64,000 bases of DNA. Origin: Gimesia fumaroli. GTDB lineage: Bacteria > Planctomycetota > Planctomycetia > Planctomycetales > Planctomycetaceae. The stretch is from assembly GCF_007754425.1 (NCBI RefSeq), contig NZ_CP037452.1, positions 3,881,164 through 3,945,163 on the forward strand, read 5' to 3'. Made by a program: the position numbers and the translations under genes. Of the stretch, positions 1-64,000 are shown piece by piece (positions within the stretch are counted from its first letter, which is position 1; each line of letters opens with the position of its first letter). A model generated the notes under the pieces. It was not told the DNA's origin, ran no database searches, and worked only from the letters and a program-made list of their open reading frames with translations.

Positions 1-1374
1 CCCGACCCAGAGATAGTGTCGTTGCGAACGATTTTTTACCAAACTTTTTTTGTAGATGTTTTCGGTAAACAGGCCACTGGAGATAATCATCTGGGCGTCA
101 CTGGTACTCATCACAGCCGCCAGCAACGAAGCGAGCAACAAACCAATCAGTCCCGGTGCGATCCGAGGTAGAATATCATGGGCCGCCATTCCAAAGAGAC
201 GGTCGGCGAAATTACGATCAGTGGTCTCGATTTTCGCTTTCTCTTCCGCAGGTAAGTCGTGAAAATCGGGACTGGCCCGCATGATCAATGATTGATAAAT
301 CGCCTGATCTGCAGGATCGGGGGATGTCTTCAGGGGGCTGCTGTCCCCCATGTACCAGATAATGCATGCCAGGCCGGTAAAGGTCCAGGCGACGGTACAA
401 AAGCGTTTCAGAAAGTTACCCACTGTGAATCCGAAGCGGCCTTCGAATTCGGTCTTCCCTGCTCCACAGACGCCCATAATATGCGGTTGAATCACAATTC
501 CCGCCAGTGCGGTGACTGATAACATAAAGACATAAAACGGGGTGATCGGCTCGCTGCCTAGTGTGGCGGCGATTTCCGGGCTGGCAATCAGATCCAGCAT
601 ACCTGGTTTGAGCTCTGACTGGGGGTGGAGTTTGCCGAAGCCGCCGATCTCAAAAAAGACGAAGGGGAGTAGTAAAAAAGAGAAAATGATTGTCAGAATA
701 CCCTGAATGAAGTCGGTGATAATCGCTGCGCCCAGCCCGCCCGCCATTCCATAGATGACGAACATGACGGTCACTGCCAGGATCGCATACTCATATCCTT
801 GCAGTCGACGTTCTGTGATCTGAAATGTTTTCTCTTTCGCATCCCACTCAGCGGCAGGAACCATTATATTGGCTTGAATCGCCATGCGATCGAGTTCATT
901 ACCCGTCAGGGCATCCACCATTTTTCCCGTGCCGAATAAACCGCCGGCGATAAACGTGATCGAGATCGCAATCCCATAGAAAGAATACAGAACAGCCGTG
1001 GGGCCATTAAACCGAGTTTCAAAGAAATCAGCAGTGGTCAACGCGCGCATGCGTCTCATGATCGGTGCGACGATCCAATAAAAGGGAGTCGCCCAGAGCC
1101 AGAGAAACTGCCACCAGATTCCCGCCAGACCGGCGCGCCAGGTTCCTGCCACCACACTGATGGCCTGTTCGCTACTTGTACCCGATCCAAAGGCAAAGAA
1201 CATCATGAAGACTTTGCCGAACCGGCGGCCGCCCATGAAGAAGTCGGTCATATCTTTTACTTTTTTGATTGACCACAGACCAATGGCAAGAATGACGACG
1301 AAGTACAAAGCCAGTACAATCCAGTCGGCAGGGTGAAGTCCCAGCCAGGCATTCTTTTCGGCAGCGAGTATCAT
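1..1374 (-). CDS. Sodium:solute symporter family protein (3' end cut by window edge)
   Basis: Translating the minus strand from the ATG at 1374 gives 458 codons with no stop before the window edge, so the C-terminus is missing. The protein is a chain of hydrophobic helices typical of the SSS (solute:sodium symporter) family. It has an early cytoplasmic segment with TDFFMGGRRFGK, then a GSGTSSEQA stretch and later LLASLLAAVMSTSDAQM, which matches the conserved unwound helix region where SSS proteins bind sodium. It should import a small organic solute with sodium across the inner membrane; the substrate cannot be told from sequence. The start is supported by an AGAGGA ribosome binding site 7 nt upstream, which lies inside a small hairpin (see separate entry). 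It is divergent from murD. Family call is confident; substrate is unknown. Confidence 0.88.
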   Translation of the reverse strand, partial: MILAAEKNAWLGLHPADWIVLALYFVVILAIGLWSIKKVKDMTDFFMGGRRFGKVFMMFFAFGSGTSSEQAISVVAGTWRAGLAGIWWQFLWLWATPFYWIVAPIMRRMRALTTADFFETRFNGPTAVLYSFYGIAISITFIAGGLFGTGKMVDALTGNELDRMAIQANIMVPAAEWDAKEKTFQITERRLQGYEYAILAVTVMFVIYGMAGGLGAAIITDFIQGILTIIFSFLLLPFVFFEIGGFGKLHPQSELKPGMLDLIASPEIAATLGSEPITPFYVFMLSVTALAGIVIQPHIMGVCGAGKTEFEGRFGFTVGNFLKRFCTVAWTFTGLACIIWYMGDSSPLKTSPDPADQAIYQSLIMRASPDFHDLPAEEKAKIETTDRNFADRLFGMAAHDILPRIAPGLIGLLLASLLAAVMSTSDAQMIISSGLFTENIYKKSLVKNRSQRHYLWVG

Positions 1375-1380
1375 TGACCG

Positions 1381-1398
1381 ATCCTCTGAAAGAGGGAT
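1381..1398 (-). promoter_or_regulatory. Hairpin enclosing the ribosome binding site of the symporter gene
   Basis: Read on the minus strand, ATCCCTCT-TTC-AGAGGAT folds into a 7-bp stem with one bulged C and a three-base loop. The 3' arm is the AGAGGA ribosome binding site for the symporter start at 1374. Such a stem could damp translation or open with temperature or a bound factor. The pairing is seen directly; regulation is inference. Confidence 0.35.
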
Positions 1399-1522
1399 GA
1401 TTAATAAATTTAATTCCGAAATCAGACTACCGAGGATCGGCCTAATATGCAAACCTACTGATGCAAGGCCCCTCTGAATACCGTTATCAATTCATTGACT
1501 CGAGAAAGAGTCGCAATTCGTT

Positions 1523-2953
1523 ATGCCATTAAAACCATTTTTGATCCAAGATTTTGAATTGAAGGGACGTCTCATCACCCTGCTGGGATTAGGCCGGTTC
1601 GGTGGCGGGGTCGCTGCGGTCAGATATTTGGCGGCTCAAGGGGCACAGATTACGGTTATCGATGGCAAAGACGAAGCGTCACTTACCGATTCCCTGCAGC
1701 AGCTCGAAAGTCTATCTCAGGTCAAATATCAACTGGGAAGCGAGACACACGAACTGCCGAAAACCGATCTGCTGGTCGTCAACCCAGCGATTCCTCCCTG
1801 TCATCCCCTGCTGAAAAACGCAGAAGAGCTGCAAATTCCTGTGACGAGTGAAATGGAACTCTTCTGGCAGTTGAACCCCGCGCGAGTGATTGGCGTGACT
1901 GGGAGTAATGGAAAATCGACAACGACAGCCATGATTCATGCGATCATGCAAGCTTCAGGTGCCCGCTGCTGGTTGGGTGGAAACATCGGCATTAGCCTGC
2001 TGCCGGTGGTCGATCAGATTCAACCTGACGACTGGGTGATTCTGGAACTGAGCAGTTTCCAGTTGGAAGCGTTGAATCGGATTCAGGCCAGCCCCCAGAT
2101 CGGTGTCGTCACTAATTTCAGTCCGAATCATCTGGACTGGCATCAGACGGTCGAGCACTATCGTGAGTCAAAGCAGACTATTTTTCGCTGGCAGACACAA
2201 AACGATTTCAGCATTCTCAATGCCGACGAAGGGGAACTGCAAAATTGGAGTGCAGCCGGAAAAGTAGTTCGGTATGGAGCTGCCCCGGATACGCAACTCG
2301 ATCTCCTGATCAAGGGAGAAGCATTTGAATTGACGAAACAGAATTACACAATTCTGCCACACTTGAATGTTCCTGGAATGCATAATCGGATGAATGCGGC
2401 AGCAGCGATTGCTGCTTGTACTTGTGCCAGCGTGGAAGTTGCTGCGATTCAGGTGGGACTGAAAAATTTCGAGGGACTGCCCCACCGACTCCAGTTCGTC
2501 GGAGAATTTCTCGAACGTCGTTTTTATAACGATTCCCTGGCAACAACCCCGGAATCTGCCATTTGTGCTTTGGATGCGTTTAAGGATTGTCCCATCATCC
2601 TGCTGGCAGGAGGCTCAGACAAAAAAGTAGATTTGACGGATTTTGCCACTCAGATCCTGAAGCATTCTAAAGCGACTGCATTAATGGGAGAGACGGGGCC
2701 GGTGCTTTCTGAGCTGATGTATAATTTGAAGGAGCGGTCGGACGTAAATTCTTCGACAGTGATTTCCCCTCAGCAAACTTCGTTTGAAGCCGCCTTTGAC
2801 TGGGCAATTCGGCAATCTGGACCAGGGGACGTGATTTTACTATCGCCGGGATGTGCCAGTTACGGTTGGTTTTCCAGTTTCGTCGAACGAGGAGAACGTT
2901 TTGTGAAACTGTTTTTTGAGCTGAATGCCAGAATGCGAGACTCAACCGAGTAA
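1523..2953 (+). CDS. murD: UDP-N-acetylmuramoylalanine--D-glutamate ligase
   Basis: This 476-residue protein is MurD, the cytoplasmic ATP-dependent ligase that adds D-glutamate to UDP-MurNAc-L-Ala in peptidoglycan synthesis. The N-terminal Rossmann domain begins with LGLGRFGGG (about residue 21). The Mur ligase P-loop GVTGSNGKST lies at about residues 124-133, followed by ELSSFQLE and NFSPNHLDWH in the central domain. The C-terminal domain carries LAGGSDKK and ends with LSPGCASYGWF, both MurD hallmarks. Length is slightly above the usual 440-450. The presence of murD supports a peptidoglycan wall. The stop codon region overlaps the convergent epmB by 12 nt. No other dcw-cluster gene is adjacent. 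Confidence 0.96.
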   Translation: MPLKPFLIQDFELKGRLITLLGLGRFGGGVAAVRYLAAQGAQITVIDGKDEASLTDSLQQLESLSQVKYQLGSETHELPKTDLLVVNPAIPPCHPLLKNAEELQIPVTSEMELFWQLNPARVIGVTGSNGKSTTTAMIHAIMQASGARCWLGGNIGISLLPVVDQIQPDDWVILELSSFQLEALNRIQASPQIGVVTNFSPNHLDWHQTVEHYRESKQTIFRWQTQNDFSILNADEGELQNWSAAGKVVRYGAAPDTQLDLLIKGEAFELTKQNYTILPHLNVPGMHNRMNAAAAIAACTCASVEVAAIQVGLKNFEGLPHRLQFVGEFLERRFYNDSLATTPESAICALDAFKDCPIILLAGGSDKKVDLTDFATQILKHSKATALMGETGPVLSELMYNLKERSDVNSSTVISPQQTSFEAAFDWAIRQSGPGDVILLSPGCASYGWFSSFVERGERFVKLFFELNARMRDSTE

Positions 2954-3949
2954 CGAAACTTTATGAGCTTCCCCAGCGATTTCTCGTACATATTGTGGTA
3001 CAGCATAACCTGGCAGCCGGGTGCGTAACTCGCGGATGATCGCTCTCCCCTGCTCTTCAGGCACTTCAAAGTGCGCAGCACCGGCAACGCGGTCCAGTTG
3101 ATGCAGGTAGTACGGTGTCACTCCCAGATTGATTAATCGCTCCGAGAGACTGACGAGCTCGTCAACTGAATCATTGATGCCTTTTAGTAATACGGATTGA
3201 TTCAGAACCGGAATCCCTGCGGAAACAAGTTGTTTGAGTGCAGTTTCAACATCTTGTGCAATTTCATTCGGGTGGTTGGCGTGAATCACCATCCAGACGA
3301 GCGTTCCGTTTTCTGAGAGTCGTTGAAATAGTTCCAGCAAACCAGGGTGAATTCGATCAGGCAGCACCACGGGCAGGCGACTATGAATCCGCAACCGTTT
3401 CACATGCGGAATCCCCGCGATTCGGTTGCAGAGATCCTGTAGTCGAAGATCAGTCAGTAAAAGTGGGTCTCCTCCACTCAGGATTACTTCCTGGATCGAT
3501 GAATCTGCGCTGAGTGCATCCCAGACTGGTTCCCACTCAGCCAGCGTGCGCGGCTCATTGCTGTAGGGATAATGCCTGCGAAAACAGTATCGGCAGTTGA
3601 TGGCACAGGCCCCGCTCACCATTAACAGGGCGCGGCCCTGGTATTTATGTAAAATCCCCGGCGTGGGGCGAACTTGCAGATCACCGACCGCGTCATCAGA
3701 AAACCCCGGAACGGTCTGATTTTCACGATCAACAGGCAGAACCTGCTTGAGAAGCGGGTCTTCTGGATTGCCTGGCTCAATGCGATTCAGATAGCTCAAA
3801 GGGACCATGAGTGGAAACGACTGAACAGTATCGAGGGCCGGGAGTAACAGCGATTCGGGGAGTTTGAGCTGGGAAATCAGTTCCCGGGGGTCACGAATGG
3901 CCTGTGCGAGTGACTTTTGCCAGGTGGATTCTGAAAGCGTCGAGGTCAT
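2942..3949 (-). CDS. epmB: EF-P beta-lysylation enzyme (lysine 2,3-aminomutase family)
   Basis: A 335-residue radical-SAM enzyme of the lysine 2,3-aminomutase family. The CxxxCxxC iron-sulfur motif is in CAINCRYCFRRHYPYS. The PLP/substrate region follows with SGGDPLLL, and the C-terminal half has HLHQLDRVAGAAHFEV-type sequence (read here as YYLHQLDRVAGAAHF). The short length matches EpmB rather than the longer catabolic KamA. EpmB converts (S)-alpha-lysine to (R)-beta-lysine for attachment to Lys34 of EF-P. The gene is divergent from efp, with a shared 242-bp upstream region, which strongly supports that role. The partner ligase EpmA is not in this window. The 3' end overlaps murD by 12 nt. 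Confidence 0.93.
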   Translation of the reverse strand: MTSTLSESTWQKSLAQAIRDPRELISQLKLPESLLLPALDTVQSFPLMVPLSYLNRIEPGNPEDPLLKQVLPVDRENQTVPGFSDDAVGDLQVRPTPGILHKYQGRALLMVSGACAINCRYCFRRHYPYSNEPRTLAEWEPVWDALSADSSIQEVILSGGDPLLLTDLRLQDLCNRIAGIPHVKRLRIHSRLPVVLPDRIHPGLLELFQRLSENGTLVWMVIHANHPNEIAQDVETALKQLVSAGIPVLNQSVLLKGINDSVDELVSLSERLINLGVTPYYLHQLDRVAGAAHFEVPEEQGRAIIRELRTRLPGYAVPQYVREIAGEAHKVSLLG

Positions 3950-4191
3950 TTAAGGCAATTTTCCAAATAATTCAGCAGATAGAAGCCATACGTGGTTTAT
4001 AAAAAGCGAGGTATCAGCGAGATCGTTCTTTTGCGAAACGGCATCAGCAGAAATGAGGAGGCGCCAGAAATTGGTCGACATTTCCCCTGCTCTCCGTTTG
4101 CAACCGGATTAAGATATGTTATTCTCTCGGGCTTGGAAACAAAACACAAATGTCTTTTTCACAACACTTTTATTGTCAGAGAAATGAAGCG

Positions 4192-4764
4192 ATGCCACAA
4201 ATCAGTACAGGCGATTTTCGTAAGGGCGTTAAGGTGATCGTCGAAGGTGATCCTTATGAAATGATCGAAGTCAATTTCGTCAAACCAGGCAAAGGCCAAG
4301 CCTTGTACAAAACGAAACTGCGAAATTTGCTCAAAGGAACCATTCTCGATCGTACTTACAAAAGTGGTGGTGAGAGCCTGGAACAAGCTGATATCCGCAA
4401 AGGCGATGGACAGTTTCTCTACAAAGATGCGAACGGGCTGCATTTCATGGACAATGAAACGTATGAACAATATACCATTGAGGAATCGGTCTGTGGAAAT
4501 GCCGCAGAATATCTTCTGGATGGGGCGATCTGCAGCCTGTTATTTTGGAATGATCAGCTGATTGGAATGGACCCGCCTCAGCAGGTGATTGTGGAAGTGA
4601 CTTACACGGAACCAGCCGCCAAAGGGAACACGGCAACGAACGTGACGAAGCCAGCCACGATTGAAACAGGGGCTACGGTTAATGTGCCGGCCTTTATCAA
4701 TGTGGGTGAAAAAATCAAAGTTGATACCGCGACTGGTTCGTATGTAGAACGAATTCGCGATTAG
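4192..4764 (+). CDS. efp: Translation elongation factor P
   Basis: EF-P, 190 residues, rescues ribosomes stalled at polyproline stretches. The N-terminal KOW-like domain contains VKPGKGQALYKTKLRN, placing the modifiable lysine exactly at residue 34 (the E. coli position). The following OB domains show LHFMDNETYEQY and end with IKVDTATGSYVERIRD, the conserved EF-P C-terminus. I chose the ATG at 4192 because it gives the family length and start (MPQISTGDFRKG). An in-frame ATG at 4150 would add 14 atypical residues. The lysine at position 34 and the divergent epmB neighbour both predict beta-lysylation rather than rhamnosylation, which uses arginine at this site. Confidence 0.97.
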   Translation: MPQISTGDFRKGVKVIVEGDPYEMIEVNFVKPGKGQALYKTKLRNLLKGTILDRTYKSGGESLEQADIRKGDGQFLYKDANGLHFMDNETYEQYTIEESVCGNAAEYLLDGAICSLLFWNDQLIGMDPPQQVIVEVTYTEPAAKGNTATNVTKPATIETGATVNVPAFINVGEKIKVDTATGSYVERIRD

Positions 4765-4772
4765 TCAAATAG

Positions 4773-4828
4773 GAGTCTGGGAAGGTTGATTGAGCTTAAA
4801 TCGCTTCTCAAACTCCCCAATCAGACTC
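4773..4828 (+). terminator. Possible terminator hairpin after efp
   Basis: The arms GAGTCTG (4773-4779) and CAGACTC (4822-4828) pair perfectly, with further imperfect pairing inside (about GGTTGATTGAG with CTCAAACTCC). Only a weak, interrupted T-rich stretch follows. It begins 9 nt after the efp stop, where a terminator would be expected. Confidence 0.35.
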
Positions 4829-5028
4829 GAAATGCCTGTTTTCTGTGATTCTTTTGTGTGGGTTTCATGAAACTGGCTTAAATGATATTGAAATATTAAC
4901 AGGTGTTGCCAAAATACCTGTTCAAGCCTTGTATCAGCTTGTGAGCGACGGGTTTAAGGGAGTTGTTAACTAAAGGTCGCAACCAAAATCACTATTTAGT
5001 GCCACCATGGATCTCAAGGAGGATTGAC

Positions 5029-5247
5029 ATGGATGTCTGGAATCTGATCTTGTACGTTGTCGCGTCACTTATGGCTTTGAAGTCTCTGGCTTCGTTGATG
5101 ACGCATCACAAGAAAGTTGTTGTCCAGCAACTGGCCGTTGAGTACACGCAGGAACTCTCTTCAAACGGGAAGAATGCGTCCGATAGTGAGTCGTTAAACG
5201 CGGAAGCAAACCCTGCTTCAGTAGATCAAAATGCATCAGCAGCTTAG
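5029..5247 (+). CDS. Small membrane-anchored protein of unknown function
   Basis: A 72-residue protein with one N-terminal transmembrane helix (about residues 4-24, NLILYVVASLMALKSLASLM) and a hydrophilic, alanine/asparagine/serine-rich tail. I chose the ATG at 5029 because a strong AAGGAGG ribosome binding site lies at 5016-5022, about 6 nt upstream. An upstream in-frame start at 4963 lacks such a site. I do not recognise the family. It sits alone between efp and miaB in the same direction, 97 nt before the latter, so it may be co-transcribed with miaB. The strong ribosome site makes it more likely to be real than its length alone would suggest. Confidence 0.7.
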   Translation: MDVWNLILYVVASLMALKSLASLMTHHKKVVVQQLAVEYTQELSSNGKNASDSESLNAEANPASVDQNASAA

Positions 5248-5344
5248 ACTCTGCTTTTACAGGCCCTTGAATATTCGCAGATCTGGTGGAAACGTTCTTC
5301 CGCTTGAGATGCGTTTTTCTTTTTTCCAGTAGTTGAATCAGTTC

Positions 5345-6886
5345 ATGTCTCAGATCGATCAAACAAGTAACTTCGATGCAGAGCAGATTCCTGTCAATGC
5401 GACAGAAGTCGAGCCAGATGTTGTGACAGACCATAACCATAAGCTCTATATTGAAACCGTGGGCTGCCAGATGAATATGCTGGACAGCGAACTGGTGGTC
5501 GCAGACCTTCGCAAACGGGGATATGAACTCACGCAGGATGTAAAAGAAGCAGAGACGATTCTATTCAATACTTGCAGTGTTCGCGAACATGCAGAGCATA
5601 AAATCTACAGCTCTTTAGGCCGACTGCGATATGGTGCCCGAAAAAACCCGAAGAAAGTCATCGGAGTCATGGGCTGTATGGCACAGAAAGATCAAAAACT
5701 GATCTTTCAAAAAGCCCCCCAGGTCGATTTTGTCGTGGGGACAGGCCAGCTGGCGCAAGTTTCCGGACTGATCGATAAAGCACGCGTTCATCACAGTAAA
5801 AGTGAGCGCAGCCGTGAACTTGCCGTAGGCTTAGGCCGCAAAGATGGCAAGCTGGCTGAGATCACCAACAGTTTCCAAAGCTATGATCCCCTGCGTGATC
5901 CGGAAATGCGCCCCTCACCCTATCAGGCGTTTGTGCGGATTATGATTGGCTGTGATAAATTTTGCTCCTATTGTGTTGTGCCTTCAACACGAGGACCGGA
6001 ACAGAGCCGTTCCCCTCGCGAAATTCTCTCGGAAGTCAAAGTCCTCGCTGATCAGGGGGTGAAAGAAGTCACGCTGCTGGGACAGACAGTTAACAGCTAT
6101 AAACATACACAAGATGGCAAACTGTTTCGGCTTTCTGATCTGCTGTATCTGATTCACGATGTCGAGGGGATTTCACGCATCAAATTCGTCACCAGTTATC
6201 CCAAAGATATGACGAACGATCTTCTGGAAGCGATCCGTGATCTCCCCAAAGCGACGCGTTATCTGCATGTTCCCCTGCAGCATGGCTGCAACGATGTATT
6301 AAAAATCATGAAGCGAGGCTACACCGTTGAGGATTACCGCGACATGATGCAGCGGGTCAACGAAATTCTGCCTGGCTGTTCTGTCTCCAGCGACTTTATT
6401 GTCGGGCATCCGGGAGAAACGGAAGAATCACATCAGAAAAGCCTGGAGTCAATTCGGGAGTTTCGCTTCAAGAACAGCTTTATTTTCAAATACAGCGAGC
6501 GACCGGGGACCAAAGCAGCAGAGCGTTTACAGGATGACATTCCGGACGAAGTCAAGAAACGCCGCAACAACGAAATGTTGAAGCTGCAAAATGAAGTCAG
6601 CGAAGAAGATAACGCCGAGTTTATTGGCAAAGAAGTCGAGGTTCTTGTCGAAGGGCCCAGTAAATCAGCACTGAAAGCCAGTGAAGACGCCGGTGACACT
6701 CTGGCCGAACAGTTGATGGGACGTTCCAACTGTGATCGCATCGTTGTCTTTGACGGCAATCCGCGATTAGCGGGTACTCTGGCTCGTGTGGAAATCTTTG
6801 ACGTGACGCCAACCACGTTAATTGGATCGATCGTCACGAAAGAGTTTCAACATAACCCAGGCTCCTCGCTTCCGATTCTGCAGTAA
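5345..6886 (+). CDS. miaB: tRNA-2-methylthio-N6-isopentenyladenosine synthase
   Basis: MiaB, a radical-SAM methylthiotransferase that converts i6A37 to ms2i6A37 in tRNAs. From the ATG at 5345 (513 residues) the N-terminal auxiliary-cluster cysteines are C41 (ETVGCQMN), C77 (NTCSVRE) and C111 (GVMGCMAQ). The radical-SAM triad is C203/C207/C210 in GCDKFCSYC. A TRAM RNA-binding domain follows at about residues 430-500 (KEVEVLVEG, LMGRSNCDRIVVF). An in-frame TTG at 5333 would add four residues. There are about 35 extra N-terminal residues compared with typical MiaB, acidic and probably disordered. The isopentenyltransferase MiaA is not in this window. Confidence 0.95.
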   Translation: MSQIDQTSNFDAEQIPVNATEVEPDVVTDHNHKLYIETVGCQMNMLDSELVVADLRKRGYELTQDVKEAETILFNTCSVREHAEHKIYSSLGRLRYGARKNPKKVIGVMGCMAQKDQKLIFQKAPQVDFVVGTGQLAQVSGLIDKARVHHSKSERSRELAVGLGRKDGKLAEITNSFQSYDPLRDPEMRPSPYQAFVRIMIGCDKFCSYCVVPSTRGPEQSRSPREILSEVKVLADQGVKEVTLLGQTVNSYKHTQDGKLFRLSDLLYLIHDVEGISRIKFVTSYPKDMTNDLLEAIRDLPKATRYLHVPLQHGCNDVLKIMKRGYTVEDYRDMMQRVNEILPGCSVSSDFIVGHPGETEESHQKSLESIREFRFKNSFIFKYSERPGTKAAERLQDDIPDEVKKRRNNEMLKLQNEVSEEDNAEFIGKEVEVLVEGPSKSALKASEDAGDTLAEQLMGRSNCDRIVVFDGNPRLAGTLARVEIFDVTPTTLIGSIVTKEFQHNPGSSLPILQ

Positions 6887-6914
6887 TTCATAGCCGTCTC
6901 AAACTGAGTTCTGC

Positions 6915-7820
6915 TTAGCTTGACAATATGGCGCGCAGCGCATCTTCCAGTTTTGCATATTGGAATTCGAAACCGGCAGACTGAAGTTTCTCAGGAGTAA
7001 CACGGGCACTACTGAGCATCAGTTCCCGCCCCATTTCACCGAACAGGGTTTTGATTCCAAAAGTGGGAACCGGAAAAAATGTGGGACGCGACAAAACTTT
7101 GCCTAACGTTTTTGTGAACTCCAGATTGGTTACTTCATCTGGGGCAACAAAGTTAACCGGTCCTTGCATCGTTTCATTTTGCAGGCAGAATTGAATCGCC
7201 TTGATGACATCGGGTAAGGCGATCCAGCTCCAATATTGTGAACCCGCGCCAATTTTCCCACCGACTCCCAGTTTGAACGGCGTCAGCATTTTGGAGAGGG
7301 CTCCCGCTGATTGATCCAGAATCATTCCAAACCGCATATTCACGACACGAATCCCAGCTTTTACTGCGGGTTGAGTCGCATGCTCCCAGGCTTCACACAC
7401 ATCCGCCAGGAACCCCTGCCCTTTGGGGCTGCTTTCATTGAGTCGGTCTGCTCCACGATCGCCGTAAAAGCCAATCGCCGAAGCGCACAAAAATGTAGAT
7501 GGCGGCGTTTCCAGTGAAGCCAGCGTATTGGCCAGCAGACTGGTCGATTGCACACGACTGTTGTAAATCGATTGTTTGACTTCAGGAGACCAGCGTTGAT
7601 TTGCAATATTTGCCCCTCCCAGATGAATTACGGCATCGATTCCAGAAAACAAATCCGGAGAGAGACGATCCTGGGAAGGTTTCCAGATCACGGATGTGCC
7701 AATCCCCTTCGAAGAAGGAGAACGAACCAGCCGCACGATTTCAAAAGCAGAATCGGAATCCAGGCTCTGACATAACAGTGAACCGACCAGTCCAGAGCTA
7801 CCTGAGATTAATAGTTTCAT
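6915..7820 (-). CDS. TIGR01777-family NAD(P)-dependent epimerase/dehydratase-like protein
   Basis: A 301-residue short-chain dehydrogenase-like protein. It opens with MKLLISGSSGLVGSLL, the glycine-rich nucleotide-binding loop, then has AVIHLGGANIANQRWSPEVK, SAIGFYGDRG and VNMRFGMIL, all hallmarks of the TIGR01777 (YfcH/SulA-like) group. The C-terminal DUF1731 part ends with LMLSSARVTPEKLQSAGFEFQY. The function of this group is poorly defined; it is often called a nucleoside-diphosphate-sugar epimerase. I chose the ATG at 7820, directly before the Rossmann fold; a 23-residue upstream extension exists but is atypical. It is convergent with miaB. Confidence 0.88.
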   Translation of the reverse strand: MKLLISGSSGLVGSLLCQSLDSDSAFEIVRLVRSPSSKGIGTSVIWKPSQDRLSPDLFSGIDAVIHLGGANIANQRWSPEVKQSIYNSRVQSTSLLANTLASLETPPSTFLCASAIGFYGDRGADRLNESSPKGQGFLADVCEAWEHATQPAVKAGIRVVNMRFGMILDQSAGALSKMLTPFKLGVGGKIGAGSQYWSWIALPDVIKAIQFCLQNETMQGPVNFVAPDEVTNLEFTKTLGKVLSRPTFFPVPTFGIKTLFGEMGRELMLSSARVTPEKLQSAGFEFQYAKLEDALRAILSS

Positions 7821-7931
7821 ACGAGAGTCTTTTCCAGTAAGAGTATTCACGCTACCATAAAAGGAGCGGCATGACATTCTAGATATCAATCGTAATCATT
7901 CCAATTAATCTCGCAGGATCAAGACTAAATT

Positions 7932-8624
7932 ATGGATCGTTCAAAAATTCGGGATATGTTGCTGCAAACCTTTGCAGATTTTCAGATGACACGCAGTGAA
8001 CGCTCCGCATTAAGCCAAATCTTTTCACATATTACCCTCACAGACCATAATCTGGCTCTGATCCGTAAAGAAGCGTTTGAGATTTTTCGGGAGCACAAGC
8101 CTGCCACGGTGCCTGATGAGAAGAGCCTGGCCTGGCTGGAAGATGTGATGAAAATTCTGGCAAAGACCAAAAGTCGGGAGCCAGATTTAAAATCAGAAGC
8201 GCTCTTCAGTCCTCGTGATGATTGTTCGCATCGTATTGGTCGAATGATTGATTCGGCAAGAAAGCAAATTGATATCTGTGTCTTCACCATCACCGACGAC
8301 CGAGTCACTCGTGCAATCCAAGAAGCCCATCAGCGTAAAGTCAACATTCGCATTATCTCCGATAATGATAAATCTTATGATCTGGGGTCAGATATCGAAC
8401 AGCTTTCCCGGGCCGGAATTCCCGTTCGGATTGATAAAACGGAATTTCACATGCACCATAAATTTGCCTTGTTTGACTCTGAATTCGTGTTAACAGGCAG
8501 CTATAACTGGACCCGCAGTGCATCAAAAAATAATTCCGAAAACCTGGTTATCACAAATGACCCTGCCCTGTTGTTACGTTTTGAATCTGAGTTTGAAAAA
8601 CTCTGGGACGAATTTGAACTTTAA
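7932..8624 (+). CDS. Single-HKD phospholipase D-like protein
   Basis: A 230-residue protein with one phospholipase-D catalytic motif: H175, K177 and D182 in HHKFALFD, followed by LTGSYNWTRSASKNNSEN, typical of the Nuc/cardiolipin-hydrolase branch. Such single-HKD proteins work as dimers and cut phosphodiester bonds in nucleic acid or lipid. The first 90 or so residues form a separate helical region that I do not recognise. No signal peptide is seen, so a cytosolic nuclease or lipid hydrolase is likely. There is no nearby restriction or defence gene to suggest a partner. The gene is divergent from the epimerase and 63 nt upstream of the sulfatase. Confidence 0.85.
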   Translation: MDRSKIRDMLLQTFADFQMTRSERSALSQIFSHITLTDHNLALIRKEAFEIFREHKPATVPDEKSLAWLEDVMKILAKTKSREPDLKSEALFSPRDDCSHRIGRMIDSARKQIDICVFTITDDRVTRAIQEAHQRKVNIRIISDNDKSYDLGSDIEQLSRAGIPVRIDKTEFHMHHKFALFDSEFVLTGSYNWTRSASKNNSENLVITNDPALLLRFESEFEKLWDEFEL

Positions 8625-8687
8625 TCCTGGATTGAACTCGAAGAGACTAAACTTCAACGAATCATCTAAATGAAAGAGATTGAATCA

Positions 8688-10076
8688 ATGCGTCTAACAA
8701 ATATGCTCAAAGGGATATTTTTCCTGTTTTCAGTTTTTCTCTGGACGGGGTCTGTGATTCAAGCAGCAGAAAAGTCAGCCAGACCGAATGTGCTGGTGAT
8801 TTTGGTGGATGATTTAGGCTATGGTGATTTGAGTAGCTATGGTGCCTCAGATCTGAAATCGCCGCAGATCGATCAGCTGATTAGCCGCGGGATGAAATTC
8901 ACCAATTTTTATGCAAACTGTCCTGTATGCTCTCCGACGCGAGCAGCTTTATTGACCGGGCGCTATCAAGACCTGGTCGGCGTTCCGGGAGTCATCAGAA
9001 CACATCCCGAGAACAGTTGGGGATACTTATTGCCAACGGCAATCACATTAGCAGATGTGTTTCATCAGGCAGGCTATTATACAGGCATCATCGGGAAGTG
9101 GCATCTGGGGCTGGAATCTCCCAACACACCGAATGAACGTGGTTTTGATCACTTCCATGGATTTCTCGGTGACATGATGGATGATTATTACCAGCACCGC
9201 AGACATAATGTGAATTACATGCGACTCAATCAGAAGACGATTGATCCAAAGGGACATGCCACTGACCTGTTTACAGACTGGGCCTGTGAATTTCTACAGC
9301 AACAGGCATCAAGCCAAAAGCCGTTTTTTTTGTATCTGGCTTACAATGCACCCCATACTCCTATTCAGCCTCCGGAAGAGTGGGTTGAAAAAGTTGTTCG
9401 ACGTGAACCCGGTATTGATCCTAAACGCGCGAAGCTGGTTGCACTAATTGAACACCTGGATGCTGGAATCGGAAAAGTCATTCAGACACTGGATCAAGCG
9501 GGTTTAAGCGAAAGTACGATCATCGTATTCAGCTCTGATAACGGCGGACAATTAAGCGTGGGCGCGAATAATGGAAATCTTCGTGATGGTAAACAGAGCG
9601 TTTACGAAGGGGGACTGAAAGTTCCTACTGGTGTTGTCTGGAAAAATCGAATCGCCCCCCAGTCTCAAAGCGACTTCATGGCAATGAGCATGGACTTGTT
9701 TCCGACGGTGTGTGAAGCAGCTGGAATTACGGTTCCTGCCGGATTGGATGCGGTCAGTTTTTTGCCAATCCTTGAAGGCAAGAGCCAAACCCCGTTACGC
9801 CGGGACTGGTTCTTTCGCCGACGAGAAGGAGGAACGCGGTACGGAGGAAAGACGATTGAGGCAGTGAGAAGCGGTGATTGGAAGCTGCTGCAGAACAGTC
9901 CCTTCGCACCGCTGGAGCTTTACAACTTAAAATTAGATCCGCTGGAGCAAAATAATCTAGCCGGGAAAAACCGAAATAAGTTCAACCAGATGTCGGCACT
10001 TTTGCGGGCTGAGATCCAGCGTTATGGCAGCGTGCCCTGGCAGAAACCAATCTCGAAGACATCGCCATCTGAATGA
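8688..10076 (+). CDS. Secreted sulfatase (formylglycine-dependent)
   Basis: A 462-residue sulfatase of the arylsulfatase A/S1 family, secreted by an N-terminal signal peptide (cleavage near AAEKSA, about residue 26). The metal-binding VDDLGYGDLSSYG follows. The catalytic signature CSPTRAALLTGR begins at C81, the cysteine converted to formylglycine. GKWHLG and the later FSSDNGG complete the usual metal and sulfate site. These enzymes remove sulfate from polysaccharides or glycolipids, and planctomycetes carry many of them. The ATG at 8688 has an AAAGAGA ribosome site; an in-frame ATG at 8670 would add six residues. The anaerobic or FGE-type maturase is not in this window. Confidence 0.93.
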   Translation: MRLTNMLKGIFFLFSVFLWTGSVIQAAEKSARPNVLVILVDDLGYGDLSSYGASDLKSPQIDQLISRGMKFTNFYANCPVCSPTRAALLTGRYQDLVGVPGVIRTHPENSWGYLLPTAITLADVFHQAGYYTGIIGKWHLGLESPNTPNERGFDHFHGFLGDMMDDYYQHRRHNVNYMRLNQKTIDPKGHATDLFTDWACEFLQQQASSQKPFFLYLAYNAPHTPIQPPEEWVEKVVRREPGIDPKRAKLVALIEHLDAGIGKVIQTLDQAGLSESTIIVFSSDNGGQLSVGANNGNLRDGKQSVYEGGLKVPTGVVWKNRIAPQSQSDFMAMSMDLFPTVCEAAGITVPAGLDAVSFLPILEGKSQTPLRRDWFFRRREGGTRYGGKTIEAVRSGDWKLLQNSPFAPLELYNLKLDPLEQNNLAGKNRNKFNQMSALLRAEIQRYGSVPWQKPISKTSPSE

Positions 10077-10088
10077 GATTGAGAATGT

Positions 10089-10613
10089 CTATTTGTAAAT
10101 CACACAGCCGCGTAAATTCGATTTGAGGTCTTCGATCGTCTGAGGTTTTAAGGCGGTTCCGTAGAGAAAGATCTTTCTTAATTTGGGAAACCGAGTGAGC
10201 TTGCTGACTTCTTCATCACCGACGCGAGTGTAGGCTATTTCTAATGATTTTAGTTCTGGTAATCCCGAGAGCTCTGCCAGACCTTTATCAGTCAGATTGG
10301 TCCCATGAAGATTAAGCGACTCTAGATATGGTAAATCGACAATCTTTTTCATGTCTAGATCTTTGATTTTGGTATCTGTTAAATCGATCTCGCGAACAGC
10401 AAAATCTCCTTCCGGTATTTTTCCCGGAGTGTCGATGGGAAGATCACTATTGACTGGAATGACTTTTCCTCCGGCCTTTAGAACAAATTCTGTCACTGCC
10501 TTGCTGTTTGGGTCATGAGTCTTTCCACAACCACCGGCCAGAAGGCAGATCATGATTAAACAGACTTCAGAAGAGAGTCTGATAGCTAACGGCTTGGTGA
10601 TCAGGTTCAGCAT
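10089..10613 (-). CDS. Leucine-rich repeat lipoprotein
   Basis: A 174-residue probable lipoprotein. The N-terminal signal ends with LLAGGCGKTHD, where the cysteine is the likely lipid anchor. Residues about 95-170 form three or four leucine-rich repeats (LESLNLHGTNLTDKGLAEL, LKSLEIAYTRVGDEEVSKL, LRKIFLYGTALKPQTIEDL). This spacing is the bacterial/ribonuclease-inhibitor-like LRR common in planctomycete surface proteins. It probably mediates a protein contact at the cell envelope. The gene is convergent with the sulfatase with only 12 nt between stops, so transcription of the two may interfere. Confidence 0.8.
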   Translation of the reverse strand: MLNLITKPLAIRLSSEVCLIMICLLAGGCGKTHDPNSKAVTEFVLKAGGKVIPVNSDLPIDTPGKIPEGDFAVREIDLTDTKIKDLDMKKIVDLPYLESLNLHGTNLTDKGLAELSGLPELKSLEIAYTRVGDEEVSKLTRFPKLRKIFLYGTALKPQTIEDLKSNLRGCVIYK

Positions 10614-10785
10614 GTCACTCCCAGGTTCTGATAGAGCCAGTTATTCTGGCCGGATACTTCTAGCGAAAGACAATCCAGATGATTTATAATAGCAAATCGT
10701 CCTTGTATCATAATCGGAAAATTCAGCTCTGTGAAGCACGCTGAAAATAGATCCAGATTTCTTTTGCAAAGTAGATCAATTTGAG

Positions 10786-11322
10786 ATGACCTCTGCTGAT
10801 AACATCAACCTGCTTTCAGGAAAGATCCATCCTGCATGCCTGGACGAAGATGCGTTGCTTAAAGACTGTAAGATCCAGCATGTCAAAAGATCCGGCCCAG
10901 GAGGACAGCATCGCAATAAAGTCGAAACCGGCGTTGTGATTAAGCATCTTCCGACAAATGTGATGGGGGAAGCGTCTGAAACACGACAGCAGGCTCGGAA
11001 TCGTCAGGCGGCATTATTCCGATTGCGGGTCAATCTGGCCGTGGAATGCCGTTTGGAGAACATTCCCGAACACCCTTCGACGCTCTGGAAACGACGCCTC
11101 AGTAGTGGAACAGTCAAAGTCAATCTGGAGCATCATGATTTTCCGGCGTTATTAGCGGAAGCGCTCGACACGATTACCCATTTTCAGTTTGATGTGAAAT
11201 CCGCCAGTCAGTTTCTGGGATGTTCTTCATCCCAATTGATCAAGTTCTGCAAGAAAGAGCCACGCGCGTTGAGCTGGGTGAATCAAATGCGACAGCAGGC
11301 GGGACTTCACTCGTTAAAGTAA
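10786..11322 (+). CDS. GGQ-domain peptide chain release factor-like protein
   Basis: A 178-residue protein built around a class-I release-factor domain with RSGPGGQHRNKVET; the catalytic GGQ is at residues 39-41. It lacks the codon-recognition domains of RF1/RF2, so it cannot read stop codons in the normal way. It most resembles stand-alone hydrolases of the ArfB/ICT1 kind, which free stalled ribosomes. Unlike ArfB it has no lysine/arginine-rich C-terminal tail. Instead the last 70 residues (ITHFQFDVKSASQFLGCSSS onward) form a helical region that I do not recognise. A peptidyl-tRNA hydrolysis role is likely; the substrate complex is uncertain. Confidence 0.85.
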   Translation: MTSADNINLLSGKIHPACLDEDALLKDCKIQHVKRSGPGGQHRNKVETGVVIKHLPTNVMGEASETRQQARNRQAALFRLRVNLAVECRLENIPEHPSTLWKRRLSSGTVKVNLEHHDFPALLAEALDTITHFQFDVKSASQFLGCSSSQLIKFCKKEPRALSWVNQMRQQAGLHSLK

Positions 11323-11486
11323 ATTCTGAAACTGAGATTTCATTCAGTTGAGGATACGCATTAATCCCTGTTTTTCGGCCTGATTCGCCGTAGATCTTTC
11401 TTTACTTGCTGATAAAATGAATGTAACACAATGAGATCGTTTCATGTCTTTCTGGTATTAGTGACGCTGTATTTAGATCATACTAT

Positions 11487-12899
11487 ATGAATCATCGATT
11501 ACTCGAATTCTGGCAAAAACGTGCGGAATGGCGTCCGGGGCTGGTTGTCATGCTCGTTACTGCGTTTGTTTTCACCTACACATTCCAGGCTCCAGTCACT
11601 TTGGGGCGATTTCATCACAATTTGCCTTTGATCCTGAGGATCCTGTCGGGCAGCATCTTTCTCTGGGGGTTTCAGCAGGTTCTGATTTCTTTCTTTCCGA
11701 AATTAAAACGCTATCAGTTAAAACGGATCGGTCGAAATCGTGTTTCTCTCCCGCGAGATGGTGTCGTCTATTTATTGATCATGATGGTACTTTTCGTGGG
11801 GTCTGTGCTTTCGCGCGAAAATATGTTAATGCTGGTGTTTGCGATGATGACGGGGCCTTTTGTTTTAAATGGCTGGATCACCTACAGCATGCTGAAGAAG
11901 ATTAAATTAAAGCGAATCATTCCTCAGAGAGTGATGGTTGGCGAGACCTTTACCGCTGAGATCATTTTAGAGAATAATAAACGACTCATCGCAGCTTATT
12001 TAATGGAAGTAAATGATTCGTTCACAAATCGCAATGACAAACTGGAAGCCTCGGTTGTTTTCAGACGCGTTGGTCCCCGCCAGAAATTATCTGCGCACTA
12101 CTATGCGAAATTGAGCCAAAGAGGGATTTATCAGTTTGGCCCGTTACAGGTCTCAACACGTTATCCATTGGGGCTGGTCAAACGAGGTGCTGTATTCTCC
12201 GAATTCAGTGAAATTATTGTTCATCCACAAATCGGTAGATTAAGCACGAATTGGGCCGATGACTTTTTTTCAATCGCAGAACTGGCTCAGCAGAATCAGA
12301 GTCGACGTGGTGTGTTTGATGATGAGTTCAACCATATTCGCGAATACCGATCTGGTGACAGCCAACGATCGATTCACTGGAGAAGTTCTGCCCGTCAAGG
12401 AGAATTGATGGTCCAGGAATACCACCAAAATCGTAATTATGACCTGATCATCGGTCTGGATTTATGGTTACCATCCTACTTCAATGCAGAACAGGCTGAG
12501 CGTGTGGAATGGGCCATCAGTTTTGTGGGAACACTTTGCAGAGAACATTTGCGATACAGCCGCGACACGAAACTGACTTTGGTTTCCCAGGGGAAAACGC
12601 TGGAACTGTTAGAAGTCGGCATTGGTTCAATGGGACTGGAATATTTATTGGATTTTCTGGCAACCCTGGAACCAGGCAAGTCGCAGACAGAGGGCGAATT
12701 TGCAAAATTAATTTCACAAATGAGTTCCCCACGCTCGCGAACGGTTTTACTCACAACGCGTGATGAAAGTGGGATCAAAAAACACAATCGCTTGCAAACC
12801 ATTTTTGAGGAACAGGGAGTCGAAGTCCATGGGCAATGGAGAATGATTGAAGCGGCCCCTGAAATACTATCCCGCTGGCTTGTTCTGGAAACAGATTGA
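11487..12899 (+). CDS. DUF58 membrane protein
   Basis: A 470-residue protein with two pairs of N-terminal membrane helices (about residues 15-70 and 90-135), a beta-rich middle part, and the DUF58 signature around residues 283-305 (FNHIREYRSGDSQRSIHWRSSAR). A degenerate VWA-like fold follows. DUF58 proteins are the usual partners of MoxR ATPases and transglutaminase-like proteins. Here the transglutaminase gene follows 37 nt downstream in the same direction, but no MoxR gene is adjacent. A second, shorter DUF58 protein lies at 45.8-46.7 kb beside a MoxR. Function of the family is not established; an envelope assembly role is inferred. Confidence 0.88.
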   Translation: MNHRLLEFWQKRAEWRPGLVVMLVTAFVFTYTFQAPVTLGRFHHNLPLILRILSGSIFLWGFQQVLISFFPKLKRYQLKRIGRNRVSLPRDGVVYLLIMMVLFVGSVLSRENMLMLVFAMMTGPFVLNGWITYSMLKKIKLKRIIPQRVMVGETFTAEIILENNKRLIAAYLMEVNDSFTNRNDKLEASVVFRRVGPRQKLSAHYYAKLSQRGIYQFGPLQVSTRYPLGLVKRGAVFSEFSEIIVHPQIGRLSTNWADDFFSIAELAQQNQSRRGVFDDEFNHIREYRSGDSQRSIHWRSSARQGELMVQEYHQNRNYDLIIGLDLWLPSYFNAEQAERVEWAISFVGTLCREHLRYSRDTKLTLVSQGKTLELLEVGIGSMGLEYLLDFLATLEPGKSQTEGEFAKLISQMSSPRSRTVLLTTRDESGIKKHNRLQTIFEEQGVEVHGQWRMIEAAPEILSRWLVLETD

Positions 12900-12936
12900 A
12901 TTGCCCTCTGAATCATCTAGTAGCTGAGAAACACTT

Positions 12937-15264
12937 GTGAATTTAACGCTCACATTTCAAATTAGTATCTATTTGCTTGTCGCTTTATCCAGCATCATGT
13001 TCATGATGGCCGAAGGGGGACTGTTTCCACAGTTGTTAACAATCCCTTTAGGGATGTTGACGCTGTTCTTTACAGATCGGTGGGAGAAGTTCAGCTTGAC
13101 TCCTCTCTGGGCCAATATTTTGGGGTTACTGGCATTTTTGATCGTTTGTGCCGAGTTTTTCTCAAATATCGAGGGACGGTTGCTTTCCGGCGCCCATTTT
13201 TTAGTGTATCTCACCTGGATTATTCTTCTCCAGAAGAAAAGTGACCCTCAATACTGGTGGCTTTGTGCGTTAGGCTTCCTGCAGATCGCGGTTGGAGCGG
13301 TACTTACCGAATCCGGCTACTATGGTAGCTTGCTCGTCGTCTATATGTTTTTATCAATCTGGACACTGTCTGTATTCTCGCTCTATAGAACACGAAACAC
13401 ATTTTTTAAACAGGATGCACCTGTGGGGCTTCCCCGGCTGAAGGTCGAACAGGCTGCTGTTTCACCATTTCAACAGTTCAGTCAGGTTCAAGGGGGAGTC
13501 CAATCAGACCAAAGTCGCCGATGGCTCACCGCCGAATTCTTCTGGGCAACATTTGGCTGCTCGATTGCTGCTTTATCGATTTCAATGTGTTTCTTTCTTC
13601 TGATACCACGGTTATGGGTAAATCGGTCTATCTTCAATAATGAAACCGTCCAAGGCGGGAATAAACCGCTTGTCGGTTTCACTGAGAAGGTACAGCTTGG
13701 TGAAATGGGAGAAATTCTTGAAAGCACTGAGCGTGTGCTGGAACTGGCAATTTATGATAATGAAACTGACGAGCCGGTAACCGTCACCGAATTTGTTGAG
13801 AAATATGGTTTAGACGAACCTCTCTTTCGAGGCACTGTGCTTTCCAATTACCAGAATGGAAGTTGGAGTAAGGCCCAAAGACGGAGACTAAGACGCGGTT
13901 ATTCTGAATGGCGACCGACGAGATCGAAAGAGCTCGATATTCAAGACCTTTATCGGCAGGAATATATCCTCGAACCGATTGGGACACGAGTCTTGTTTAT
14001 CATGCAGCCACTTGTTGCCATGGATATGCTCAGTGATAGTGAAAACACGTTAGACGTCGAGTCTTATGAGATTCGACAAAAGATGCTTCCGCGAAAAGAT
14101 GAGAGTACCAAGTACAATCTGTTTACCGCGAAAAGACCACAAGAAAATAGCGAAATGTCCCAGTTGTATCGCCAGAGGCAATATCTGGAGTTGCCGCGGA
14201 ATGATTTGAAGAGGCTGATAAAATATACGAGATCTTTAATTGCAGCGCACCCTGAATTAAAAACCAAAACTGACAAAGCGCGATTTCTAGAATCACATTT
14301 ACGTGATTCCGGCGATTATAGTTACACCCTGAATATGTCCATCGAGGATCCCACAATTGATCCTGTGGAAGACTTTCTCTTTAATCGTAAGTCGGGGCAT
14401 TGTGAGTATTATGCGTCGGCTCTGGCATTGATGTTACGCGCCATTGGCATTCCGACGCGTGTAATCACCGGATTTAAAGGTGGCGAACCAAAATATTTGT
14501 CGAATCAATTCGAAGTTCAACAACGCCACGCTCATTCCTGGGTTGAGGTCTATCTGGATGACCATTGGGAAACGATGGATGCGACTCCCGCTTTACAACG
14601 GGCGGAAATGGTCGCAAAGAATGCCGCTTCGTTAAGTAGCTGGAAAGGGGCGAATAAAATGTTGTCCCAATTCTGGAATGATTACGTGATTGGCGTTTCT
14701 TTTCAGCGTCAAAAGCGTGCTTTTTATGATCCTATTGTCAGAGCGGGAAAAAAACTCGGAAAACAGTTACTGGATATTCGAGCAACTCTGACTGCCGCTG
14801 TAACAACTGTCAAAAGTTTTCTGTCTTCACCTCGTCGCTGGTTTAGCTGGGAGGGTGGTGCTGCCGTATTTATTATCGCTGGTCTCTTCTTCGGACTGAA
14901 ATGGTTATTCAAGATCACAATCAGGGTGTTTCGATTTTTGTTCAATAAAGAAACAAAGCAATCCGGGGTTCTGAATTCGGCCAATGTTGCCTTCTATGAG
15001 AAGTTTCAAAACTTACTCGCCAAGAAAGGACTGGTACGAGAGCGTTCAGAAACGCAAAAAGAGTTTTCAATTCAAGTGAAAACAGACCTGCTATCAGAAC
15101 TCTCAGAAGCTCATATCACTGATTATCCCGATCAGGTAACCGAACTCTATTATCAGGTCCGTTATGGCGATCATTCTCTAGAGCCACAGGAATCTGAAGA
15201 AATTCAGCGTAAGTTGACGACACTCGAATCCGTATTGCTCAAAGAAGAACCGTCACAAAGTTAA
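12937..15264 (+). CDS. Membrane transglutaminase-like protein (DUF3488/transglutaminase core/DUF4129)
   Basis: A 775-residue protein. The N-terminus has about five or six membrane helices (DUF3488-like, residues 5-150 and 205-230). The transglutaminase core carries a visible catalytic triad: C489 (GHCEYYASA), H533 (AHSWVEV) and D548 (MDATP). A further membrane helix lies near residues 645-665, and a DUF4129-like cytoplasmic tail ends the protein. The start is GTG, with GAGAA upstream. The triad suggests an active periplasmic thiol acyltransferase or protease acting on unknown envelope substrates. It is paired with the DUF58 gene directly upstream, a conserved arrangement. Confidence 0.9.
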   Translation: MNLTLTFQISIYLLVALSSIMFMMAEGGLFPQLLTIPLGMLTLFFTDRWEKFSLTPLWANILGLLAFLIVCAEFFSNIEGRLLSGAHFLVYLTWIILLQKKSDPQYWWLCALGFLQIAVGAVLTESGYYGSLLVVYMFLSIWTLSVFSLYRTRNTFFKQDAPVGLPRLKVEQAAVSPFQQFSQVQGGVQSDQSRRWLTAEFFWATFGCSIAALSISMCFFLLIPRLWVNRSIFNNETVQGGNKPLVGFTEKVQLGEMGEILESTERVLELAIYDNETDEPVTVTEFVEKYGLDEPLFRGTVLSNYQNGSWSKAQRRRLRRGYSEWRPTRSKELDIQDLYRQEYILEPIGTRVLFIMQPLVAMDMLSDSENTLDVESYEIRQKMLPRKDESTKYNLFTAKRPQENSEMSQLYRQRQYLELPRNDLKRLIKYTRSLIAAHPELKTKTDKARFLESHLRDSGDYSYTLNMSIEDPTIDPVEDFLFNRKSGHCEYYASALALMLRAIGIPTRVITGFKGGEPKYLSNQFEVQQRHAHSWVEVYLDDHWETMDATPALQRAEMVAKNAASLSSWKGANKMLSQFWNDYVIGVSFQRQKRAFYDPIVRAGKKLGKQLLDIRATLTAAVTTVKSFLSSPRRWFSWEGGAAVFIIAGLFFGLKWLFKITIRVFRFLFNKETKQSGVLNSANVAFYEKFQNLLAKKGLVRERSETQKEFSIQVKTDLLSELSEAHITDYPDQVTELYYQVRYGDHSLEPQESEEIQRKLTTLESVLLKEEPSQS

Positions 15265-15274
15265 ATGGGACTAT

Positions 15275-16384
15275 TCAAGCATCCCGCAGTCGAGGGTCAG
15301 AAGCTTCCTGGAGCCCTTCTCCAATCAGGTTATAAGCCAGAACAGCGAGGAAGATGGCCATTCCGGGGAAGACGATCAACCACCACATCTGCAGGTTTTG
15401 TCGTCCCAGGTTCAGCAAGGTACCCCAACTGGGATTTGGGGGAGGCGCACCAAATCCGAGAAAGCTAAGACCGCTTTCGATTAGAATGGCAGCAGCGATT
15501 CCGAAGGTAATCGGAACGAGGACTGGCGCCAGTGAGTTTGGCAAAATATAGCGGAAAATAATTCGGAACTGTCCAACACCTGTTGTTCTTGCTGCCAGGA
15601 CAAAATCACTTTCTCGCAGTTTCATAAATTCTGCGCGGGCAAGACGGGCAATCCCGGTCCAGCCAGTACAACCGATAATCGCCATCATGTGCCAGATGGT
15701 TGGTGAATCAATAATAGCGATGATCGCAAGAATTAAAATCAATGTGGGAATACACATTACGACTTCAATCAGACGACTGAGAGCCATATCAATCCATTTA
15801 CCATAAAAGCCGGCTAATGCTCCTACGATGATTCCGATGACCCCCGCGATTCCCATTGAGACAAAACCGACGAGTAATGCAATCGTGGTTCCATGGACCA
15901 TTTGCGCAAATACATCGACTCCACGCTGGTCAGTTCCGAACCAGTTTCGCAGACTGGGAGCACCGTTGTCCTGAGTCGGATTTCCTGGCAGTCCCTTCCA
16001 TTCATTGTCATAAACACGGCGGTATGGGTCCTGATAAACTAAAGGCCAGATGGCCCAGCTGTTGGGATCTTTCTTTTTCAGATTTTCGGGAAAGCGGTTT
16101 CGAAATCGATCTTTATAGAAGATCGGATTTTCCCATTCACGTCGAAAATACCCCATTGCAGGAAAATAGATATGGCCTTTGTATTTGCAGATGATGGGTT
16201 TTGTACCAGCAATCGCAGGAGCGAAGATCGCGACAAATCCAAGAAACCCGATATAGATCAAGGCCAGCATTGCCATTTTTCTTCCCTTGAAACGTTGCCA
16301 GGTTTCAGCCCAGAAACTAGGGGACTTCGACACTGTCTTCCGCTCAGATGAAGAGGTCGTGTTTTCTTCAGTTTGCTCTTGCAT
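15275..16384 (-). CDS. Peptide ABC transporter permease, YejE/OppC type
   Basis: A 369-residue inner-membrane permease, the OppC/YejE partner of the gene upstream. A helix at about residues 35-60 is followed by a long periplasmic stretch (residues 60-165) with GHIYFPAMGYFRREWENP and NWFGTDQRGVDVFAQM. This large loop is typical of YejE rather than plain OppC. The coupling loop (ARTTGVGQFRIIFRYILPNSLAPV) and the ending ESGLSFLGFGAPPPNPSWG are classic. It should import oligopeptides or peptide-like compounds with the other genes of this cluster. It is 62 nt downstream of the partner permease and convergent with the transglutaminase gene, 10 nt apart. Confidence 0.92.
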   Translation of the reverse strand: MQEQTEENTTSSSERKTVSKSPSFWAETWQRFKGRKMAMLALIYIGFLGFVAIFAPAIAGTKPIICKYKGHIYFPAMGYFRREWENPIFYKDRFRNRFPENLKKKDPNSWAIWPLVYQDPYRRVYDNEWKGLPGNPTQDNGAPSLRNWFGTDQRGVDVFAQMVHGTTIALLVGFVSMGIAGVIGIIVGALAGFYGKWIDMALSRLIEVVMCIPTLILILAIIAIIDSPTIWHMMAIIGCTGWTGIARLARAEFMKLRESDFVLAARTTGVGQFRIIFRYILPNSLAPVLVPITFGIAAAILIESGLSFLGFGAPPPNPSWGTLLNLGRQNLQMWWLIVFPGMAIFLAVLAYNLIGEGLQEASDPRLRDA

Positions 16385-16446
16385 AGTGATTTATGATTCA
16401 AAAGGAATGCGACAAATAGGAGAAAGAATCACTTAGGAGTCTCTTG

Positions 16447-17442
16447 TTAGTGGTCTGCGATTTTGACACGGGGGTCTGCCATTGCATAAAAGATATCTGC
16501 TAAAAGCTGACCGGCTAACGTTAAAATGGAAAACATCAGCGTCAAGCCCATGATGGTGGGATAATCCCGTTCCAGAATTGACTCAAAATAAAGCTGTCCC
16601 ATTCCAGGCCAGCTGAAAATACGTTCGATAATCACAGAACCGCCCAACAACGAAGGCAGCGTCAAACCAATTAAGGTGACGAGTGGAATGAAGGTATTGC
16701 GAAACGCATGTTTGACTAAGACGTTTATCGGCCCCAAACCCTTTGCGCGTGCCGTGCGGATATAGTCTTGTCTCAGAACTTCATGCATATTTGCGCGAAT
16801 GAAACGACTGTAATATGCCAGACTGCCATAGGTGTAGCAGATCACCGGCATCAATGCATGTTTGAAAATATCCCAGGTTTGCTGAGCACCGGTCATGGAT
16901 GAATAACCATCGCTTTTCATTCCATATAAAGGCAGCCACCCTAATTTATTCGCTAAATAGATCTGTAAGAACAGAGCCGCGACGAAACTCGGAAATGAAT
17001 ACAGCATGTAGAGAATGGTTCCGACCGTTCGTTCATCCAGTTTCCCCTGCCTTGCAGAGGAATATAAGCCAATCGGAATTGCCAGGAGATAGGTCAGAAA
17101 CAGAGAGCTTAACGATAAAATCAGAGTTGGTCCCATACGTTCATGAATGAGACGTGCGACGGGCTGCTTTCGTGAGATGGACCGACCGAAATCGAGTCGA
17201 AAAACATTTCCAACCCAAAGGGCATATGCCTGCGGCCATGGCTTATCAAGTCCGTAGGCTTTTCGCATGCGCTCTATATCAGCCGGATTCAATTCTTTTC
17301 CTGGATCAACCATTGCCATCTGGGTCGAAATTGGTGACCCAGGCATGTTACGGATCAGTCCAAAAATAATGAACGTAATCAGGACAAGAGTAATCAGGCC
17401 GATGAAGAGCCTACGTACAAGATAGCTGAACATGCTTTTCAA
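16447..17442 (-). CDS. Peptide ABC transporter permease, YejB/OppB type
   Basis: A 331-residue inner-membrane permease with six predicted helices. It starts with MFSYLVRRLFIGLITLVLIT (after two or three residues) and carries IRNMPGSPIS, the coupling loop DYIRTARAKGLGPINVLVKHAFRNT, and the ending ERIFSWPGMGQLYFESI, all standard for OppB/DppB/YejB. The long external loop containing GWLPLYGMKSDGYSS is as in YejB. It forms a heterodimer with the permease encoded immediately downstream and is powered by the fused double-ATPase at 20.3-22.2 kb. It lies 69 nt after the binding-protein gene, consistent with one transcript. Confidence 0.93.
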   Translation of the reverse strand: MKSMFSYLVRRLFIGLITLVLITFIIFGLIRNMPGSPISTQMAMVDPGKELNPADIERMRKAYGLDKPWPQAYALWVGNVFRLDFGRSISRKQPVARLIHERMGPTLILSLSSLFLTYLLAIPIGLYSSARQGKLDERTVGTILYMLYSFPSFVAALFLQIYLANKLGWLPLYGMKSDGYSSMTGAQQTWDIFKHALMPVICYTYGSLAYYSRFIRANMHEVLRQDYIRTARAKGLGPINVLVKHAFRNTFIPLVTLIGLTLPSLLGGSVIIERIFSWPGMGQLYFESILERDYPTIMGLTLMFSILTLAGQLLADIFYAMADPRVKIADH

Positions 17443-17511
17443 TCAATCCATTAACAGAATCAACAAAAATCGTAGCGACTGGCAACGCAATTCGAAAAGA
17501 GCATTCTCAGG

Positions 17512-19461
17512 CTATTTACTGACAGGCTTCCAGAGACTTCCAAATCCTGGCCCATAGCCATAAGGGCCACGAGGACTGAAGACATAACCTCTCAAATCCT
17601 TGTTAAATCCATAGAATGAATTACGGAAATAAAGCCAGGTATAGGGCTGATCTTCATACAGAATCTCATGGATTTTGCCATAGATTTTTGCCCGTTTGTC
17701 TTTATCGAATTCACGTCGCCCTTCTTCAAACAGTTTGTCAACTTCCGGGTTGGAATATTGACCATAATTTCGAGGAGCGTCTGTTTTCCATAAATTGATT
17801 GAAGTGTCAGGGTCTGTTCCTGTCCCCCATCCACCAAACATTGCCTGAAACTGATGATTACGTGCCTTATCCTGCATCACCGTAAACTCAGTTGGTTTGA
17901 CTTCACAGATAATGCCAATCTGGTCCAGGTTTTCTTTGAGTAACGTACAGATCGAAAGGGATAAAGGCCTGTTCGCCGTCATGATCGTAAACCGGAATGG
18001 AATAATTTTCCCATCGAATTCCTTGTCTCGAATTCCGTCTCCATCGTGATCGATCCAACCCGCTTCATCCAGCAGATCTTCTGCCTTGTTTAAATTCTGT
18101 TGAAACGGTTTTGTCATTGGCTTGGGAGCCATCCAGGCCGTTTCGTGGTAAATACCAGTACATGGCTGGTATAAACCGTAGCAGAGTTCGTCCAGCATTT
18201 CTTTATGATTAAAAGCATAACTCATTGCCTGACGCACTTTTTTATCTTTAAAGAATAAGGTTTCACAGTTCCAGCCAAAGTAGAAGTAAACCCATTCCAG
18301 GCCATTTGCCTTGGTGCAGGTTTTGTAAAAGTCTTCGTCTTCGGTTTGTGTTTTCCAGAGTTCAGGGTTGAGCGCCATTTCATCGATCTCCCCTTTTTTC
18401 AACGCAAGCAATGCAGTATTGGGGTCCTGTATAATTCTGAGTCGGACACGCTCAAAATAGGGCCGAGTACGAACTTCTTTTCCATCCTGCATGTACCAGC
18501 TTTCGCGACGTTTTAAAATAATTTCCTGTCCACGAACTCGTTTTTCAAGTTCATAAGGTCCGCCGGTAACTGGTTCATTTTCATACTTTACATGGTACTG
18601 GCTATCTTGCAGTGTGGGATCTGTCTCCAGCTCTTTTTCATAAATGTGCTTGGGGATGATGGGGAAATTCAGGTTCCAGACGTTTGTGGGGAGTGCTTCC
18701 TTATGGAAAAAGACCAGAGTCTGGTCATCATAAGCCTGAATCCATTTGAGCTGATCGGTACCAGAGCGAACTGCAGGAACAGGTACCCGGGGGTTCATGA
18801 TCGTCTTGAAGGTAAACACAATGTCGTGTGCAGTGATAGGAGTGCCGTCTGACCATGTCAAATCATCTCGGAGGACGACTTTGTCGTACAGCATGTCTTT
18901 ACTGGTCTGCCAGGAGACCACGGTATCAGAAACGGCAAAAGGCCTGAAGTTCCAATCGAAACTGAAGAGTCCAAATCCGGTGAGAGAGGACACCTCAAAT
19001 TCGACAGCAGAACTACCCATGATCGGATTAGTGCTCTTCAAGTCAGCCCCGACATGTCGATTAATGGTCGCGTTCCAATCGACTTCTTCGTCATTTTCGG
19101 GTAGTCGGCCGAGCGCACTCAGGATTTTTTCGTTGCTTTCCTGGTTGGTATTTTTCAGCTTTAATGCTTCCTTCACGCTGACCAGTTGCTTCTCTTTACT
19201 CTGACGTTCCCGTAGTAGCTCCAAACTATCCAGTACTGGCTGTTCTTCCCACTCAACCTCAGCATCCAAGTCGGCTAAGCTGGGGGCATCAAATGGTTTC
19301 AACAGTGGTTCCAGAGGTACATCTTCTTTTGCTTCCGTGCTTGAATTTTCCGATGACTCTTCCGTCATATCGGTTGAAGGCGATGGCCCAGGGCATCCTG
19401 TGAGAGAGAACGTAAGCAGAATGGTCAAAAGCAATAGATTCAGGCGGGGAACTAAATTCAT
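17512..19461 (-). CDS. Family 5 peptide-binding lipoprotein of the ABC transporter
   Basis: A 649-residue extracytoplasmic solute-binding lipoprotein. The signal peptide ends in the lipobox SLTGC. The SBP family 5 fold is shown by LRDDLTWSDGTPITAHDIVFTF, VTGGPYELEK, VRQAMSYAFNHKEM and FGGWGTGTDPD-type sequence. Between the lipid anchor and the fold lies about 110 acidic, low-complexity and helical residues, an unusual spacer. The start at 19461 is supported by AAGGA about 7 nt upstream; a longer in-frame start at 19545 would put 28 residues before the signal. It delivers peptides to the two permeases downstream; it is probably a YejA-like receptor. Confidence 0.92.
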   Translation of the reverse strand: MNLVPRLNLLLLTILLTFSLTGCPGPSPSTDMTEESSENSSTEAKEDVPLEPLLKPFDAPSLADLDAEVEWEEQPVLDSLELLRERQSKEKQLVSVKEALKLKNTNQESNEKILSALGRLPENDEEVDWNATINRHVGADLKSTNPIMGSSAVEFEVSSLTGFGLFSFDWNFRPFAVSDTVVSWQTSKDMLYDKVVLRDDLTWSDGTPITAHDIVFTFKTIMNPRVPVPAVRSGTDQLKWIQAYDDQTLVFFHKEALPTNVWNLNFPIIPKHIYEKELETDPTLQDSQYHVKYENEPVTGGPYELEKRVRGQEIILKRRESWYMQDGKEVRTRPYFERVRLRIIQDPNTALLALKKGEIDEMALNPELWKTQTEDEDFYKTCTKANGLEWVYFYFGWNCETLFFKDKKVRQAMSYAFNHKEMLDELCYGLYQPCTGIYHETAWMAPKPMTKPFQQNLNKAEDLLDEAGWIDHDGDGIRDKEFDGKIIPFRFTIMTANRPLSLSICTLLKENLDQIGIICEVKPTEFTVMQDKARNHQFQAMFGGWGTGTDPDTSINLWKTDAPRNYGQYSNPEVDKLFEEGRREFDKDKRAKIYGKIHEILYEDQPYTWLYFRNSFYGFNKDLRGYVFSPRGPYGYGPGFGSLWKPVSK

Positions 19462-19595
19462 GGATATTCCTTCAATTAACTCCATTGAAAAGTCGGAAAA
19501 TTCACCGGAGGACGAAGCTGATTTATTTGAATAAAGTAAATTCAAAATATTCGAACGGCTCAGGCTAGATTGTGGCAGACTGAGCCAAATAGAAC

Positions 19596-19658
19596 AAGGC
19601 TGATTTTGGTTTTAAACGCAAGATGCGTTTAGACTTAACATCAACCAAAATCAGCCTT
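19596..19658 (-). terminator. Nested perfect inverted repeat after the CAP gene (terminator or stable RNA hairpin)
   Basis: The arms at 19596-19611 (AAGGCTGATTTTGGTT) and 19643-19658 are perfect 16-nt complements. Inside them lies a second perfect 7-bp hairpin, AAACGCA (19614-19620) with TGCGTTT (19624-19630). It begins about 53 nt after the CAP-domain stop and ends before the binding-protein gene. The stem is AT-rich and the T-run on either strand is weak, so it may attenuate transcription or protect RNA ends rather than act as a textbook terminator. It could make binding-protein expression differ from the upstream genes. Confidence 0.6.
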
Positions 19659-19711
19659 ATAATAATCACTTGGCAGTTCTGCGCTCAAGCGTCGTCAATT
19701 CTCAGGTCATC

Positions 19712-20167
19712 TTATTGAAAGACACCGACCCAGTAATATTGACCATTCAGGACCATATAGCCAAATCCGGCCTGTGTTCCGGTAAGCATAATTGAATGGT
19801 GGGCGGGAGAAGCAATCCAGCCATTGACGGCAGCTGCTGCTGATGTAGGACCTTGGAAAATGATCTCGGGCCAAGGCAGATTACTATGCTGGTAGTAGCC
19901 GGTTTGTGCCATCCATTTTGCGTGTTCTTGCGCTTTCAAACACATTTTGGTGTTCAATGTCAGTGCAGGTAATCCGTTTCGGGCTCGTTCCTGATTGTGC
20001 AGCTTCAACAATTTCAAAATAGTAGGATGCTTGATCAGCCAATCATGCTCACCTTCCTTTGGTTTTGCTGCTTCTTTAGGGGCTTCTTCTGAAGAAGCAG
20101 GTTGAATGAGCATCAGACAAAACAGACTTGCTAAAACGACTCTCCATGCTGGTTTTATTGTCATCAT
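19712..20167 (-). CDS. Secreted CAP (SCP/PR1-like) domain protein
   Basis: A 151-residue protein with a signal peptide (cleavage near PASSEEA, residue 26), a short lysine/glutamate-rich linker and a compact CAP domain. Recognisable CAP motifs are HNQERARNGLPALTLN, AQEHAKWMAQTGYYQHSN, and NGWIASPAHHSIML, followed by FGYMVLNGQYYWVGVF. The histidine near GYYQHS and the pair in SPAHH match the metal-binding cavity of the family. CAP proteins bind lipids or act on surface polymers; the exact role is unknown. It sits inside the peptide-transport cluster and is flanked by structured elements on both sides. Start codons at 20167 and 20164 are both possible. Confidence 0.85.
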   Translation of the reverse strand: MMTIKPAWRVVLASLFCLMLIQPASSEEAPKEAAKPKEGEHDWLIKHPTILKLLKLHNQERARNGLPALTLNTKMCLKAQEHAKWMAQTGYYQHSNLPWPEIIFQGPTSAAAAVNGWIASPAHHSIMLTGTQAGFGYMVLNGQYYWVGVFQ

Positions 20168-20179
20168 TTCTTTCCTAAT

Positions 20180-20287
20180 CTTTCCGTAGAGGAGTTAAAA
20201 TATAGTACCGGCATAAAGTTTGCCGGTCCCGTAGACTGCTGAGGAAAGGTTAGCAACGGCAAATCCTCTGGTCTACTGTACGGAAAG
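20180..20287 (-). ncRNA. Candidate structured leader RNA upstream of the CAP gene
   Basis: A 9-bp closing stem joins CTTTCCGTA (20180-20188) to TACGGAAAG (20279-20287). Within it are two hairpins: a 7-bp stem at 20207-20227 (ACCGGCA/TGCCGGT, 7-nt loop) and a bulged stem at 20231-20276 (GTAGAC/GTCTAC plus GAGGA/TCCTC). This gives a three-way junction. CGGCAAA (20257-20263) in the larger loop is complementary to TTTGCCG (20219-20225) of the smaller hairpin, so an alternative fold is possible. On the minus strand the structure ends 12 nt before the CAP start, next to its ribosome site. I do not match it to a known riboswitch class. Confidence 0.5.
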
Positions 20288-20339
20288 CAGAAAATCAGCT
20301 TCTCAGATCATATTGACAAATCTACATATCATTCCCTGT

Positions 20340-22208
20340 CTACGCTTCAAATGCCTGTTTTTCCCTATCATTAACCCTCTTCTTGATTTGCAGCAGATCG
20401 TCGGTGGGAATGGATTCAATCAACTTTCTTGTATACCCCTCTTGCGGGTTTTGATAGATCATTTCTGACGGTCCCAGTTCGACCAGTTTTCCCTGATTCA
20501 TCACCGCCATCATGTCAGACATGAATTTTACAACGCTCAAATCATGACTGATAAAAATATAGGTCAGGTTATATTGTTCCTGTAAATCTTTGAGTAAATT
20601 TAAGACCTGAGCCTGCACGGAGACGTCTAATGCCGAGACCGATTCATCACAGATGATGAATTCCGGTTCGACTGCCAGCGCGCGGGCAATCGAAATACGC
20701 TGGCGCTGCCCGCCAGAAAATTCATGGGGATAGCGGTCCAGATATTCGACCGGTAATCCTACTTCTTCCAGGAGGGAGGCAGCCCGGTCTCGTCGATCCT
20801 GTTTTGATGTACCTAAATTATGCGCGATCATCGATTCCGTAATAATGGTGGAGACCATCATGCGCGGGTTCAGTGAACTGTAAGGGTCCTGGAAAATAAT
20901 CTGAACCTTACGTCGAAATGGTTTTCGGCCAGCCCGGCTCATATGTGCCAGATCGTTTCCCTCAAAGAGAATTTTCCCGTCAGTCACAGGAGCGAGACCA
21001 ACGATGGCTTTACCAGTTGTTGTTTTTCCGCAACCGGATTCTCCTACGAGCCCCAGTGTCTGGCCACGATAAATATTTAACGAAATTCCATCAACGGCTT
21101 TTACATGATCGACAGTTCTGCGAAGAATTCCACTTTTGATCGGATAATAAACCTGTAGCTGGTCAAGGCTCAGAATGGGGGCCTCCCCTTCTTTGACCAG
21201 TTGAGACTCGGGTAGTGCTTTGACATCATCCGCCTGGTAACCAATTGTTTCCAGCTCTGAAAGAGGATGCAGCAATCTCTTGCGCCCATGTGACGTTAAG
21301 TCATTGAACTGACTTTTATCAAATTCCTTTTCTTCAATGATATATTCACCGAGCTCTGTTTCTTCAAAGTCCATGAAATCAGAGACCGTTGGTAGACGCT
21401 TAAAAGTCGTATCTAATGCGGGGCGGCAGGCGAGCAACCCTTTTGTGTAAGGATGCTCAGGATTTTCGAAGATTTCAACTACGGGCTTGTATTCGACTAA
21501 TTTGCCTCGGAACATGACCGCGACATCATCTGCGATTTCCGCAATCACACTTAAATCATGGGTAATGAATAAAATAGACATCCCACGCTCATCGCGCAGT
21601 TTCCGCAGCAGATTTAGAATTTGTGCCTGAATTGTAACGTCGAGTGCTGTTGTGGGTTCATCTGCGATCAGCAACTCGGGATTGCAGCTTAACGCCATGG
21701 CGATCATGACCCGTTGTTTCTGGCCTCCAGACATCTCATGAGGATAACTTGAAAAGCGGCGTTCCGGATCGAGAATTCCTACTTCGTGAAACAGTTCAAT
21801 CGTGCGTTGTTTCGCCTCAGCCGCAGTGACCTGCTGGTGTAGCATAATGGTTTCCATCACCTGCTTCCCAACGCGAAACACTGGATTTAACGACGTTCCA
21901 GGTTCCTGAAAGATCATACTGATATCACGACCACGGATATTTCGCATTTCCGGATCTGATAATTTCACCAGATCTTTTCCCAGAAAGGAAATCGAGCCTG
22001 CATCAATTTTGGCAGCTGTGTCCGGCAGCAGCTTCATGATTGATAAGGATGTAACGGACTTGCCTGACCCGGATTCGCCTACCAGCCCCAGCGTTTTCCC
22101 TTTCTCGATTGTGATATTCAAATCTTCAACCGCTTTCACAAGGCCGCGTCCTGTGTGAAAGTAGGTTTTTAATCCATTGATATCGAGTAGTGCCGTGTTC
22201 TCTGTCAT
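20340..22208 (-). CDS. Fused double-ATPase subunit of the peptide ABC transporter (OppDF/YejF type)
   Basis: A 622-residue protein joining two ABC ATPase domains. Each has a Walker A (GESGSGKS near residue 45; [11 protein letters not shown] near residue 388), a signature ([16 protein letters not shown]) and a Walker B ([24 protein letters not shown]). The oligopeptide-transporter C-terminal extension (HPYTKGLLA) follows the first domain. The second Walker B has Ser in place of Pro after the catalytic Glu, a common change. The domain order matches YejF and fused OppDF. The ATG at 22208 has an AAAGGAA ribosome site; a 17-residue longer start is less likely. It is the first gene of the cluster and powers the permeases downstream. 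Confidence 0.94.
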
Positions 22209-22280
22209 GGGAGTTCCTTTTGAAATCAATTTCAAATCACCTGGATCTTTCCGGCTCATTCAAAATTCATTTGGCGCACT

Positions 22281-22310
22281 TTGTATTTTTGAAAGTGATT
22301 CGCGTATAAT
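22281..22310 (+). promoter_or_regulatory. Predicted sigma-70-type promoter for the glycosidase-like gene
   Basis: A perfect TATAAT at 22305-22310 is preceded by TTGTAT at 22281-22286 with an 18-bp spacer. Transcription would start near 22317, about 50 nt before the ATG at 22368. Motif match only. Confidence 0.45.
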
Positions 22311-22367
22311 AGCGAAACTTCTGTAAGATGGGAGAGGAAACGGTATAAACCTGATGATTGGGAAAAA

Positions 22368-23318
22368 ATGAACGACATTACTTCGAGATCTACTATTAAA
22401 TTAATTCGTATTACTCTGTTTCTGATCTTAGTTATTTTAAGTACCAGGCACACAGTTTTTTCAGAAGAAATTGTGTTTCCTAAAGTCTTGACGCATTTTA
22501 ATCCCTATTCTAATAACCCCATTTTTCAGGCAGAAGGCCCGGGGCACTGGGATGTAAAAATACGTGAACGCGGATGGATTCTCAAGGAAGGCGATTTCTT
22601 CCACCTTTGGTTCACCGGCTATGATGGGAGCAGGTCTGGCTTGAAAATGCTCGGATATGCCTGGTCTTGTGATGGGATCCATTGGACCCGATCCCCTTGC
22701 AATCCGATCTATAAGAAACATTGGGTGGAAGACATGATGGTCCTCAAACATGAGGATATCTATCACATGTTTGCCGAAGGGAGAAATGACATCGCCCAGC
22801 ATCTGATTTCCAGTGATGCGGTGAGCTGGAAGCGTGTTGGTTCTCTGGACGTACGTCTGGCAAATGGGACTCCCATCCCTGAAGGCCCCTATGGTACCCC
22901 TGTTGTCTGGTTTGAAAATGATCAATGGTATCTCTTCTATGAACGGCGCGATGCCGGTATCTGGCTGGCGAGTTCACCGGATATGAAAGTCTGGACAAAT
23001 ATAAACAACGACCAGCCAGTCATGAAGCCTGGCCCCCAGCCTTATGACCAGAAGATGATTGCCATGAACCAGATCATAAAGTATCAGGGAACGTATTACA
23101 TGATTTTTCATGGCACGAATGCAGCCCAAAAGCCCTCTTTATGGACAACAAATCTTGCAGCATCCAAAGATCTGCTGCATTGGACAAAATATCCCGGGAA
23201 TCCTCTGACAAAACCTGAAGCGAATCAATCCAGCGGGATGTTAATCCCGGACGGGAAACGCTTTCGCCTTTATACAATGCACAATCAAGTCGATCTAAAT
23301 TTACCTCAGGATCCCTGA
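22368..23318 (+). CDS. Secreted five-bladed-propeller glycosidase-like protein
   Basis: A 316-residue protein with a signal peptide (residues 1-31) and repeated beta-propeller motifs typical of GH43/GH32/GH130-like folds: FHLWFTGYDGSRSG, YAWSCDGIHWTRSPCNPI, WYLFYERRDAGIWLASSPDMKVW and YYMIFHGTNAAQKPSLWTTN. The repeated pattern of 'SxDxxxW' is characteristic of these propellers. A glycan-acting enzyme or binding protein in the periplasm or outside is likely, but I cannot confirm the catalytic carboxylates, so enzyme activity is unproven. It is divergent from the transporter ATPase and 29 nt upstream of comEC. Confidence 0.75.
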   Translation: MNDITSRSTIKLIRITLFLILVILSTRHTVFSEEIVFPKVLTHFNPYSNNPIFQAEGPGHWDVKIRERGWILKEGDFFHLWFTGYDGSRSGLKMLGYAWSCDGIHWTRSPCNPIYKKHWVEDMMVLKHEDIYHMFAEGRNDIAQHLISSDAVSWKRVGSLDVRLANGTPIPEGPYGTPVVWFENDQWYLFYERRDAGIWLASSPDMKVWTNINNDQPVMKPGPQPYDQKMIAMNQIIKYQGTYYMIFHGTNAAQKPSLWTTNLAASKDLLHWTKYPGNPLTKPEANQSSGMLIPDGKRFRLYTMHNQVDLNLPQDP

Positions 23319-23347
23319 TACCAGGATCAAATAGAGTGGCCTGATCT

Positions 23348-25945
23348 ATGAGCGAATCCCTGTCTACTATCAATCCACAAGAAATCGATCAGAATCCGAC
23401 TCAGGGATCTAGAGAGCGCTCTCCCGCATTCAGTGTACTGCTCTGCTTCGCTCTGGGAATCCTGATTGATTCCTGGATTGAGTTGGATCTGGTTTACTGG
23501 CTGCTCTTAAGCATTATGTTGTCTACTATCTGGGGTTTGTGCTATCGATCCCATAAGTATTCCCAGGCAGCGATAGCACTTTTGCTTTTAACGGCCTGTC
23601 TGGGAGGCGTGCGACACCATGAGTTCTGGTTCTGTCACGCACCTCAGCATATCAGCCGACTTTTAAAAAGTCCGGAATATTCAGAAGGTCAGGCTCAGCT
23701 CATTCGTGTGACGGGGGTGATTTGTAAAAGTCCACAAATTGAAACGCCTGCCGATGAGGAACAGTTCAATCCAAATCAACCAAAACAACGGACGAATCTG
23801 ATTCTCAACTGTAGCGAACTCAATACGGGAACGAACAACATTCCTGTCACGGGAAAAATCTTTGTTTCCATTCATGACCAAGTAGACTCACCGCAGGCAA
23901 AACGAGCAGCTTCATTCTCTGTTGGTGATACAATTGATGTCTGTGGAAAACTCAAGGAATTCTCGCCCAAGGAGAATCCATACGATTATGATTTTCAGAA
24001 TCATTTTCGAAAAGAACAAGTCGAGGCCATCCTGGCACTGAAGTCTTCACACGCAGTCCATCTTGTGGCGAAAACGCCAGCTTCTTCCTGGAGCAGTCTG
24101 CGGAAACAGATTCATGACTCATTTTCGCACCTGATTCGCGAGAACACGAGTGAAAGCACTCAGGCAATAGGGCTGGCACTTTTACTGGGGGACCGTTCCG
24201 AACTCAGCCCCCAGGTGAGGAATCAATTCAGCCAATCCGGCTTGATCCATTTTCTGGCGATTTCAGGATTACACATTGGTTTTTTTAGCGCTTTTATCTG
24301 GAGTATCTGTCATCTGTTAAATCTCCCCAGAACGATCGCGGTTGCGTTGTTACTGTTTGCAATCCTGTTTTATCTCTCCATTATTGAGATTCGTCCGCCT
24401 ATTCTCCGAGCTGCTTCTTTTTGCGCGATGGTCACACTCGGTCTAGTCAGTTGGCGTACCATTACTACAATCAATCTGGTTTGTATTTCGGCCATTCTCA
24501 TTTTGATCATTAACCCGACCGATTTGTTTGATATCGGGACTCAGCTTTCGTTTCTTGCCGTGGCAGCGATTCTCTGGACCGTGCAGCAGGACTTTTTTCA
24601 AAATCCGTTTCAACAAACCTGGATTCCATTACGCTGGAGAATCCTTGCCAGTGATTCGGTGCTGCAAACTTCTTTACAATGGTTTTTGATCCGATATTTC
24701 CGTTTGCTCTATAGCGTGTTCCTGATCACGTTTTTCATCTGGCTCGTTACAGCACCACTTGTACTCTATCACTTTCAATTGCTCGCTCCAATTGGCATCC
24801 TGGTCAACACGTTCATCTTTCCTTTTTTATTCCTGATCTTATTGCTGGGCTATTTACTGATCTTCCTGGGATCACTCTTACCATTTTTATCCGGAGTGCT
24901 CGGAGGGGGTTTTGATTATTGTCTGAGAGCCCTGCTTTGGATTGTTGAATTTACTTCTGCAATCCCCTTTTCGCATTTTGATTTATCGGGGCCGCCTGTC
25001 TGGTGGATCCTGTTGTATTACTTATTTCTTATTTTAGCCATTTCGCCAGGTTATCGAAAAATCAAAGACAAGGGGAAATGGTTCCTTCGGAAAATACGTC
25101 TTTTAATAGTTCCTGCCTGGATCTTTGCTGGTCTGCTGATTGCCTTGCTTTCTTCAGGTTCAAAGTCGTTGCAATGCACATTTATCGCCGTCAATCATGG
25201 AGTTTCGATTTTGATCGAGTCTCCTGGTGGCAAAACAATTCTTTACGATGCGGGTTCCATGTCGCCTGTCGAACAGACCTGTTCGAAGATCAAAAATACG
25301 CTACTGGCGCATGGGATTCGGCGGGTTGATTTACTTCTTATCTCCCATGCCGATCGCGATCATTATAATGCAGCGGCCGAATTGATTTCGAAACATTACA
25401 TTCGTGAAATTGCATTTCCGCAGGCGTTTCTCAAACAAAAACAACCGGGAGTGATTTCGCTATGCAATATTGCTGCGCAGAATCGTATTCCCATTAAGAT
25501 CATCGGAAAAGGAGATCACTTTAATTTAGGAGATGAAACGAAACTCGAAGTCCTGCATCCTGGATTTGAAGATCAGTATCGGGAAGATAATCCAGCCAGT
25601 TTAACGGTACTGCTTTCGCATCACGGCCGGAAAATACTGCTGACAGGAGATCTGGAAGGACGAGGGTTGGAAAAACTACTCACAGAAAATGCAGCGATGT
25701 CTGTGGATATTCTACTGTCACCACATCATGGCAGCACCACTGCCAACACATTTGATTTGGATCGCTGGGCAAGACCTGACTACCTGATTGTCAGTGGTGG
25801 ACAAAGACAGACGATTCCTAAATTACAAAGTGTTTTTTCGGCAAGCACTCAGATCTATTCGACCCACAAGCACGGTTCCATCACTTGTCTGATCGACGAG
25901 GCTGGAAACTTGGATGTCATCCCGTTTCGTTCTGCAATGAACTGA
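23348..25945 (+). CDS. comEC: ComEC/Rec2-family DNA uptake channel
   Basis: An 865-residue protein with the full ComEC layout. N-terminal helices and an OB-like DUF4131 region span residues 20-250 (FSPKENPYDYDFQNHFR). The multi-helix Competence domain follows at about 270-590 (GLALLLGDRSELSPQVRNQF, FLAISGLHIGFFS). The C-terminal metallo-beta-lactamase domain has LISHADRDHYNAAAELI near residue 665, LLTGDLEG and LLSPHHGS. ComEC carries single-stranded DNA across the inner membrane in natural transformation; the beta-lactamase domain probably degrades the second strand. No other com gene is in the window, so competence is only suggested. Confidence 0.94.
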   Translation: MSESLSTINPQEIDQNPTQGSRERSPAFSVLLCFALGILIDSWIELDLVYWLLLSIMLSTIWGLCYRSHKYSQAAIALLLLTACLGGVRHHEFWFCHAPQHISRLLKSPEYSEGQAQLIRVTGVICKSPQIETPADEEQFNPNQPKQRTNLILNCSELNTGTNNIPVTGKIFVSIHDQVDSPQAKRAASFSVGDTIDVCGKLKEFSPKENPYDYDFQNHFRKEQVEAILALKSSHAVHLVAKTPASSWSSLRKQIHDSFSHLIRENTSESTQAIGLALLLGDRSELSPQVRNQFSQSGLIHFLAISGLHIGFFSAFIWSICHLLNLPRTIAVALLLFAILFYLSIIEIRPPILRAASFCAMVTLGLVSWRTITTINLVCISAILILIINPTDLFDIGTQLSFLAVAAILWTVQQDFFQNPFQQTWIPLRWRILASDSVLQTSLQWFLIRYFRLLYSVFLITFFIWLVTAPLVLYHFQLLAPIGILVNTFIFPFLFLILLLGYLLIFLGSLLPFLSGVLGGGFDYCLRALLWIVEFTSAIPFSHFDLSGPPVWWILLYYLFLILAISPGYRKIKDKGKWFLRKIRLLIVPAWIFAGLLIALLSSGSKSLQCTFIAVNHGVSILIESPGGKTILYDAGSMSPVEQTCSKIKNTLLAHGIRRVDLLLISHADRDHYNAAAELISKHYIREIAFPQAFLKQKQPGVISLCNIAAQNRIPIKIIGKGDHFNLGDETKLEVLHPGFEDQYREDNPASLTVLLSHHGRKILLTGDLEGRGLEKLLTENAAMSVDILLSPHHGSTTANTFDLDRWARPDYLIVSGGQRQTIPKLQSVFSASTQIYSTHKHGSITCLIDEAGNLDVIPFRSAMN

Positions 25946-25970
25946 AAGAAAGATTCAAATCCTCTAATTA

Positions 25971-26921
25971 TCAATCTAGGCCAATAGAATTGATCAACTC
26001 TTCGTGCGCTCGCAGCTCAAGGACTCTGTGCCTGAGAAGTTTTCGCATATCATTCAAAGTTTTCACAGTCTTCAGAAAACTCTCATTGGCTTCTGCCAGT
26101 TCCGAATAGTGTTTTTCCCCTTGCGAGATACAACGATTCAGATTCAGTAGATTTGGGGTAAATCCTTTTTTCAAATCCTCGACCATCGAAAGTGCTACTT
26201 CTTTGATCTCTTCACACAGCTGATGAATTTCCACGCGGTCCTTTTGACGTTCTTCAGTGGATAATTGTTTTGTTGAAATTGAGGTGTCTTTTTTTCTCAA
26301 CGATGTTTCATCAACCAGCCGGCCAAAGGGATTGAAATTCTCTTTTTCTTTTGTTGATTCAATGTCCAGTTTTTTGAGTGCGTTCAGTGCTTTTTTAAAT
26401 TGAGGAGAGATCTCAAGCGATCTTGTAAAACTGGAATGCGCCTGGGTATGATTTTTCATTTCCAGATAGACATTGCCCAGGTTGAAGTGGGCATCGACCA
26501 TATCCGGGTCAAAAACAATCGCCTGTTTATAGGCAGTGACCGCCATGCTTAACTGATTTAATCCTTTATGAGCAATTCCCATATTGTAGAACGCGTCAGC
26601 CGATTTTTTATCTTTCTGAACAGCCTTGCGCAACTCATTGAGTGCCTGTTTATATTCTCCCATTTTGTTGTAGATCGCCCCCATGTTGATATATGGAGAG
26701 GCATCTGCGGGAGATAATCGCGCCAGATCCTGGAAATGACTGATTGCATCCTGGTATTGCTTTAATTGAAAATACGCAGCTGCGATTCCCGCGTGTGCTT
26801 TCTTTTCGGCAGGTTTGATGCTAAGGATTCTCTGGTAGGTTTCAACTGCTTCAGCAATATTGCGTTCTTTAATTTGCTTACGAGCCTGCTGGAACAGTTC
26901 CGTGATTTTTGAGTCACTCAT
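25971..26921 (-). CDS. TPR-repeat protein
   Basis: A 316-residue soluble protein with about five tetratricopeptide repeats over residues 1-175 (AHAGIAAAYFQLKQYQDAISHF, PYINMGAIYNKMGEYKQAL, AFYNMGIAHKGLNQLSMAV, AHFNLGNVYLEMKNHTQA). A charged linker and a C-terminal helical, coiled-coil-like region (residues 230-316) follow. TPRs serve as protein-docking platforms; the partner is unknown. There is no signal peptide. The start has a clear AGGAGAGGAA ribosome site. The gene is convergent with comEC and 114 nt downstream of the small winged-helix gene, with which it may be co-transcribed. Confidence 0.85.
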   Translation of the reverse strand: MSDSKITELFQQARKQIKERNIAEAVETYQRILSIKPAEKKAHAGIAAAYFQLKQYQDAISHFQDLARLSPADASPYINMGAIYNKMGEYKQALNELRKAVQKDKKSADAFYNMGIAHKGLNQLSMAVTAYKQAIVFDPDMVDAHFNLGNVYLEMKNHTQAHSSFTRSLEISPQFKKALNALKKLDIESTKEKENFNPFGRLVDETSLRKKDTSISTKQLSTEERQKDRVEIHQLCEEIKEVALSMVEDLKKGFTPNLLNLNRCISQGEKHYSELAEANESFLKTVKTLNDMRKLLRHRVLELRAHEELINSIGLD

Positions 26922-27035
26922 GATCGAGTTCCTCTCCTACAGGGCGATCCAGATAAAATCAGATTTCGTTTCCCTTTTTGCAGAAATGTGCCCTGCTCTC
27001 TGCTCTCAGGGAAATGAACTGGTCCAATAAGACCA

Positions 27036-27263
27036 TTATTCATTGACAAGTGATATCAGTTTACTTCGAGACCCTTGGTGAAACTCAATTTTCCCTTCTC
27101 TGCCAAGCCAGCCAACCGCTTGCATTACTAGATCGCGAGGCGCTTCGATTTCACGAGATAATTTACTTAATGTCACAGGCTCATGTTCGCTCAAATATTG
27201 CCAGACAATTCCTGCGACAATTCCAATGCTCTCGACTTGATGCGACTCAATTTCCGCTGACAT
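27036..27263 (-). CDS. Small winged-helix protein (DUF2582-like)
   Basis: A 75-residue protein consisting of one winged-helix fold: GIVAGIVWQYLSEHEPVTLSKLSREIEAP, then a recognition-helix-like RDLVMQAVGWLGREGKIEF and a wing (HQGSRSKLISL). It resembles the DUF2582 family of small winged-helix proteins found widely in bacteria. It probably binds DNA or a protein partner; no target is known. The ATG at 27263 has AGGAG 7 nt upstream; a TTG codon directly before it is an alternative. It lies upstream of the TPR gene on the same strand. Confidence 0.8.
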   Translation of the reverse strand: MSAEIESHQVESIGIVAGIVWQYLSEHEPVTLSKLSREIEAPRDLVMQAVGWLGREGKIEFHQGSRSKLISLVNE

Positions 27264-27401
27264 CAACTTGCTCCTGAACTGTAAAACCTGATGAATTCGG
27301 TAATCGAACGTCTATTTCTAATTTGTTATGACGCGTTTGATATCCATATACACATTACAAAATAGGTTAACGGGCAGATGGGCTCTATTATAGAACCGAA
27401 G

Positions 27402-27434
27402 AACTTTGGGAAGCAATCATTGATTTCCCAAGTT
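27402..27434 (-). terminator. Terminator-like hairpin after the 152-residue protein gene
   Basis: AACTTTGGGAA (27402-27412) pairs with TTCCCAAGTT (27425-27434), leaving one bulged base and a 12-nt loop. It lies 24 nt after the stop of the minus-strand gene ending at 27458. The T-run on that strand is weak. Confidence 0.45.
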
Positions 27435-27457
27435 TTGTTTGCCAATGAAGAAATTCA

Positions 27458-27916
27458 TCATACGATGTTCAAATATCCCTCAAAATCGTTGTCAAAACAT
27501 GCCAGACTCGTAGAAATTGATTCCAGGTCCTTGAGTGTTGTTTTCAGGTCCTGGTCTGTCCCCTGATATAATACGAACGCCGTAAACAATTCCGTTTTAA
27601 AGACACGCAGGTAAGCACTATTGATTAATTCAGAACAGACAAATTCAATATCACAGCCTTGGCACTCTTTGCCTGCAAGAGTTGTCTTGACTTCGTAAAT
27701 GTCGAGTTCGCTGTATTCGTCACGAAATACTTTGACCGACTGCTCTAGTAATTCTTCCGCTGGTATCTCTACAAAAAATAAAGAGATGAGCCAGAATGAG
27801 GAATCTTCACCGCTGACACCGACTTGAATTTCGCCGTTCGTTTCGTCAACTTCTTTTGATAATTCCCAGTCAGCAGGATACTCAAACGAGATTCCAAATT
27901 CATTAAATAAGTTCAT
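27458..27916 (-). CDS. Hypothetical protein, DUF1795/PsbP-like
   Basis: A 152-residue soluble protein with no signal peptide. It opens with FGISFEYPADWELSKEV, which resembles the start of DUF1795/PsbP-like domains (a Mog1-like alpha/beta fold), and continues with alternating strands (CQGCDIEFVCSELINSAYLRVFKTELFTAFVLYQG) as such domains do. No catalytic residues are evident. It stands between the winged-helix gene and the UvrA-like gene on the same strand, with gaps of about 190 and 140 nt, so it is probably transcribed alone. Function unknown. Confidence 0.65.
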   Translation of the reverse strand: MNLFNEFGISFEYPADWELSKEVDETNGEIQVGVSGEDSSFWLISLFFVEIPAEELLEQSVKVFRDEYSELDIYEVKTTLAGKECQGCDIEFVCSELINSAYLRVFKTELFTAFVLYQGTDQDLKTTLKDLESISTSLACFDNDFEGYLNIV

Positions 27917-28055
27917 GGTTCCGAATGGATTCTAATAGTAAAGGTTTCATAATTCGATCTCAATTACTTCAACTTATGACGTTGAATGTTACTGTGATTA
28001 TAGCGAAATCAGAAAACTCTTGAAGGACTCTGGCTTGATTCTTTTCAGGATCAGC

Positions 28056-30605
28056 TTACCTGTGGCTCGAATATGAAATGAAATCGCTCAGCATTTGGCC
28101 CGTTTGCCCTTTTTTACGTGAAACAATCTGTTGCGGAGTCCCTTCATCAAGAAGATAGCCTCCTGATTGCCCTCCCTCTGGCCCTAAATCAATGATCCAG
28201 TCAGCGTTAAGGATTACCTGAGGGTGATGCTCAATGAGCAGTACGGAATTGCCTTCCTGGATTAGTGGTTCTAAAACCAATAGAAAGCGATCAATATCGG
28301 CTTGGTGTAGGCCTCTCGTGGGTTCATCCAGAACGAACAGAGTCATCCCGGTAGGGTTTGAGATCAGTTCTGCAGCAAGTTTAATTCTTTGTGCCTCACC
28401 TCCGGAGAGCATGTTGGAAGGTTGACCTAACGCGAGGTAACCAAGTCCCAGATCTTTAAGTACCTGTAATATATTTATGAGTTTAGGGATCTGATCAAAA
28501 AACTCAACGGCATCATCGACAGACATTTGTAAAATGTCGCTGACCGAATTGCCGCGGTATTTGACGGCGAGTGTCTGTTGATTAAATCGCATCGTTTTGC
28601 ATGTTTCACAGGGCAGATAGAGTGGTGGTAGGAATTGCATGTCCACACGACGGTACCCCTGCCCCTGGCAATTCTGGCAGCGGCCCTCTTTCGCGTTAAA
28701 ACTAAAACGCCTGGCGGTGTAACCACGCATTCGCGATAATTTTGTTTTCGCAAACAGTTTGCGGATTTCATCCCAAACTCCACAATAGGTTGCCGGATTT
28801 GAACGCCCACTTTGTCCTAATGGTGCTTGATCAATAATTTTGACTTGTTGCAGAAATTCACTTCCGTCAAGAGAGTCATACCGCGATACTTCTCTGGATT
28901 CTCCTCTCTTCAGTGCAGATTTCAATGCAGGGACCAGCGTTTCAAGAATCAGAGAGCTTTTTCCACATCCGCTCACCCCAGTCACACAAACCAGCTTCTG
29001 CAATGGAACGTGTAGTGTCAGATTCTTTAAATTGTTGAGACGGGCCCCTTTGAGAACAAGCTCTGGGCATCCTTCAGATTGATCGCTACCTGTGTCTGAT
29101 TTGAATTTATATTCCGTATTCAAGGCACGTGAGGTAAATGAGCGCTGATCTTGAATGACTTCATGATAAGAGCCGGAAACAATCACTTCCCCTCCCTGCT
29201 CTCCCGCCTGCGGCCCCAAATCAAGTATATAGTCACTTGCTTTTATGACATCATGATCGTGTTCAACAACAAGAATGGTATTACCATCCTGATTGAGTCG
29301 ACGCAATATTTGGAGTAGTTTTTCTGTTTCATTCGCATGCAGGCCCGCCGTCGGTTCATCCAGAATATAGCAAGCTCCCGTTGTCTCTGCCCCCAGAAAT
29401 GAAGCGAGTCTGGCTCGTTGGTGTTCCCCTCCCGACAGCGTCTGCGCAGGACGGTTTAATTTGATATAGTTCAGTCCGATTTCCGTAAGATATTCTAATC
29501 GACTTCGAACAGGTGTCAGAAGTTGATTTGCAATTTCCTGGTCTTTAGAGTTCCGGGAATTCAATTCTGATTTTTCCCATTCATTCAACCACGCTAATGC
29601 TTCAGGGGCGCTTAGATTGACCACTTGATCAATGGATTGTTCTATTAATTTAACAGAACGCCCATATTCATTGATTCGGGCCCCTTTGCATGCAGGGCAA
29701 AGCTGTGCTTGCACTGATTCCCTGGGCATTTCTAACACACCGAGCCCCTGACAGTGTGAACACGCACCATACGGACTGTTAAAACTAAATGCACGCGGCT
29801 CGGGATCAGGAAAACTGAGCTGGCATTTCCCACAGGCAAGTCTGGTACTCAAGAACCGGTCAGACCAGCCCGTTTCCGATTCCTGGCTGACAATACAGGC
29901 TCCGTCACCATGCTTTAATGCTAAATCAACCGATTCTTTTAAGCGGGCCTCAATACCTTCTTTCACGATGATGCGATCAATCACGATGTCAATGCTGTGC
30001 GCGTCAGTTTGCTTGAGATTTGGAGCCTCGGTGACATCAATGATCTCGCCGTCTATTCGGGCGCGAACAAAGCCTTCTTTGGTAATTTGATTTAATACTG
30101 CGGTATGATCCCCTTTTTGGGCCGTGATTACGGGAGAAAGAACGATTACTTTTTTCCGATCTTCTAAGGCAAGTATCAGATCGACAATTTGTTCGGCTGA
30201 TTGTTGATGGAGTGGCTGATCACATTGAGAACAATGGACCGTTCCCAGTTGTGCGTACAGCAGGCGGAAATAATCGTAGATTTCTGTCATTGTTGCCAGT
30301 GTGCTGCGGCGGGACTGACCCCTTTGTGTTTGCTCAACACTGATTGTGGGAGGCAGCCCACTGATCTGGTCGACATCAGCGGGCTGCATTTGGCTGAACA
30401 ACTGGCGTGTTGCGGGAGAAAGATTTTCAAGAAATCGCCTCTGACCTTCATTGTGAATTGTGTCAAAAACGAGGCTGCTTTTACCACTTCCACTGACGCC
30501 CGTAATTACTGTCAACTGGTGATGGGGAATATCGACATCGATGTTTTTCAGATTATGCGTTCGAGCGCCACGAATGCGGATATAATTGTCTGGCTGATCT
30601 GACAT
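28056..30605 (-). CDS. UvrA-like excinuclease ATPase lacking the insertion domain
   Basis: An 849-residue UvrA paralogue; canonical UvrA is about 940. It has two ABC modules: Walker A GVSGSGKSS at residues 37-45 and GVSGCGKSS near 545, signatures TLSGGEHQR and MLSGGEAQR, and both Walker B motifs with DEPT. The region matching the UvrB-binding domain is present (GFVRARIDGE, VIDRIIVKEG). The zinc motifs CGKC...CSHC, CPAC and CQNC...CETC are present. The segment between GLGVLEM and CPACKGARI is only about 14 residues, where E. coli UvrA has about 100. The DNA-contacting insertion domain is therefore absent. A role in DNA repair or resistance to DNA-binding compounds is likely but may differ from standard UvrA. 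Confidence 0.88.
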   Translation of the reverse strand: MSDQPDNYIRIRGARTHNLKNIDVDIPHHQLTVITGVSGSGKSSLVFDTIHNEGQRRFLENLSPATRQLFSQMQPADVDQISGLPPTISVEQTQRGQSRRSTLATMTEIYDYFRLLYAQLGTVHCSQCDQPLHQQSAEQIVDLILALEDRKKVIVLSPVITAQKGDHTAVLNQITKEGFVRARIDGEIIDVTEAPNLKQTDAHSIDIVIDRIIVKEGIEARLKESVDLALKHGDGACIVSQESETGWSDRFLSTRLACGKCQLSFPDPEPRAFSFNSPYGACSHCQGLGVLEMPRESVQAQLCPACKGARINEYGRSVKLIEQSIDQVVNLSAPEALAWLNEWEKSELNSRNSKDQEIANQLLTPVRSRLEYLTEIGLNYIKLNRPAQTLSGGEHQRARLASFLGAETTGACYILDEPTAGLHANETEKLLQILRRLNQDGNTILVVEHDHDVIKASDYILDLGPQAGEQGGEVIVSGSYHEVIQDQRSFTSRALNTEYKFKSDTGSDQSEGCPELVLKGARLNNLKNLTLHVPLQKLVCVTGVSGCGKSSLILETLVPALKSALKRGESREVSRYDSLDGSEFLQQVKIIDQAPLGQSGRSNPATYCGVWDEIRKLFAKTKLSRMRGYTARRFSFNAKEGRCQNCQGQGYRRVDMQFLPPLYLPCETCKTMRFNQQTLAVKYRGNSVSDILQMSVDDAVEFFDQIPKLINILQVLKDLGLGYLALGQPSNMLSGGEAQRIKLAAELISNPTGMTLFVLDEPTRGLHQADIDRFLLVLEPLIQEGNSVLLIEHHPQVILNADWIIDLGPEGGQSGGYLLDEGTPQQIVSRKKGQTGQMLSDFISYSSHR

Positions 30606-30767
30606 AAAATACTTTAGAAGCTTGGATGCGGTTTGCTCTGGGACCGTGTTGAAGCGTAGTGGTAGTAAAGATTGTTATCGTCGGTAGATGGCATGAATGA
30701 TTCTCAGCTGCTATGATTTTAGCACGCACGCACTTTTTTTATAGACCTTTTGAACGCATTTCTAACT

Positions 30768-31400
30768 ATGTCGATTGTCCCGCATTCATTTTACTTCCGA
30801 CACTCGATTTCTGTACCAGAAATCAGCACAATTCCCTGCAAACGTGGGCAATTGTTGAAACTTCCCGAGTCGGCTCTCATCCCTGATTTAACATTCAAGT
30901 CAAAATCAGATCACTGGGGAAAATTCCGAATCGGCTGGAATAATAATGGTCTGGGAATCAGTCTGGAAGTCAAGCAAAAGAAGCACCCAACGACAGATGC
31001 CGAAAATGTTCAAATCTGGATTGATACGCGGGATACGAAAACGATCCATCGTGCGAATCGCTACTGCCACTTATTCCGGTTCCAGCCTGTCATAAGCTCA
31101 AAGGGTGAGCCAAAGCCCGACTGTACGCAACTCACAATTAATCGGGCACAAGCAGATGCGCCCCAGTCTGATCTTTCCAAGATAAAACTCTGGTCTAAGA
31201 TAAAATCAACTGGATATGCACTGGAAGCCTGGATTCCCGCAAGCGAACTGACAGGCTTTGATCCAAGTTCCTATCCACAGATGGGATTTTACTACACCAT
31301 TTTCGATTCAGAATTAGGAGAACAATTCATGATGGTAGATCATGAATTTCCCATCGGACAAGATCCCAGCTTATGGGCTACAATGCGATTTGAATCCTGA
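30768..31400 (+). CDS. CBM9/DOMON-like protein
   Basis: A 210-residue protein with a beta-sandwich pattern like carbohydrate-binding module family 9: FRIGWNNNGLGISLEVKQK, NVQIWIDTRDTKTIHRANRYCHLFRF, YALEAWIPASELTGFDP and MGFYYTIFDSELGEQFMMVDHEFP. These strands and the W/F spacing are typical of CBM9-like domains in planctomycete proteins. No clear signal peptide is visible. The start may be the ATG at 30768 or a TTG at 30750, six codons upstream. It may bind a sugar or another small ligand. It is divergent from the UvrA-like gene. Confidence 0.65.
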   Translation: MSIVPHSFYFRHSISVPEISTIPCKRGQLLKLPESALIPDLTFKSKSDHWGKFRIGWNNNGLGISLEVKQKKHPTTDAENVQIWIDTRDTKTIHRANRYCHLFRFQPVISSKGEPKPDCTQLTINRAQADAPQSDLSKIKLWSKIKSTGYALEAWIPASELTGFDPSSYPQMGFYYTIFDSELGEQFMMVDHEFPIGQDPSLWATMRFES

Positions 31401-31407
31401 AATAAAA

Positions 31408-31440
31408 AACAGCGATCACATTTATTATGTCATCGCTGTT
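31408..31440 (-). terminator. Bidirectional intrinsic terminator
   Basis: AACAGCGAT (31408-31416) pairs perfectly with ATCGCTGTT (31432-31440). On the minus strand the stem is followed by a run of six T, a textbook intrinsic terminator for the small membrane-protein gene ending at 31468. It also lies 7 nt after the stop of the plus-strand CBM9-like gene. Confidence 0.8.
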
Positions 31441-31467
31441 GAGTGTAGTCATTGAAAGAGAGTGCGT

Positions 31468-31740
31468 TTAGCGTCGTTTCGGTAATGCGGCAGCGTACAG
31501 CATTGTTACAGCGCCAATTGACATCATGCTGAAGGCCGCCCAGTCAGGGGGATTCAGGACTTCCTGCTGATCTTCATTCAGCGTCGTCATTCCCAGAAAA
31601 CCGCGGAACTCTGGTTCACGTACGGGTTCTGGTTCTTCCATGACAACTTTATGTGTCAGAACCATTTTGTCGACAAAGAGAAATGATGTTCCCGTGAGTA
31701 ATACAAATAATCCAGCAGCAAAAAACGATGAGCGAAACAT
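31468..31740 (-). CDS. Small two-helix membrane protein of unknown function
   Basis: A 90-residue protein with two predicted membrane helices: residues about 5-24 (FFAAGLFVLLTGTSFLFV) and about 66-83 (AAFSMMSIGAVTMLYAAAL), joined by a charged, proline-rich loop with EPEPVREPEFRGFLG. I chose the ATG at 31740, with AGGGA about 8 nt upstream. An in-frame ATG at 31767 would add nine residues and has its AGGAGG too far away. I do not recognise a family. It has its own intrinsic terminator, so it is probably expressed as a single-gene unit. Confidence 0.65.
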   Translation of the reverse strand: MFRSSFFAAGLFVLLTGTSFLFVDKMVLTHKVVMEEPEPVREPEFRGFLGMTTLNEDQQEVLNPPDWAAFSMMSIGAVTMLYAAALPKRR

Positions 31741-32202
31741 GCGATGTCCCTGTCTTGTAGCATACATCGATTTCTATTTCGCTAGCTCCTCCTGAGCATC
31801 AGCCCTGTTTCCAAAGTACCTTCCTGATCTTCGGGGCTTTTTAGTGCGAATCGACGACGAAATAATAAATTAGCCCGCTACTGCAATACAATCTGAGGAG
31901 AGCGGGATCTAATCTTTTTATCGGAATCTGAGCCAAATCTCTTGATTTTGTACAACCAAGAATAATCTTCCCTCTTTCTTACTGTCCGGTTGTGACGATA
32001 ATACGGCCCCTGTTCCCGGTACTGAACATGATTTTGAAGCAAGTTGATCTGGTTTGAGGTCATCCTGGACTTTCAATCCATTTATAAAAGCGACCCAATG
32101 CCGACTGGAGTTTTGGCTATACAGACGCTAAATTGGCCTTTTCGTAGTGCAAAACTAATTGTTTGTCTCAGACAATCGAGAAACAAAGCGAGGAAATGAA
32201 AA
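31741..32202. other. Divergent intergenic region before leuB
   Basis: About 460 nt without a convincing gene. An open frame on the minus strand (31878-32063, 61 codons) has a basic, low-quality sequence and no ribosome site, so I do not call it. The region should hold the promoters of leuB and of the small membrane-protein gene. A 13-nt palindrome at 32163-32175 is the only notable motif. Confidence 0.5.
32163..32175. promoter_or_regulatory. Palindrome upstream of leuB, possible operator
   Basis: TTGTCT-C-AGACAA is a perfect inverted repeat around one base, 28 nt before the leuB start codon. It could bind a dimeric regulator or form a small leader hairpin. No consensus match is claimed. Confidence 0.25.
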
Positions 32203-33276
32203 GTGGAAGCTCGGATTACATTATTACCCGGCGATGGGATCGGTCCCGAAATCGTAGCAGAAGCAAAACGGGTTTTGGATACAGTTGCAGACAAATTCGG
32301 TCACCAGTTCGAAACCCCATCCTGTCCGATGGGAGGAAATGCCATTGATGAATTTGGCGATCCTCTTCCACCTCAAACATTAGAAACCTGTAAAGAATCC
32401 CAGGCGATTCTCTTAGGAGCCGTCGGGGGGCCGAAATGGGATGATCCCTCAGCTAAGACGCGTCCCGAAGCAGGTTTACTCAAAATTCGAAAAGAATTGG
32501 GGCTGTTTGCAAACTTACGGCCTATCAAACCATATTCGGAATTACTGGATGCCTCGCCTTTAAAACGCGAGATCATTGAAGGCACCGATATTCTCTTCTT
32601 CAGGGAACTCACAGGCGGCATCTATTTTGGCGATTCCGGACGAATGGAACACCCGGATGGCGAAAAAGCATTCAGCGTGATGACTTATACGACTTCCGAA
32701 ATCGCACGCATTGTACGTCTGGCGGCTGAGTCTGCTCGCAACCGAGGTGGTAAATTGACTTCGGTCGACAAGGCAAATGTACTGGAAGTATCACGGCTCT
32801 GGCGCCAAGTAGCCGAGGATGTCGTCAAAAATGAATTCCCGGACATTGAATATGAGGTTGTGCTGGTTGATGCTATGGCCATGCATTTGATCTCCCGCCC
32901 TTCTGAATTTGATGTTGTTGTTACTGGAAACATGTTTGGAGACATTCTGACCGATGAAGGGTCAATGCTGCCTGGATCATTGGGATTGCTTCCTTCTGCC
33001 TCATTAGGCGAATCCGGGCCTGGTCTTTACGAACCCATTCATGGATCGGCTCCCGATATTGCTGGAAAAGGAATTGCGAATCCACTGGCTACGATTTTAG
33101 CAACGGCCATGTTGCTGCGACATTCTTTGTCGCTGGAATCAGAAGCAGCGGCTGTCGAAGCAGCGGTGGCAAGTGTTCTGGCTGCAGGACATAGAACGGC
33201 AGATATCGCCGCTGGTGGTGACAGCATTTCCACGAGTGAAATGGGAAATCTGGTGATTCAGGAACTTTTAGCCTGA
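32203..33276 (+). CDS. leuB: 3-isopropylmalate dehydrogenase
   Basis: A 357-residue LeuB, which oxidises and decarboxylates 3-isopropylmalate to 2-oxoisocaproate in leucine synthesis, in the cytoplasm. It has [12 protein letters not shown] at the start, then [36 protein letters not shown], the metal/substrate region [32 protein letters not shown], and [19 protein letters not shown]. The ELTGGIYFG loop separates LeuB from isocitrate and tartrate dehydrogenases. The start codon is GTG, with GAGGAAA upstream. leuC and leuD are not adjacent. A strong terminator follows, so this is probably a single-gene unit. Confidence 0.96.
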
Positions 33277-33300
33277 GCGCCAACCAACAATCGGACACGA

Positions 33301-33338
33301 TAAAAAGCGGGGACGAATGACATCGTCCCCGCTTTTTA
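33301..33338. terminator. Bidirectional intrinsic terminator after leuB
   Basis: A perfect 16-bp stem joins TAAAAAGCGGGGACGA (33301-33316) to its complement at 33323-33338 with a 6-nt loop, GC-rich at the core, with T-runs on both strands. It lies between the stops of leuB and the convergent TIM-barrel gene and should end both transcripts. Confidence 0.92.
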
Positions 33339-33363
33339 TTTTATCCAATTGACCTTGTTGAAA

Positions 33364-34263
33364 TTAGACATCACAGAGTTCAACGGCTTGCTTCAGTCCC
33401 TGGTAGGGATCCCGTGTTGGGATAAATTCCTGGCCAACAAATCCCTGGTAACCTATTTCCTGTAAGGCCAGCATGATTGCAGGATAATTGATTTCCTGTT
33501 TATCGTCTAATTCTCCTCGTCCCGGATTACCGGCGGTGTGAACATGGCCGATATAGTCCTTGTGCTGTTTGAGACGTCGAATCACATCGCCATCCATAAT
33601 TTGAACATGATAAATGTCAAACAGGAGTTTCATTCGATTCGAACCAACCTGCTTGATAATATCAATACAATATTCGGTATGGTCTCCCTGATAACCAGGA
33701 TGTCCTTTCATCGGGTGGCTGTCGTCGCGGGAATTCAACATTTCCAGACAGAGATTGACTTTATTCTTCTCCGCGTAACCAATAATCTTTTTGAGGCCGG
33801 CAACACAGTTTTTGGCTCCCTCTTCATCACTGATGCCATCACGCATTCCCGTAAATGTGATTACATTATTGACGCCTCCTGCCGCACATTCATCAATTCG
33901 TTTTCTCAGGATTTCAATGCACTGATCCCAGTTCTCAGGATTGTTGAATCCAACCTTAAAGCCGTGGCTGGAAGCAATCGCGCACGTTAATCCATGTTTT
34001 TTGAGGGTCTTCCAGTTTTCGGCAGGAGTCAGTTCGACGCTCTTCATTCCCAGTTGACTGGCAACTTGCGCTGTTTTTTCAATGTCCCAATACTTCTTAA
34101 AGCACCAGTGAACGACTGATTGGTTGATATTGCCTTTGAGAGGTTGAAGGGAATCTGCTTTACTCTCGCCCGCAAGAGATGGTTTGATTCCCAGCCCCAA
34201 TGCGGTGGCAGCGGCCACTCCCGAGTTTTGCAAGAGGGCTCTTCGGCTGATTTCTGATTTCAT
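33364..34263 (-). CDS. Tat-exported sugar isomerase/hydroxypyruvate isomerase-like TIM-barrel protein
   Basis: A 299-residue protein with a twin-arginine signal (SRRALLQNSGVAAATALGLG, residues 5-24). The xylose-isomerase-like TIM barrel follows. VELTPAENW, NVITFTGMRDG, LCLEMLNSRDD, MKLLFDIYHVQIMDGD and HVHTAGNPGRGELDD contain the metal-binding Glu, Asp and His residues of the hydroxypyruvate-isomerase branch. VGQEFIPTRDP supplies the last conserved Glu. Export of this kind of sugar-isomerase-like protein through Tat is common in planctomycetes. The real substrate is unknown; the metal site appears intact. Confidence 0.88.
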   Translation of the reverse strand: MKSEISRRALLQNSGVAAATALGLGIKPSLAGESKADSLQPLKGNINQSVVHWCFKKYWDIEKTAQVASQLGMKSVELTPAENWKTLKKHGLTCAIASSHGFKVGFNNPENWDQCIEILRKRIDECAAGGVNNVITFTGMRDGISDEEGAKNCVAGLKKIIGYAEKNKVNLCLEMLNSRDDSHPMKGHPGYQGDHTEYCIDIIKQVGSNRMKLLFDIYHVQIMDGDVIRRLKQHKDYIGHVHTAGNPGRGELDDKQEINYPAIMLALQEIGYQGFVGQEFIPTRDPYQGLKQAVELCDV

Positions 34264-34389
34264 AATAACCTCTTTGAGACAAATACTGATTCGCGCCCCG
34301 TCTCTGGAATGGCGCAGTCCAACGAATATGTTTCACTTATAATTCTGAGCCAATTGGTCTTGAAGACGCAATAGTCCTGGGCAAACAGC

Positions 34390-35952
34390 TTAACGTGATG
34401 CCAGATAAACTAAACGTTCCTTAATCAGGAAGTGTGAAATAATAATACCGACTGCCATAGCCAGTGTAAATAAGATACTAAAACCTTCCATAATGCCGGC
34501 TGTCCTGCCTCCGACACCGAGAGAAAGCACGCTGATTGAAAAAAAGAACATCATATTACCGACCCACATTAAAACAAAAGCCAGGGGCAAAGCGCCCCAC
34601 TTAATATAAGTTGAGAGCAATGCCGTTAAGTGCCAGAAAAACAAGACCTCGACACACATCATCCAGAACGAAGGTTCAGACAGGATCAAGTTAATATCGT
34701 ACACCATTTCTCGAAGGCCCAGGGCACTCCCGATAAACAGATAAATCAAAGCGGGAACCAGACTCAACAGGCATCCATACACTTTTGAATACGCGATGCT
34801 CGCCATCGACTGTGGTAGCATTGCTGTTGAAACCAGTGTATTCCACTGGACTTCCACATGAAAAACGCGTGCTGATATCAGACTGGTTTCAATTAAAAGC
34901 ACAATCAACATGGTCCAAAATACAGTCAGACCAATCTCCTGGTAAGAATAACTGCGTGACGTATATTGAATAAAAGAACATAGTCCAACTAAGGCAATGC
35001 CATAACAAATGAATTTAATCACAGACATTCCATAGCCGCCATTGACGAAAAAGAAATCTTTCCACATTAATGCATTGATCCAGGCACGACCTGGTGAAAA
35101 TAATGTGCTTTTCTTTTTTGTAATCATTCCTCGTCCGGGGCTGGTAGAGATCTCAGTCAAAGCGAAGCGAGTAAACAGCAGGCATGCCAAAAGAAACAGA
35201 AGCAGTCCGACGATCAGATTGCTCCAGAACTGCATTCCCCAGGGAGACTCGCTGAAACCAGAACTGAGGATCATAGTCACCTGTTTTAAAACAGACGATT
35301 GAGCAAGCCAGTCCAGCACGCGATTCGTTGTTTTGACAGCCAGGGTTCCATCCGCAATCCAATTCGCTTGAACCATTCCAGTGAGCCCCCATTTGGAAAG
35401 AGGAACACCCCAGAAATACGCTACCAGAGAAATCACTACAAGAGTTGAAGCAGAACGAGATCGAGCACAAACGACAGAACTGAGTAGTCCCAGGTTTGAA
35501 AGACAGAACAAGAATACGGCTAGCGCTAAATAAGCGGCGACGACTTGTGTAAAAGTTACTCCACCAAGAGTAATGGCGAGCAGAGTAAATGGGAACTGAA
35601 CCGACAACAATAACAGCGCAGAGACTAACCGGGGTAATGATTTTCCCAATAACAGAGAAATCGGATTCACACCAGCCATTAAGAGCAAGCCGATCGTCTG
35701 TTCTTCCTTTTCTTCTGTAATCGCTGTGGCAAAAAAGCTAACTCCGGCCATTAATATAAAGACAAAATTGAGATAGATGATTTGTGTAAATAACACCAGG
35801 CCCGCAGCACCAATGACGCGACTGGACAGATGGGATGAGATCAAGCAAAACAGAATCATGACCGCGAATAAAAAGCGAAACAAGTGCGATCTCGTCAGCC
35901 GAAAGTCGACACTCAAAGCGCGATTAAATAGAGCAAACGTGCCTTGAAACAT
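34390..35952 (-). CDS. ABC-2 type exporter permease (last gene of the large array)
   Basis: A 520-residue membrane protein with about 12 hydrophobic segments. After a short N-terminal part, FLFAVMILFCLISSHLSSRVIG begins the membrane region, and ATAITEEKEEQTIGLLLMAGVNPISLLLGKSLPRLV matches the 'EEKE...TLGLLL' amphipathic segment of ABC-2 permeases. It pairs with the ATPase gene directly upstream, whose stop overlaps its start by one base (TAATG). The substrate is unknown. A similar permease, with its own ATPase, lies at 38.8-40.7 kb, so the array holds two related exporters. No terminator hairpin stands out after its stop. Confidence 0.85.
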   Translation of the reverse strand: MFQGTFALFNRALSVDFRLTRSHLFRFLFAVMILFCLISSHLSSRVIGAAGLVLFTQIIYLNFVFILMAGVSFFATAITEEKEEQTIGLLLMAGVNPISLLLGKSLPRLVSALLLLSVQFPFTLLAITLGGVTFTQVVAAYLALAVFLFCLSNLGLLSSVVCARSRSASTLVVISLVAYFWGVPLSKWGLTGMVQANWIADGTLAVKTTNRVLDWLAQSSVLKQVTMILSSGFSESPWGMQFWSNLIVGLLLFLLACLLFTRFALTEISTSPGRGMITKKKSTLFSPGRAWINALMWKDFFFVNGGYGMSVIKFICYGIALVGLCSFIQYTSRSYSYQEIGLTVFWTMLIVLLIETSLISARVFHVEVQWNTLVSTAMLPQSMASIAYSKVYGCLLSLVPALIYLFIGSALGLREMVYDINLILSEPSFWMMCVEVLFFWHLTALLSTYIKWGALPLAFVLMWVGNMMFFFSISVLSLGVGGRTAGIMEGFSILFTLAMAVGIIISHFLIKERLVYLASR

Positions 35953-36914
35953 TAACGAACTCCCTGCTCTGTTAAATCTAAAAATGCCTGATTCAAGTGC
36001 TTTTTATCTCTTTGGAAAGATTCGATCGAGCCATCAAGTTCAATAATCTTCGACAAGAGATTTCCGGTGGACGTTAATGTTGCATCAAATGAAATCAATA
36101 ACTCTCGCGGTTTGTCAGTCATTCTGACGGACAAAATTCCCGGCTCATTGACAAGTGATTCCACAAGCAATTCGTTCACTTCAGATTCTAAGGTTACCTT
36201 ATAGCTGGGATGCTCCTGTTCGTGAGTCAAGAGGCCATCCATGGAACCACTATATTTGATTAGCCCGCGATCAATAATCGTGACGCTGTCACATAGTTCT
36301 GCTAACTCACTCAAAATATGGGAACTGATAAAAATGGTTTTCCCCATGCGTTTCAGCTCTTGGAGAATTTCCATCAATTCGATTCGTGCACGCGGGTCAA
36401 GCCCGGACGCTGGTTCATCCAGCAGTAACAAATCTGGATCGTTTACTAAAACGCGCGCTAAACTGACTCGTTGCTGCATTCCTCTGGAAAGACCACTGAT
36501 GAGCGAATCTTTACGTCCATCCATATCGGTTAATGTCAACACATCATTGATGACCTGATCGCGCTGTTCGACTCCCAGACCATAGGCGGCTCCAAAGAAA
36601 TCAAGATACTCAAATACCGTCATTTGTCTGTAGGTACTAAAATGGTCTGGCATAAAACCAATGCGTTTACGAATATCTTTGACCGCAGATCGGACATCAT
36701 TTCCAAATACTTCCACTTTGCCGCCCTGAGGTCGTAATAACGTACAGATGATTTTTAGTGTCGTTGTTTTCCCGGCACCATTGGGCCCCACAAACCCATG
36801 TAAGGATTGAGGCTGGACCTGGAAGCTGATCCCCTGAAGCGCCCGATGTCCTTTAAAGGAATGAGAAACATTTTGAATATCAATAACAGGTTGTTCAAAA
36901 ATTGGTTCAGTCAT
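35952..36914 (-). CDS. ABC transporter ATPase (GldA/NatA type)
   Basis: A 320-residue ABC ATPase of the ABC-2 exporter class. It has Walker A GPNGAGKTTT near residue 45, Q-loop sequence IGFMPDHFSTYRQMTVFEYLDFF, signature LSRGMQQR, Walker B LLLLDEPASGLDPRAR and ISSH. A C-terminal regulatory domain of about 80 residues follows. The Asp after the Q-loop (MPDHFS) is shared with the second ATPase at 40.7 kb; the two are paralogues. The ATG at 36914 overlaps the end of the upstream gene by 8 nt, so translation is likely coupled. A longer start at 36956 would reach well into that gene and is less likely. Confidence 0.9.
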   Translation of the reverse strand: MTEPIFEQPVIDIQNVSHSFKGHRALQGISFQVQPQSLHGFVGPNGAGKTTTLKIICTLLRPQGGKVEVFGNDVRSAVKDIRKRIGFMPDHFSTYRQMTVFEYLDFFGAAYGLGVEQRDQVINDVLTLTDMDGRKDSLISGLSRGMQQRVSLARVLVNDPDLLLLDEPASGLDPRARIELMEILQELKRMGKTIFISSHILSELAELCDSVTIIDRGLIKYSGSMDGLLTHEQEHPSYKVTLESEVNELLVESLVNEPGILSVRMTDKPRELLISFDATLTSTGNLLSKIIELDGSIESFQRDKKHLNQAFLDLTEQGVR

Positions 36915-38817
36915 TTTTATTGTTCTTTTTTTCAGGGAGAGGCAAATCATATGCAAAAAGTATGCGGCCTTGCTGAACGCCTTGGACGTTTGTTTTGATT
37001 TTCAATTCTTCCGGTATCTCAGCATAAAGAAATAATTTGATGCGTGCTCTCTCGCCTTGATATTGGTTGATCTCGCTGGGACGATGCAGATTTAAATGAT
37101 TCATGACCATGTTTTCATACAGGTTGTTATAGAGTCTGGTTGTATCCATTTCTTCATTCCGATATCCGTAACGGCGTGCATAGACTGAATCTGGAGTCAA
37201 TTTTGTGTTCCAGTCAGTCAGAGCAATGCGACTGTTACTCAGTACCCAGTAAGTACGGCCATCTTCTTCTGATTGCCTTAAGTCATAGATCTTTCGATCA
37301 TAAATTACCTGTGTTTTAGAGATGTTATCAGGGAGAGCGGATCGAGCCTCAATCAATAATGAGGTTAACTGAGAATTTTCGTCGATCTCATAATCAATCA
37401 CGTTTATGTTCTGGTCCTTGTACGGTGCCTTAATACGATACATAAAACGTCGTGAGGAAAATGGAGGTATGTCAGAGAAAAATATTCCGTCGAGCCCATT
37501 ATAGATCGCGCCACGGACTTTTTCTGCTTCTTGTGCTGTAGTGAAAATGATGCCATTACCTGTTGACGAAAATTCATATTCAGAACCACTGGTCACAAAA
37601 GCATTGACCCAGCACTTTAAATCGTATTGATCTCCTTCCAGTGGGGTTGCGATCACCAAACTGTTGATCGTTGTGGTTTCTCCATATCCTCGTTTCCCGA
37701 CACTCCAAAACAGAATACTGAATAGCCCCACCGTAATCAGAAGGAACAGCAAAGAATTTCGATAGTGATAGTTTTTTTGTTTCTTATTAAATAAATAGCA
37801 TCCTGGAAAAATCAGGAAAATGTAAAGCACTGTCATCACATAAATAATAAACCAGTTATGATCAGGGTGTGTCATTTCTGAAATGGCAAGCAGAATCTTG
37901 GAATTCGCGTCTCCGTAATAGTACGAATCAGCTTGCTGCGTAGTCGACTGGCCCGACTTTGGGGACGATGTTTTTGAGGCTCCGGTCGTAGAGAGTTCGT
38001 CAGACCGGGCATCCTGCACACTTGAGACAGCGAGACTTTCCGTCAATTGATTCAGTTTTCTCTGATGGCGAACGACCAGGCCTGAACCAACGCGAAAATG
38101 ATCTTGCGGTGTGTTAAGTCCCACCATACTTGTGGTGAAATTTAAGTTTGTTCCGGAAGTGTCAGCCAACAGATGAAGGATCCCTCCCCGATATAACCAG
38201 TCCATAAATGACTGCTTACGGGCAGCATCCCAGCGCGGAACATGATCCAGAACCACTTCATCCAGGGAATCCGTTGCGGTGACCATCGGCGGAAAGAGCT
38301 CTTCTGGATAACGCTTGAAGTGACTACCGCTTTGTGACAGCGAGGTCGAATTGGTTAGGATGATACAGGAAATCTGATTATCCGCGCTCGGAGAATTTGA
38401 GGTTCCTGCGCCATTTCTGGAGATTTTCCGACTGTATATAAAACGCGGCCCCCAATTGAGAGACCATTCTCCCTGTCGTTCATCAATGATATAAGGATAA
38501 AACTGCACCCATTGCGAGCTGTAGGGAGCAAGAAATATCTTTCGACAAAGTGGCGCACCGACCTTGTTGCCACCATATTGAAGACGGTTCAACTGAACGA
38601 GCTCATCAAACACATCCGGAGTGTTATTGCTCAATTTGAGAGAAAGAGGAATGCATTTTCCCTTTGCCTGCTGATTATTAAAGCCCCAGATGACTTCTTC
38701 AATATCAACAGCCAAAACAGAACTGGGCAGCAGTAACAAGATTCCTAACCAGAGCGCAAGGCTGCGGCAGAGATTGCCTTTCATAGTCGATCGTATATTC
38801 ACAAAATGCCCATTCAT
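36907..38817 (-). CDS. Membrane-anchored ABC exporter partner with central Rossmann-like domain
   Basis: A 636-residue protein with an N-terminal signal or anchor (about residues 12-36), a beta-rich domain, a Rossmann-like segment (CIILTNSTSLSQ, SFMDWLYRGGILHLLADTSG), a linker, two close membrane helices near residues 325-375 (NWFIIYVMTVLYIFLIFPGCYLF and LLFLLITVGLFSILFWSVG, which I give in part), and a C-terminal beta domain. The same layout is seen in the protein at 41.7-43.9 kb. The layout recalls gliding-transporter partners such as GldG but I cannot prove homology. Its start overlaps the stop of the upstream permease gene (ATGA), so it is translationally coupled to it. It probably shapes the periplasmic face of one exporter. 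Confidence 0.7.
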   Translation of the reverse strand: MNGHFVNIRSTMKGNLCRSLALWLGILLLLPSSVLAVDIEEVIWGFNNQQAKGKCIPLSLKLSNNTPDVFDELVQLNRLQYGGNKVGAPLCRKIFLAPYSSQWVQFYPYIIDERQGEWSLNWGPRFIYSRKISRNGAGTSNSPSADNQISCIILTNSTSLSQSGSHFKRYPEELFPPMVTATDSLDEVVLDHVPRWDAARKQSFMDWLYRGGILHLLADTSGTNLNFTTSMVGLNTPQDHFRVGSGLVVRHQRKLNQLTESLAVSSVQDARSDELSTTGASKTSSPKSGQSTTQQADSYYYGDANSKILLAISEMTHPDHNWFIIYVMTVLYIFLIFPGCYLFNKKQKNYHYRNSLLFLLITVGLFSILFWSVGKRGYGETTTINSLVIATPLEGDQYDLKCWVNAFVTSGSEYEFSSTGNGIIFTTAQEAEKVRGAIYNGLDGIFFSDIPPFSSRRFMYRIKAPYKDQNINVIDYEIDENSQLTSLLIEARSALPDNISKTQVIYDRKIYDLRQSEEDGRTYWVLSNSRIALTDWNTKLTPDSVYARRYGYRNEEMDTTRLYNNLYENMVMNHLNLHRPSEINQYQGERARIKLFLYAEIPEELKIKTNVQGVQQGRILFAYDLPLPEKKNNKND

Positions 38818-40691
38818 GATTCTGAACTCAACAGAGATTGATTTCCTATTGAGACGCCGGGGGAGCGAGAAAGATCCACATCATCACTTCCCAGTCTACC
38901 AAGTTTCTCATCAATATGGTTGCGACATTGTGAACGAAAAAAAAGATAGCAGCCGCCATAGATAAAAGCGTTGACAAAGAGAGGAATCCATGCCGAACCA
39001 AATTCGTGAAACTCCGCAATTTCATTGACCACAATATATGATGCCGGGCTCAGAAATACGCCATACATAATTGAATCTTCATTAAATGATGGATCTAAGA
39101 TAAAGATGGGAAATGCGAGAATGAATGGCAGGATACACCAGATAATAATGATTCCTAATGCCGACAGGATGGCTTTTGTTTGTGATTTGATTTTCATACC
39201 AACCCAACAAAACAGATAGATTAACATTGGCAGATAAATGCCAATTGTCAGCAAGGATCCGATCAGGTACGGCAACCATTGAATCTGGTAGGGATTCCTG
39301 TTGTGAGGATTAATGCCCGCATAGACCCATTTCCACCAAGACTCAAACAAAACGATTGTTAACAGTGGGATCAATAGGACAAGGCACAGTCGCTTTACGC
39401 CGGAAATTTTTTGTTCAAGCAATTTAGTACCGGAAATCGGAGTCGTTAACAAAACATCCAGTGTTTCATGGGAACGCTCACCGGAAATCAGACTGGTGGC
39501 AGAAACAGCAAGGAATAAGACAGCAAGTCCCCAGACCAGCCACAGCATCATCACGGCACCAGGAACAACAGGTTCGGGATTCATCGTGGCAATTAACACG
39601 CATAGCAGGAGAACGGGGACTTCCAGAAAGACGAGAATACGAAACAGATAACGGAACGTCCCCAATGATTTTTTAGATGTCTCACGCCAGGCGATCGGGG
39701 CATAGTCAGGCAAACGAACCTGATCTTTGACGAGCACAACACCTCTTGTAACACGGTTATTATTAATCTTAGAAAACAGACGGTCCAGATTTTTAAATAC
39801 ATTTAGCAGGAAATTTCGTGCAGGTAAAAATGCACGTCGCACAAGGAAGAAGTGTGCTAAAGCCAGAAACAGAAACGTACTGAGAAGAATCGGGATACTG
39901 AAGATCAAAGCGCCAACGACAGTACCCATTCCACCACCAGCAAAGGATCCAAAACGGTCAAACCAGTAAGGACCAAAAAATAGAAAATTGAGCTCCCAGG
40001 TGCCTCGCGTTAAATAAGTATTCCAAAATGGAATCTCCTTTAATGTCTGACTGACCATCCGGATGAAGTCAGCGTAAAAGAACAGATTCAATTCATAGGC
40101 AATCGAAGGGCCAAATAACATCAAAAAGCCGAAAATATACGTCGCGATGAATGCAGCCACAGTTGTACGGAAGAAACTGGAACAAAAAACACCCAGTGCC
40201 GCGACTTGGAACATCGTGATTGTCAACATCCATAATCCATTAATGAACATTGCCGGTGAAAAACCACCTAGTGTATAAGCGAACGCCATAATGGGAAGTC
40301 CCAGCATCAGAAACGTCACCATGGTCACCAGTCGCCCCAGGTACTTTTCCAAGATAATCGTCGAAGGGCTTAATCGCGTTATCAGCAAAAGCCCCAGACT
40401 GTTCCGCTCTTTCTCCTGGGTGATTACGCCACAAGTAATCGCTGGCAGGAATAAATAGATCGCCGTGAATTGCAGATAAATCATGGCTTCGAATATCTGG
40501 CGACCGCGTCCGAGAATCGCCATCGGATTATTTCGAAGTCCTGACATCAAGTCAATGTAAATGAAACCGACGCAGCCTAGAAACAACAGTGCGTAGATCG
40601 TTCGTATGATATAAGTCCGTCGACGGTTTGCCATCTCTGTTAATTCTTTGGAGAGCAGAGGCAGGCTGAGTTGAAACTTTCTCCGTTTCAT
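38814..40691 (-). CDS. ABC-2 type exporter permease (GldF-like)
   Basis: A 625-residue permease with two sets of about six membrane helices separated by a cytoplasmic region (residues 290-340). Each half carries the ABC-2 amphipathic motif: CGVITQEKERNSLGLLLITRLSP and SLISGERSHETLDVLLTTPISG. It is thus a tandem-duplicated full-length permease, whereas most ABC-2 permeases have one such motif. It overlaps the upstream ATPase gene by 4 nt and the downstream partner gene by 4 nt. The three are clearly one translational unit. The exported substrate is unknown; lipid, polysaccharide or protein are all open. Confidence 0.87.
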   Translation of the reverse strand: MKRRKFQLSLPLLSKELTEMANRRRTYIIRTIYALLFLGCVGFIYIDLMSGLRNNPMAILGRGRQIFEAMIYLQFTAIYLFLPAITCGVITQEKERNSLGLLLITRLSPSTIILEKYLGRLVTMVTFLMLGLPIMAFAYTLGGFSPAMFINGLWMLTITMFQVAALGVFCSSFFRTTVAAFIATYIFGFLMLFGPSIAYELNLFFYADFIRMVSQTLKEIPFWNTYLTRGTWELNFLFFGPYWFDRFGSFAGGGMGTVVGALIFSIPILLSTFLFLALAHFFLVRRAFLPARNFLLNVFKNLDRLFSKINNNRVTRGVVLVKDQVRLPDYAPIAWRETSKKSLGTFRYLFRILVFLEVPVLLLCVLIATMNPEPVVPGAVMMLWLVWGLAVLFLAVSATSLISGERSHETLDVLLTTPISGTKLLEQKISGVKRLCLVLLIPLLTIVLFESWWKWVYAGINPHNRNPYQIQWLPYLIGSLLTIGIYLPMLIYLFCWVGMKIKSQTKAILSALGIIIIWCILPFILAFPIFILDPSFNEDSIMYGVFLSPASYIVVNEIAEFHEFGSAWIPLFVNAFIYGGCYLFFRSQCRNHIDEKLGRLGSDDVDLSRSPGVSIGNQSLLSSES

Positions 40692-41635
40692 GCCGTCTTC
40701 CCTTCCGTTAACTTCATAAACACAGTTTCCATATCCATCGCTTCTGCTTGAAACATGCGGATTTTTGCACCAGTCGCAGCGATTTGAGTGTGCAAGTCTT
40801 CCACCGCAAGCTGGTCTTCCAGCAACTGGATAGCCAGACGATCTGCCTGAACGTTTACCGATTTGACACCGTTCATGCTCTCAATTTTCTGACAAACGCC
40901 ATTCAGTTCGCCAACAATTTGTACATGAATAATCCGACTGAGTTCCAGTCGCTTGTAAATATGATCTAAGGAACCCTGGGTAACAAATTGTCCGGCTTCA
41001 ATGATTCCGATACTTGTACAGAGTTGAGACAGTTCATGCAGAATATGGCTTGAGATGATAATCGTCTTTCCCATCTCTTTGAGAGCCACTAATAACTCAC
41101 GGACTTCAATCCGGGCACGGGGGTCCAGTCCACTAGCAGGCTCATCCAGTAATAACAGGTCCGGGTCATGTAATAATACACGTGCCAACGCCAACCGCTG
41201 TTTCATACCACGCGATAAAGAGTCAACCGGCGCATCGATTTTCTCGGTTAAGTCAGTCAATTGCAGTACATCGTCAACGATGACTTTGCGTCGACTTTTA
41301 TTGATACGATACGCGGCTGCAAAAAAATGCAAGTATTCTCGTGCGGTCAGGTCTTCATAAACACCAAAGAAGTCTGGCATGTATCCAATCATTTCTCTGA
41401 TCAGATGCGGCGCCTTATTTACGGAAATTCCATTAATCTTGACCGAATCACATTCAAAGTCGCGTTGCAATGTTGCCAGAACTTTGATCGTTGAGGATTT
41501 TCCCGCGCCGTTCGGGCCGATGAAGCCGAAAACTTCCCCTTTAGGAATCGAAAAAGAGATGCCCTTAACGGCTTCATATTTTCCGTATCGTACCCACAAG
41601 TTTTTCACTTCCACCATGGGGGGCTGTGTATTCAT
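40688..41635 (-). CDS. ABC transporter ATPase (GldA/NatA type)
   Basis: A 315-residue ABC ATPase. It has Walker A GPNGAGKSST near residue 40, Q-loop segment IGYMPDFFGVYEDLTAREYLHFF, signature LSRGMKQR, Walker B LLLLDEPASGLDPRAR and ISSH. It is a paralogue of the ATPase at 36.0-36.9 kb, sharing the MPDxF motif and the C-terminal regulatory domain of about 90 residues. It works with the permease encoded directly downstream (ATGA overlap). The two ATPase genes are separated only by their own permease and partner genes, which suggests a local duplication of an exporter module. Confidence 0.92.
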   Translation of the reverse strand: MNTQPPMVEVKNLWVRYGKYEAVKGISFSIPKGEVFGFIGPNGAGKSSTIKVLATLQRDFECDSVKINGISVNKAPHLIREMIGYMPDFFGVYEDLTAREYLHFFAAAYRINKSRRKVIVDDVLQLTDLTEKIDAPVDSLSRGMKQRLALARVLLHDPDLLLLDEPASGLDPRARIEVRELLVALKEMGKTIIISSHILHELSQLCTSIGIIEAGQFVTQGSLDHIYKRLELSRIIHVQIVGELNGVCQKIESMNGVKSVNVQADRLAIQLLEDQLAVEDLHTQIAATGAKIRMFQAEAMDMETVFMKLTEGKTA

Positions 41636-41678
41636 AAAAGTCGATATTCTTTTGTTAAACAGTGGAGTAAGTCAGAGT

Positions 41679-43865
41679 TTATGTTTTTGCAACGATGAAC
41701 TTCCGGTAAATCATGTCCTGGTCCTCACCAGGAACAAAGATCACAACGAGCCATTGTTTCGGGTCAGAAGGATCCAGAATGCTCAGATCTTCGTAATTTT
41801 TTCCCCCGGATGGCGAAGTTTGTGAAACAACTTGAAAGAGTCCGCCTTGATTTCTTACACATAGATCATCCATAAAGCTGCGTTGAATCACTTTGCTTCC
41901 AGGGGAGTAGTATTGCAGGTTGACCGGGTTTACGAGTGCATAAGTTTTTGAATAACGAGTATTGAGACGGGCATTGAGGTTTGAGTCTGGGGTAACGTAC
42001 CGAAATTGTTTCACTTCTCCATTCGCGGCCCCTTGGTAAATCACGATCTGTACCTGATTACCGAATGATTGATAAACCTGATCTCGAAACTCTTGTCGTC
42101 CTTGTTCCGTATTTAATTGTGCAATCTGAATCGTTTCCCAGTCAAAGTCTGTCTGTAAGTCAGCCGGATAATTGGAAATAATTCGGTTGAGCTGTGGAGT
42201 CCACTGAGGCATCTTCTGAAAGACGGAATACTGGGTTGGAATCGACCCTGCATAGAAAGGAGGCCCAACCATAGCTGGAACGGTGTTTCGGTTATAGACA
42301 TTGTAGTTTTGTGGAGTCCCCAATTCAGAATGATTCAGTGCAGAAAACAACCCCGATTTCACTTTTGTTTCAATTGTTTGGTTGGAACCGGTAAATAATA
42401 ACTCAATGCTATTTTCTTTTACCGGCTTTCCCTGCATATCTATGTCGATAATTGTCAGGATCTTTCGATCGTGAGATGTCTGCATGAAATAATCAGAAAT
42501 CGTAAATACGATCAATGCCATGCAAACAGAGATTAGCGGAAAAGTAATCCAGGTAAATCGTCTCAACTTCAATTTGCCTAGAATAAAGTACTCACCAGGT
42601 CCTACGAGTAGCACATAGCCAAACAAAATACTTGCAATAATCCAGGCTGGAACAATTCGCATTTCTGCGGGCATTAGAGTCGTTGTAACAGCTCCGCCTG
42701 TATGGATGGGGCGGTAATTTAAATTCAGGATCTGACTGGCCGTATAAGGATCAATATGTCGGTTGTTTGATGTTTGTTGTGTTTTAATGAAGTCTTTGAC
42801 CAGCGCGTGATAGTCCCACTTTTTTTCTTTCACAAAATAGTCTTTTTGTGATTCTCGTAATTTCCATAGAAAAAAGGGAATCTGAATCTGTTCCTGTTTG
42901 GAGAGTAGTTCATTCTCAATTGAATCCGACAGCACGACCACACTTCTCCCCCAACCTGTTCGTTGGAGCCAGACCTGCTTGGCAGGATCCACTTCAAGCT
43001 TACCCTCGGAGTTCAGTAGAAAAGGAGAGGTCTTTTCATCTCCCGCTAACTGATTTAAGAATTGTAGCTGCGGCGTTTCGAGCGTTTTGCCCGTGATCAG
43101 GCATAAGCTACCACCTGACTTGACCCACTGATGAATTGCTCTTAAGTGACGTGACTCGCATGCTTCAAACCCGCGTGCAGTAATGATCAGGATATCGTAT
43201 TGATGACAGTCGATCGGTAATTGTGGAAATTCTTCGGGAGGAATTTGAACGGAAATCGTTTTCGCATTCAGCGACATCGGTTGATTACTGATTAAATTTC
43301 GAATCTTCGAATCTGCCTGGAATGTCTTGGAGTCAAGATTAATTCGCACGGGGCTTTCCGGGCTGATGGACTCAAATTTCAATGAGTCCATGAAGTCTTT
43401 TGTCTCGGGAAATAATCTACTATCGAATGGGTCACAGATCCCGAGTGCAAAGGTTCGCTGAAAGGTTCGCCCTGTTTTTAATGGAAGTTCATTTTTGAAG
43501 TCATATCGTCGTTCAGTCGTTACAAAACTAAGTTTCATTTTGGCTTCTGAAAAAGGATTATCCACCTTGATGGGAGGTACCATCATTGGTACTTCGTGAT
43601 ATCCTGAATGGAGCGCGACATCGTGTGATCGATATTGGCCAAACTGTTCCGTGCCATCGTGTACGGTAACAAGAAAATAGCCTTCGAGTAATCCGGTCGA
43701 GGACACAGAACATTGCAACACAAAAGCAACCGGGCCATCCCCTTTGGGGAATTGTGTCAGTTGATAAACGTCAACAGTCATCGGGAGTTGCTGTGCAGAG
43801 GCCATCGCCATCTCTGGAATCAGGATCAGGATAAGCCAGACTGAATAGAACACGTTCCGGAGCAT
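41679..43865 (-). CDS. Membrane-anchored glutamine-amidotransferase-like protein
   Basis: A 728-residue protein with a signal peptide (cleavage near AMASAQ, residue 24), a beta-sandwich N-terminal part, and a Rossmann/GATase-like segment around residues 210-300 (YDILIITARGFEACESRHLRAI, WVKSGGSLCLITGK). Two membrane helices follow near residues 405-460, then a C-terminal periplasmic beta domain. No catalytic Cys-His pair of true amidotransferases is visible in this segment, so it is probably a non-catalytic relative, as in many BatA/VWA-linked proteins. It shares its layout with the protein at 36.9-38.8 kb. It stands between the VWA genes and the first exporter, 31 and 43 nt from its neighbours. 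Confidence 0.7.
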   Translation of the reverse strand: MLRNVFYSVWLILILIPEMAMASAQQLPMTVDVYQLTQFPKGDGPVAFVLQCSVSSTGLLEGYFLVTVHDGTEQFGQYRSHDVALHSGYHEVPMMVPPIKVDNPFSEAKMKLSFVTTERRYDFKNELPLKTGRTFQRTFALGICDPFDSRLFPETKDFMDSLKFESISPESPVRINLDSKTFQADSKIRNLISNQPMSLNAKTISVQIPPEEFPQLPIDCHQYDILIITARGFEACESRHLRAIHQWVKSGGSLCLITGKTLETPQLQFLNQLAGDEKTSPFLLNSEGKLEVDPAKQVWLQRTGWGRSVVVLSDSIENELLSKQEQIQIPFFLWKLRESQKDYFVKEKKWDYHALVKDFIKTQQTSNNRHIDPYTASQILNLNYRPIHTGGAVTTTLMPAEMRIVPAWIIASILFGYVLLVGPGEYFILGKLKLRRFTWITFPLISVCMALIVFTISDYFMQTSHDRKILTIIDIDMQGKPVKENSIELLFTGSNQTIETKVKSGLFSALNHSELGTPQNYNVYNRNTVPAMVGPPFYAGSIPTQYSVFQKMPQWTPQLNRIISNYPADLQTDFDWETIQIAQLNTEQGRQEFRDQVYQSFGNQVQIVIYQGAANGEVKQFRYVTPDSNLNARLNTRYSKTYALVNPVNLQYYSPGSKVIQRSFMDDLCVRNQGGLFQVVSQTSPSGGKNYEDLSILDPSDPKQWLVVIFVPGEDQDMIYRKFIVAKT

Positions 43866-43896
43866 AATCAGTAATTCCAGCCTTTCTGTTGATGTC

Positions 43897-45780
43897 TCAA
43901 GAAGGGATACCGGCGGGGCGGCGTTGGAAATACCACCACTCTATCAGAAGCAATAGAAATGCAATGAGCGCAAATTCGCTCCACAAGGGTTTGTCGCTAT
44001 CGATTTGTGCTTGAGCCGCCGTGACCGGTACTTCACTAAACTGTATTTCTTCCACTGAAACGAGAGAAGTTTCTAAAGGGCTTAATAAACTTACACTAAT
44101 TTCATCGGAATCGGCTCCTTCACCACTAATTACATAGTTGCCCACATGCAAAGCGGCGATTCCCGAAACCAGACCATTTTTATTACTTTCCGTACTCAAC
44201 CGTTTTCCATCAGGAGTTTTGATTTCGTATTTCTGTTCGGGAAGATATTCGACAGGGGGTAAAACGGGGGTCGCAGCTGCCTGTACTTCAGCGATTCCTG
44301 CTTCCTGCATTGTCAATTGAACCAAATTTGAAACCATAATCGGAAAACCAACACGGTATGGCATCGTTGATCGATCCGTATTGAACAGGAAATAAAATTC
44401 CAGATCCCCCGCATTCCGTTTTTGTAATAATAATGGTCCCCGACGACCGTGCACTAAGACTTCATATCCCGATTCTTCCAGATTTTCAACACCCGCATTC
44501 TCTACCCAGACCGGTTCTTCCGTGATCTGTACATCATTTAATTCAACATGTCTTAGGAATGAAGAACTACGATTCCAATCGACAACATCAGTCAGCTTAG
44601 TCTCGAGCGTAATGTATTTCTTTAAATCATCCGGAATAAAACCGACCCCCAGCTTCACAAGTGCCTGTTTCTCTAGATCCTTTTCAGAGGCAGAAATAAT
44701 CAAGTCATACTCGGGAGGGCCAACGGTTTCCCCTGCTTCTGGATATAGTTGCAGTTCTTCATTGTCGGCGAGTGCGTATCGATAGCTCGACAGATCTGGA
44801 TCAATAAACACAAGCAGAGAACGTGCCTGGGGAATTTTGAGAAAGGCGCGATTATCGGATACCAGGCTGTCAAATGATTCTGGTATCAAGACAGCCTCAA
44901 GAGTCGATGCCTTATCCGCACTAATTGAAAATTCCAGGCGTTGAGAGTCTCCCGTGCTTAAGACGATCTCTTCTTTCGCAACACTCTGTCCGTCCTGAAG
45001 CAATTCGACTGTGGCCGGGGTGTCTGAGTCACTGGAGTTCTCAACTCGAATAAACACATCCCAGTTTCCAGACTGATTCTTCCGTGCATTGAAAGAAGTA
45101 ATTCCAAGATTCGCGCCTGCTGAGGGCAACCGTTGGTAATTCAATTCAAATGGCAATTCAAAATTCACTTCTTTAGGAAAATTTCCATCCGAATAAAAAA
45201 GGACCGTCTTGATTGGGGCAGTTCGTGAAAGTGCCTGTGTCATCCGTAAAGCATCTTCCAGGTGACTGGGAACATCATCGACCGTCAAACCAGCCAATGA
45301 CTGTTTTAAGACACGCTGGTTATCAGTAAAGTCAGTTAATCGGCGGGCGGTCGAACTGACGGCGACCAGTGAAACACGCTGGTCCGGAAGTAGGTTTTCA
45401 ATTAATTCGGTGACACGCGCTTTGGCAAGCTCGAGACGTGTTTTCTTTGTTTCGGGATCGGTAGCGCCCATACTTGCAGAACAGTCGATCAAGATGGGTA
45501 AATACTCTGCACGCTCGGCTCCGCTTTGGATAAATGGCTGCATCAGAGAGAGCACTAAAAAAAGCAACAATAAAATTTGGAGCAATAGTAAAATACTGCG
45601 TTTAAATTTCTGGAAGGGAGAGTTCACACGTCGGTCATTGATGACTTGACTCCACAGAGCCAGCGAAGGAACTTGCTTGTGGGGGCGTTTTAACTTCAAA
45701 AAATAGAAAATAATCAAGGGCAGCAGCAATAGCAGATACCAGGCGCCTTGAATGGAATAAAAGCCAGGCCAGAAGTTCAT
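43897..45780 (-). CDS. BatA-like VWA membrane protein
   Basis: A 627-residue protein with the BatA/aerotolerance N-terminal region: two membrane helices (about 13-31 and 60-80) around LKRPHKQVPSLALW. A VWA domain follows, whose metal-adhesion site D99-C-S101-A-S103 (DCSASMGATDPE) is intact. A beta-rich region and a C-terminal membrane helix (PLWSEFALIAFLLLLIEWWYF) complete it. VWA proteins of this sort are partners of MoxR ATPases and hold metal-dependent protein contacts. The ATG at 45780 overlaps the DUF58 stop (ATGA), which fixes the start; a GTG three codons upstream is possible. Confidence 0.9.
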   Translation of the reverse strand: MNFWPGFYSIQGAWYLLLLLPLIIFYFLKLKRPHKQVPSLALWSQVINDRRVNSPFQKFKRSILLLLQILLLLFLVLSLMQPFIQSGAERAEYLPILIDCSASMGATDPETKKTRLELAKARVTELIENLLPDQRVSLVAVSSTARRLTDFTDNQRVLKQSLAGLTVDDVPSHLEDALRMTQALSRTAPIKTVLFYSDGNFPKEVNFELPFELNYQRLPSAGANLGITSFNARKNQSGNWDVFIRVENSSDSDTPATVELLQDGQSVAKEEIVLSTGDSQRLEFSISADKASTLEAVLIPESFDSLVSDNRAFLKIPQARSLLVFIDPDLSSYRYALADNEELQLYPEAGETVGPPEYDLIISASEKDLEKQALVKLGVGFIPDDLKKYITLETKLTDVVDWNRSSSFLRHVELNDVQITEEPVWVENAGVENLEESGYEVLVHGRRGPLLLQKRNAGDLEFYFLFNTDRSTMPYRVGFPIMVSNLVQLTMQEAGIAEVQAAATPVLPPVEYLPEQKYEIKTPDGKRLSTESNKNGLVSGIAALHVGNYVISGEGADSDEISVSLLSPLETSLVSVEEIQFSEVPVTAAQAQIDSDKPLWSEFALIAFLLLLIEWWYFQRRPAGIPS

Positions 45781-46682
45781 AAGACCCACCCCTTCCGCCT
45801 CAGCAGGTCAAAGAGAACATACTCCAGAGAATCTCCACTATTGGTGGTCAAAAAACGCCCGGATCGTTGGCGGCAAAGCATCGCCAGGTGTTCTTCCAGG
45901 AGCACCCGATGCTCGTGATAGAGCCCCAGCAAATCACCGGCAGATGAGATATCCAGGGTCTGGCCACTTTCGCTGTCAATCAGACGTAAATCGCCATTGA
46001 TCTCCGGGTTGATTTCAGAGGGACCTAATATTTGAACGCCAAACAGTTCCAGACCTGCGCTATACAGCATATTAAATGGACGCTGCAAATCGCCAAATGA
46101 CTCATAATCGGAAAGAACGATGGCAACCCCCCTTCCCCGATGCGTGCGCAAGACATCTTCCACAGCCAGTTCAATGGGAGAGTTGCCGCCTGCTTCGATT
46201 TGTGTCAGAAAATCAAACAGACGTTTCATACTGATTCGTCCCGTTGCTGGTGAGAATTTCTCAGGCCGACTTCCTTTTTGGTTGCAAACGTAGGCGCTGA
46301 CTTTTTCAAAATTCAACAGCCCCATAACGCCAAACGCGGCTGCTAGTTGTTTACAACGTAAAAACTTGTCTTCGTAATCCATGGATGAAGAAGCGTCAAG
46401 AATCAAAACAACATGCATTTCCTCTTCATGCTGATATTGTTTCATAAACGGTTTGTTTAAACGGGAGAAGATATTCCAGTCGATATACCGCACATCATCG
46501 CCGGGAACGTAGTTTCGATAATCTGAAAACTCGGTACTGGTCCCTCCCTTGCCGGAAAGATGTTCGCCGCGACTTCGATTTGTTAAACGACGTGTGGGGT
46601 TTAAACGCATTCTCTCCAAGATGGATAACGTTCTGTTATCAAAGAGCGACGTAAACTGGTTGGATTGAGTTCCCTGTGACAC
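45777..46682 (-). CDS. DUF58 protein with intact VWA-like metal site
   Basis: A 301-residue cytosolic DUF58 protein without membrane helices. The DUF58 motif is FSDYRNYVPGDDVRYIDWNIFSRLNKPFMKQY (shown in part: VPGDDVRYIDWN), followed by a VWA-like fold whose metal site D96-A-S98-S-S100 (DASSSM) is intact. This is the usual partner of the MoxR ATPase encoded 6 nt upstream. The start is GTG, with AAAAGGAA before it. Compared with the DUF58 protein at 11.5-12.9 kb it lacks the membrane anchor and is 170 residues shorter, so the two belong to different subfamilies. Confidence 0.93.
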   Translation of the reverse strand: MSQGTQSNQFTSLFDNRTLSILERMRLNPTRRLTNRSRGEHLSGKGGTSTEFSDYRNYVPGDDVRYIDWNIFSRLNKPFMKQYQHEEEMHVVLILDASSSMDYEDKFLRCKQLAAAFGVMGLLNFEKVSAYVCNQKGSRPEKFSPATGRISMKRLFDFLTQIEAGGNSPIELAVEDVLRTHRGRGVAIVLSDYESFGDLQRPFNMLYSAGLELFGVQILGPSEINPEINGDLRLIDSESGQTLDISSAGDLLGLYHEHRVLLEEHLAMLCRQRSGRFLTTNSGDSLEYVLFDLLRRKGWVL

Positions 46683-46688
46683 TGCCGT

Positions 46689-47705
46689 TTATTCCTTTTC
46701 GGGTAGTTCTTTGCAAATCTGTGCAATCAGGTCCGCGACAACAATATTTTCTGCCTGACCATCGTAATTCAGTAATACGCGATGCTGCAGAACTTCATTT
46801 GCAAAATAGCGAATATCTTCAAAGGCAACATGCGCGCGTCCTTCACTGAGTGCACGCACGCGCGCAGCTTTAACCAGTGATTGTGCAGCTCGCGGACTGG
46901 CCCCCCAATGCACAAAGCGACGGACTTCCTCCGTTGCAAAATCGGTTCCAGGATGAGTCGACAGCACCAGGCGTATCGCATAGTCGCGAATGGGTTCTAC
47001 GACAACGACTTTCTCCAGCACACTCCTTAATTCAAGGATTTGCTCACTGTTGAGCAGTTTTTTTAACTCCACGGGCTGTTTCAAAATCGTTTGTTGTACA
47101 ATTGTGTTGAGTTCATTACGATTGGGAAAAGGGACATTCACTTTGAACATAAAGCGGTCTAATTGTGCTTCGGGTAAGGGATAAGTGCCTTCCTGCTCAA
47201 TCGGGTTCTGAGTGGCCATCACAAAGAATGGCTGATCCAGTCGATACTGTGTCCCGCCGGCTGTAACCGTCCCTTCCTGCATTGTCTCCAGCAGTGCAGA
47301 TTGGGTTTTAGGAGAAGCGCGGTTGATTTCATCGGCCAGCAGTAATTGGGTGAAAATCGGGCCTTTGCGAAACTCAAACCGATATGTTCCCGTTTCGTCG
47401 GTGCTCATGATATTGGTCCCGATAATATCAGCCGGCATTAAGTCAGGCGTAAACTGAATTCGCTGAAAATGCAGGTCCAGCACTTTGGAGAGTGCTTTGA
47501 CGAGTTCCGTTTTGCCCAGACCGGGAACGCCTTCCAGCAAGACATTGCCGCCACAAAACAACGCGTAGAGCGTTGACTCAACAACACGCTCCTGTCCAAT
47601 GATCATTCGTGCGATTTCAGACCGCACTTCATTGAACACTTTTTTGAAATGGTCTGCTTCAGCCTGCAATACAGTCGGTTCTTCAGTTGTGTCTGGCTGG
47701 TTCAT
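46689..47705 (-). CDS. MoxR-family AAA+ ATPase
   Basis: A 338-residue MoxR AAA+ ATPase. The Walker A is GVPGLGKTE (residues 59-67), the Walker B LLLADEINRASPKTQSALLE near residue 122, and sensor-1-like MATQNPIEQEGTYPLPEAQLDRFMF follows. The C-terminal lid domain has WGASPRAAQSLVKAARVRAL. MoxR proteins act as chaperones that activate or assemble target complexes together with VWA proteins. Here the DUF58 gene, the BatA-like gene and the giant VWA gene all flank it. It is the only MoxR in the window and the likely engine of the array. Confidence 0.96.
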   Translation of the reverse strand: MNQPDTTEEPTVLQAEADHFKKVFNEVRSEIARMIIGQERVVESTLYALFCGGNVLLEGVPGLGKTELVKALSKVLDLHFQRIQFTPDLMPADIIGTNIMSTDETGTYRFEFRKGPIFTQLLLADEINRASPKTQSALLETMQEGTVTAGGTQYRLDQPFFVMATQNPIEQEGTYPLPEAQLDRFMFKVNVPFPNRNELNTIVQQTILKQPVELKKLLNSEQILELRSVLEKVVVVEPIRDYAIRLVLSTHPGTDFATEEVRRFVHWGASPRAAQSLVKAARVRALSEGRAHVAFEDIRYFANEVLQHRVLLNYDGQAENIVVADLIAQICKELPEKE

Positions 47706-47730
47706 CTTCTTTATCTCCGCAGAAAAAAGT

Positions 47731-50700
47731 CTATTGTTTTTCGTTGTCTGATTGTCGTTTTCGTTTGAGATCTAGTAAACGCCCGGTTGTTGACACGTTT
47801 TCAGGCGAATCAGTCGGTGGAGTTTTAGTCGAGGAATTTCCTGCGTCGGCAGGCTTCGTTTTTTCGGTTTGTTTTTGTTGGGACTGTCGCGAGGACTGCT
47901 GTTTCTGTTCTTGCAGTTTGGAAATCGTAGATTGGGGGTTTAGCTGGTTGGCAGTGGTGGAAGCCGTTCCTTTACGGTGATCCAATTCCTCGGTAACCCC
48001 CTGTTTCCGTTGCAGGAGCGCCCCCATTGTTGCCGTACTGGCTTGTTTGTCGGAGCCCAATCCAAACCAGCTTCGAATAACATACCAATCCAATTGTACG
48101 CGGCGTATTCCCACATCTAGTGGCACTAAGATCGCCAGTACGATCAATAACCAGTCAAATACCGGATTTGAACTTTGTTTGGGATCGCGGCGTCCGTAAA
48201 TTACTTTAGCTGCGTTCTCTGGATCAAGCCGTTGCCCTCCTGTTCGCTCTGCGATTTCTTCAAGAACAATCGGATTCGAACGAAAGCGGAGAAATTCTGG
48301 TGAATAGGGAACGATAAATCCGCCATTCGTATGATCTTCACGATCCCCTGCTTTTCCCACAGCCATTACCTGATAACGTCCCTTGCCCCAGAGAGGAATC
48401 GAAGCCTGATACCGACGTGGACTGACCTGTTTCAGCACAACAGTTTCTTCACGATCATGCGGTCCCGAGATTTTGGCAGCGACATTTAGGAACGATTCTT
48501 CCGGATGAAAATCCTCAACCATAATAGTGGCATTGTTACCAGAGGTATGGCTCCACATTTTCAAATGTTCCTGGGTTTGCACACGGGAGATCTTAATCAT
48601 TAACTGCTTGATGAATGCCTGGTAGTGATCCCAGTTCACCCAGTCAGCGCCCCAGTTTGGTGACAAATCAGAAGTAAATGCGGCCGTCGTTCCCAAGCCA
48701 TAGCGCCAGAAAGCAAGGACGGGGTCAATCTCACCTTCGGCTTCTTTCTTTTCAGGAGCATTTAAAACGCCTTCTGCCCGGGGTTTGATCGTAGCTAACA
48801 CGTAGCCATGTAACGGTGGTATTTCCTGAATCCCTTTGAGTATCGGGGAGATCATTCCTACCTCGGGAGTGATTGTCTCGTTTTGAATCATACTCCGTTT
48901 CAGGGTTTTTGATTCTTTAATGAAGATGGATGGTAATTGATTGGGGTCAGAAGGAAAATAATAACGCCCTCCCGTTGCCCCGGCGATTCCACGCATCGTC
49001 GAGATGTCACGTCCCCCATGGGGATAGATCGCAACCATGGATACACTGACTTTGTTATCCTGGAATTTTTTGATAAGCGCGGGAGATGGTGGCTGGGGAT
49101 CGCCGTCAGATATAATAATCATATGTTTTGTAGAAGCGTCACTTTTGATGAGTCCTTTTAAACCCAGTTCCATGGTATTTGCAAAACTAGGCATGTCCCC
49201 GATTTGTGCGCCATTGATCTTGGGGACCATTTTTTCATACTCATCGGCGGGAGTTAGTTCAAACAGCCATTTCTCGCCTCCCATGAAATCATAAATTAAA
49301 ACGCCGACTTCATCTTGGGCACCTAAAACTTTAATCGCCTGTTTTGTGATGCGTTTCCCCCACGTATTTCCTTCCGGAAACTCACATGTATGCAGAATAA
49401 TCGCCAGTGCACCTTTGGGAAGAACTTTCTTCTTGGTGATGTCCATTGTCACGGGCAGCGCGTCTTCGATTAAAGTGCGATGATATCCCCCAGGACCGTA
49501 ACTGTTCTCGCCGCCCACCATCATGAATCCGATGCCCTGATTAAAGATCGAATCATGGACGGCTTTTAACTGAACCACATTAAATGCATCAGCGGGAACA
49601 TTCACAAAAACGATTGCGTCGTATGGCATGAGCGATAGCGAATCGCTGGGAAACTCATAGGCAGAGATCGTTTCTACATTTCTCTCTCCTTCTCGGATCG
49701 CTTTCACCAGAGATTGCCAGTCTCGGTCATCCCCACCCGGATTAGTGACAACCAGAACCTTACCTTCACCTGCTACATAAATGTAGTTTAAAACGGTATT
49801 ATTTTCGCGGATCTGGTCATCATCCCGCTTTGTTTCAATTGTCGCTGAATATTCATAATAGCCGGCCTCTCTCAAGTAAATCGGCACCACATAACGATTC
49901 TTGCCTGCTTTGAACGAGACTTTTTCTTCATAAATCGGCTCACCATTTTCACGCAATACCAGCTTACCTGAACCATCTTGCAGAGATGAAAGCACAATAG
50001 CCGCTTCATAGTTTTCCCCCAGCTTGACGAACCGGGGAAGTTCGAGATTTTCCAGCCAGACCTCTTTGTCGTATTCATATTGGATCGGTAGAACATCAAC
50101 GGCGATATCCCGCGATTTGAGTTCTTCCAGAATTTGGGAAATAGATCCCTCAGTTTCCGTTCCATCACTGATTAAGACAATCCGCCCACGGTTCTCTTCC
50201 GGTAACATGGCAGCAGCCAGGGACAGCGTCTGTTGCAGGTTGGTTGCGTCACGATCAATTCGCGAATTTAAGGCTTCAAACGGAAAAGAAACACGAGGTG
50301 GAAGTTCGACTGCCGAATTCCTCCCGAAAACGACCAGCCCCGCTTCATCTGTCTGAGGCTTCTCCGTGACTGTCTTTGTGACAAATTCCAGAGCAGAGTC
50401 TACGGATGACTCGCCAATCGAATCAGAAAGATCCACGGCATAGACCACTGAGATGACATCGCGAACACGTACGGAGCGTGGTTCTGCGATCAACATCACA
50501 AACAGTCCCAGCATCACCAGGCGCGAAATCAGTGCAGCCAAGGCGCGGCCTTTACTCAAACCACCATATCCGGCAACAGAAAGCCACCAGACCCAGACGG
50601 AAAAGAGAATCAGACTAAATGCCCAGGGGCGGGCAAATAATAAAATATTGGACAATTCAAGACTGATACAAACGACGGCATACAGAACCAGAAAAAAGAT

Positions 50701-50778
50701 CAAAGGCATCGCACGTCGCCAGGTTACTGCGATGCGCGGTTGGGGAACTAATTGATGATAGAGTTCTTTGATCTTCAT
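47731..50778 (-). CDS. Giant VWA membrane protein with tandem VWA-like and GATase-like domains
   Basis: A 1015-residue protein. Three membrane helices (about residues 25-98) precede a VWA domain with an intact metal site D116-L-S118-D-S120. A beta region and a GATase-like segment follow (YDAIVFVNVP, IFNQGIGFMMVGGENSYGPGGYHRTL). A second VWA-like domain (about residues 450-590, MIIISDGDPQPPSP) has no intact DxSxS motif. A beta domain, a membrane helix near residue 870 and a Q/T/S/K-rich tail end the protein. The layout is that of a scaffold spanning the inner membrane with its sensing parts outside. It lies 25 nt before moxR and overlaps the ATPase-NHL gene by 4 nt. Confidence 0.87.
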   Translation of the reverse strand: MKIKELYHQLVPQPRIAVTWRRAMPLIFFLVLYAVVCISLELSNILLFARPWAFSLILFSVWVWWLSVAGYGGLSKGRALAALISRLVMLGLFVMLIAEPRSVRVRDVISVVYAVDLSDSIGESSVDSALEFVTKTVTEKPQTDEAGLVVFGRNSAVELPPRVSFPFEALNSRIDRDATNLQQTLSLAAAMLPEENRGRIVLISDGTETEGSISQILEELKSRDIAVDVLPIQYEYDKEVWLENLELPRFVKLGENYEAAIVLSSLQDGSGKLVLRENGEPIYEEKVSFKAGKNRYVVPIYLREAGYYEYSATIETKRDDDQIRENNTVLNYIYVAGEGKVLVVTNPGGDDRDWQSLVKAIREGERNVETISAYEFPSDSLSLMPYDAIVFVNVPADAFNVVQLKAVHDSIFNQGIGFMMVGGENSYGPGGYHRTLIEDALPVTMDITKKKVLPKGALAIILHTCEFPEGNTWGKRITKQAIKVLGAQDEVGVLIYDFMGGEKWLFELTPADEYEKMVPKINGAQIGDMPSFANTMELGLKGLIKSDASTKHMIIISDGDPQPPSPALIKKFQDNKVSVSMVAIYPHGGRDISTMRGIAGATGGRYYFPSDPNQLPSIFIKESKTLKRSMIQNETITPEVGMISPILKGIQEIPPLHGYVLATIKPRAEGVLNAPEKKEAEGEIDPVLAFWRYGLGTTAAFTSDLSPNWGADWVNWDHYQAFIKQLMIKISRVQTQEHLKMWSHTSGNNATIMVEDFHPEESFLNVAAKISGPHDREETVVLKQVSPRRYQASIPLWGKGRYQVMAVGKAGDREDHTNGGFIVPYSPEFLRFRSNPIVLEEIAERTGGQRLDPENAAKVIYGRRDPKQSSNPVFDWLLIVLAILVPLDVGIRRVQLDWYVIRSWFGLGSDKQASTATMGALLQRKQGVTEELDHRKGTASTTANQLNPQSTISKLQEQKQQSSRQSQQKQTEKTKPADAGNSSTKTPPTDSPENVSTTGRLLDLKRKRQSDNEKQ

Positions 50779-52637
50779 GGTATCAATTTTACGATTAAAC
50801 GATTGCCCGTGTCAGCCACGATCACTTGATCTTTCGAATTTACGGTAAGTCCCCAGGGAGTCAAAAACTCCCCCTGCTCTGTTCCTGTCTTCCCAAATCT
50901 ACCTAAGACTTCACCCGCTAAATTGGTTTTGGTGACCCGCCCTAATCCATATTCCACGATATAGAGTTCTTCATTATTTCGATCGATGGCAATGTCATAA
51001 GGATAATAGAGTGGAATCCCCCCGGTTTTCGTGCCTAAAATTTCTAAAAACGTTCCCTCATCGGAAAATACCTGAATACGATTATTGTCCGCATCAGCAA
51101 CATAGATTTTTCCATGATGCCAGACCATTCCCGCGGGTCTTTGGAATTCTCCTGGTTTATTCCCCACCTTGCCAAATTGCAGTATAAATTCACCCTGATC
51201 GGAAAATTTCTGGATTCGATTATTTTCACCAAATTCGCAAACGTAAATATTTCCTGCAGGATCCTGTACAACGGAAACAGGAAAAATAAATTGTCCCGGT
51301 TTCAGTCCATATTCTCCAAGTATTTTTTGCACTTTTCCCTGTTGATCAAAAAAAACGACGCGGTGGTAATGTGTGTCAGCAACGGCGATCTGACCATTTT
51401 TCAAAAAACAGACCCCTTCCGGCTTCCCCACATCTGATTCAGGCATCTTCCATTGCCTGATTAATTCATTATTCGAATCATAAACCAGCACACGACCAGC
51501 ATTGTCGAGTACATACAGTTCGTCGTTCGGTCCGACATTCACGCTACGTGGCGCTGGGATCATGATTCCCTCAGAGGGAACAGGCCACTGCTTTATCTGA
51601 GAAAATACTAGTTCCGGCGCATTGTCTGAAAGACATCCGGAACCAAACACCAGGCATAAAAACAGCATCAACAAGCGAATCGAAATACGATCTCCCTTTT
51701 TTAATACTGATCTAACCGGGCGGTGATATAATGACTGAGTGACCTGGTGTTCCTGATGCGAAACGATAACTTCCTCAATCGATCCACTAAATGCAACCGA
51801 TTGCACTTCCCACGAACTCTGTTCGACTTTGTCTAAAGCGAGTTGTTCAGCTCGAATTAGTTTGATGTCACAATTATGTTCTTTCTCTGGGAAAGTATCA
51901 CTTATCGGAGTTAGATCGTTGACTGGTCCTAAATAGGTGGCAACCTGATACGATGGAGGCGCATAATACAAATCGTTTACTTCGCCAGAATAAATTACCT
52001 GACCCTGGTCGAGGCAGATGACATGTTCAGCTTCCCGCAACACCAGATCGGGTTGATGTGTCGAAAACACAAGCGATGTGTTGTTTTTCTGGCAAAAGTC
52101 ACAAATGGTTTTCCAGTAGAACGGCCAATGCGTCTGATCTACGTGTATTAATGGCTCATCCATTACTAAGATACCCGCTTTACTGGCCAGAGCCCGGGCG
52201 ACCGCTAATCGTGAGGCTTCTCCCTGTGAAATTTGTCCTGGATATTGGTCTCGAACAGGCGATAAGCCAAATGCTGTGAGTAGTTCTTCCACAGCATCCT
52301 GCTCTGATTCAACATCCGGATAAACCAGCTTCAAGTGGCCTTGAACCGTATATTGCGGCCACAATCCAAGATTGTGGGGGACCCAGAACAGTTCCAGACC
52401 GGATCCAGGTGGGGAACATGCCTGTGTGCGAGTAATTGTTCCCTTATCGGGAGACTCATAGTTTACCAGCAGGTTCAATAATGAAGTTTTTCCTGCACCG
52501 GAATATCCCATAATTGCTGTGACACCTTGTGGGATTACAAGATCAACTTCAGCCAAGCGGACATCGGACGCACTCTTCATACTGACGCTTTTCAGTGACC
52601 ACAACAAGGCTTCAGATTGTAAGGTTTCAACAGTCAT
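50775..52637 (-). CDS. ABC importer ATPase fused to a membrane helix and NHL propeller
   Basis: A 620-residue fusion. Residues 1-225 are an ABC ATPase: Walker A GYSGAGKTS (44-52), signature ISQGEASR (about 136), Walker B GILVMDEP (about 155-162) and the switch histidine H194. Residues 250-322 resemble a TOBE domain (KLIRAEQLALDKVE, KKGDRISIRL), as in FbpC/PotA-like ATPases. Residues 323-335 (LMLFLCLVFGSGC) form a membrane helix or internal lipoprotein-like signal. Residues 345-620 hold six NHL blades (for example IYVADADNNRIQVFSDEGTF). The reading frame is continuous. An in-frame ATG at 51668 (M324) could start a separate propeller lipoprotein. The permease gene ends 7 nt upstream, so it belongs to that importer. 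Confidence 0.85.
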   Translation of the reverse strand: MTVETLQSEALLWSLKSVSMKSASDVRLAEVDLVIPQGVTAIMGYSGAGKTSLLNLLVNYESPDKGTITRTQACSPPGSGLELFWVPHNLGLWPQYTVQGHLKLVYPDVESEQDAVEELLTAFGLSPVRDQYPGQISQGEASRLAVARALASKAGILVMDEPLIHVDQTHWPFYWKTICDFCQKNNTSLVFSTHQPDLVLREAEHVICLDQGQVIYSGEVNDLYYAPPSYQVATYLGPVNDLTPISDTFPEKEHNCDIKLIRAEQLALDKVEQSSWEVQSVAFSGSIEEVIVSHQEHQVTQSLYHRPVRSVLKKGDRISIRLLMLFLCLVFGSGCLSDNAPELVFSQIKQWPVPSEGIMIPAPRSVNVGPNDELYVLDNAGRVLVYDSNNELIRQWKMPESDVGKPEGVCFLKNGQIAVADTHYHRVVFFDQQGKVQKILGEYGLKPGQFIFPVSVVQDPAGNIYVCEFGENNRIQKFSDQGEFILQFGKVGNKPGEFQRPAGMVWHHGKIYVADADNNRIQVFSDEGTFLEILGTKTGGIPLYYPYDIAIDRNNEELYIVEYGLGRVTKTNLAGEVLGRFGKTGTEQGEFLTPWGLTVNSKDQVIVADTGNRLIVKLIP

Positions 52638-52644
52638 TAAATGA

Positions 52645-54108
52645 TTAAGTCTCAGCCAGACCAGAACGGTTTGAACTTAAGATCCATAGTTTTTTCACAA
52701 TTGGTAAAAGCAACAGACTGACGCAAACGGGTATGCATAAGCTGAGCAGCGTTATTGCAGACAGGATTGAATTTTGTCCATAATGCATCAGATTATAAAG
52801 GCGCACGGCAGATGGTTGTGCCTGATTTGGCGCCAAGATCGAACTGAGAGTAACATTCCAATAGGCCCAGAAAGCCAGAACAACAACGGCCCAATATTGT
52901 ATTCTCCCATTCACTGACCAGCGCAATTGGTCGCCCTTCAATGCCTGTACTTTTCCTTTTGACTGACTCAACAATTTCGTCAGGTAGAAGGCACTGTTCT
53001 TTGATTGTGTCTGCAACACGAGTTTCAGAAAAACAGCTCTAGGAAGTAAAAAAAGGACTAATGCAATGAAAAGCGCTAAAGGAGTATCATACAACCAGTA
53101 GCCGTAGGTTGTTAAAAAGACGGAAGCGATCAAAATGGCCAGAGTTAATGCCCCGCAAAGACCAGGCAGACAAAATATAAAACCCGGTACTCTGATCCGT
53201 AACGTCTGTTTTCGGGCAAAGAAAAACGCAGCCAACCCCCAAGCGGCAATTCCAGAAGAGATCCCATACAAGAGCCCCCAGGCGGACTCCTGAATGGTTC
53301 CCTGCAATTGCAGTTGATTTTGCAACAGACTACTGAGAGCAAGTAGGCTGCCCCAACTAATGAAGGCGAACGGTACCAGTCCGATCATAAAAAATGCTAC
53401 AAGTAGATATCCCCAAGACAAGATTGTGGAAACGCGTGCAATGTCCCTGGTTTGATCTCGTTGATTAAGAGTCGGTTGCTTTTTGAGTTGCGACAGCACG
53501 AAAGCAACTCCGGCAATCAAAAGCAATTCGATTAGAAGCGGTCCGGTAATAAATGACAGCGTTTTGATCACAGGAACTCCGCCTGCCTGGGCATCAAAGA
53601 TCCAGACTGTCCATGTATCCCGGTAAAGTAACGATGCCATCTCGAATTCCTGAAACGCCAACAGAAATAACAGCGCCCCGATGGGGAATCCTCGAAACAG
53701 AGTCTTCCACAGAAAAAAACTCCAGAGTGATCGTATCTTCGTAATCTGCGCCGCAGGCGAGCGGACCGATTTTCTGATAAAATCAGCCTCTGATGAAATC
53801 GCAGAGGGAGCAGAGAGAGTAACACAGATCATTCCCACAGGAACCACTTTCAACAATACCAGTCCCGAATAAATTAACTCGATTAAAAAGGGATAGTGCA
53901 CCAGTTTCAATGAAATCAGCCACCAGGCATATCCCACAATCAGTTCAGGCACCAATAAGGGGGCCAGGATCAATGTGAATAACAAAACTGAACGACGTGA
54001 ATAGCCTGTTTCAACCAGCCGAGACAAATGTCTGGATAAAATGACTCCGATTATTGAAATGCACAAACTGCGTAACACTGTCACGCCACAAGCTGTGGCC
54101 AGGCTCAT
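52645..54108 (-). CDS. ABC importer permease, ferric-iron/thiamine type
   Basis: A 487-residue membrane protein with about 12 hydrophobic segments in two halves, as in FbpB/ThiP permeases, which are single-chain double-unit permeases of 500 or so residues. The halves begin near ILAPLLVPELIVGYAWWLISLKL and LRIRVPGFIFCLPGLCGALTLAI (given in part). Canonical EAA-loop sequences are hard to see, so the coupling loops seem divergent. Its gene overlaps the binding-protein gene by 4 nt and is followed 7 nt later by the ATPase-NHL gene. Assignment relies on length, topology and neighbours. Confidence 0.8.
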   Translation of the reverse strand: MSLATACGVTVLRSLCISIIGVILSRHLSRLVETGYSRRSVLLFTLILAPLLVPELIVGYAWWLISLKLVHYPFLIELIYSGLVLLKVVPVGMICVTLSAPSAISSEADFIRKSVRSPAAQITKIRSLWSFFLWKTLFRGFPIGALLFLLAFQEFEMASLLYRDTWTVWIFDAQAGGVPVIKTLSFITGPLLIELLLIAGVAFVLSQLKKQPTLNQRDQTRDIARVSTILSWGYLLVAFFMIGLVPFAFISWGSLLALSSLLQNQLQLQGTIQESAWGLLYGISSGIAAWGLAAFFFARKQTLRIRVPGFIFCLPGLCGALTLAILIASVFLTTYGYWLYDTPLALFIALVLFLLPRAVFLKLVLQTQSKNSAFYLTKLLSQSKGKVQALKGDQLRWSVNGRIQYWAVVVLAFWAYWNVTLSSILAPNQAQPSAVRLYNLMHYGQNSILSAITLLSLCIPVCVSLLLLPIVKKLWILSSNRSGLAET

Positions 54109-55148
54109 TTCAGATACTCCGATTTAAGCCAGGCCAGCGTTTCTTCCCGCTGCTTTACCAGATTTGTTAAAGGATATGCTTTCTCGACATATGAACGATA
54201 CTGTTTCACTGCTTCAGGGACCAGGTCCCAATCCACAGACCCTAATGGGATTTGACGCGATTGTGATTGAGCCAGTTTGATTTCTACTTCTTCCGAAAGC
54301 AGATAATCCATTAGAGTTTCTGCCTGTGTTCGTTTTTTGGTTCCTTTGATGATGGCAACACTGTTGGGGATTAATATCACTTTTTCGTTCACTGTGATCG
54401 GCAATGCGGCGACCGGCTTTGCCTCATCGACAGCCACAAAATAGTCATCCGTGTCTGTAAATCCAAGCTCGCAAGTACCACTGGCAACCAGATTTTTAAC
54501 ACTCGCATTCCCAGAGGTCTCTATTATTCCTCGTTCTTGTAACGATTGATGCCAAGCCTTCAATCGCTCCAGCCCCCACGCATCACAGAGAACGGTATAG
54601 TGAGTCAAGGTTGTGCCATAGAGCGGCTTGGCAATCGCAACATGATCAAGAGGACCTGATAATATCTGCTCAACATTCTCAGGTGTGTTTTTGATTTTAT
54701 CTGAGTTGGTGATATAAACTCGCAGCCTGGCCGCAAAGCCAGTCCAATAACCATCCGGATCTTTAAACTCATCTGGAATCCTTTGATAACCATCGCCTTG
54801 GTATGGATCCAGAAGTCCCTGCTCTTTAAGAGCAGCTGTACCTAATGTCTGGTTATTCCAGAAGACATCACAACGTGGATGGTCCTGCTCCCGGATAATC
54901 AAGTTCGTCAAGCCCAGTGACTTGGTGGCTTCTGTATCAAAACGTGGATCTACTTTGATCCCCGTTTTCTGTTCAAAGGCTTTCAATATTTCTTCAGAAA
55001 ATACGGCATCATGAGCGCAGTAGACGACAAGCGCATCACTTTGTTGCTGATAAAAAAAGACCAATCCGACAGCCACAACGACAACCACTTCTACGATTGC
55101 CAGAATGATCCATCCGGAAAAAAGCCCTCCCCCTGATTTTTGATTCAT
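54105..55148 (-). CDS. Ferric-iron/thiamine-type ABC substrate-binding protein
   Basis: A 347-residue extracytoplasmic binding protein with an uncleaved-looking N-terminal membrane helix (about residues 13-33, WIILAIVEVVVVVAVGLVFF) and an FbpA/AfuA-like type-II binding fold. Matches are LVVYCAHDAVFSEEILKAFEQ, TGIKVDPRFDTEATKSLGL, CDVFWNNQTLGTAALKEQGLL and CELGFTDTDDYFVAVDE. FbpA proteins bind ferric iron; related ones bind thiamine, phosphonate or sulfate. The tyrosine pair of FbpA is not obvious, so the ligand is open. It begins the importer part of the array and overlaps the coiled-coil gene upstream by 4 nt. Confidence 0.87.
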   Translation of the reverse strand: MNQKSGGGLFSGWIILAIVEVVVVVAVGLVFFYQQQSDALVVYCAHDAVFSEEILKAFEQKTGIKVDPRFDTEATKSLGLTNLIIREQDHPRCDVFWNNQTLGTAALKEQGLLDPYQGDGYQRIPDEFKDPDGYWTGFAARLRVYITNSDKIKNTPENVEQILSGPLDHVAIAKPLYGTTLTHYTVLCDAWGLERLKAWHQSLQERGIIETSGNASVKNLVASGTCELGFTDTDDYFVAVDEAKPVAALPITVNEKVILIPNSVAIIKGTKKRTQAETLMDYLLSEEVEIKLAQSQSRQIPLGSVDWDLVPEAVKQYRSYVEKAYPLTNLVKQREETLAWLKSEYLK

Positions 55149-56773
55149 TTCTTAGTTGCGTTTTCTTCAGATTTGTTCTCAAGTGAATTGAAATACTTCT
55201 TGATTCCATCATGATATCCAGGCGGAATCTGTTCCTGCATAATTGCTTCACTCATCCCCTGTTTGAGGTCGGTGAATAATTTGTTGTAGTTTTTTTGTGC
55301 TTCTCCCCGGTCACTGAGCCCCTTGGTTTTGAAAGACAACAGGACCTTGCCGGCAGTGATTGCCGACTTTGACTTTTCGGTTTTAAAGCCTGTGTCAACA
55401 GTGTCGTCTTCGTCTACTTTACCACCTTTCCCTTGTCCTTCTCCCCCCGTCCCTTCACCAGGCATGTTACCCATCATTTGTGCATAGAGTTCTTCATAAT
55501 CCTCAAGACTCATGCAGTTTTCGCAAGCTTCGCCATCAAGCCCTGATTTATCATTTATTTTTTTGGCCATCTGAAGCACTTTCAAGGCTTCTTCAAGCTT
55601 TTTCATATCTTTGGCTGATTGAGCAATCTCTTTCAACTCCATTTTGGCGAGGTCCATAGATTGCATCGCTTCCTTGAATGCTTCATCAGGCTTGATGCCT
55701 TTTGACTGGGCCATTTGCATTTGTTTCATAGCTCGTTTTAATGCTGCTGCCATCGCTTTCGAATTAGTTTGTTCGCGTGCGAAGGATTCCATTTCCTTCA
55801 TTTTTTTCTGAATTTCATTTTTCAACTGTTCACGCTTTACGGGATCGGTCTCTTTGGTTAATCGCTGAAGCTGTTCTTTCAATTCATCCATTTCTTTCAT
55901 GAGCGACTGTGTTGAACCTTCCTGCAGTTCTTTGCTCCACTTTTTCATTCCTTCGTTTTTAGACATCCCGCCAAATTTTTGTGCCTGATTTGCTTTCATC
56001 ATCAGGCTTTTCATTTTTTCTTCGGCAATCTTTCGCCATTTCCCACCCAGTGATTTTTGATGACCGGCGAGTGTTTTTGTATTCTTCTGTTTTTTTCCAG
56101 GCGTCATTTTTCGGAAGTCTGACTTCAGGTTTTCAACAGCCATTTTGACATCTTTTGATTCTTCATCACTTTCACCGGTATCTTTATTTTTCAGTTCCGC
56201 CAGCCTGGCTTTGGTTGCTTTTTTAGTACTCTGAAACTCTTCTGCTTTTTCCTGTTCAATTTCTGCCGCCTGAACTTCGCCAAACGGGTCGAATTGAGGA
56301 GTATACTCCAAGACCAAAAACAACAGGAATGCCCCGGCGCAAGAGGTCGCTAATTTCTTTTGCCATTGAAAACTGATAATAGCCGATGGTTGAATCTTTT
56401 CCGCCTTCGTTTCTGCATCCTGCACGACGAGAGGTTTATAATTCCCTACCGCTTGCTCCAGCATCGTCACGGTTAAAAACAGGTCTTTCGTACCCTGGTT
56501 TTGATCAATTAGGCGTGCCGCCTGTTCTTTTTCCGGCTTCCGAAACAGAAAAAATGACAATATCAGCGTGCCTCCCACAACAACCCCCAAGGATTCGGGA
56601 ATAAACCACTCTCTCAGATAGCCTGATAATCGACTGAAAAGGAGCAACGCTAAGTACGCCGTCATGACAGACACAAAGGAAATAAAGAGCGTCCTCCCCC
56701 ACAAAGCCAGTGACAGACGGCGTTGAACACGTTCTATTAACTGTGCCGATTTTTTCATGTTTTCCATTTTCAT
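55145..56773 (-). CDS. Membrane coiled-coil protein of unknown function
   Basis: A 542-residue protein with three hydrophobic segments (about residues 25-47, 57-77 and 148-165) followed by a long, highly charged helical region (residues 180-400) rich in lysine, glutamate, glutamine and methionine, which should form coiled coil. A short CENC motif at about residue 420 and a glycine-rich acidic stretch (GEGTGGEGQGKGGK) lead to a final helical part. The N-terminal ATG overlaps the EF-hand gene stop (ATGA), with GAGGGGA as ribosome site. I do not recognise the family. It may be a structural link between envelope proteins of the array. Confidence 0.75.
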   Translation of the reverse strand: MKMENMKKSAQLIERVQRRLSLALWGRTLFISFVSVMTAYLALLLFSRLSGYLREWFIPESLGVVVGGTLILSFFLFRKPEKEQAARLIDQNQGTKDLFLTVTMLEQAVGNYKPLVVQDAETKAEKIQPSAIISFQWQKKLATSCAGAFLLFLVLEYTPQFDPFGEVQAAEIEQEKAEEFQSTKKATKARLAELKNKDTGESDEESKDVKMAVENLKSDFRKMTPGKKQKNTKTLAGHQKSLGGKWRKIAEEKMKSLMMKANQAQKFGGMSKNEGMKKWSKELQEGSTQSLMKEMDELKEQLQRLTKETDPVKREQLKNEIQKKMKEMESFAREQTNSKAMAAALKRAMKQMQMAQSKGIKPDEAFKEAMQSMDLAKMELKEIAQSAKDMKKLEEALKVLQMAKKINDKSGLDGEACENCMSLEDYEELYAQMMGNMPGEGTGGEGQGKGGKVDEDDTVDTGFKTEKSKSAITAGKVLLSFKTKGLSDRGEAQKNYNKLFTDLKQGMSEAIMQEQIPPGYHDGIKKYFNSLENKSEENATKK

Positions 56774-58482
56774 TCCCCTCGGTTGCTGGAGGATGTTTGG
56801 GTACTGGATTGAACTTGCTGATAAGCGTCTGCTTCCGCAGAGCTGATTAATTGATCATGATCACGATCCAATAGATCAAACAAAGAAGGATCAAACAAAA
56901 ATTCTCTGCGGGAGATGTCACCATCCCTGTTACGGTCCATTCTTTGAAACCAACGCGGGCCTGATACGGTACGTTGGACTGTACGATTCTGATTCATTGA
57001 CATGGCATTGACCCGGGGATCAAAAACAAACAATTCCGGCTTCCCCAATTCGACTGTAATCTTAAAATGTCCACGTAGCTCAGAATGATCAAGTGACTGA
57101 TCCCGATTGCCATCAAATTCCTTCACTCTTTGAAGACTCTTCTTCAGTTCACGCGGACTTAAACGACGATCCAGATCTGTATCAAGAATCTCAAATAGGG
57201 ATTTGCCATCATTGTCGACCGTCATGACCACCTGATCCTGGACGGCAGCCGTGTCTTTCATCAAATATTTTGTCAACTCATCTACAGTTAACATTTCATC
57301 TTTGTTTTTGTCTACCTTTTTGTAATCAGTATCTGGTAGATTCAGTTGTGCAAATTCTGCGACGCTTAAATAACCATTTTTATCACCATCTACAACACGA
57401 AATCGTGTTTGATAGAACCTTACCGTATCTGCAAACATGTGGCGAGAACTTTTGACCCGCAACTCCAGCAATAAACTATCAATCCTGAATTCTAATTTGG
57501 AACGAGAGTTGATTTTGATATCACTGACGCGGCTGGAGTGCTTGTCCAGGATTGTCAGGCTCGGCCGAAATGACTGCTGTCGAGGCAGGGAGACTTGCAG
57601 CCGAAGATTCACGACTGGATTTTGCAAATACGCGAATAGTTCATCACGACTGAAGAAACCATCGGAATTGAGATCATCGTCTTGAATGGCAGCAAAATCA
57701 GATTCCCCCTGTCGAAAACAATCGAGAGAAATGGCATCCTTTCCCGTGTTTTGATACTCCACATACTTCTTGAAAAGTTCATCAATGGCAGCGTTGATCG
57801 AACGGTCATTGTCGAGTCGTCGAAAAGGAGTTTCAATGGATTGACGGGATACAGGTTGTGCAATCACCGCATTGGGGTCAGACATAAAAGGACGTAACTC
57901 GACAAGATTGAGAACTTCATCTTCGTCGCGATCGTACATGAACAGAGTTTTTGAACTTGTGCTGAATTCTTCATCACTCACAGAGCCATCACGATTCTGA
58001 TCCAGTTTTCGAAATAACTCAATTACCTGAGAGCTCCGGGTAGGAGCACCGGCAATTCGGAAAGCAGTTCCTTGTGCTCGATGAATATACGAAGCAAATT
58101 CTCCCAGGCTCAAACAGTTATCAGCCGGAATTGTATCAAGCATTTTGAGCCGCTCGGTAGGACTTCCCTGATCAAGCAGTTTGATCCCGAAGGCGGGGAC
58201 ATTTTTCATTTCTTTGAGGTCGATAAAATGGTCTTGATTTCCGTCCAATGACTGAAACAGGCGTTCAATATAATCCGTTGTCGCTGTCCGAAAATCACCT
58301 CGATCGACCTGTAAAATCAATTCAATGATGAACGGGGCCGAAGGAGCCAGTAGAACCAGACGTTGTCCAGCCTGTTCTTGAGAGACTTTATGCTGTACCT
58401 CTCCCGCCAACACATGAGAACTCAGAAAAGCTCCCAACATAGATGCAGCGATCAAACAGGTTGTGCCACGATAATGCATCAT
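56770..58482 (-). CDS. Secreted protein with ten EF-hand calcium-binding loops
   Basis: A 570-residue protein with a signal peptide (residues 1-26, cleavage near VLAGE). I count ten EF-hand-like loops with the DxNxDG pattern, among them DGNQDHFIDLKE, DQNRDGSVSDEE, DGDKNGYLSVAE, DKNKDEMLTVDE, DTDLDRRLSPRE, DGNRDQSLDHSE, DRNRDGDISRRE and DRDHDQLISSAE. Most keep acidic residues at positions 1, 3, 5 and 12. The spacing between loops is irregular, with long beta-like segments (LRLQVSLPRQQ, SRSKLEFRIDSLLLELRV) between them. It should bind several calcium ions in the periplasm or outside. It follows the DUF1549 gene after one base, so the two are co-transcribed. Confidence 0.9.
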   Translation of the reverse strand: MMHYRGTTCLIAASMLGAFLSSHVLAGEVQHKVSQEQAGQRLVLLAPSAPFIIELILQVDRGDFRTATTDYIERLFQSLDGNQDHFIDLKEMKNVPAFGIKLLDQGSPTERLKMLDTIPADNCLSLGEFASYIHRAQGTAFRIAGAPTRSSQVIELFRKLDQNRDGSVSDEEFSTSSKTLFMYDRDEDEVLNLVELRPFMSDPNAVIAQPVSRQSIETPFRRLDNDRSINAAIDELFKKYVEYQNTGKDAISLDCFRQGESDFAAIQDDDLNSDGFFSRDELFAYLQNPVVNLRLQVSLPRQQSFRPSLTILDKHSSRVSDIKINSRSKLEFRIDSLLLELRVKSSRHMFADTVRFYQTRFRVVDGDKNGYLSVAEFAQLNLPDTDYKKVDKNKDEMLTVDELTKYLMKDTAAVQDQVVMTVDNDGKSLFEILDTDLDRRLSPRELKKSLQRVKEFDGNRDQSLDHSELRGHFKITVELGKPELFVFDPRVNAMSMNQNRTVQRTVSGPRWFQRMDRNRDGDISRREFLFDPSLFDLLDRDHDQLISSAEADAYQQVQSSTQTSSSNRGE

Positions 58483-58483
58483 T

Positions 58484-60139
58484 TCAATGATTCAATAAAA
58501 ACTCGCTGCTGTTTAGTAACGCCCAAAAAAGATCAGAGTATGCATGGGTTCTTTCTTCAGCAGATGTTTCTGCTGAAACATAAGCTGTCAGACGTGCTGT
58601 CTCAGATTTGGTAGGAAACCGAGACAATGTCGACAGGTAAAAAGCCTCAATTTTTTTCTCAACAGAAAGTGCGGGAAATTCAACAATAGCCGTAAATACA
58701 TCCGATTGTTCAATTGAAGTTGCATTCGTAATAAATCTTCCATTCATCAGTGCGAGTGCCTGTAAAATCGATGCCTTCGGCTCTAGCTGATTTTCTGAAT
58801 CCGATTTGAAGAGTTCATAAAATTCGGCCTGCGGAGTATTTACTCCGGGGCCAACTAAGAGTGTATTTGTATCCGATGTTTGCTGGAAGAAACCGGTTGC
58901 CTGGACCAGATTGGCGAAGATCTGCTCAGAAGTTAAACGCCGTGTCGGCATTTTTCCATACCATTCAACACGCGACTGGCTCGGATTTGTCTGCTTGCTT
59001 GTAAGTTGATACGTCTGGCTGTTGGTGATTTCACGAATCAGATATTTTAAGTCATAGTGCTGTTCCTGGAATCGGTGGGCCAGTAGTTCCAGTAATTCAG
59101 GATGCGATGCACGATTCGTCGAGGAAAAGTCGTCAACGGGATCAACGATGCCTCGGCCAAAAAACAGACTCCAGATCCGATTTACTGATGCTTTCGCAAA
59201 ATATGGATTTTGGGAAGAGACCACCCATTCAGAAAGTCTCAACCTGGGATTCACCTGCTCTTTATCCCACTCGGGCTGAATGCCATCAAGAAACGAGGCA
59301 TCGACTAACCGATTTGTATCGGGAATTTTTATCTGTGGTTTTCCGACAACCTCACGAACATCAGCTGTGTTTACAGCGTTCTGCTGCCGTTGGTCAATAT
59401 TCGAAAAGAATGCTGCATATTGCCAGAACTGATGCTGTTTCCAATCATCGAAGGGATGGTCATGGCATTGAGCGCATTCAATTCTGACCCCCAGAAACGC
59501 CCGTGAGGTTCCCGCAGCCAGATTTTCCGGTTTCAATTGTTTTGTTATGTAGTATGCACGGGGGGTTGGATCTTGAGCAGCAGCCGTCTGTCTGTTTCGA
59601 GCAGCAGCCAGTGGTGCATTAATAATTTTTCGGACCAGTTCATCGTAGTGCACATTCTCCTGCAATTGGGAGCGTAGCCAGGCGTCAAACTCGGGAATTT
59701 GCCCGCGCGTCTGCAGGTCCGTTGCGGCCTCCGGCAAGAGAATGTCTCGCCAGGTATTCGTAAAATGCACGATAAAGCCAGGAGTCGCTAATAAGCGATT
59801 AATTAATTTTTCCCGTTTCTGCGGATCTTGATCTGCCAGAAACAAACGTAGTTCCGCAACAGGAGGAATTTTCCCAGTCAGATCAAGGGAAATGCGTCTC
59901 ATAAACTCCGCATCGGTAGAGAGAGGAGCAGAAACAACGCCTTTCCGTTTTTGTGCTTGATGAATCAAGTCGTCGATTTGATCGGAAAGGCGATCGTTCT
60001 GTGATTTAGTGGGAGAACCTGAGGCAAAAAGAGGTCCAGCAGAAATAGTAACCAGGAGCAAGGTCGAAAATGCAATGATCGCGTACCTTGAAACGCTCTT
60101 CCAAGATCGATCATGATGATGTCGGAAAACGAGCAACAC
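58484..60139 (-). CDS. Planctomycete DUF1549/DUF1553 protein
   Basis: A 551-residue protein with a signal anchor (about residues 20-40). DUF1549 (PSCyt2) covers about residues 45-260: FMRRISLDLTGKIPPVAELRLFL (in part), INRLLATPGF, and CAQCHDHPFDDWKQHQFWQYAAFFSNI (in part). A compact DUF1553 (PSD1) part follows: FAKASVNRIWSLFFGRGIVDPVDDFSS, TYQLTSKQTNPSQS and FYLSTLSRFPTKSE. Many homologues are longer and carry an extra cytochrome-like domain, absent here. The CxxCH in CAQCH could bind haem c or a metal. The start is GTG with AAGGA upstream. This is the first gene of the 16-gene array. Confidence 0.88.
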   Translation of the reverse strand: MLLVFRHHHDRSWKSVSRYAIIAFSTLLLVTISAGPLFASGSPTKSQNDRLSDQIDDLIHQAQKRKGVVSAPLSTDAEFMRRISLDLTGKIPPVAELRLFLADQDPQKREKLINRLLATPGFIVHFTNTWRDILLPEAATDLQTRGQIPEFDAWLRSQLQENVHYDELVRKIINAPLAAARNRQTAAAQDPTPRAYYITKQLKPENLAAGTSRAFLGVRIECAQCHDHPFDDWKQHQFWQYAAFFSNIDQRQQNAVNTADVREVVGKPQIKIPDTNRLVDASFLDGIQPEWDKEQVNPRLRLSEWVVSSQNPYFAKASVNRIWSLFFGRGIVDPVDDFSSTNRASHPELLELLAHRFQEQHYDLKYLIREITNSQTYQLTSKQTNPSQSRVEWYGKMPTRRLTSEQIFANLVQATGFFQQTSDTNTLLVGPGVNTPQAEFYELFKSDSENQLEPKASILQALALMNGRFITNATSIEQSDVFTAIVEFPALSVEKKIEAFYLSTLSRFPTKSETARLTAYVSAETSAEERTHAYSDLFWALLNSSEFLLNH

Positions 60140-60475
60140 TTTACGACAGTCCTTTTGATTGGCAACCAGATGTTGTTTAATAGAAATGAATACTCAGTTT
60201 AGATTGTGACGCAAGTCCTTTAAACATATAGTCAATTGTACAATCGGCAAAAATCAATACAAGGGTGATCTACAATAACAAAACGCGATATCCAGCTGTT
60301 AAAATCGAATTCCAGATCAGAATCTTGCTTTTTTCTGCATCGTTGGGGGACTTTTTTGCTAATCCGTATAAGATTAGACTCGTCAGTTCGGTGTTTTTGC
60401 GTATCTAACTTGAAATTAATCACATTTTCCCCAGAGAAGGTGCTCCTGTTGCTAAAATCAGGATCAAGTCTACGA
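60140..60475. other. Intergenic region with the putative promoter of the 16-gene array
   Basis: About 336 nt without a convincing gene. An open frame on the minus strand (60232-60507) has no ribosome site and an unconvincing sequence. The stretch must hold the promoter of the large minus-strand array and of the small plus-strand gene. Confidence 0.5.
60223..60250 (-). promoter_or_regulatory. Possible promoter of the 16-gene array with an embedded palindrome
   Basis: On the minus strand TTGCCG (60250-60245) and TATGTT (60228-60223) are 16 bp apart, a weak sigma-70 match about 85 nt before the GTG start. The spacer includes the perfect palindrome ATTGTACAAT (60235-60244), which could be an operator. 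Confidence 0.25.
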
Positions 60476-60640
60476 ATGAAGAAATACAAAGATGATCTCT
60501 TTGCCATTATCGGAGGCTGGAGTTGCCTTTATTTTGCGACGCTGGACAAAGATCTCGCATGGTTTTGGAAGCTCGCTGGCTATTCTTTGATCATCTGGGG
60601 AATCGTGACGTTTTGTCTGCATTTCAAAGCAGGTAAATAA
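60476..60640 (+). CDS. Small two-helix membrane protein
   Basis: A 54-residue protein from the ATG at 60476: MKKYKDDLFAIIGGWSCLYF, then a short charged turn (LDKDL), then a hydrophobic helix (KLAGYSLIIWGIVTFCLHF). The pattern suggests a hairpin of two membrane helices with a lysine-rich start. AGGA lies 12 nt upstream, a weak ribosome site. An in-frame upstream start at 60356 would add 40 residues without a ribosome site. The family is not recognised. It is 95 nt upstream of the PQQ propeller gene on the same strand. Confidence 0.5.
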   Translation: MKKYKDDLFAIIGGWSCLYFATLDKDLAWFWKLAGYSLIIWGIVTFCLHFKAGK

Positions 60641-60735
60641 GAAATGGGCAGCATTCAGATCGGTATCATTATGCTCAATTTCAACACGCTTGAGTTGAGA
60701 TTTATCTGAGCATCTACAGTATATGGGAATGGTTC

Positions 60736-63700
60736 ATGCAAAATCGAATTAATCGATTTCAATTCACTTTGTTGTTCTTGATATCTCTGCTAGCGACGGA
60801 AACAGAGATTATAGCGGGTGACTGGCCTATGTGGCGTTATGACGCCGGTCATACCGCATCCTCTCCCGATCAACTTCCTGACCAACTCCGTCCGCTTTGG
60901 TCACGCAAGTTTGGAAAACGGGAACAAGTCTGGGATGATCCTCTCAACAACGACCTGATGACCTACGACAAAATATTGGAACCGGTGGTCGTTGGAAAAC
61001 GAATGTTAATCGGCTTTAACGATTCTGATAAGTTGATGGCAATCAATACTGAGGATGGAACAACCCTGTGGACGTTCTACGCAGAGGGGCCGATTCGTTT
61101 TGCCCCCGTTGTGACTCAAAATCGAGTCTATATTGTGAGCGACGATGGTTATTTGTATTGCCTGGATGTGACCAATGGAAAGCTTGTCTGGAAGTTCCGT
61201 GGTGCTCCTGCAGCCCAAAAAGCGCTGGGAAATAAACGAGTCATATCGGCCTGGCCTGCCCGTGGAGGTCCCGTCCTTTATGAAGACACTATTTATTTTG
61301 CTGCCAGTATCTGGCCATTCATGGGGACGTTCATTTACGCGCTGGATGCCGAGACCGGAAATGTGCTCTGGGTCAATGATTCCACCAGTGCCAGCTATAT
61401 TAAACAACCACACAGTGCGCCCTCCTTTGCTGGAGTTGCTCCCCAAGGCACTCTGGTCGCGACCGATGAACTGTTACTGGTTCCCGGCGGCCGTTCTGTG
61501 CCTGCAGCACTGGATCGCAAGACAGGCGAATTAAAATATTTTCACTTGGGAGGAAAAGGAAACGGCGGTTCTTTTGTCATCGCTAATTCCACCGAGTTTT
61601 TCGTTCACACTCGCTATAAAGGCGTTCGTACTTACAATCTGAAGACCGGCTTGCCTACATTATTTGTCCATAATGAGCCCGTTCTGCATGACGACATTCT
61701 CTACTCGGCCATTCTCAAAAATAAACAACCTTTGCTTCAGGCTTACAACTCAAAGCATCAGGCACTCTGGTCCCTGAATGTCGATGGACAGGGCGATCTG
61801 ATTCGAGCCGGCGATCGATTATATGCTGCGGGCGAAAAGACAATCTCTGCTATCACGCTTGCAACAGACAAGCCTGAAATTGCCTGGCAATTGCCTGCTG
61901 AAGGAAACATATTACGTTTGCTGGCAGCAGATGACAAATTATTCGCCGTGACATTAAATGGTGAAATCAAAGCCTTTGGCGCCTCTGGGAAGAAAGCAGC
62001 AAAGTCTAACCAGGAAAAGAAGACAGCGTTCCAATACCGTTCTGATTCCCATGCCATTCAACACACAAAGCAACTACGCGATTTGTCGCAGGCAAAGACC
62101 GGTTATGTCATCTGCTATGGAGCAGACAATAAACGGTTTTTCGATGCTCTGCTGCAAAATTCAAAACTGAGAATCATCGTTGTTGAAGAGGATGCCGAAA
62201 AAGTTCAGAAGCTCAGAACCAGATACGATGCTTTGGGAGTATACGGTTCACGTATTTCGGTTCATCAGGGAACGCCGCATTCCTATCAGCCCCCCCAGCA
62301 TATCGCCAGAATTACGTTGCTTAGTCCTTCGTTTTCGCAGTCAGTCACGGTGAGTCAGATCGAACAAATCTATCGTTCTGTTCGCCCTTATGGCGGGGTT
62401 ATTTGGATACCAGTCGAGAATCCAACGCAGATTGAACGTACAAAGTCGATGGTCAAACAGGCAAAACTTCCCAAGGCGAAACAGACAAAACAGTCGGATG
62501 GAATTCTGATTCAACGTGTGGGGGCATTACCCGATTCGGCCGACTGGACTCACCAGTATGGCGATATAGCCAACACGGTGAAATCGAATGACAAACGAGT
62601 CAAACTTCCCTTGGGAGTTCTCTGGTTCGGCGGAAACACACATGATGATATTCTACCTCGCCACGGTCATGGTCCCCCCGAACAAGTTATTGGCGGCAGA
62701 ACCTTTCTGGAAGGCATGAACAGTCTCAGTGCACGTGATGTATATACGGGAGAAGTTCTCTGGAGAAGAGAATTTGAAGATCTGGGAACGTTTGGGATTT
62801 ACTTTAATACAACTTATGAAGATACACCACTCAGTACAAAATATAACCAGAAGCATATTCCCGGTGCTAACGCACGCGGCACAAACTATATCGCAACATC
62901 CGACGAAGTCTATCTCGCCATTGGTTCCGAGTGTAATGTCTTGAATGCCTCGGATGGAACGACCAAGCAAGTGATTAAACTTCCCGATCCTCAGCAGGAT
63001 TGGGCGTTTATCGCGGTGTATGATGATATTCTGCTGGCAGGGAATGGGTATGCTCATTTTGGAAAACGTGTGGATGAGAAACCGGGAAAAGATGGCCCTC
63101 AGGCAACAGACCTTTCCGCCAGTCGCGGATTGATTGCCTATGATCGCCATTCCGGCGAAGAGCTATGGCGTACTCCTGCCATTCATTCTTTCCTGCATAA
63201 TGGAATTGTAGCTGGCGCGGACCGAGTCTATTGCCTGGATAAACTACCCGCAAGTGCCGAGAAGAAACTGTCCCGGCGTGGCCTGGCGGATCCAGCTCAA
63301 TATCGGATCGTTTGTTTTGATATCCATACCGGGAAAGAACTCTGGTCAACCAGCGAAAGCATCTTTGGGTCCTGGTTAGGCTATTCAGAAAAACATGATC
63401 TGTTGCTTCAGGCAGGTGCGCGTGCCAAAGATCGTCTGAGCGATGAAATTGGTCAAGGCATGATTGCCTATCAGGGACAGAACGGCTCCGTCATCTGGCA
63501 CAACAAAGATCGAAAATATACCGGTCCTTGTGTGATCCATAACGATCTCATTATCACATCCGCCAACTCTTACGAAGTTTCAGGCGGTGCATTTAATATT
63601 TTAGATGGTACACCCTACACAATTACAAATCCGATCACACAGCAAAAAGAAGAACTGAAATTCTCGCGTACTTATGGTTGTAATTATGTGATTGCCAGTG

Positions 63701-64000
63701 AGAACCTGCTGACGTTTCGCTCGGGAGCGGCCGGGTTTTATGACCTGGAATCAAAAAGCGGGACTGGTAACTTCGGGGGATTCAAATCAAGTTGTACGTC
63801 TAATCTGGTCGTGGCGAATGGTGTGCTCAATGCACCCGATTATACCCGTACCTGTAGCTGTTCCTATCAAAACCAGACGTCACTGGCACTGATCCATATG
63901 CCTGAAATTGAACTTTGGACCAATAGTCAACTGGGCACAGACTCGAAGTCATCAACGACTGTCAAGCAGGCGGGCATCAACTTTGGTGCGCCCGGCGACC
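60736..64000 (+). CDS. Secreted PQQ-like beta-propeller protein with methyltransferase-like insert (3' end cut by window edge)
   Basis: The frame is open for 1088 codons to the window edge. A signal peptide (residues 1-27, cleavage near EIIAGDW) is followed by DWPMWRYDAGHTASS, the usual start of planctomycete PQQ/BamB-like propellers. Blades with GTTLWTFYAEGPI, GKLVWKFRGAP, GNVLWVNDSTS, GEVLWRREF, GEELWRTPA and GKELWSTSE show the tryptophan-docking pattern. At about residues 455-545 a Rossmann-like segment is embedded (TGYVICYGADNKRF, IIVVEEDAEKVQKLRTRYDALG), resembling a SAM-methyltransferase start with an acidic residue after strand 2. It is probably a degenerate, non-catalytic insert. Cofactor binding is unproven. 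Confidence 0.88.
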   Translation, partial: MQNRINRFQFTLLFLISLLATETEIIAGDWPMWRYDAGHTASSPDQLPDQLRPLWSRKFGKREQVWDDPLNNDLMTYDKILEPVVVGKRMLIGFNDSDKLMAINTEDGTTLWTFYAEGPIRFAPVVTQNRVYIVSDDGYLYCLDVTNGKLVWKFRGAPAAQKALGNKRVISAWPARGGPVLYEDTIYFAASIWPFMGTFIYALDAETGNVLWVNDSTSASYIKQPHSAPSFAGVAPQGTLVATDELLLVPGGRSVPAALDRKTGELKYFHLGGKGNGGSFVIANSTEFFVHTRYKGVRTYNLKTGLPTLFVHNEPVLHDDILYSAILKNKQPLLQAYNSKHQALWSLNVDGQGDLIRAGDRLYAAGEKTISAITLATDKPEIAWQLPAEGNILRLLAADDKLFAVTLNGEIKAFGASGKKAAKSNQEKKTAFQYRSDSHAIQHTKQLRDLSQAKTGYVICYGADNKRFFDALLQNSKLRIIVVEEDAEKVQKLRTRYDALGVYGSRISVHQGTPHSYQPPQHIARITLLSPSFSQSVTVSQIEQIYRSVRPYGGVIWIPVENPTQIERTKSMVKQAKLPKAKQTKQSDGILIQRVGALPDSADWTHQYGDIANTVKSNDKRVKLPLGVLWFGGNTHDDILPRHGHGPPEQVIGGRTFLEGMNSLSARDVYTGEVLWRREFEDLGTFGIYFNTTYEDTPLSTKYNQKHIPGANARGTNYIATSDEVYLAIGSECNVLNASDGTTKQVIKLPDPQQDWAFIAVYDDILLAGNGYAHFGKRVDEKPGKDGPQATDLSASRGLIAYDRHSGEELWRTPAIHSFLHNGIVAGADRVYCLDKLPASAEKKLSRRGLADPAQYRIVCFDIHTGKELWSTSESIFGSWLGYSEKHDLLLQAGARAKDRLSDEIGQGMIAYQGQNGSVIWHNKDRKYTGPCVIHNDLIITSANSYEVSGGAFNILDGTPYTITNPITQQKEELKFSRTYGCNYVIASENLLTFRSGAAGFYDLESKSGTGNFGGFKSSCTSNLVVANGVLNAPDYTRTCSCSYQNQTSLALIHMPEIELWTNSQLGTDSKSSTTVKQAGINFGAPGD

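Follow-up and report, generated by a model that had tools for sequence, protein, structure and literature searches.

Within the 64,000-nucleotide stretch of the Gimesia fumaroli genome analysed here (the window), one open reading frame encodes an ABC importer ATPase followed by an NHL beta-propeller. This raises the question of whether the fusion is a conserved feature and, if so, whether its product works as one membrane-spanning chain, is cut into two proteins, or is accompanied by a propeller made from a start of its own.

The fused gene and its neighbours

The fused frame lies on the minus strand, begins with an ATG, has 620 codons and contains no internal stops (Table 1). This agrees with the original prediction of one open frame in which an ABC ATPase and its TOBE-like domain are joined to an NHL propeller. 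Pfam matches to the fused protein are ABC_tran at residues 35–163 (1.8e-21 for the whole protein) and NHL repeats (PF01436, 1.5e-29); the Pfam TOBE model has no match in it. The ATPase motifs are Walker A (GYSGAGKT), the signature (LSQGE), Walker B (D160-E161) and the H-loop (H194), all of which are invariant or nearly so in 55 aligned fused proteins. The Gln of the Q-loop, a position verified against the 1z47 alignment, is variable. It is present in 16 of the 55 proteins and is a His in G. fumaroli.

A profile built from 22 sequences of the ATPase half was aligned with the Fe(3+) importer ATPase FbpC (3fvq, profile positions 22–311) and with the iron ABC ATPase 9j4r (profile positions 10–316), and in both cases the alignment reaches into the C-terminal domain. 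These two alignments support the name TOBE-like for the C-terminal domain, whose borders were drawn by eye on alignments. By profile, the ATPase half is a relative of the TOBE-type importer ATPase family despite the Q-loop His. Importer ATPases of the FbpC, PotA and WtpC type (ABC_tran plus TOBE) align with the fused protein in their motifs and C-terminal domain, but the fused protein runs on into a predicted secreted domain and its Q-loop Gln is variable. The profile of the propeller half matches the NHL domains of TRIM71, Thin, Brat and Mycobacterium tuberculosis PknD. Within the propeller, a DTHYHR motif at residues 421–426 is conserved.

Table 1. Positions of the fused gene, its parts and its neighbours in the window.
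Feature	Position	Strand	Basis or remark
Fused ORF: ABC ATPase, TOBE-like domain, predicted internal lipoprotein signal, NHL propeller	50775..52637	(-)	620 aa
ABC ATPase domain, residues 12-245	51903..52604	(-)	Pfam, alignment, profile match
TOBE-like C-terminal domain, residues 246-322, ends GDRISIRL	51672..51902	(-)	Profile alignment with 3fvq and 9j4r
Predicted internal lipoprotein signal peptide, residues 313-334	51636..51701	(-)	Overlaps end of TOBE-like domain
Cys335, predicted lipidated first residue of mature propeller lipoprotein	51633..51635	(-)	Invariant, 55/55
NHL beta-propeller, residues 336-620	50778..51632	(-)	Pfam, alignment, PDB NHL matches
Permease partner, 487 aa	52645..54108	(-)	Named from hydrophobic sequence and position
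Solute-binding protein	54105..55148	(-)	SBP_bac_8 (2.1e-14); N-terminal hydrophobic segment
DUF4175-like protein, upstream of importer genes	55145..56773	(-)	Below Pfam's cut-off
vWA / GATase1-like protein	47731..50778	(-)	4-base overlap with fused gene
MoxR AAA ATPase	46689..47705	(-)	Domain match
DUF58 protein	45777..46682	(-)	Domain match
BatA-like vWA protein	43897..45789	(-)	Domain match

Upstream of the fused gene, the putative permease gene lies across a short gap, and the solute-binding protein gene lies farther upstream and overlaps the permease gene slightly. The permease has no Pfam match at 0.01 and no NCBIfam match at 0.001. The nearest NCBIfam models of the solute-binding protein are 2-aminoethylphosphonate binding proteins, far below the cut-off, and no lipobox was seen in it by eye.

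The genes on the other side recall the MoxR-vWA-beta-propeller ternary systems, which, according to portions of PMC7159879, occur in planctomycetes and verrucomicrobia, among others, and have the propeller fused to the vWA protein. Set against those portions, the window shares the presence of MoxR, vWA and propeller genes together, and its MoxR protein matches PF20030 (7.8e-11). It differs in that the propeller is fused to an ABC ATPase and the MoxR protein matches AAA_3 far better (6.3e-63). The vWA / GATase1-like protein of the window has no propeller match at E 0.01. Membership in the ternary systems was rejected because the propeller is joined to the ATPase and the vWA protein carries none.

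Distribution of fused and separate genes

The original prediction proposed a search of planctomycete genomes for the joint, and the joint is conserved there. The fused frame is present in 16 of 17 Gimesia genomes, including G. fumaroli, and recurs beyond chance. The single Gimesia genome without it is 74% complete and lies in 590 contigs (G016). Sequencing error or a local artefact is ruled out by the identical joint across many assemblies. In the family Planctomycetaceae, 123 of 170 genomes contain a match, two of which (G106 and G185) hold fragments and are unclassified. The 121 classified loci comprise 74 fused loci, 37 with a separate ATPase gene beside the propeller gene and 10 without an adjoining ATPase. 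The fused loci include one cut by a contig end (L071) and one interrupted by an in-frame stop well away from the joint (L020); the latter was scored as separate in the start-codon comparison and as fused in later counts and trees. Among the 58 genera searched, 40 contain a match, and 26 of these have at least one fused locus. Separate genes at this position in close relatives, which the original prediction regarded as evidence against a true fusion, are found in 37 family loci outside Gimesia and in none of the 16 Gimesia loci.

In a sample of the phylum, 51 of 392 genomes match at 1e-50. Four of those outside the family (G387, G328, G516 and G215) look fused, as judged from frame length and match start alone. 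The best 80 of 309 matches to the fused query comprise 60 fused loci, 13 loci with adjacent genes and 7 others; this set is biased toward fused loci, and many of its records duplicate genomes of the other samples. By record title, eight of its fused loci are verrucomicrobial (Chthoniobacter flavus Ellin428, Prosthecobacter and others) and four are phycisphaeral. The conserved fusion is real and is present in two phyla, the Planctomycetota and the Verrucomicrobiota. Searches of the open-access PMC literature turned up neither a fusion of an importer ATPase with an NHL propeller nor an internal type II signal.

In a quick NHL tree, the fused or separate state changes at least nine times, and four of these changes are forced by starred branches. 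Many branches of this tree are weak, and it gives the number of changes, not their direction. In the tree of fused proteins, the Verrucomicrobiota do not form one clade, and L220 branches apart from the others. This topology is compatible with both ancient inheritance and gene transfer.

The neighbouring genes are conserved to different degrees. A vWA relative lies 3' of the fused gene in 71 of the 72 family loci with at least 1 kb of downstream sequence. Of the 31 fused family loci for which 3.5 kb or more of upstream sequence is available, 26 have a permease or binding-protein match there; the figures for separate-gene loci are 14 of 33 beside an ATPase and 0 of 7 without one. These searches used Gimesia queries, and diverged permeases can be missed. 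Eight stretches (L041–L048) represent other families of the class, and none of them has an importer gene match near the propeller gene. A vWA relative is present in seven of the eight; it is the immediate downstream neighbour in five and lies about 3 kb off in two (L041 and L042). Three of the eight verrucomicrobial fused loci (L192, L200 and L220) have a permease match and no vWA match within about 4 kb downstream. From these counts, the propeller is tied to both the importer and the vWA neighbours, and each tie can be lost. Read from linkage alone, the job of the propeller would lie with the importer and, separately, with the vWA-MoxR cluster.

The joint between ATPase and propeller

Residues 313–335 of the fused protein are KKGDRISIRL LMLFLCLVFGSG C. 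Judged from relatives, the TOBE-like domain stops at ISIRL, and the hydrophobic segment comes next with no linker. The layout of residues 313–334 is a basic stretch, 13 uncharged residues and a lipobox. The hydrophobic stretch spans residues 322–334 and ends in Gly334, which is followed by Cys335. A membrane helix had been predicted at residues 323–335. The hydrophobic segment is indeed there, but an ordinary helix is the less well supported reading, as the segment ends in a lipobox-like Gly-Cys. Residues 322–334 and Cys335 together resemble the type II signal peptide of a lipoprotein.

All 55 aligned fused proteins, which come from the Planctomycetota and the Verrucomicrobiota, have Cys335, and Gly334 is kept in 51 of them. 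A hydrophobic segment, a small residue at -1 and an invariant Cys, as expected of a bacterial lipoprotein, are all present. The alignment columns around this pair (321–333 and 336–340) are variable, with entropies of 1.6–3.5 bits. In a heuristic search, a lipobox-like Cys is present in all 121 classified family loci, fused or separate, with one wrong pick (L133), where a later Cys was chosen and LAGC is visible upstream. This locus is omitted from the counts of start codons, charge-free stretches, lipoboxes and hydrophobicity.

In each of the 74 fused family loci, the charged residue (His included) nearest to the segment on its N-terminal side is R, K or H, and the topology first proposed, with the ATPase inside and the propeller outside, remains the likely one. 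The charge-free stretch before the Cys is 13 residues long in all 16 Gimesia loci and has a median of 13 (range 12–18) in the 58 fused family loci outside Gimesia. The corresponding medians in separate propeller genes are 14 (range 9–26) for the 36 beside an ATPase and 16 (range 12–20) for the 10 without one. In all 74 fused family loci, the 12-residue Kyte-Doolittle value before the Cys is 2.21 or higher, and in the last 60 residues of the 37 separate neighbouring ATPases it never exceeds 1.82. All 37 of these ATPases lack a hydrophobic tail, although four (L089, L109, L134 and L141) are short proteins that do not reach the C-terminal domain.

A lipoprotein signal is normally N-terminal. In the separate relatives of the same family the segment lies near the start of the frame, and these genes have the order of other bacterial NHL propeller lipoproteins, a lipobox-like signal and then the propeller. 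The fused protein differs in that its signal is internal, about 320 residues into a longer chain. The invariant Cys335, the conservation of Gly334 and the way the segment travels with the propeller in separate genes all suggest that it is the propeller's own lipoprotein signal.

The lipobox of G. fumaroli (GSGC) misses the strict pattern [LVI][ASTVI][GAS]C at position -3 and fits a looser PROSITE-like rule. This rule fits 5 of 16 Gimesia loci, 40 of the 58 other fused family loci and 10 of 12 verrucomicrobial and phycisphaeral fused loci. It also fits most separate propeller genes (30 of 36 beside an ATPase and 9 of 10 without). The residue at -3 in the 16 Gimesia loci is C (6), Q (4), G (2), A (2), N (1) or S (1). 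Among 22 lipoprotein-like N-termini sampled from 464 kb of the G. fumaroli genome, C, G, S or A occupies -3 in nine and Q or N in none. In the sections of PMC8038367 that describe it, Ycf48 of Synechocystis is a propeller lipoprotein that is lipidated with a non-canonical C at -3, the residue found in 6 of 16 Gimesia loci. Ycf48, as described there, has an ordinary N-terminal signal and a seven-bladed propeller of another family. The off-consensus residue is thus a softer objection to a lipoprotein signal than the strict pattern implies, given Ycf48, which helps C only, and the nine N-termini of G. fumaroli itself.

Fate of the fused chain

Since its parts are joined by a lipoprotein-like internal signal, the chain is probably split into two proteins. 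In the sequence of events that we consider probable, a single polypeptide would be translated from one start, and the ATPase and TOBE-like domain would fold in the cytoplasm. The last strand of the latter, GDRISIR, would double as the basic n-region of the lipoprotein signal peptide LLMLFLCLVFGSG, which would direct the propeller through Sec. Lgt would then lipidate Cys335, and LspA would cut ahead of it. The cut would leave an importer ATPase that ends in a short hydrophobic tail and, anchored outside the cytoplasm, a lipoprotein made up of the NHL propeller, so that two proteins of one operon are made 1:1 from one start. A membrane protease may afterwards trim the tail, or the tail may persist as an anchor. 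Genes for M50 proteases, whose part in any such trimming would be hypothetical, are present in the G. fumaroli genome.

Five observations underlie the cutting model: there is one frame, it is conserved, the Cys never varies, no internal start is conserved, and the G. fumaroli genome encodes both Lgt and LspA. Translocation, lipidation, cleavage and the fate of the tail are predicted from these features. Cutting is favoured by the conservation of Gly-Cys, by how the segment behaves where the genes are separate and by the presence of Lgt and LspA. It is weakened by the off-consensus -3 residue in Gimesia and by the hydrophobicity of the segment, which over 19 residues exceeds 1.6 in 73 of the 74 fused loci and would suffice for a stable helix. 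It is also unusual for a type II signal to lie 320 residues into a chain, and the hydrophobic tail would stay on the ATPase. A cut at an internal signal is known from the FbcH cytochrome b/c1 precursor of Bradyrhizobium, one chain that signal peptidase cuts into two subunits. FbcH differs in its use of signal peptidase I and in its multi-span membrane first half; the fused protein has a putative type II signal after a soluble ATPase. A fuller reading, in which the polyprotein has been kept across two phyla, is processed by signal peptidase II into motor and surface propeller in a 1:1 ratio, and leaves its signal peptide behind as a tail anchor keeping the ATPase at the membrane, is offered tentatively.

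The fusion may instead have arisen neutrally, by loss of a stop codon, and be tolerated because the signal still works, with no benefit from the single chain. This is possible but doubtful. It is compatible with a cut polyprotein, so the confidence placed in the different readings does not sum to one. The lack of importer genes near the propeller gene in the eight stretches from other families, seven of which keep the vWA gene, and the repeated changes of state on the NHL tree, including the four forced ones, are in line with neutrality. The presence of fused loci in 26 of 40 matched family genera and in a second phylum argues against it.

As an explanation of how the chain works, cutting is the best, and a permanent tether ranks second at a clearly lower level; we regard a tether as unlikely. 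Under it, the uncut chain would be a membrane-spanning motor subunit whose extracytoplasmic propeller senses or binds substrate at the importer. PknD of M. tuberculosis has this arrangement, with a cytosolic enzyme, a hydrophobic segment and an external NHL propeller. PknD is not known to have a lipobox, and its enzyme is a kinase, in contrast to the ABC ATPase of the fused protein. The match of the PknD NHL domain to the propeller profile fits a tether, as do the fusion in two phyla, the three verrucomicrobial loci with a permease match and no vWA match, the helix-like hydrophobicity and the off-consensus lipobox in most of Gimesia. An invariant Cys exactly at the end of a signal-like segment does not, and the 37 family loci with separate genes indicate that tethering is not required. 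The C-terminal domains of MalK-type importers lie on the side away from the membrane, which makes a tether awkward when the segment follows the last TOBE strand directly; for the same reason, a tail left after cutting would need trimming or accommodation. The original prediction is supported in part. The fusion is real and conserved, but a permanently tethered sensor is less likely than a cut chain because the segment behaves as the propeller's lipoprotein signal.

The remaining alternative is that two genes merely share a frame and that the propeller is made from its own start, at M324, as the original prediction allowed, or at a nearby TTG or GTG. Met324 is present in 5 of 16 Gimesia members (L001–L005 only), and a start there leaves 11 residues before the Cys, none of them basic. 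Among 73 fused loci, 14 have an ATG at a distance of 14–40 codons upstream of the Cys codon, compared with 25.7% of 584 control windows inside the ATPase. The same search finds one in 34 of 47 separate propeller genes (10 of 10 without an ATPase and 24 of 37 beside one, the 37 still containing the fused L020). Any ATG, GTG or TTG is present at this distance in 58 of 73 fused loci and 79% of control windows. It is missing from 15 of 73, including G. fumaroli. A start with an SD-like motif is found in 9 of 73 fused loci and 11.6% of control windows, a comparison of low power, as just 11 of 47 separate propeller genes have one. Of the 60 fused loci in the set of the best 80 of 309 matches, 8 lack a start codon at this distance, 16 have an ATG there and 8 a start with an SD. 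Synonymous sites at the joint are unconstrained in Gimesia (pS 0.692 versus 0.66–0.76 elsewhere; pN/pS 0.41), which suggests that the joint is read as protein with no hidden nucleotide signal. Separately, conserved -1 slippage was rejected: the run TTA AAA AAG just before the G. fumaroli joint is in no other of 24 fused loci. Since M324 is not conserved, starts are not enriched and synonymous sites are unconstrained, re-initiation is very improbable, and translation straight through the joint is the likely route.

Type II signal peptides are generally assumed to sit at the N-terminus, the only place that signal predictors usually search. If cutting is confirmed, a conserved internal type II signal would add a route by which one bacterial reading frame yields two proteins in two compartments. 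The family would also be a naturally occurring test case for the ability of Lgt and LspA to act on a signal that follows a folded cytosolic domain of 320 residues. It would further serve as a warning that joining a cytosolic to a secreted domain does not have to produce a tethered protein.

Q-loop, joint and in-frame stop codon

The fused ORF carries His where ABC ATPases carry the Q-loop glutamine. Across the 55 aligned fused proteins this position is variable, with proline (17) and glutamine (16) followed by alanine (8), histidine (7), glycine (4) and serine (3). This is unusual for an ABC ATPase in which the remaining catalytic motifs are retained.

A TTA AAA AAG run lies immediately before the joint between ATPase and propeller and is absent from the other 23 fused loci compared at the joint. 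In one further locus with the fused frame (L020, genome G036), a single TAA interrupts the frame within the ATPase half, close to the signature motif. L188 is the named record that matches L020. This stop codon may reflect a pseudogene or a draft error.

Features of the fused ORF and its neighbours
Feature	Window position	ORF residues	Basis
DTHYHR motif	within propeller part, 50775-51632	421-426	alignment of 55 sequences
TTA AAA AAG run	51696-51704		
Q-loop position	52374-52376	88	
Solute-binding protein	54105-55148		
vWA protein	47731-50778		
MoxR	46689-47705		
Two ABC ATPase-like ORFs with a membrane protein between them	35952-41635		by eye

Neighbouring genes

The MoxR protein matches PF20030, the MoxR of MoxR-vWA-propeller systems, at 7.8e-11, and AAA_3 is a far stronger match (6.3e-63). 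The vWA protein has an additional match to GATase1_like (4.3e-14). By eye, a multi-span membrane protein sits between the two further ABC ATPase-like ORFs, past the BatA-like gene. The solute-binding protein has a hydrophobic segment at its N-terminus, without a lipobox by eye, and may therefore be anchored by a helix.

Propeller motif

Within the DTHYHR motif, D421, T422, H423 and R426 are invariant, and Y424 and H425 are each conserved in at least 90% of sequences. The motif is a possible ligand or metal site in the propeller.
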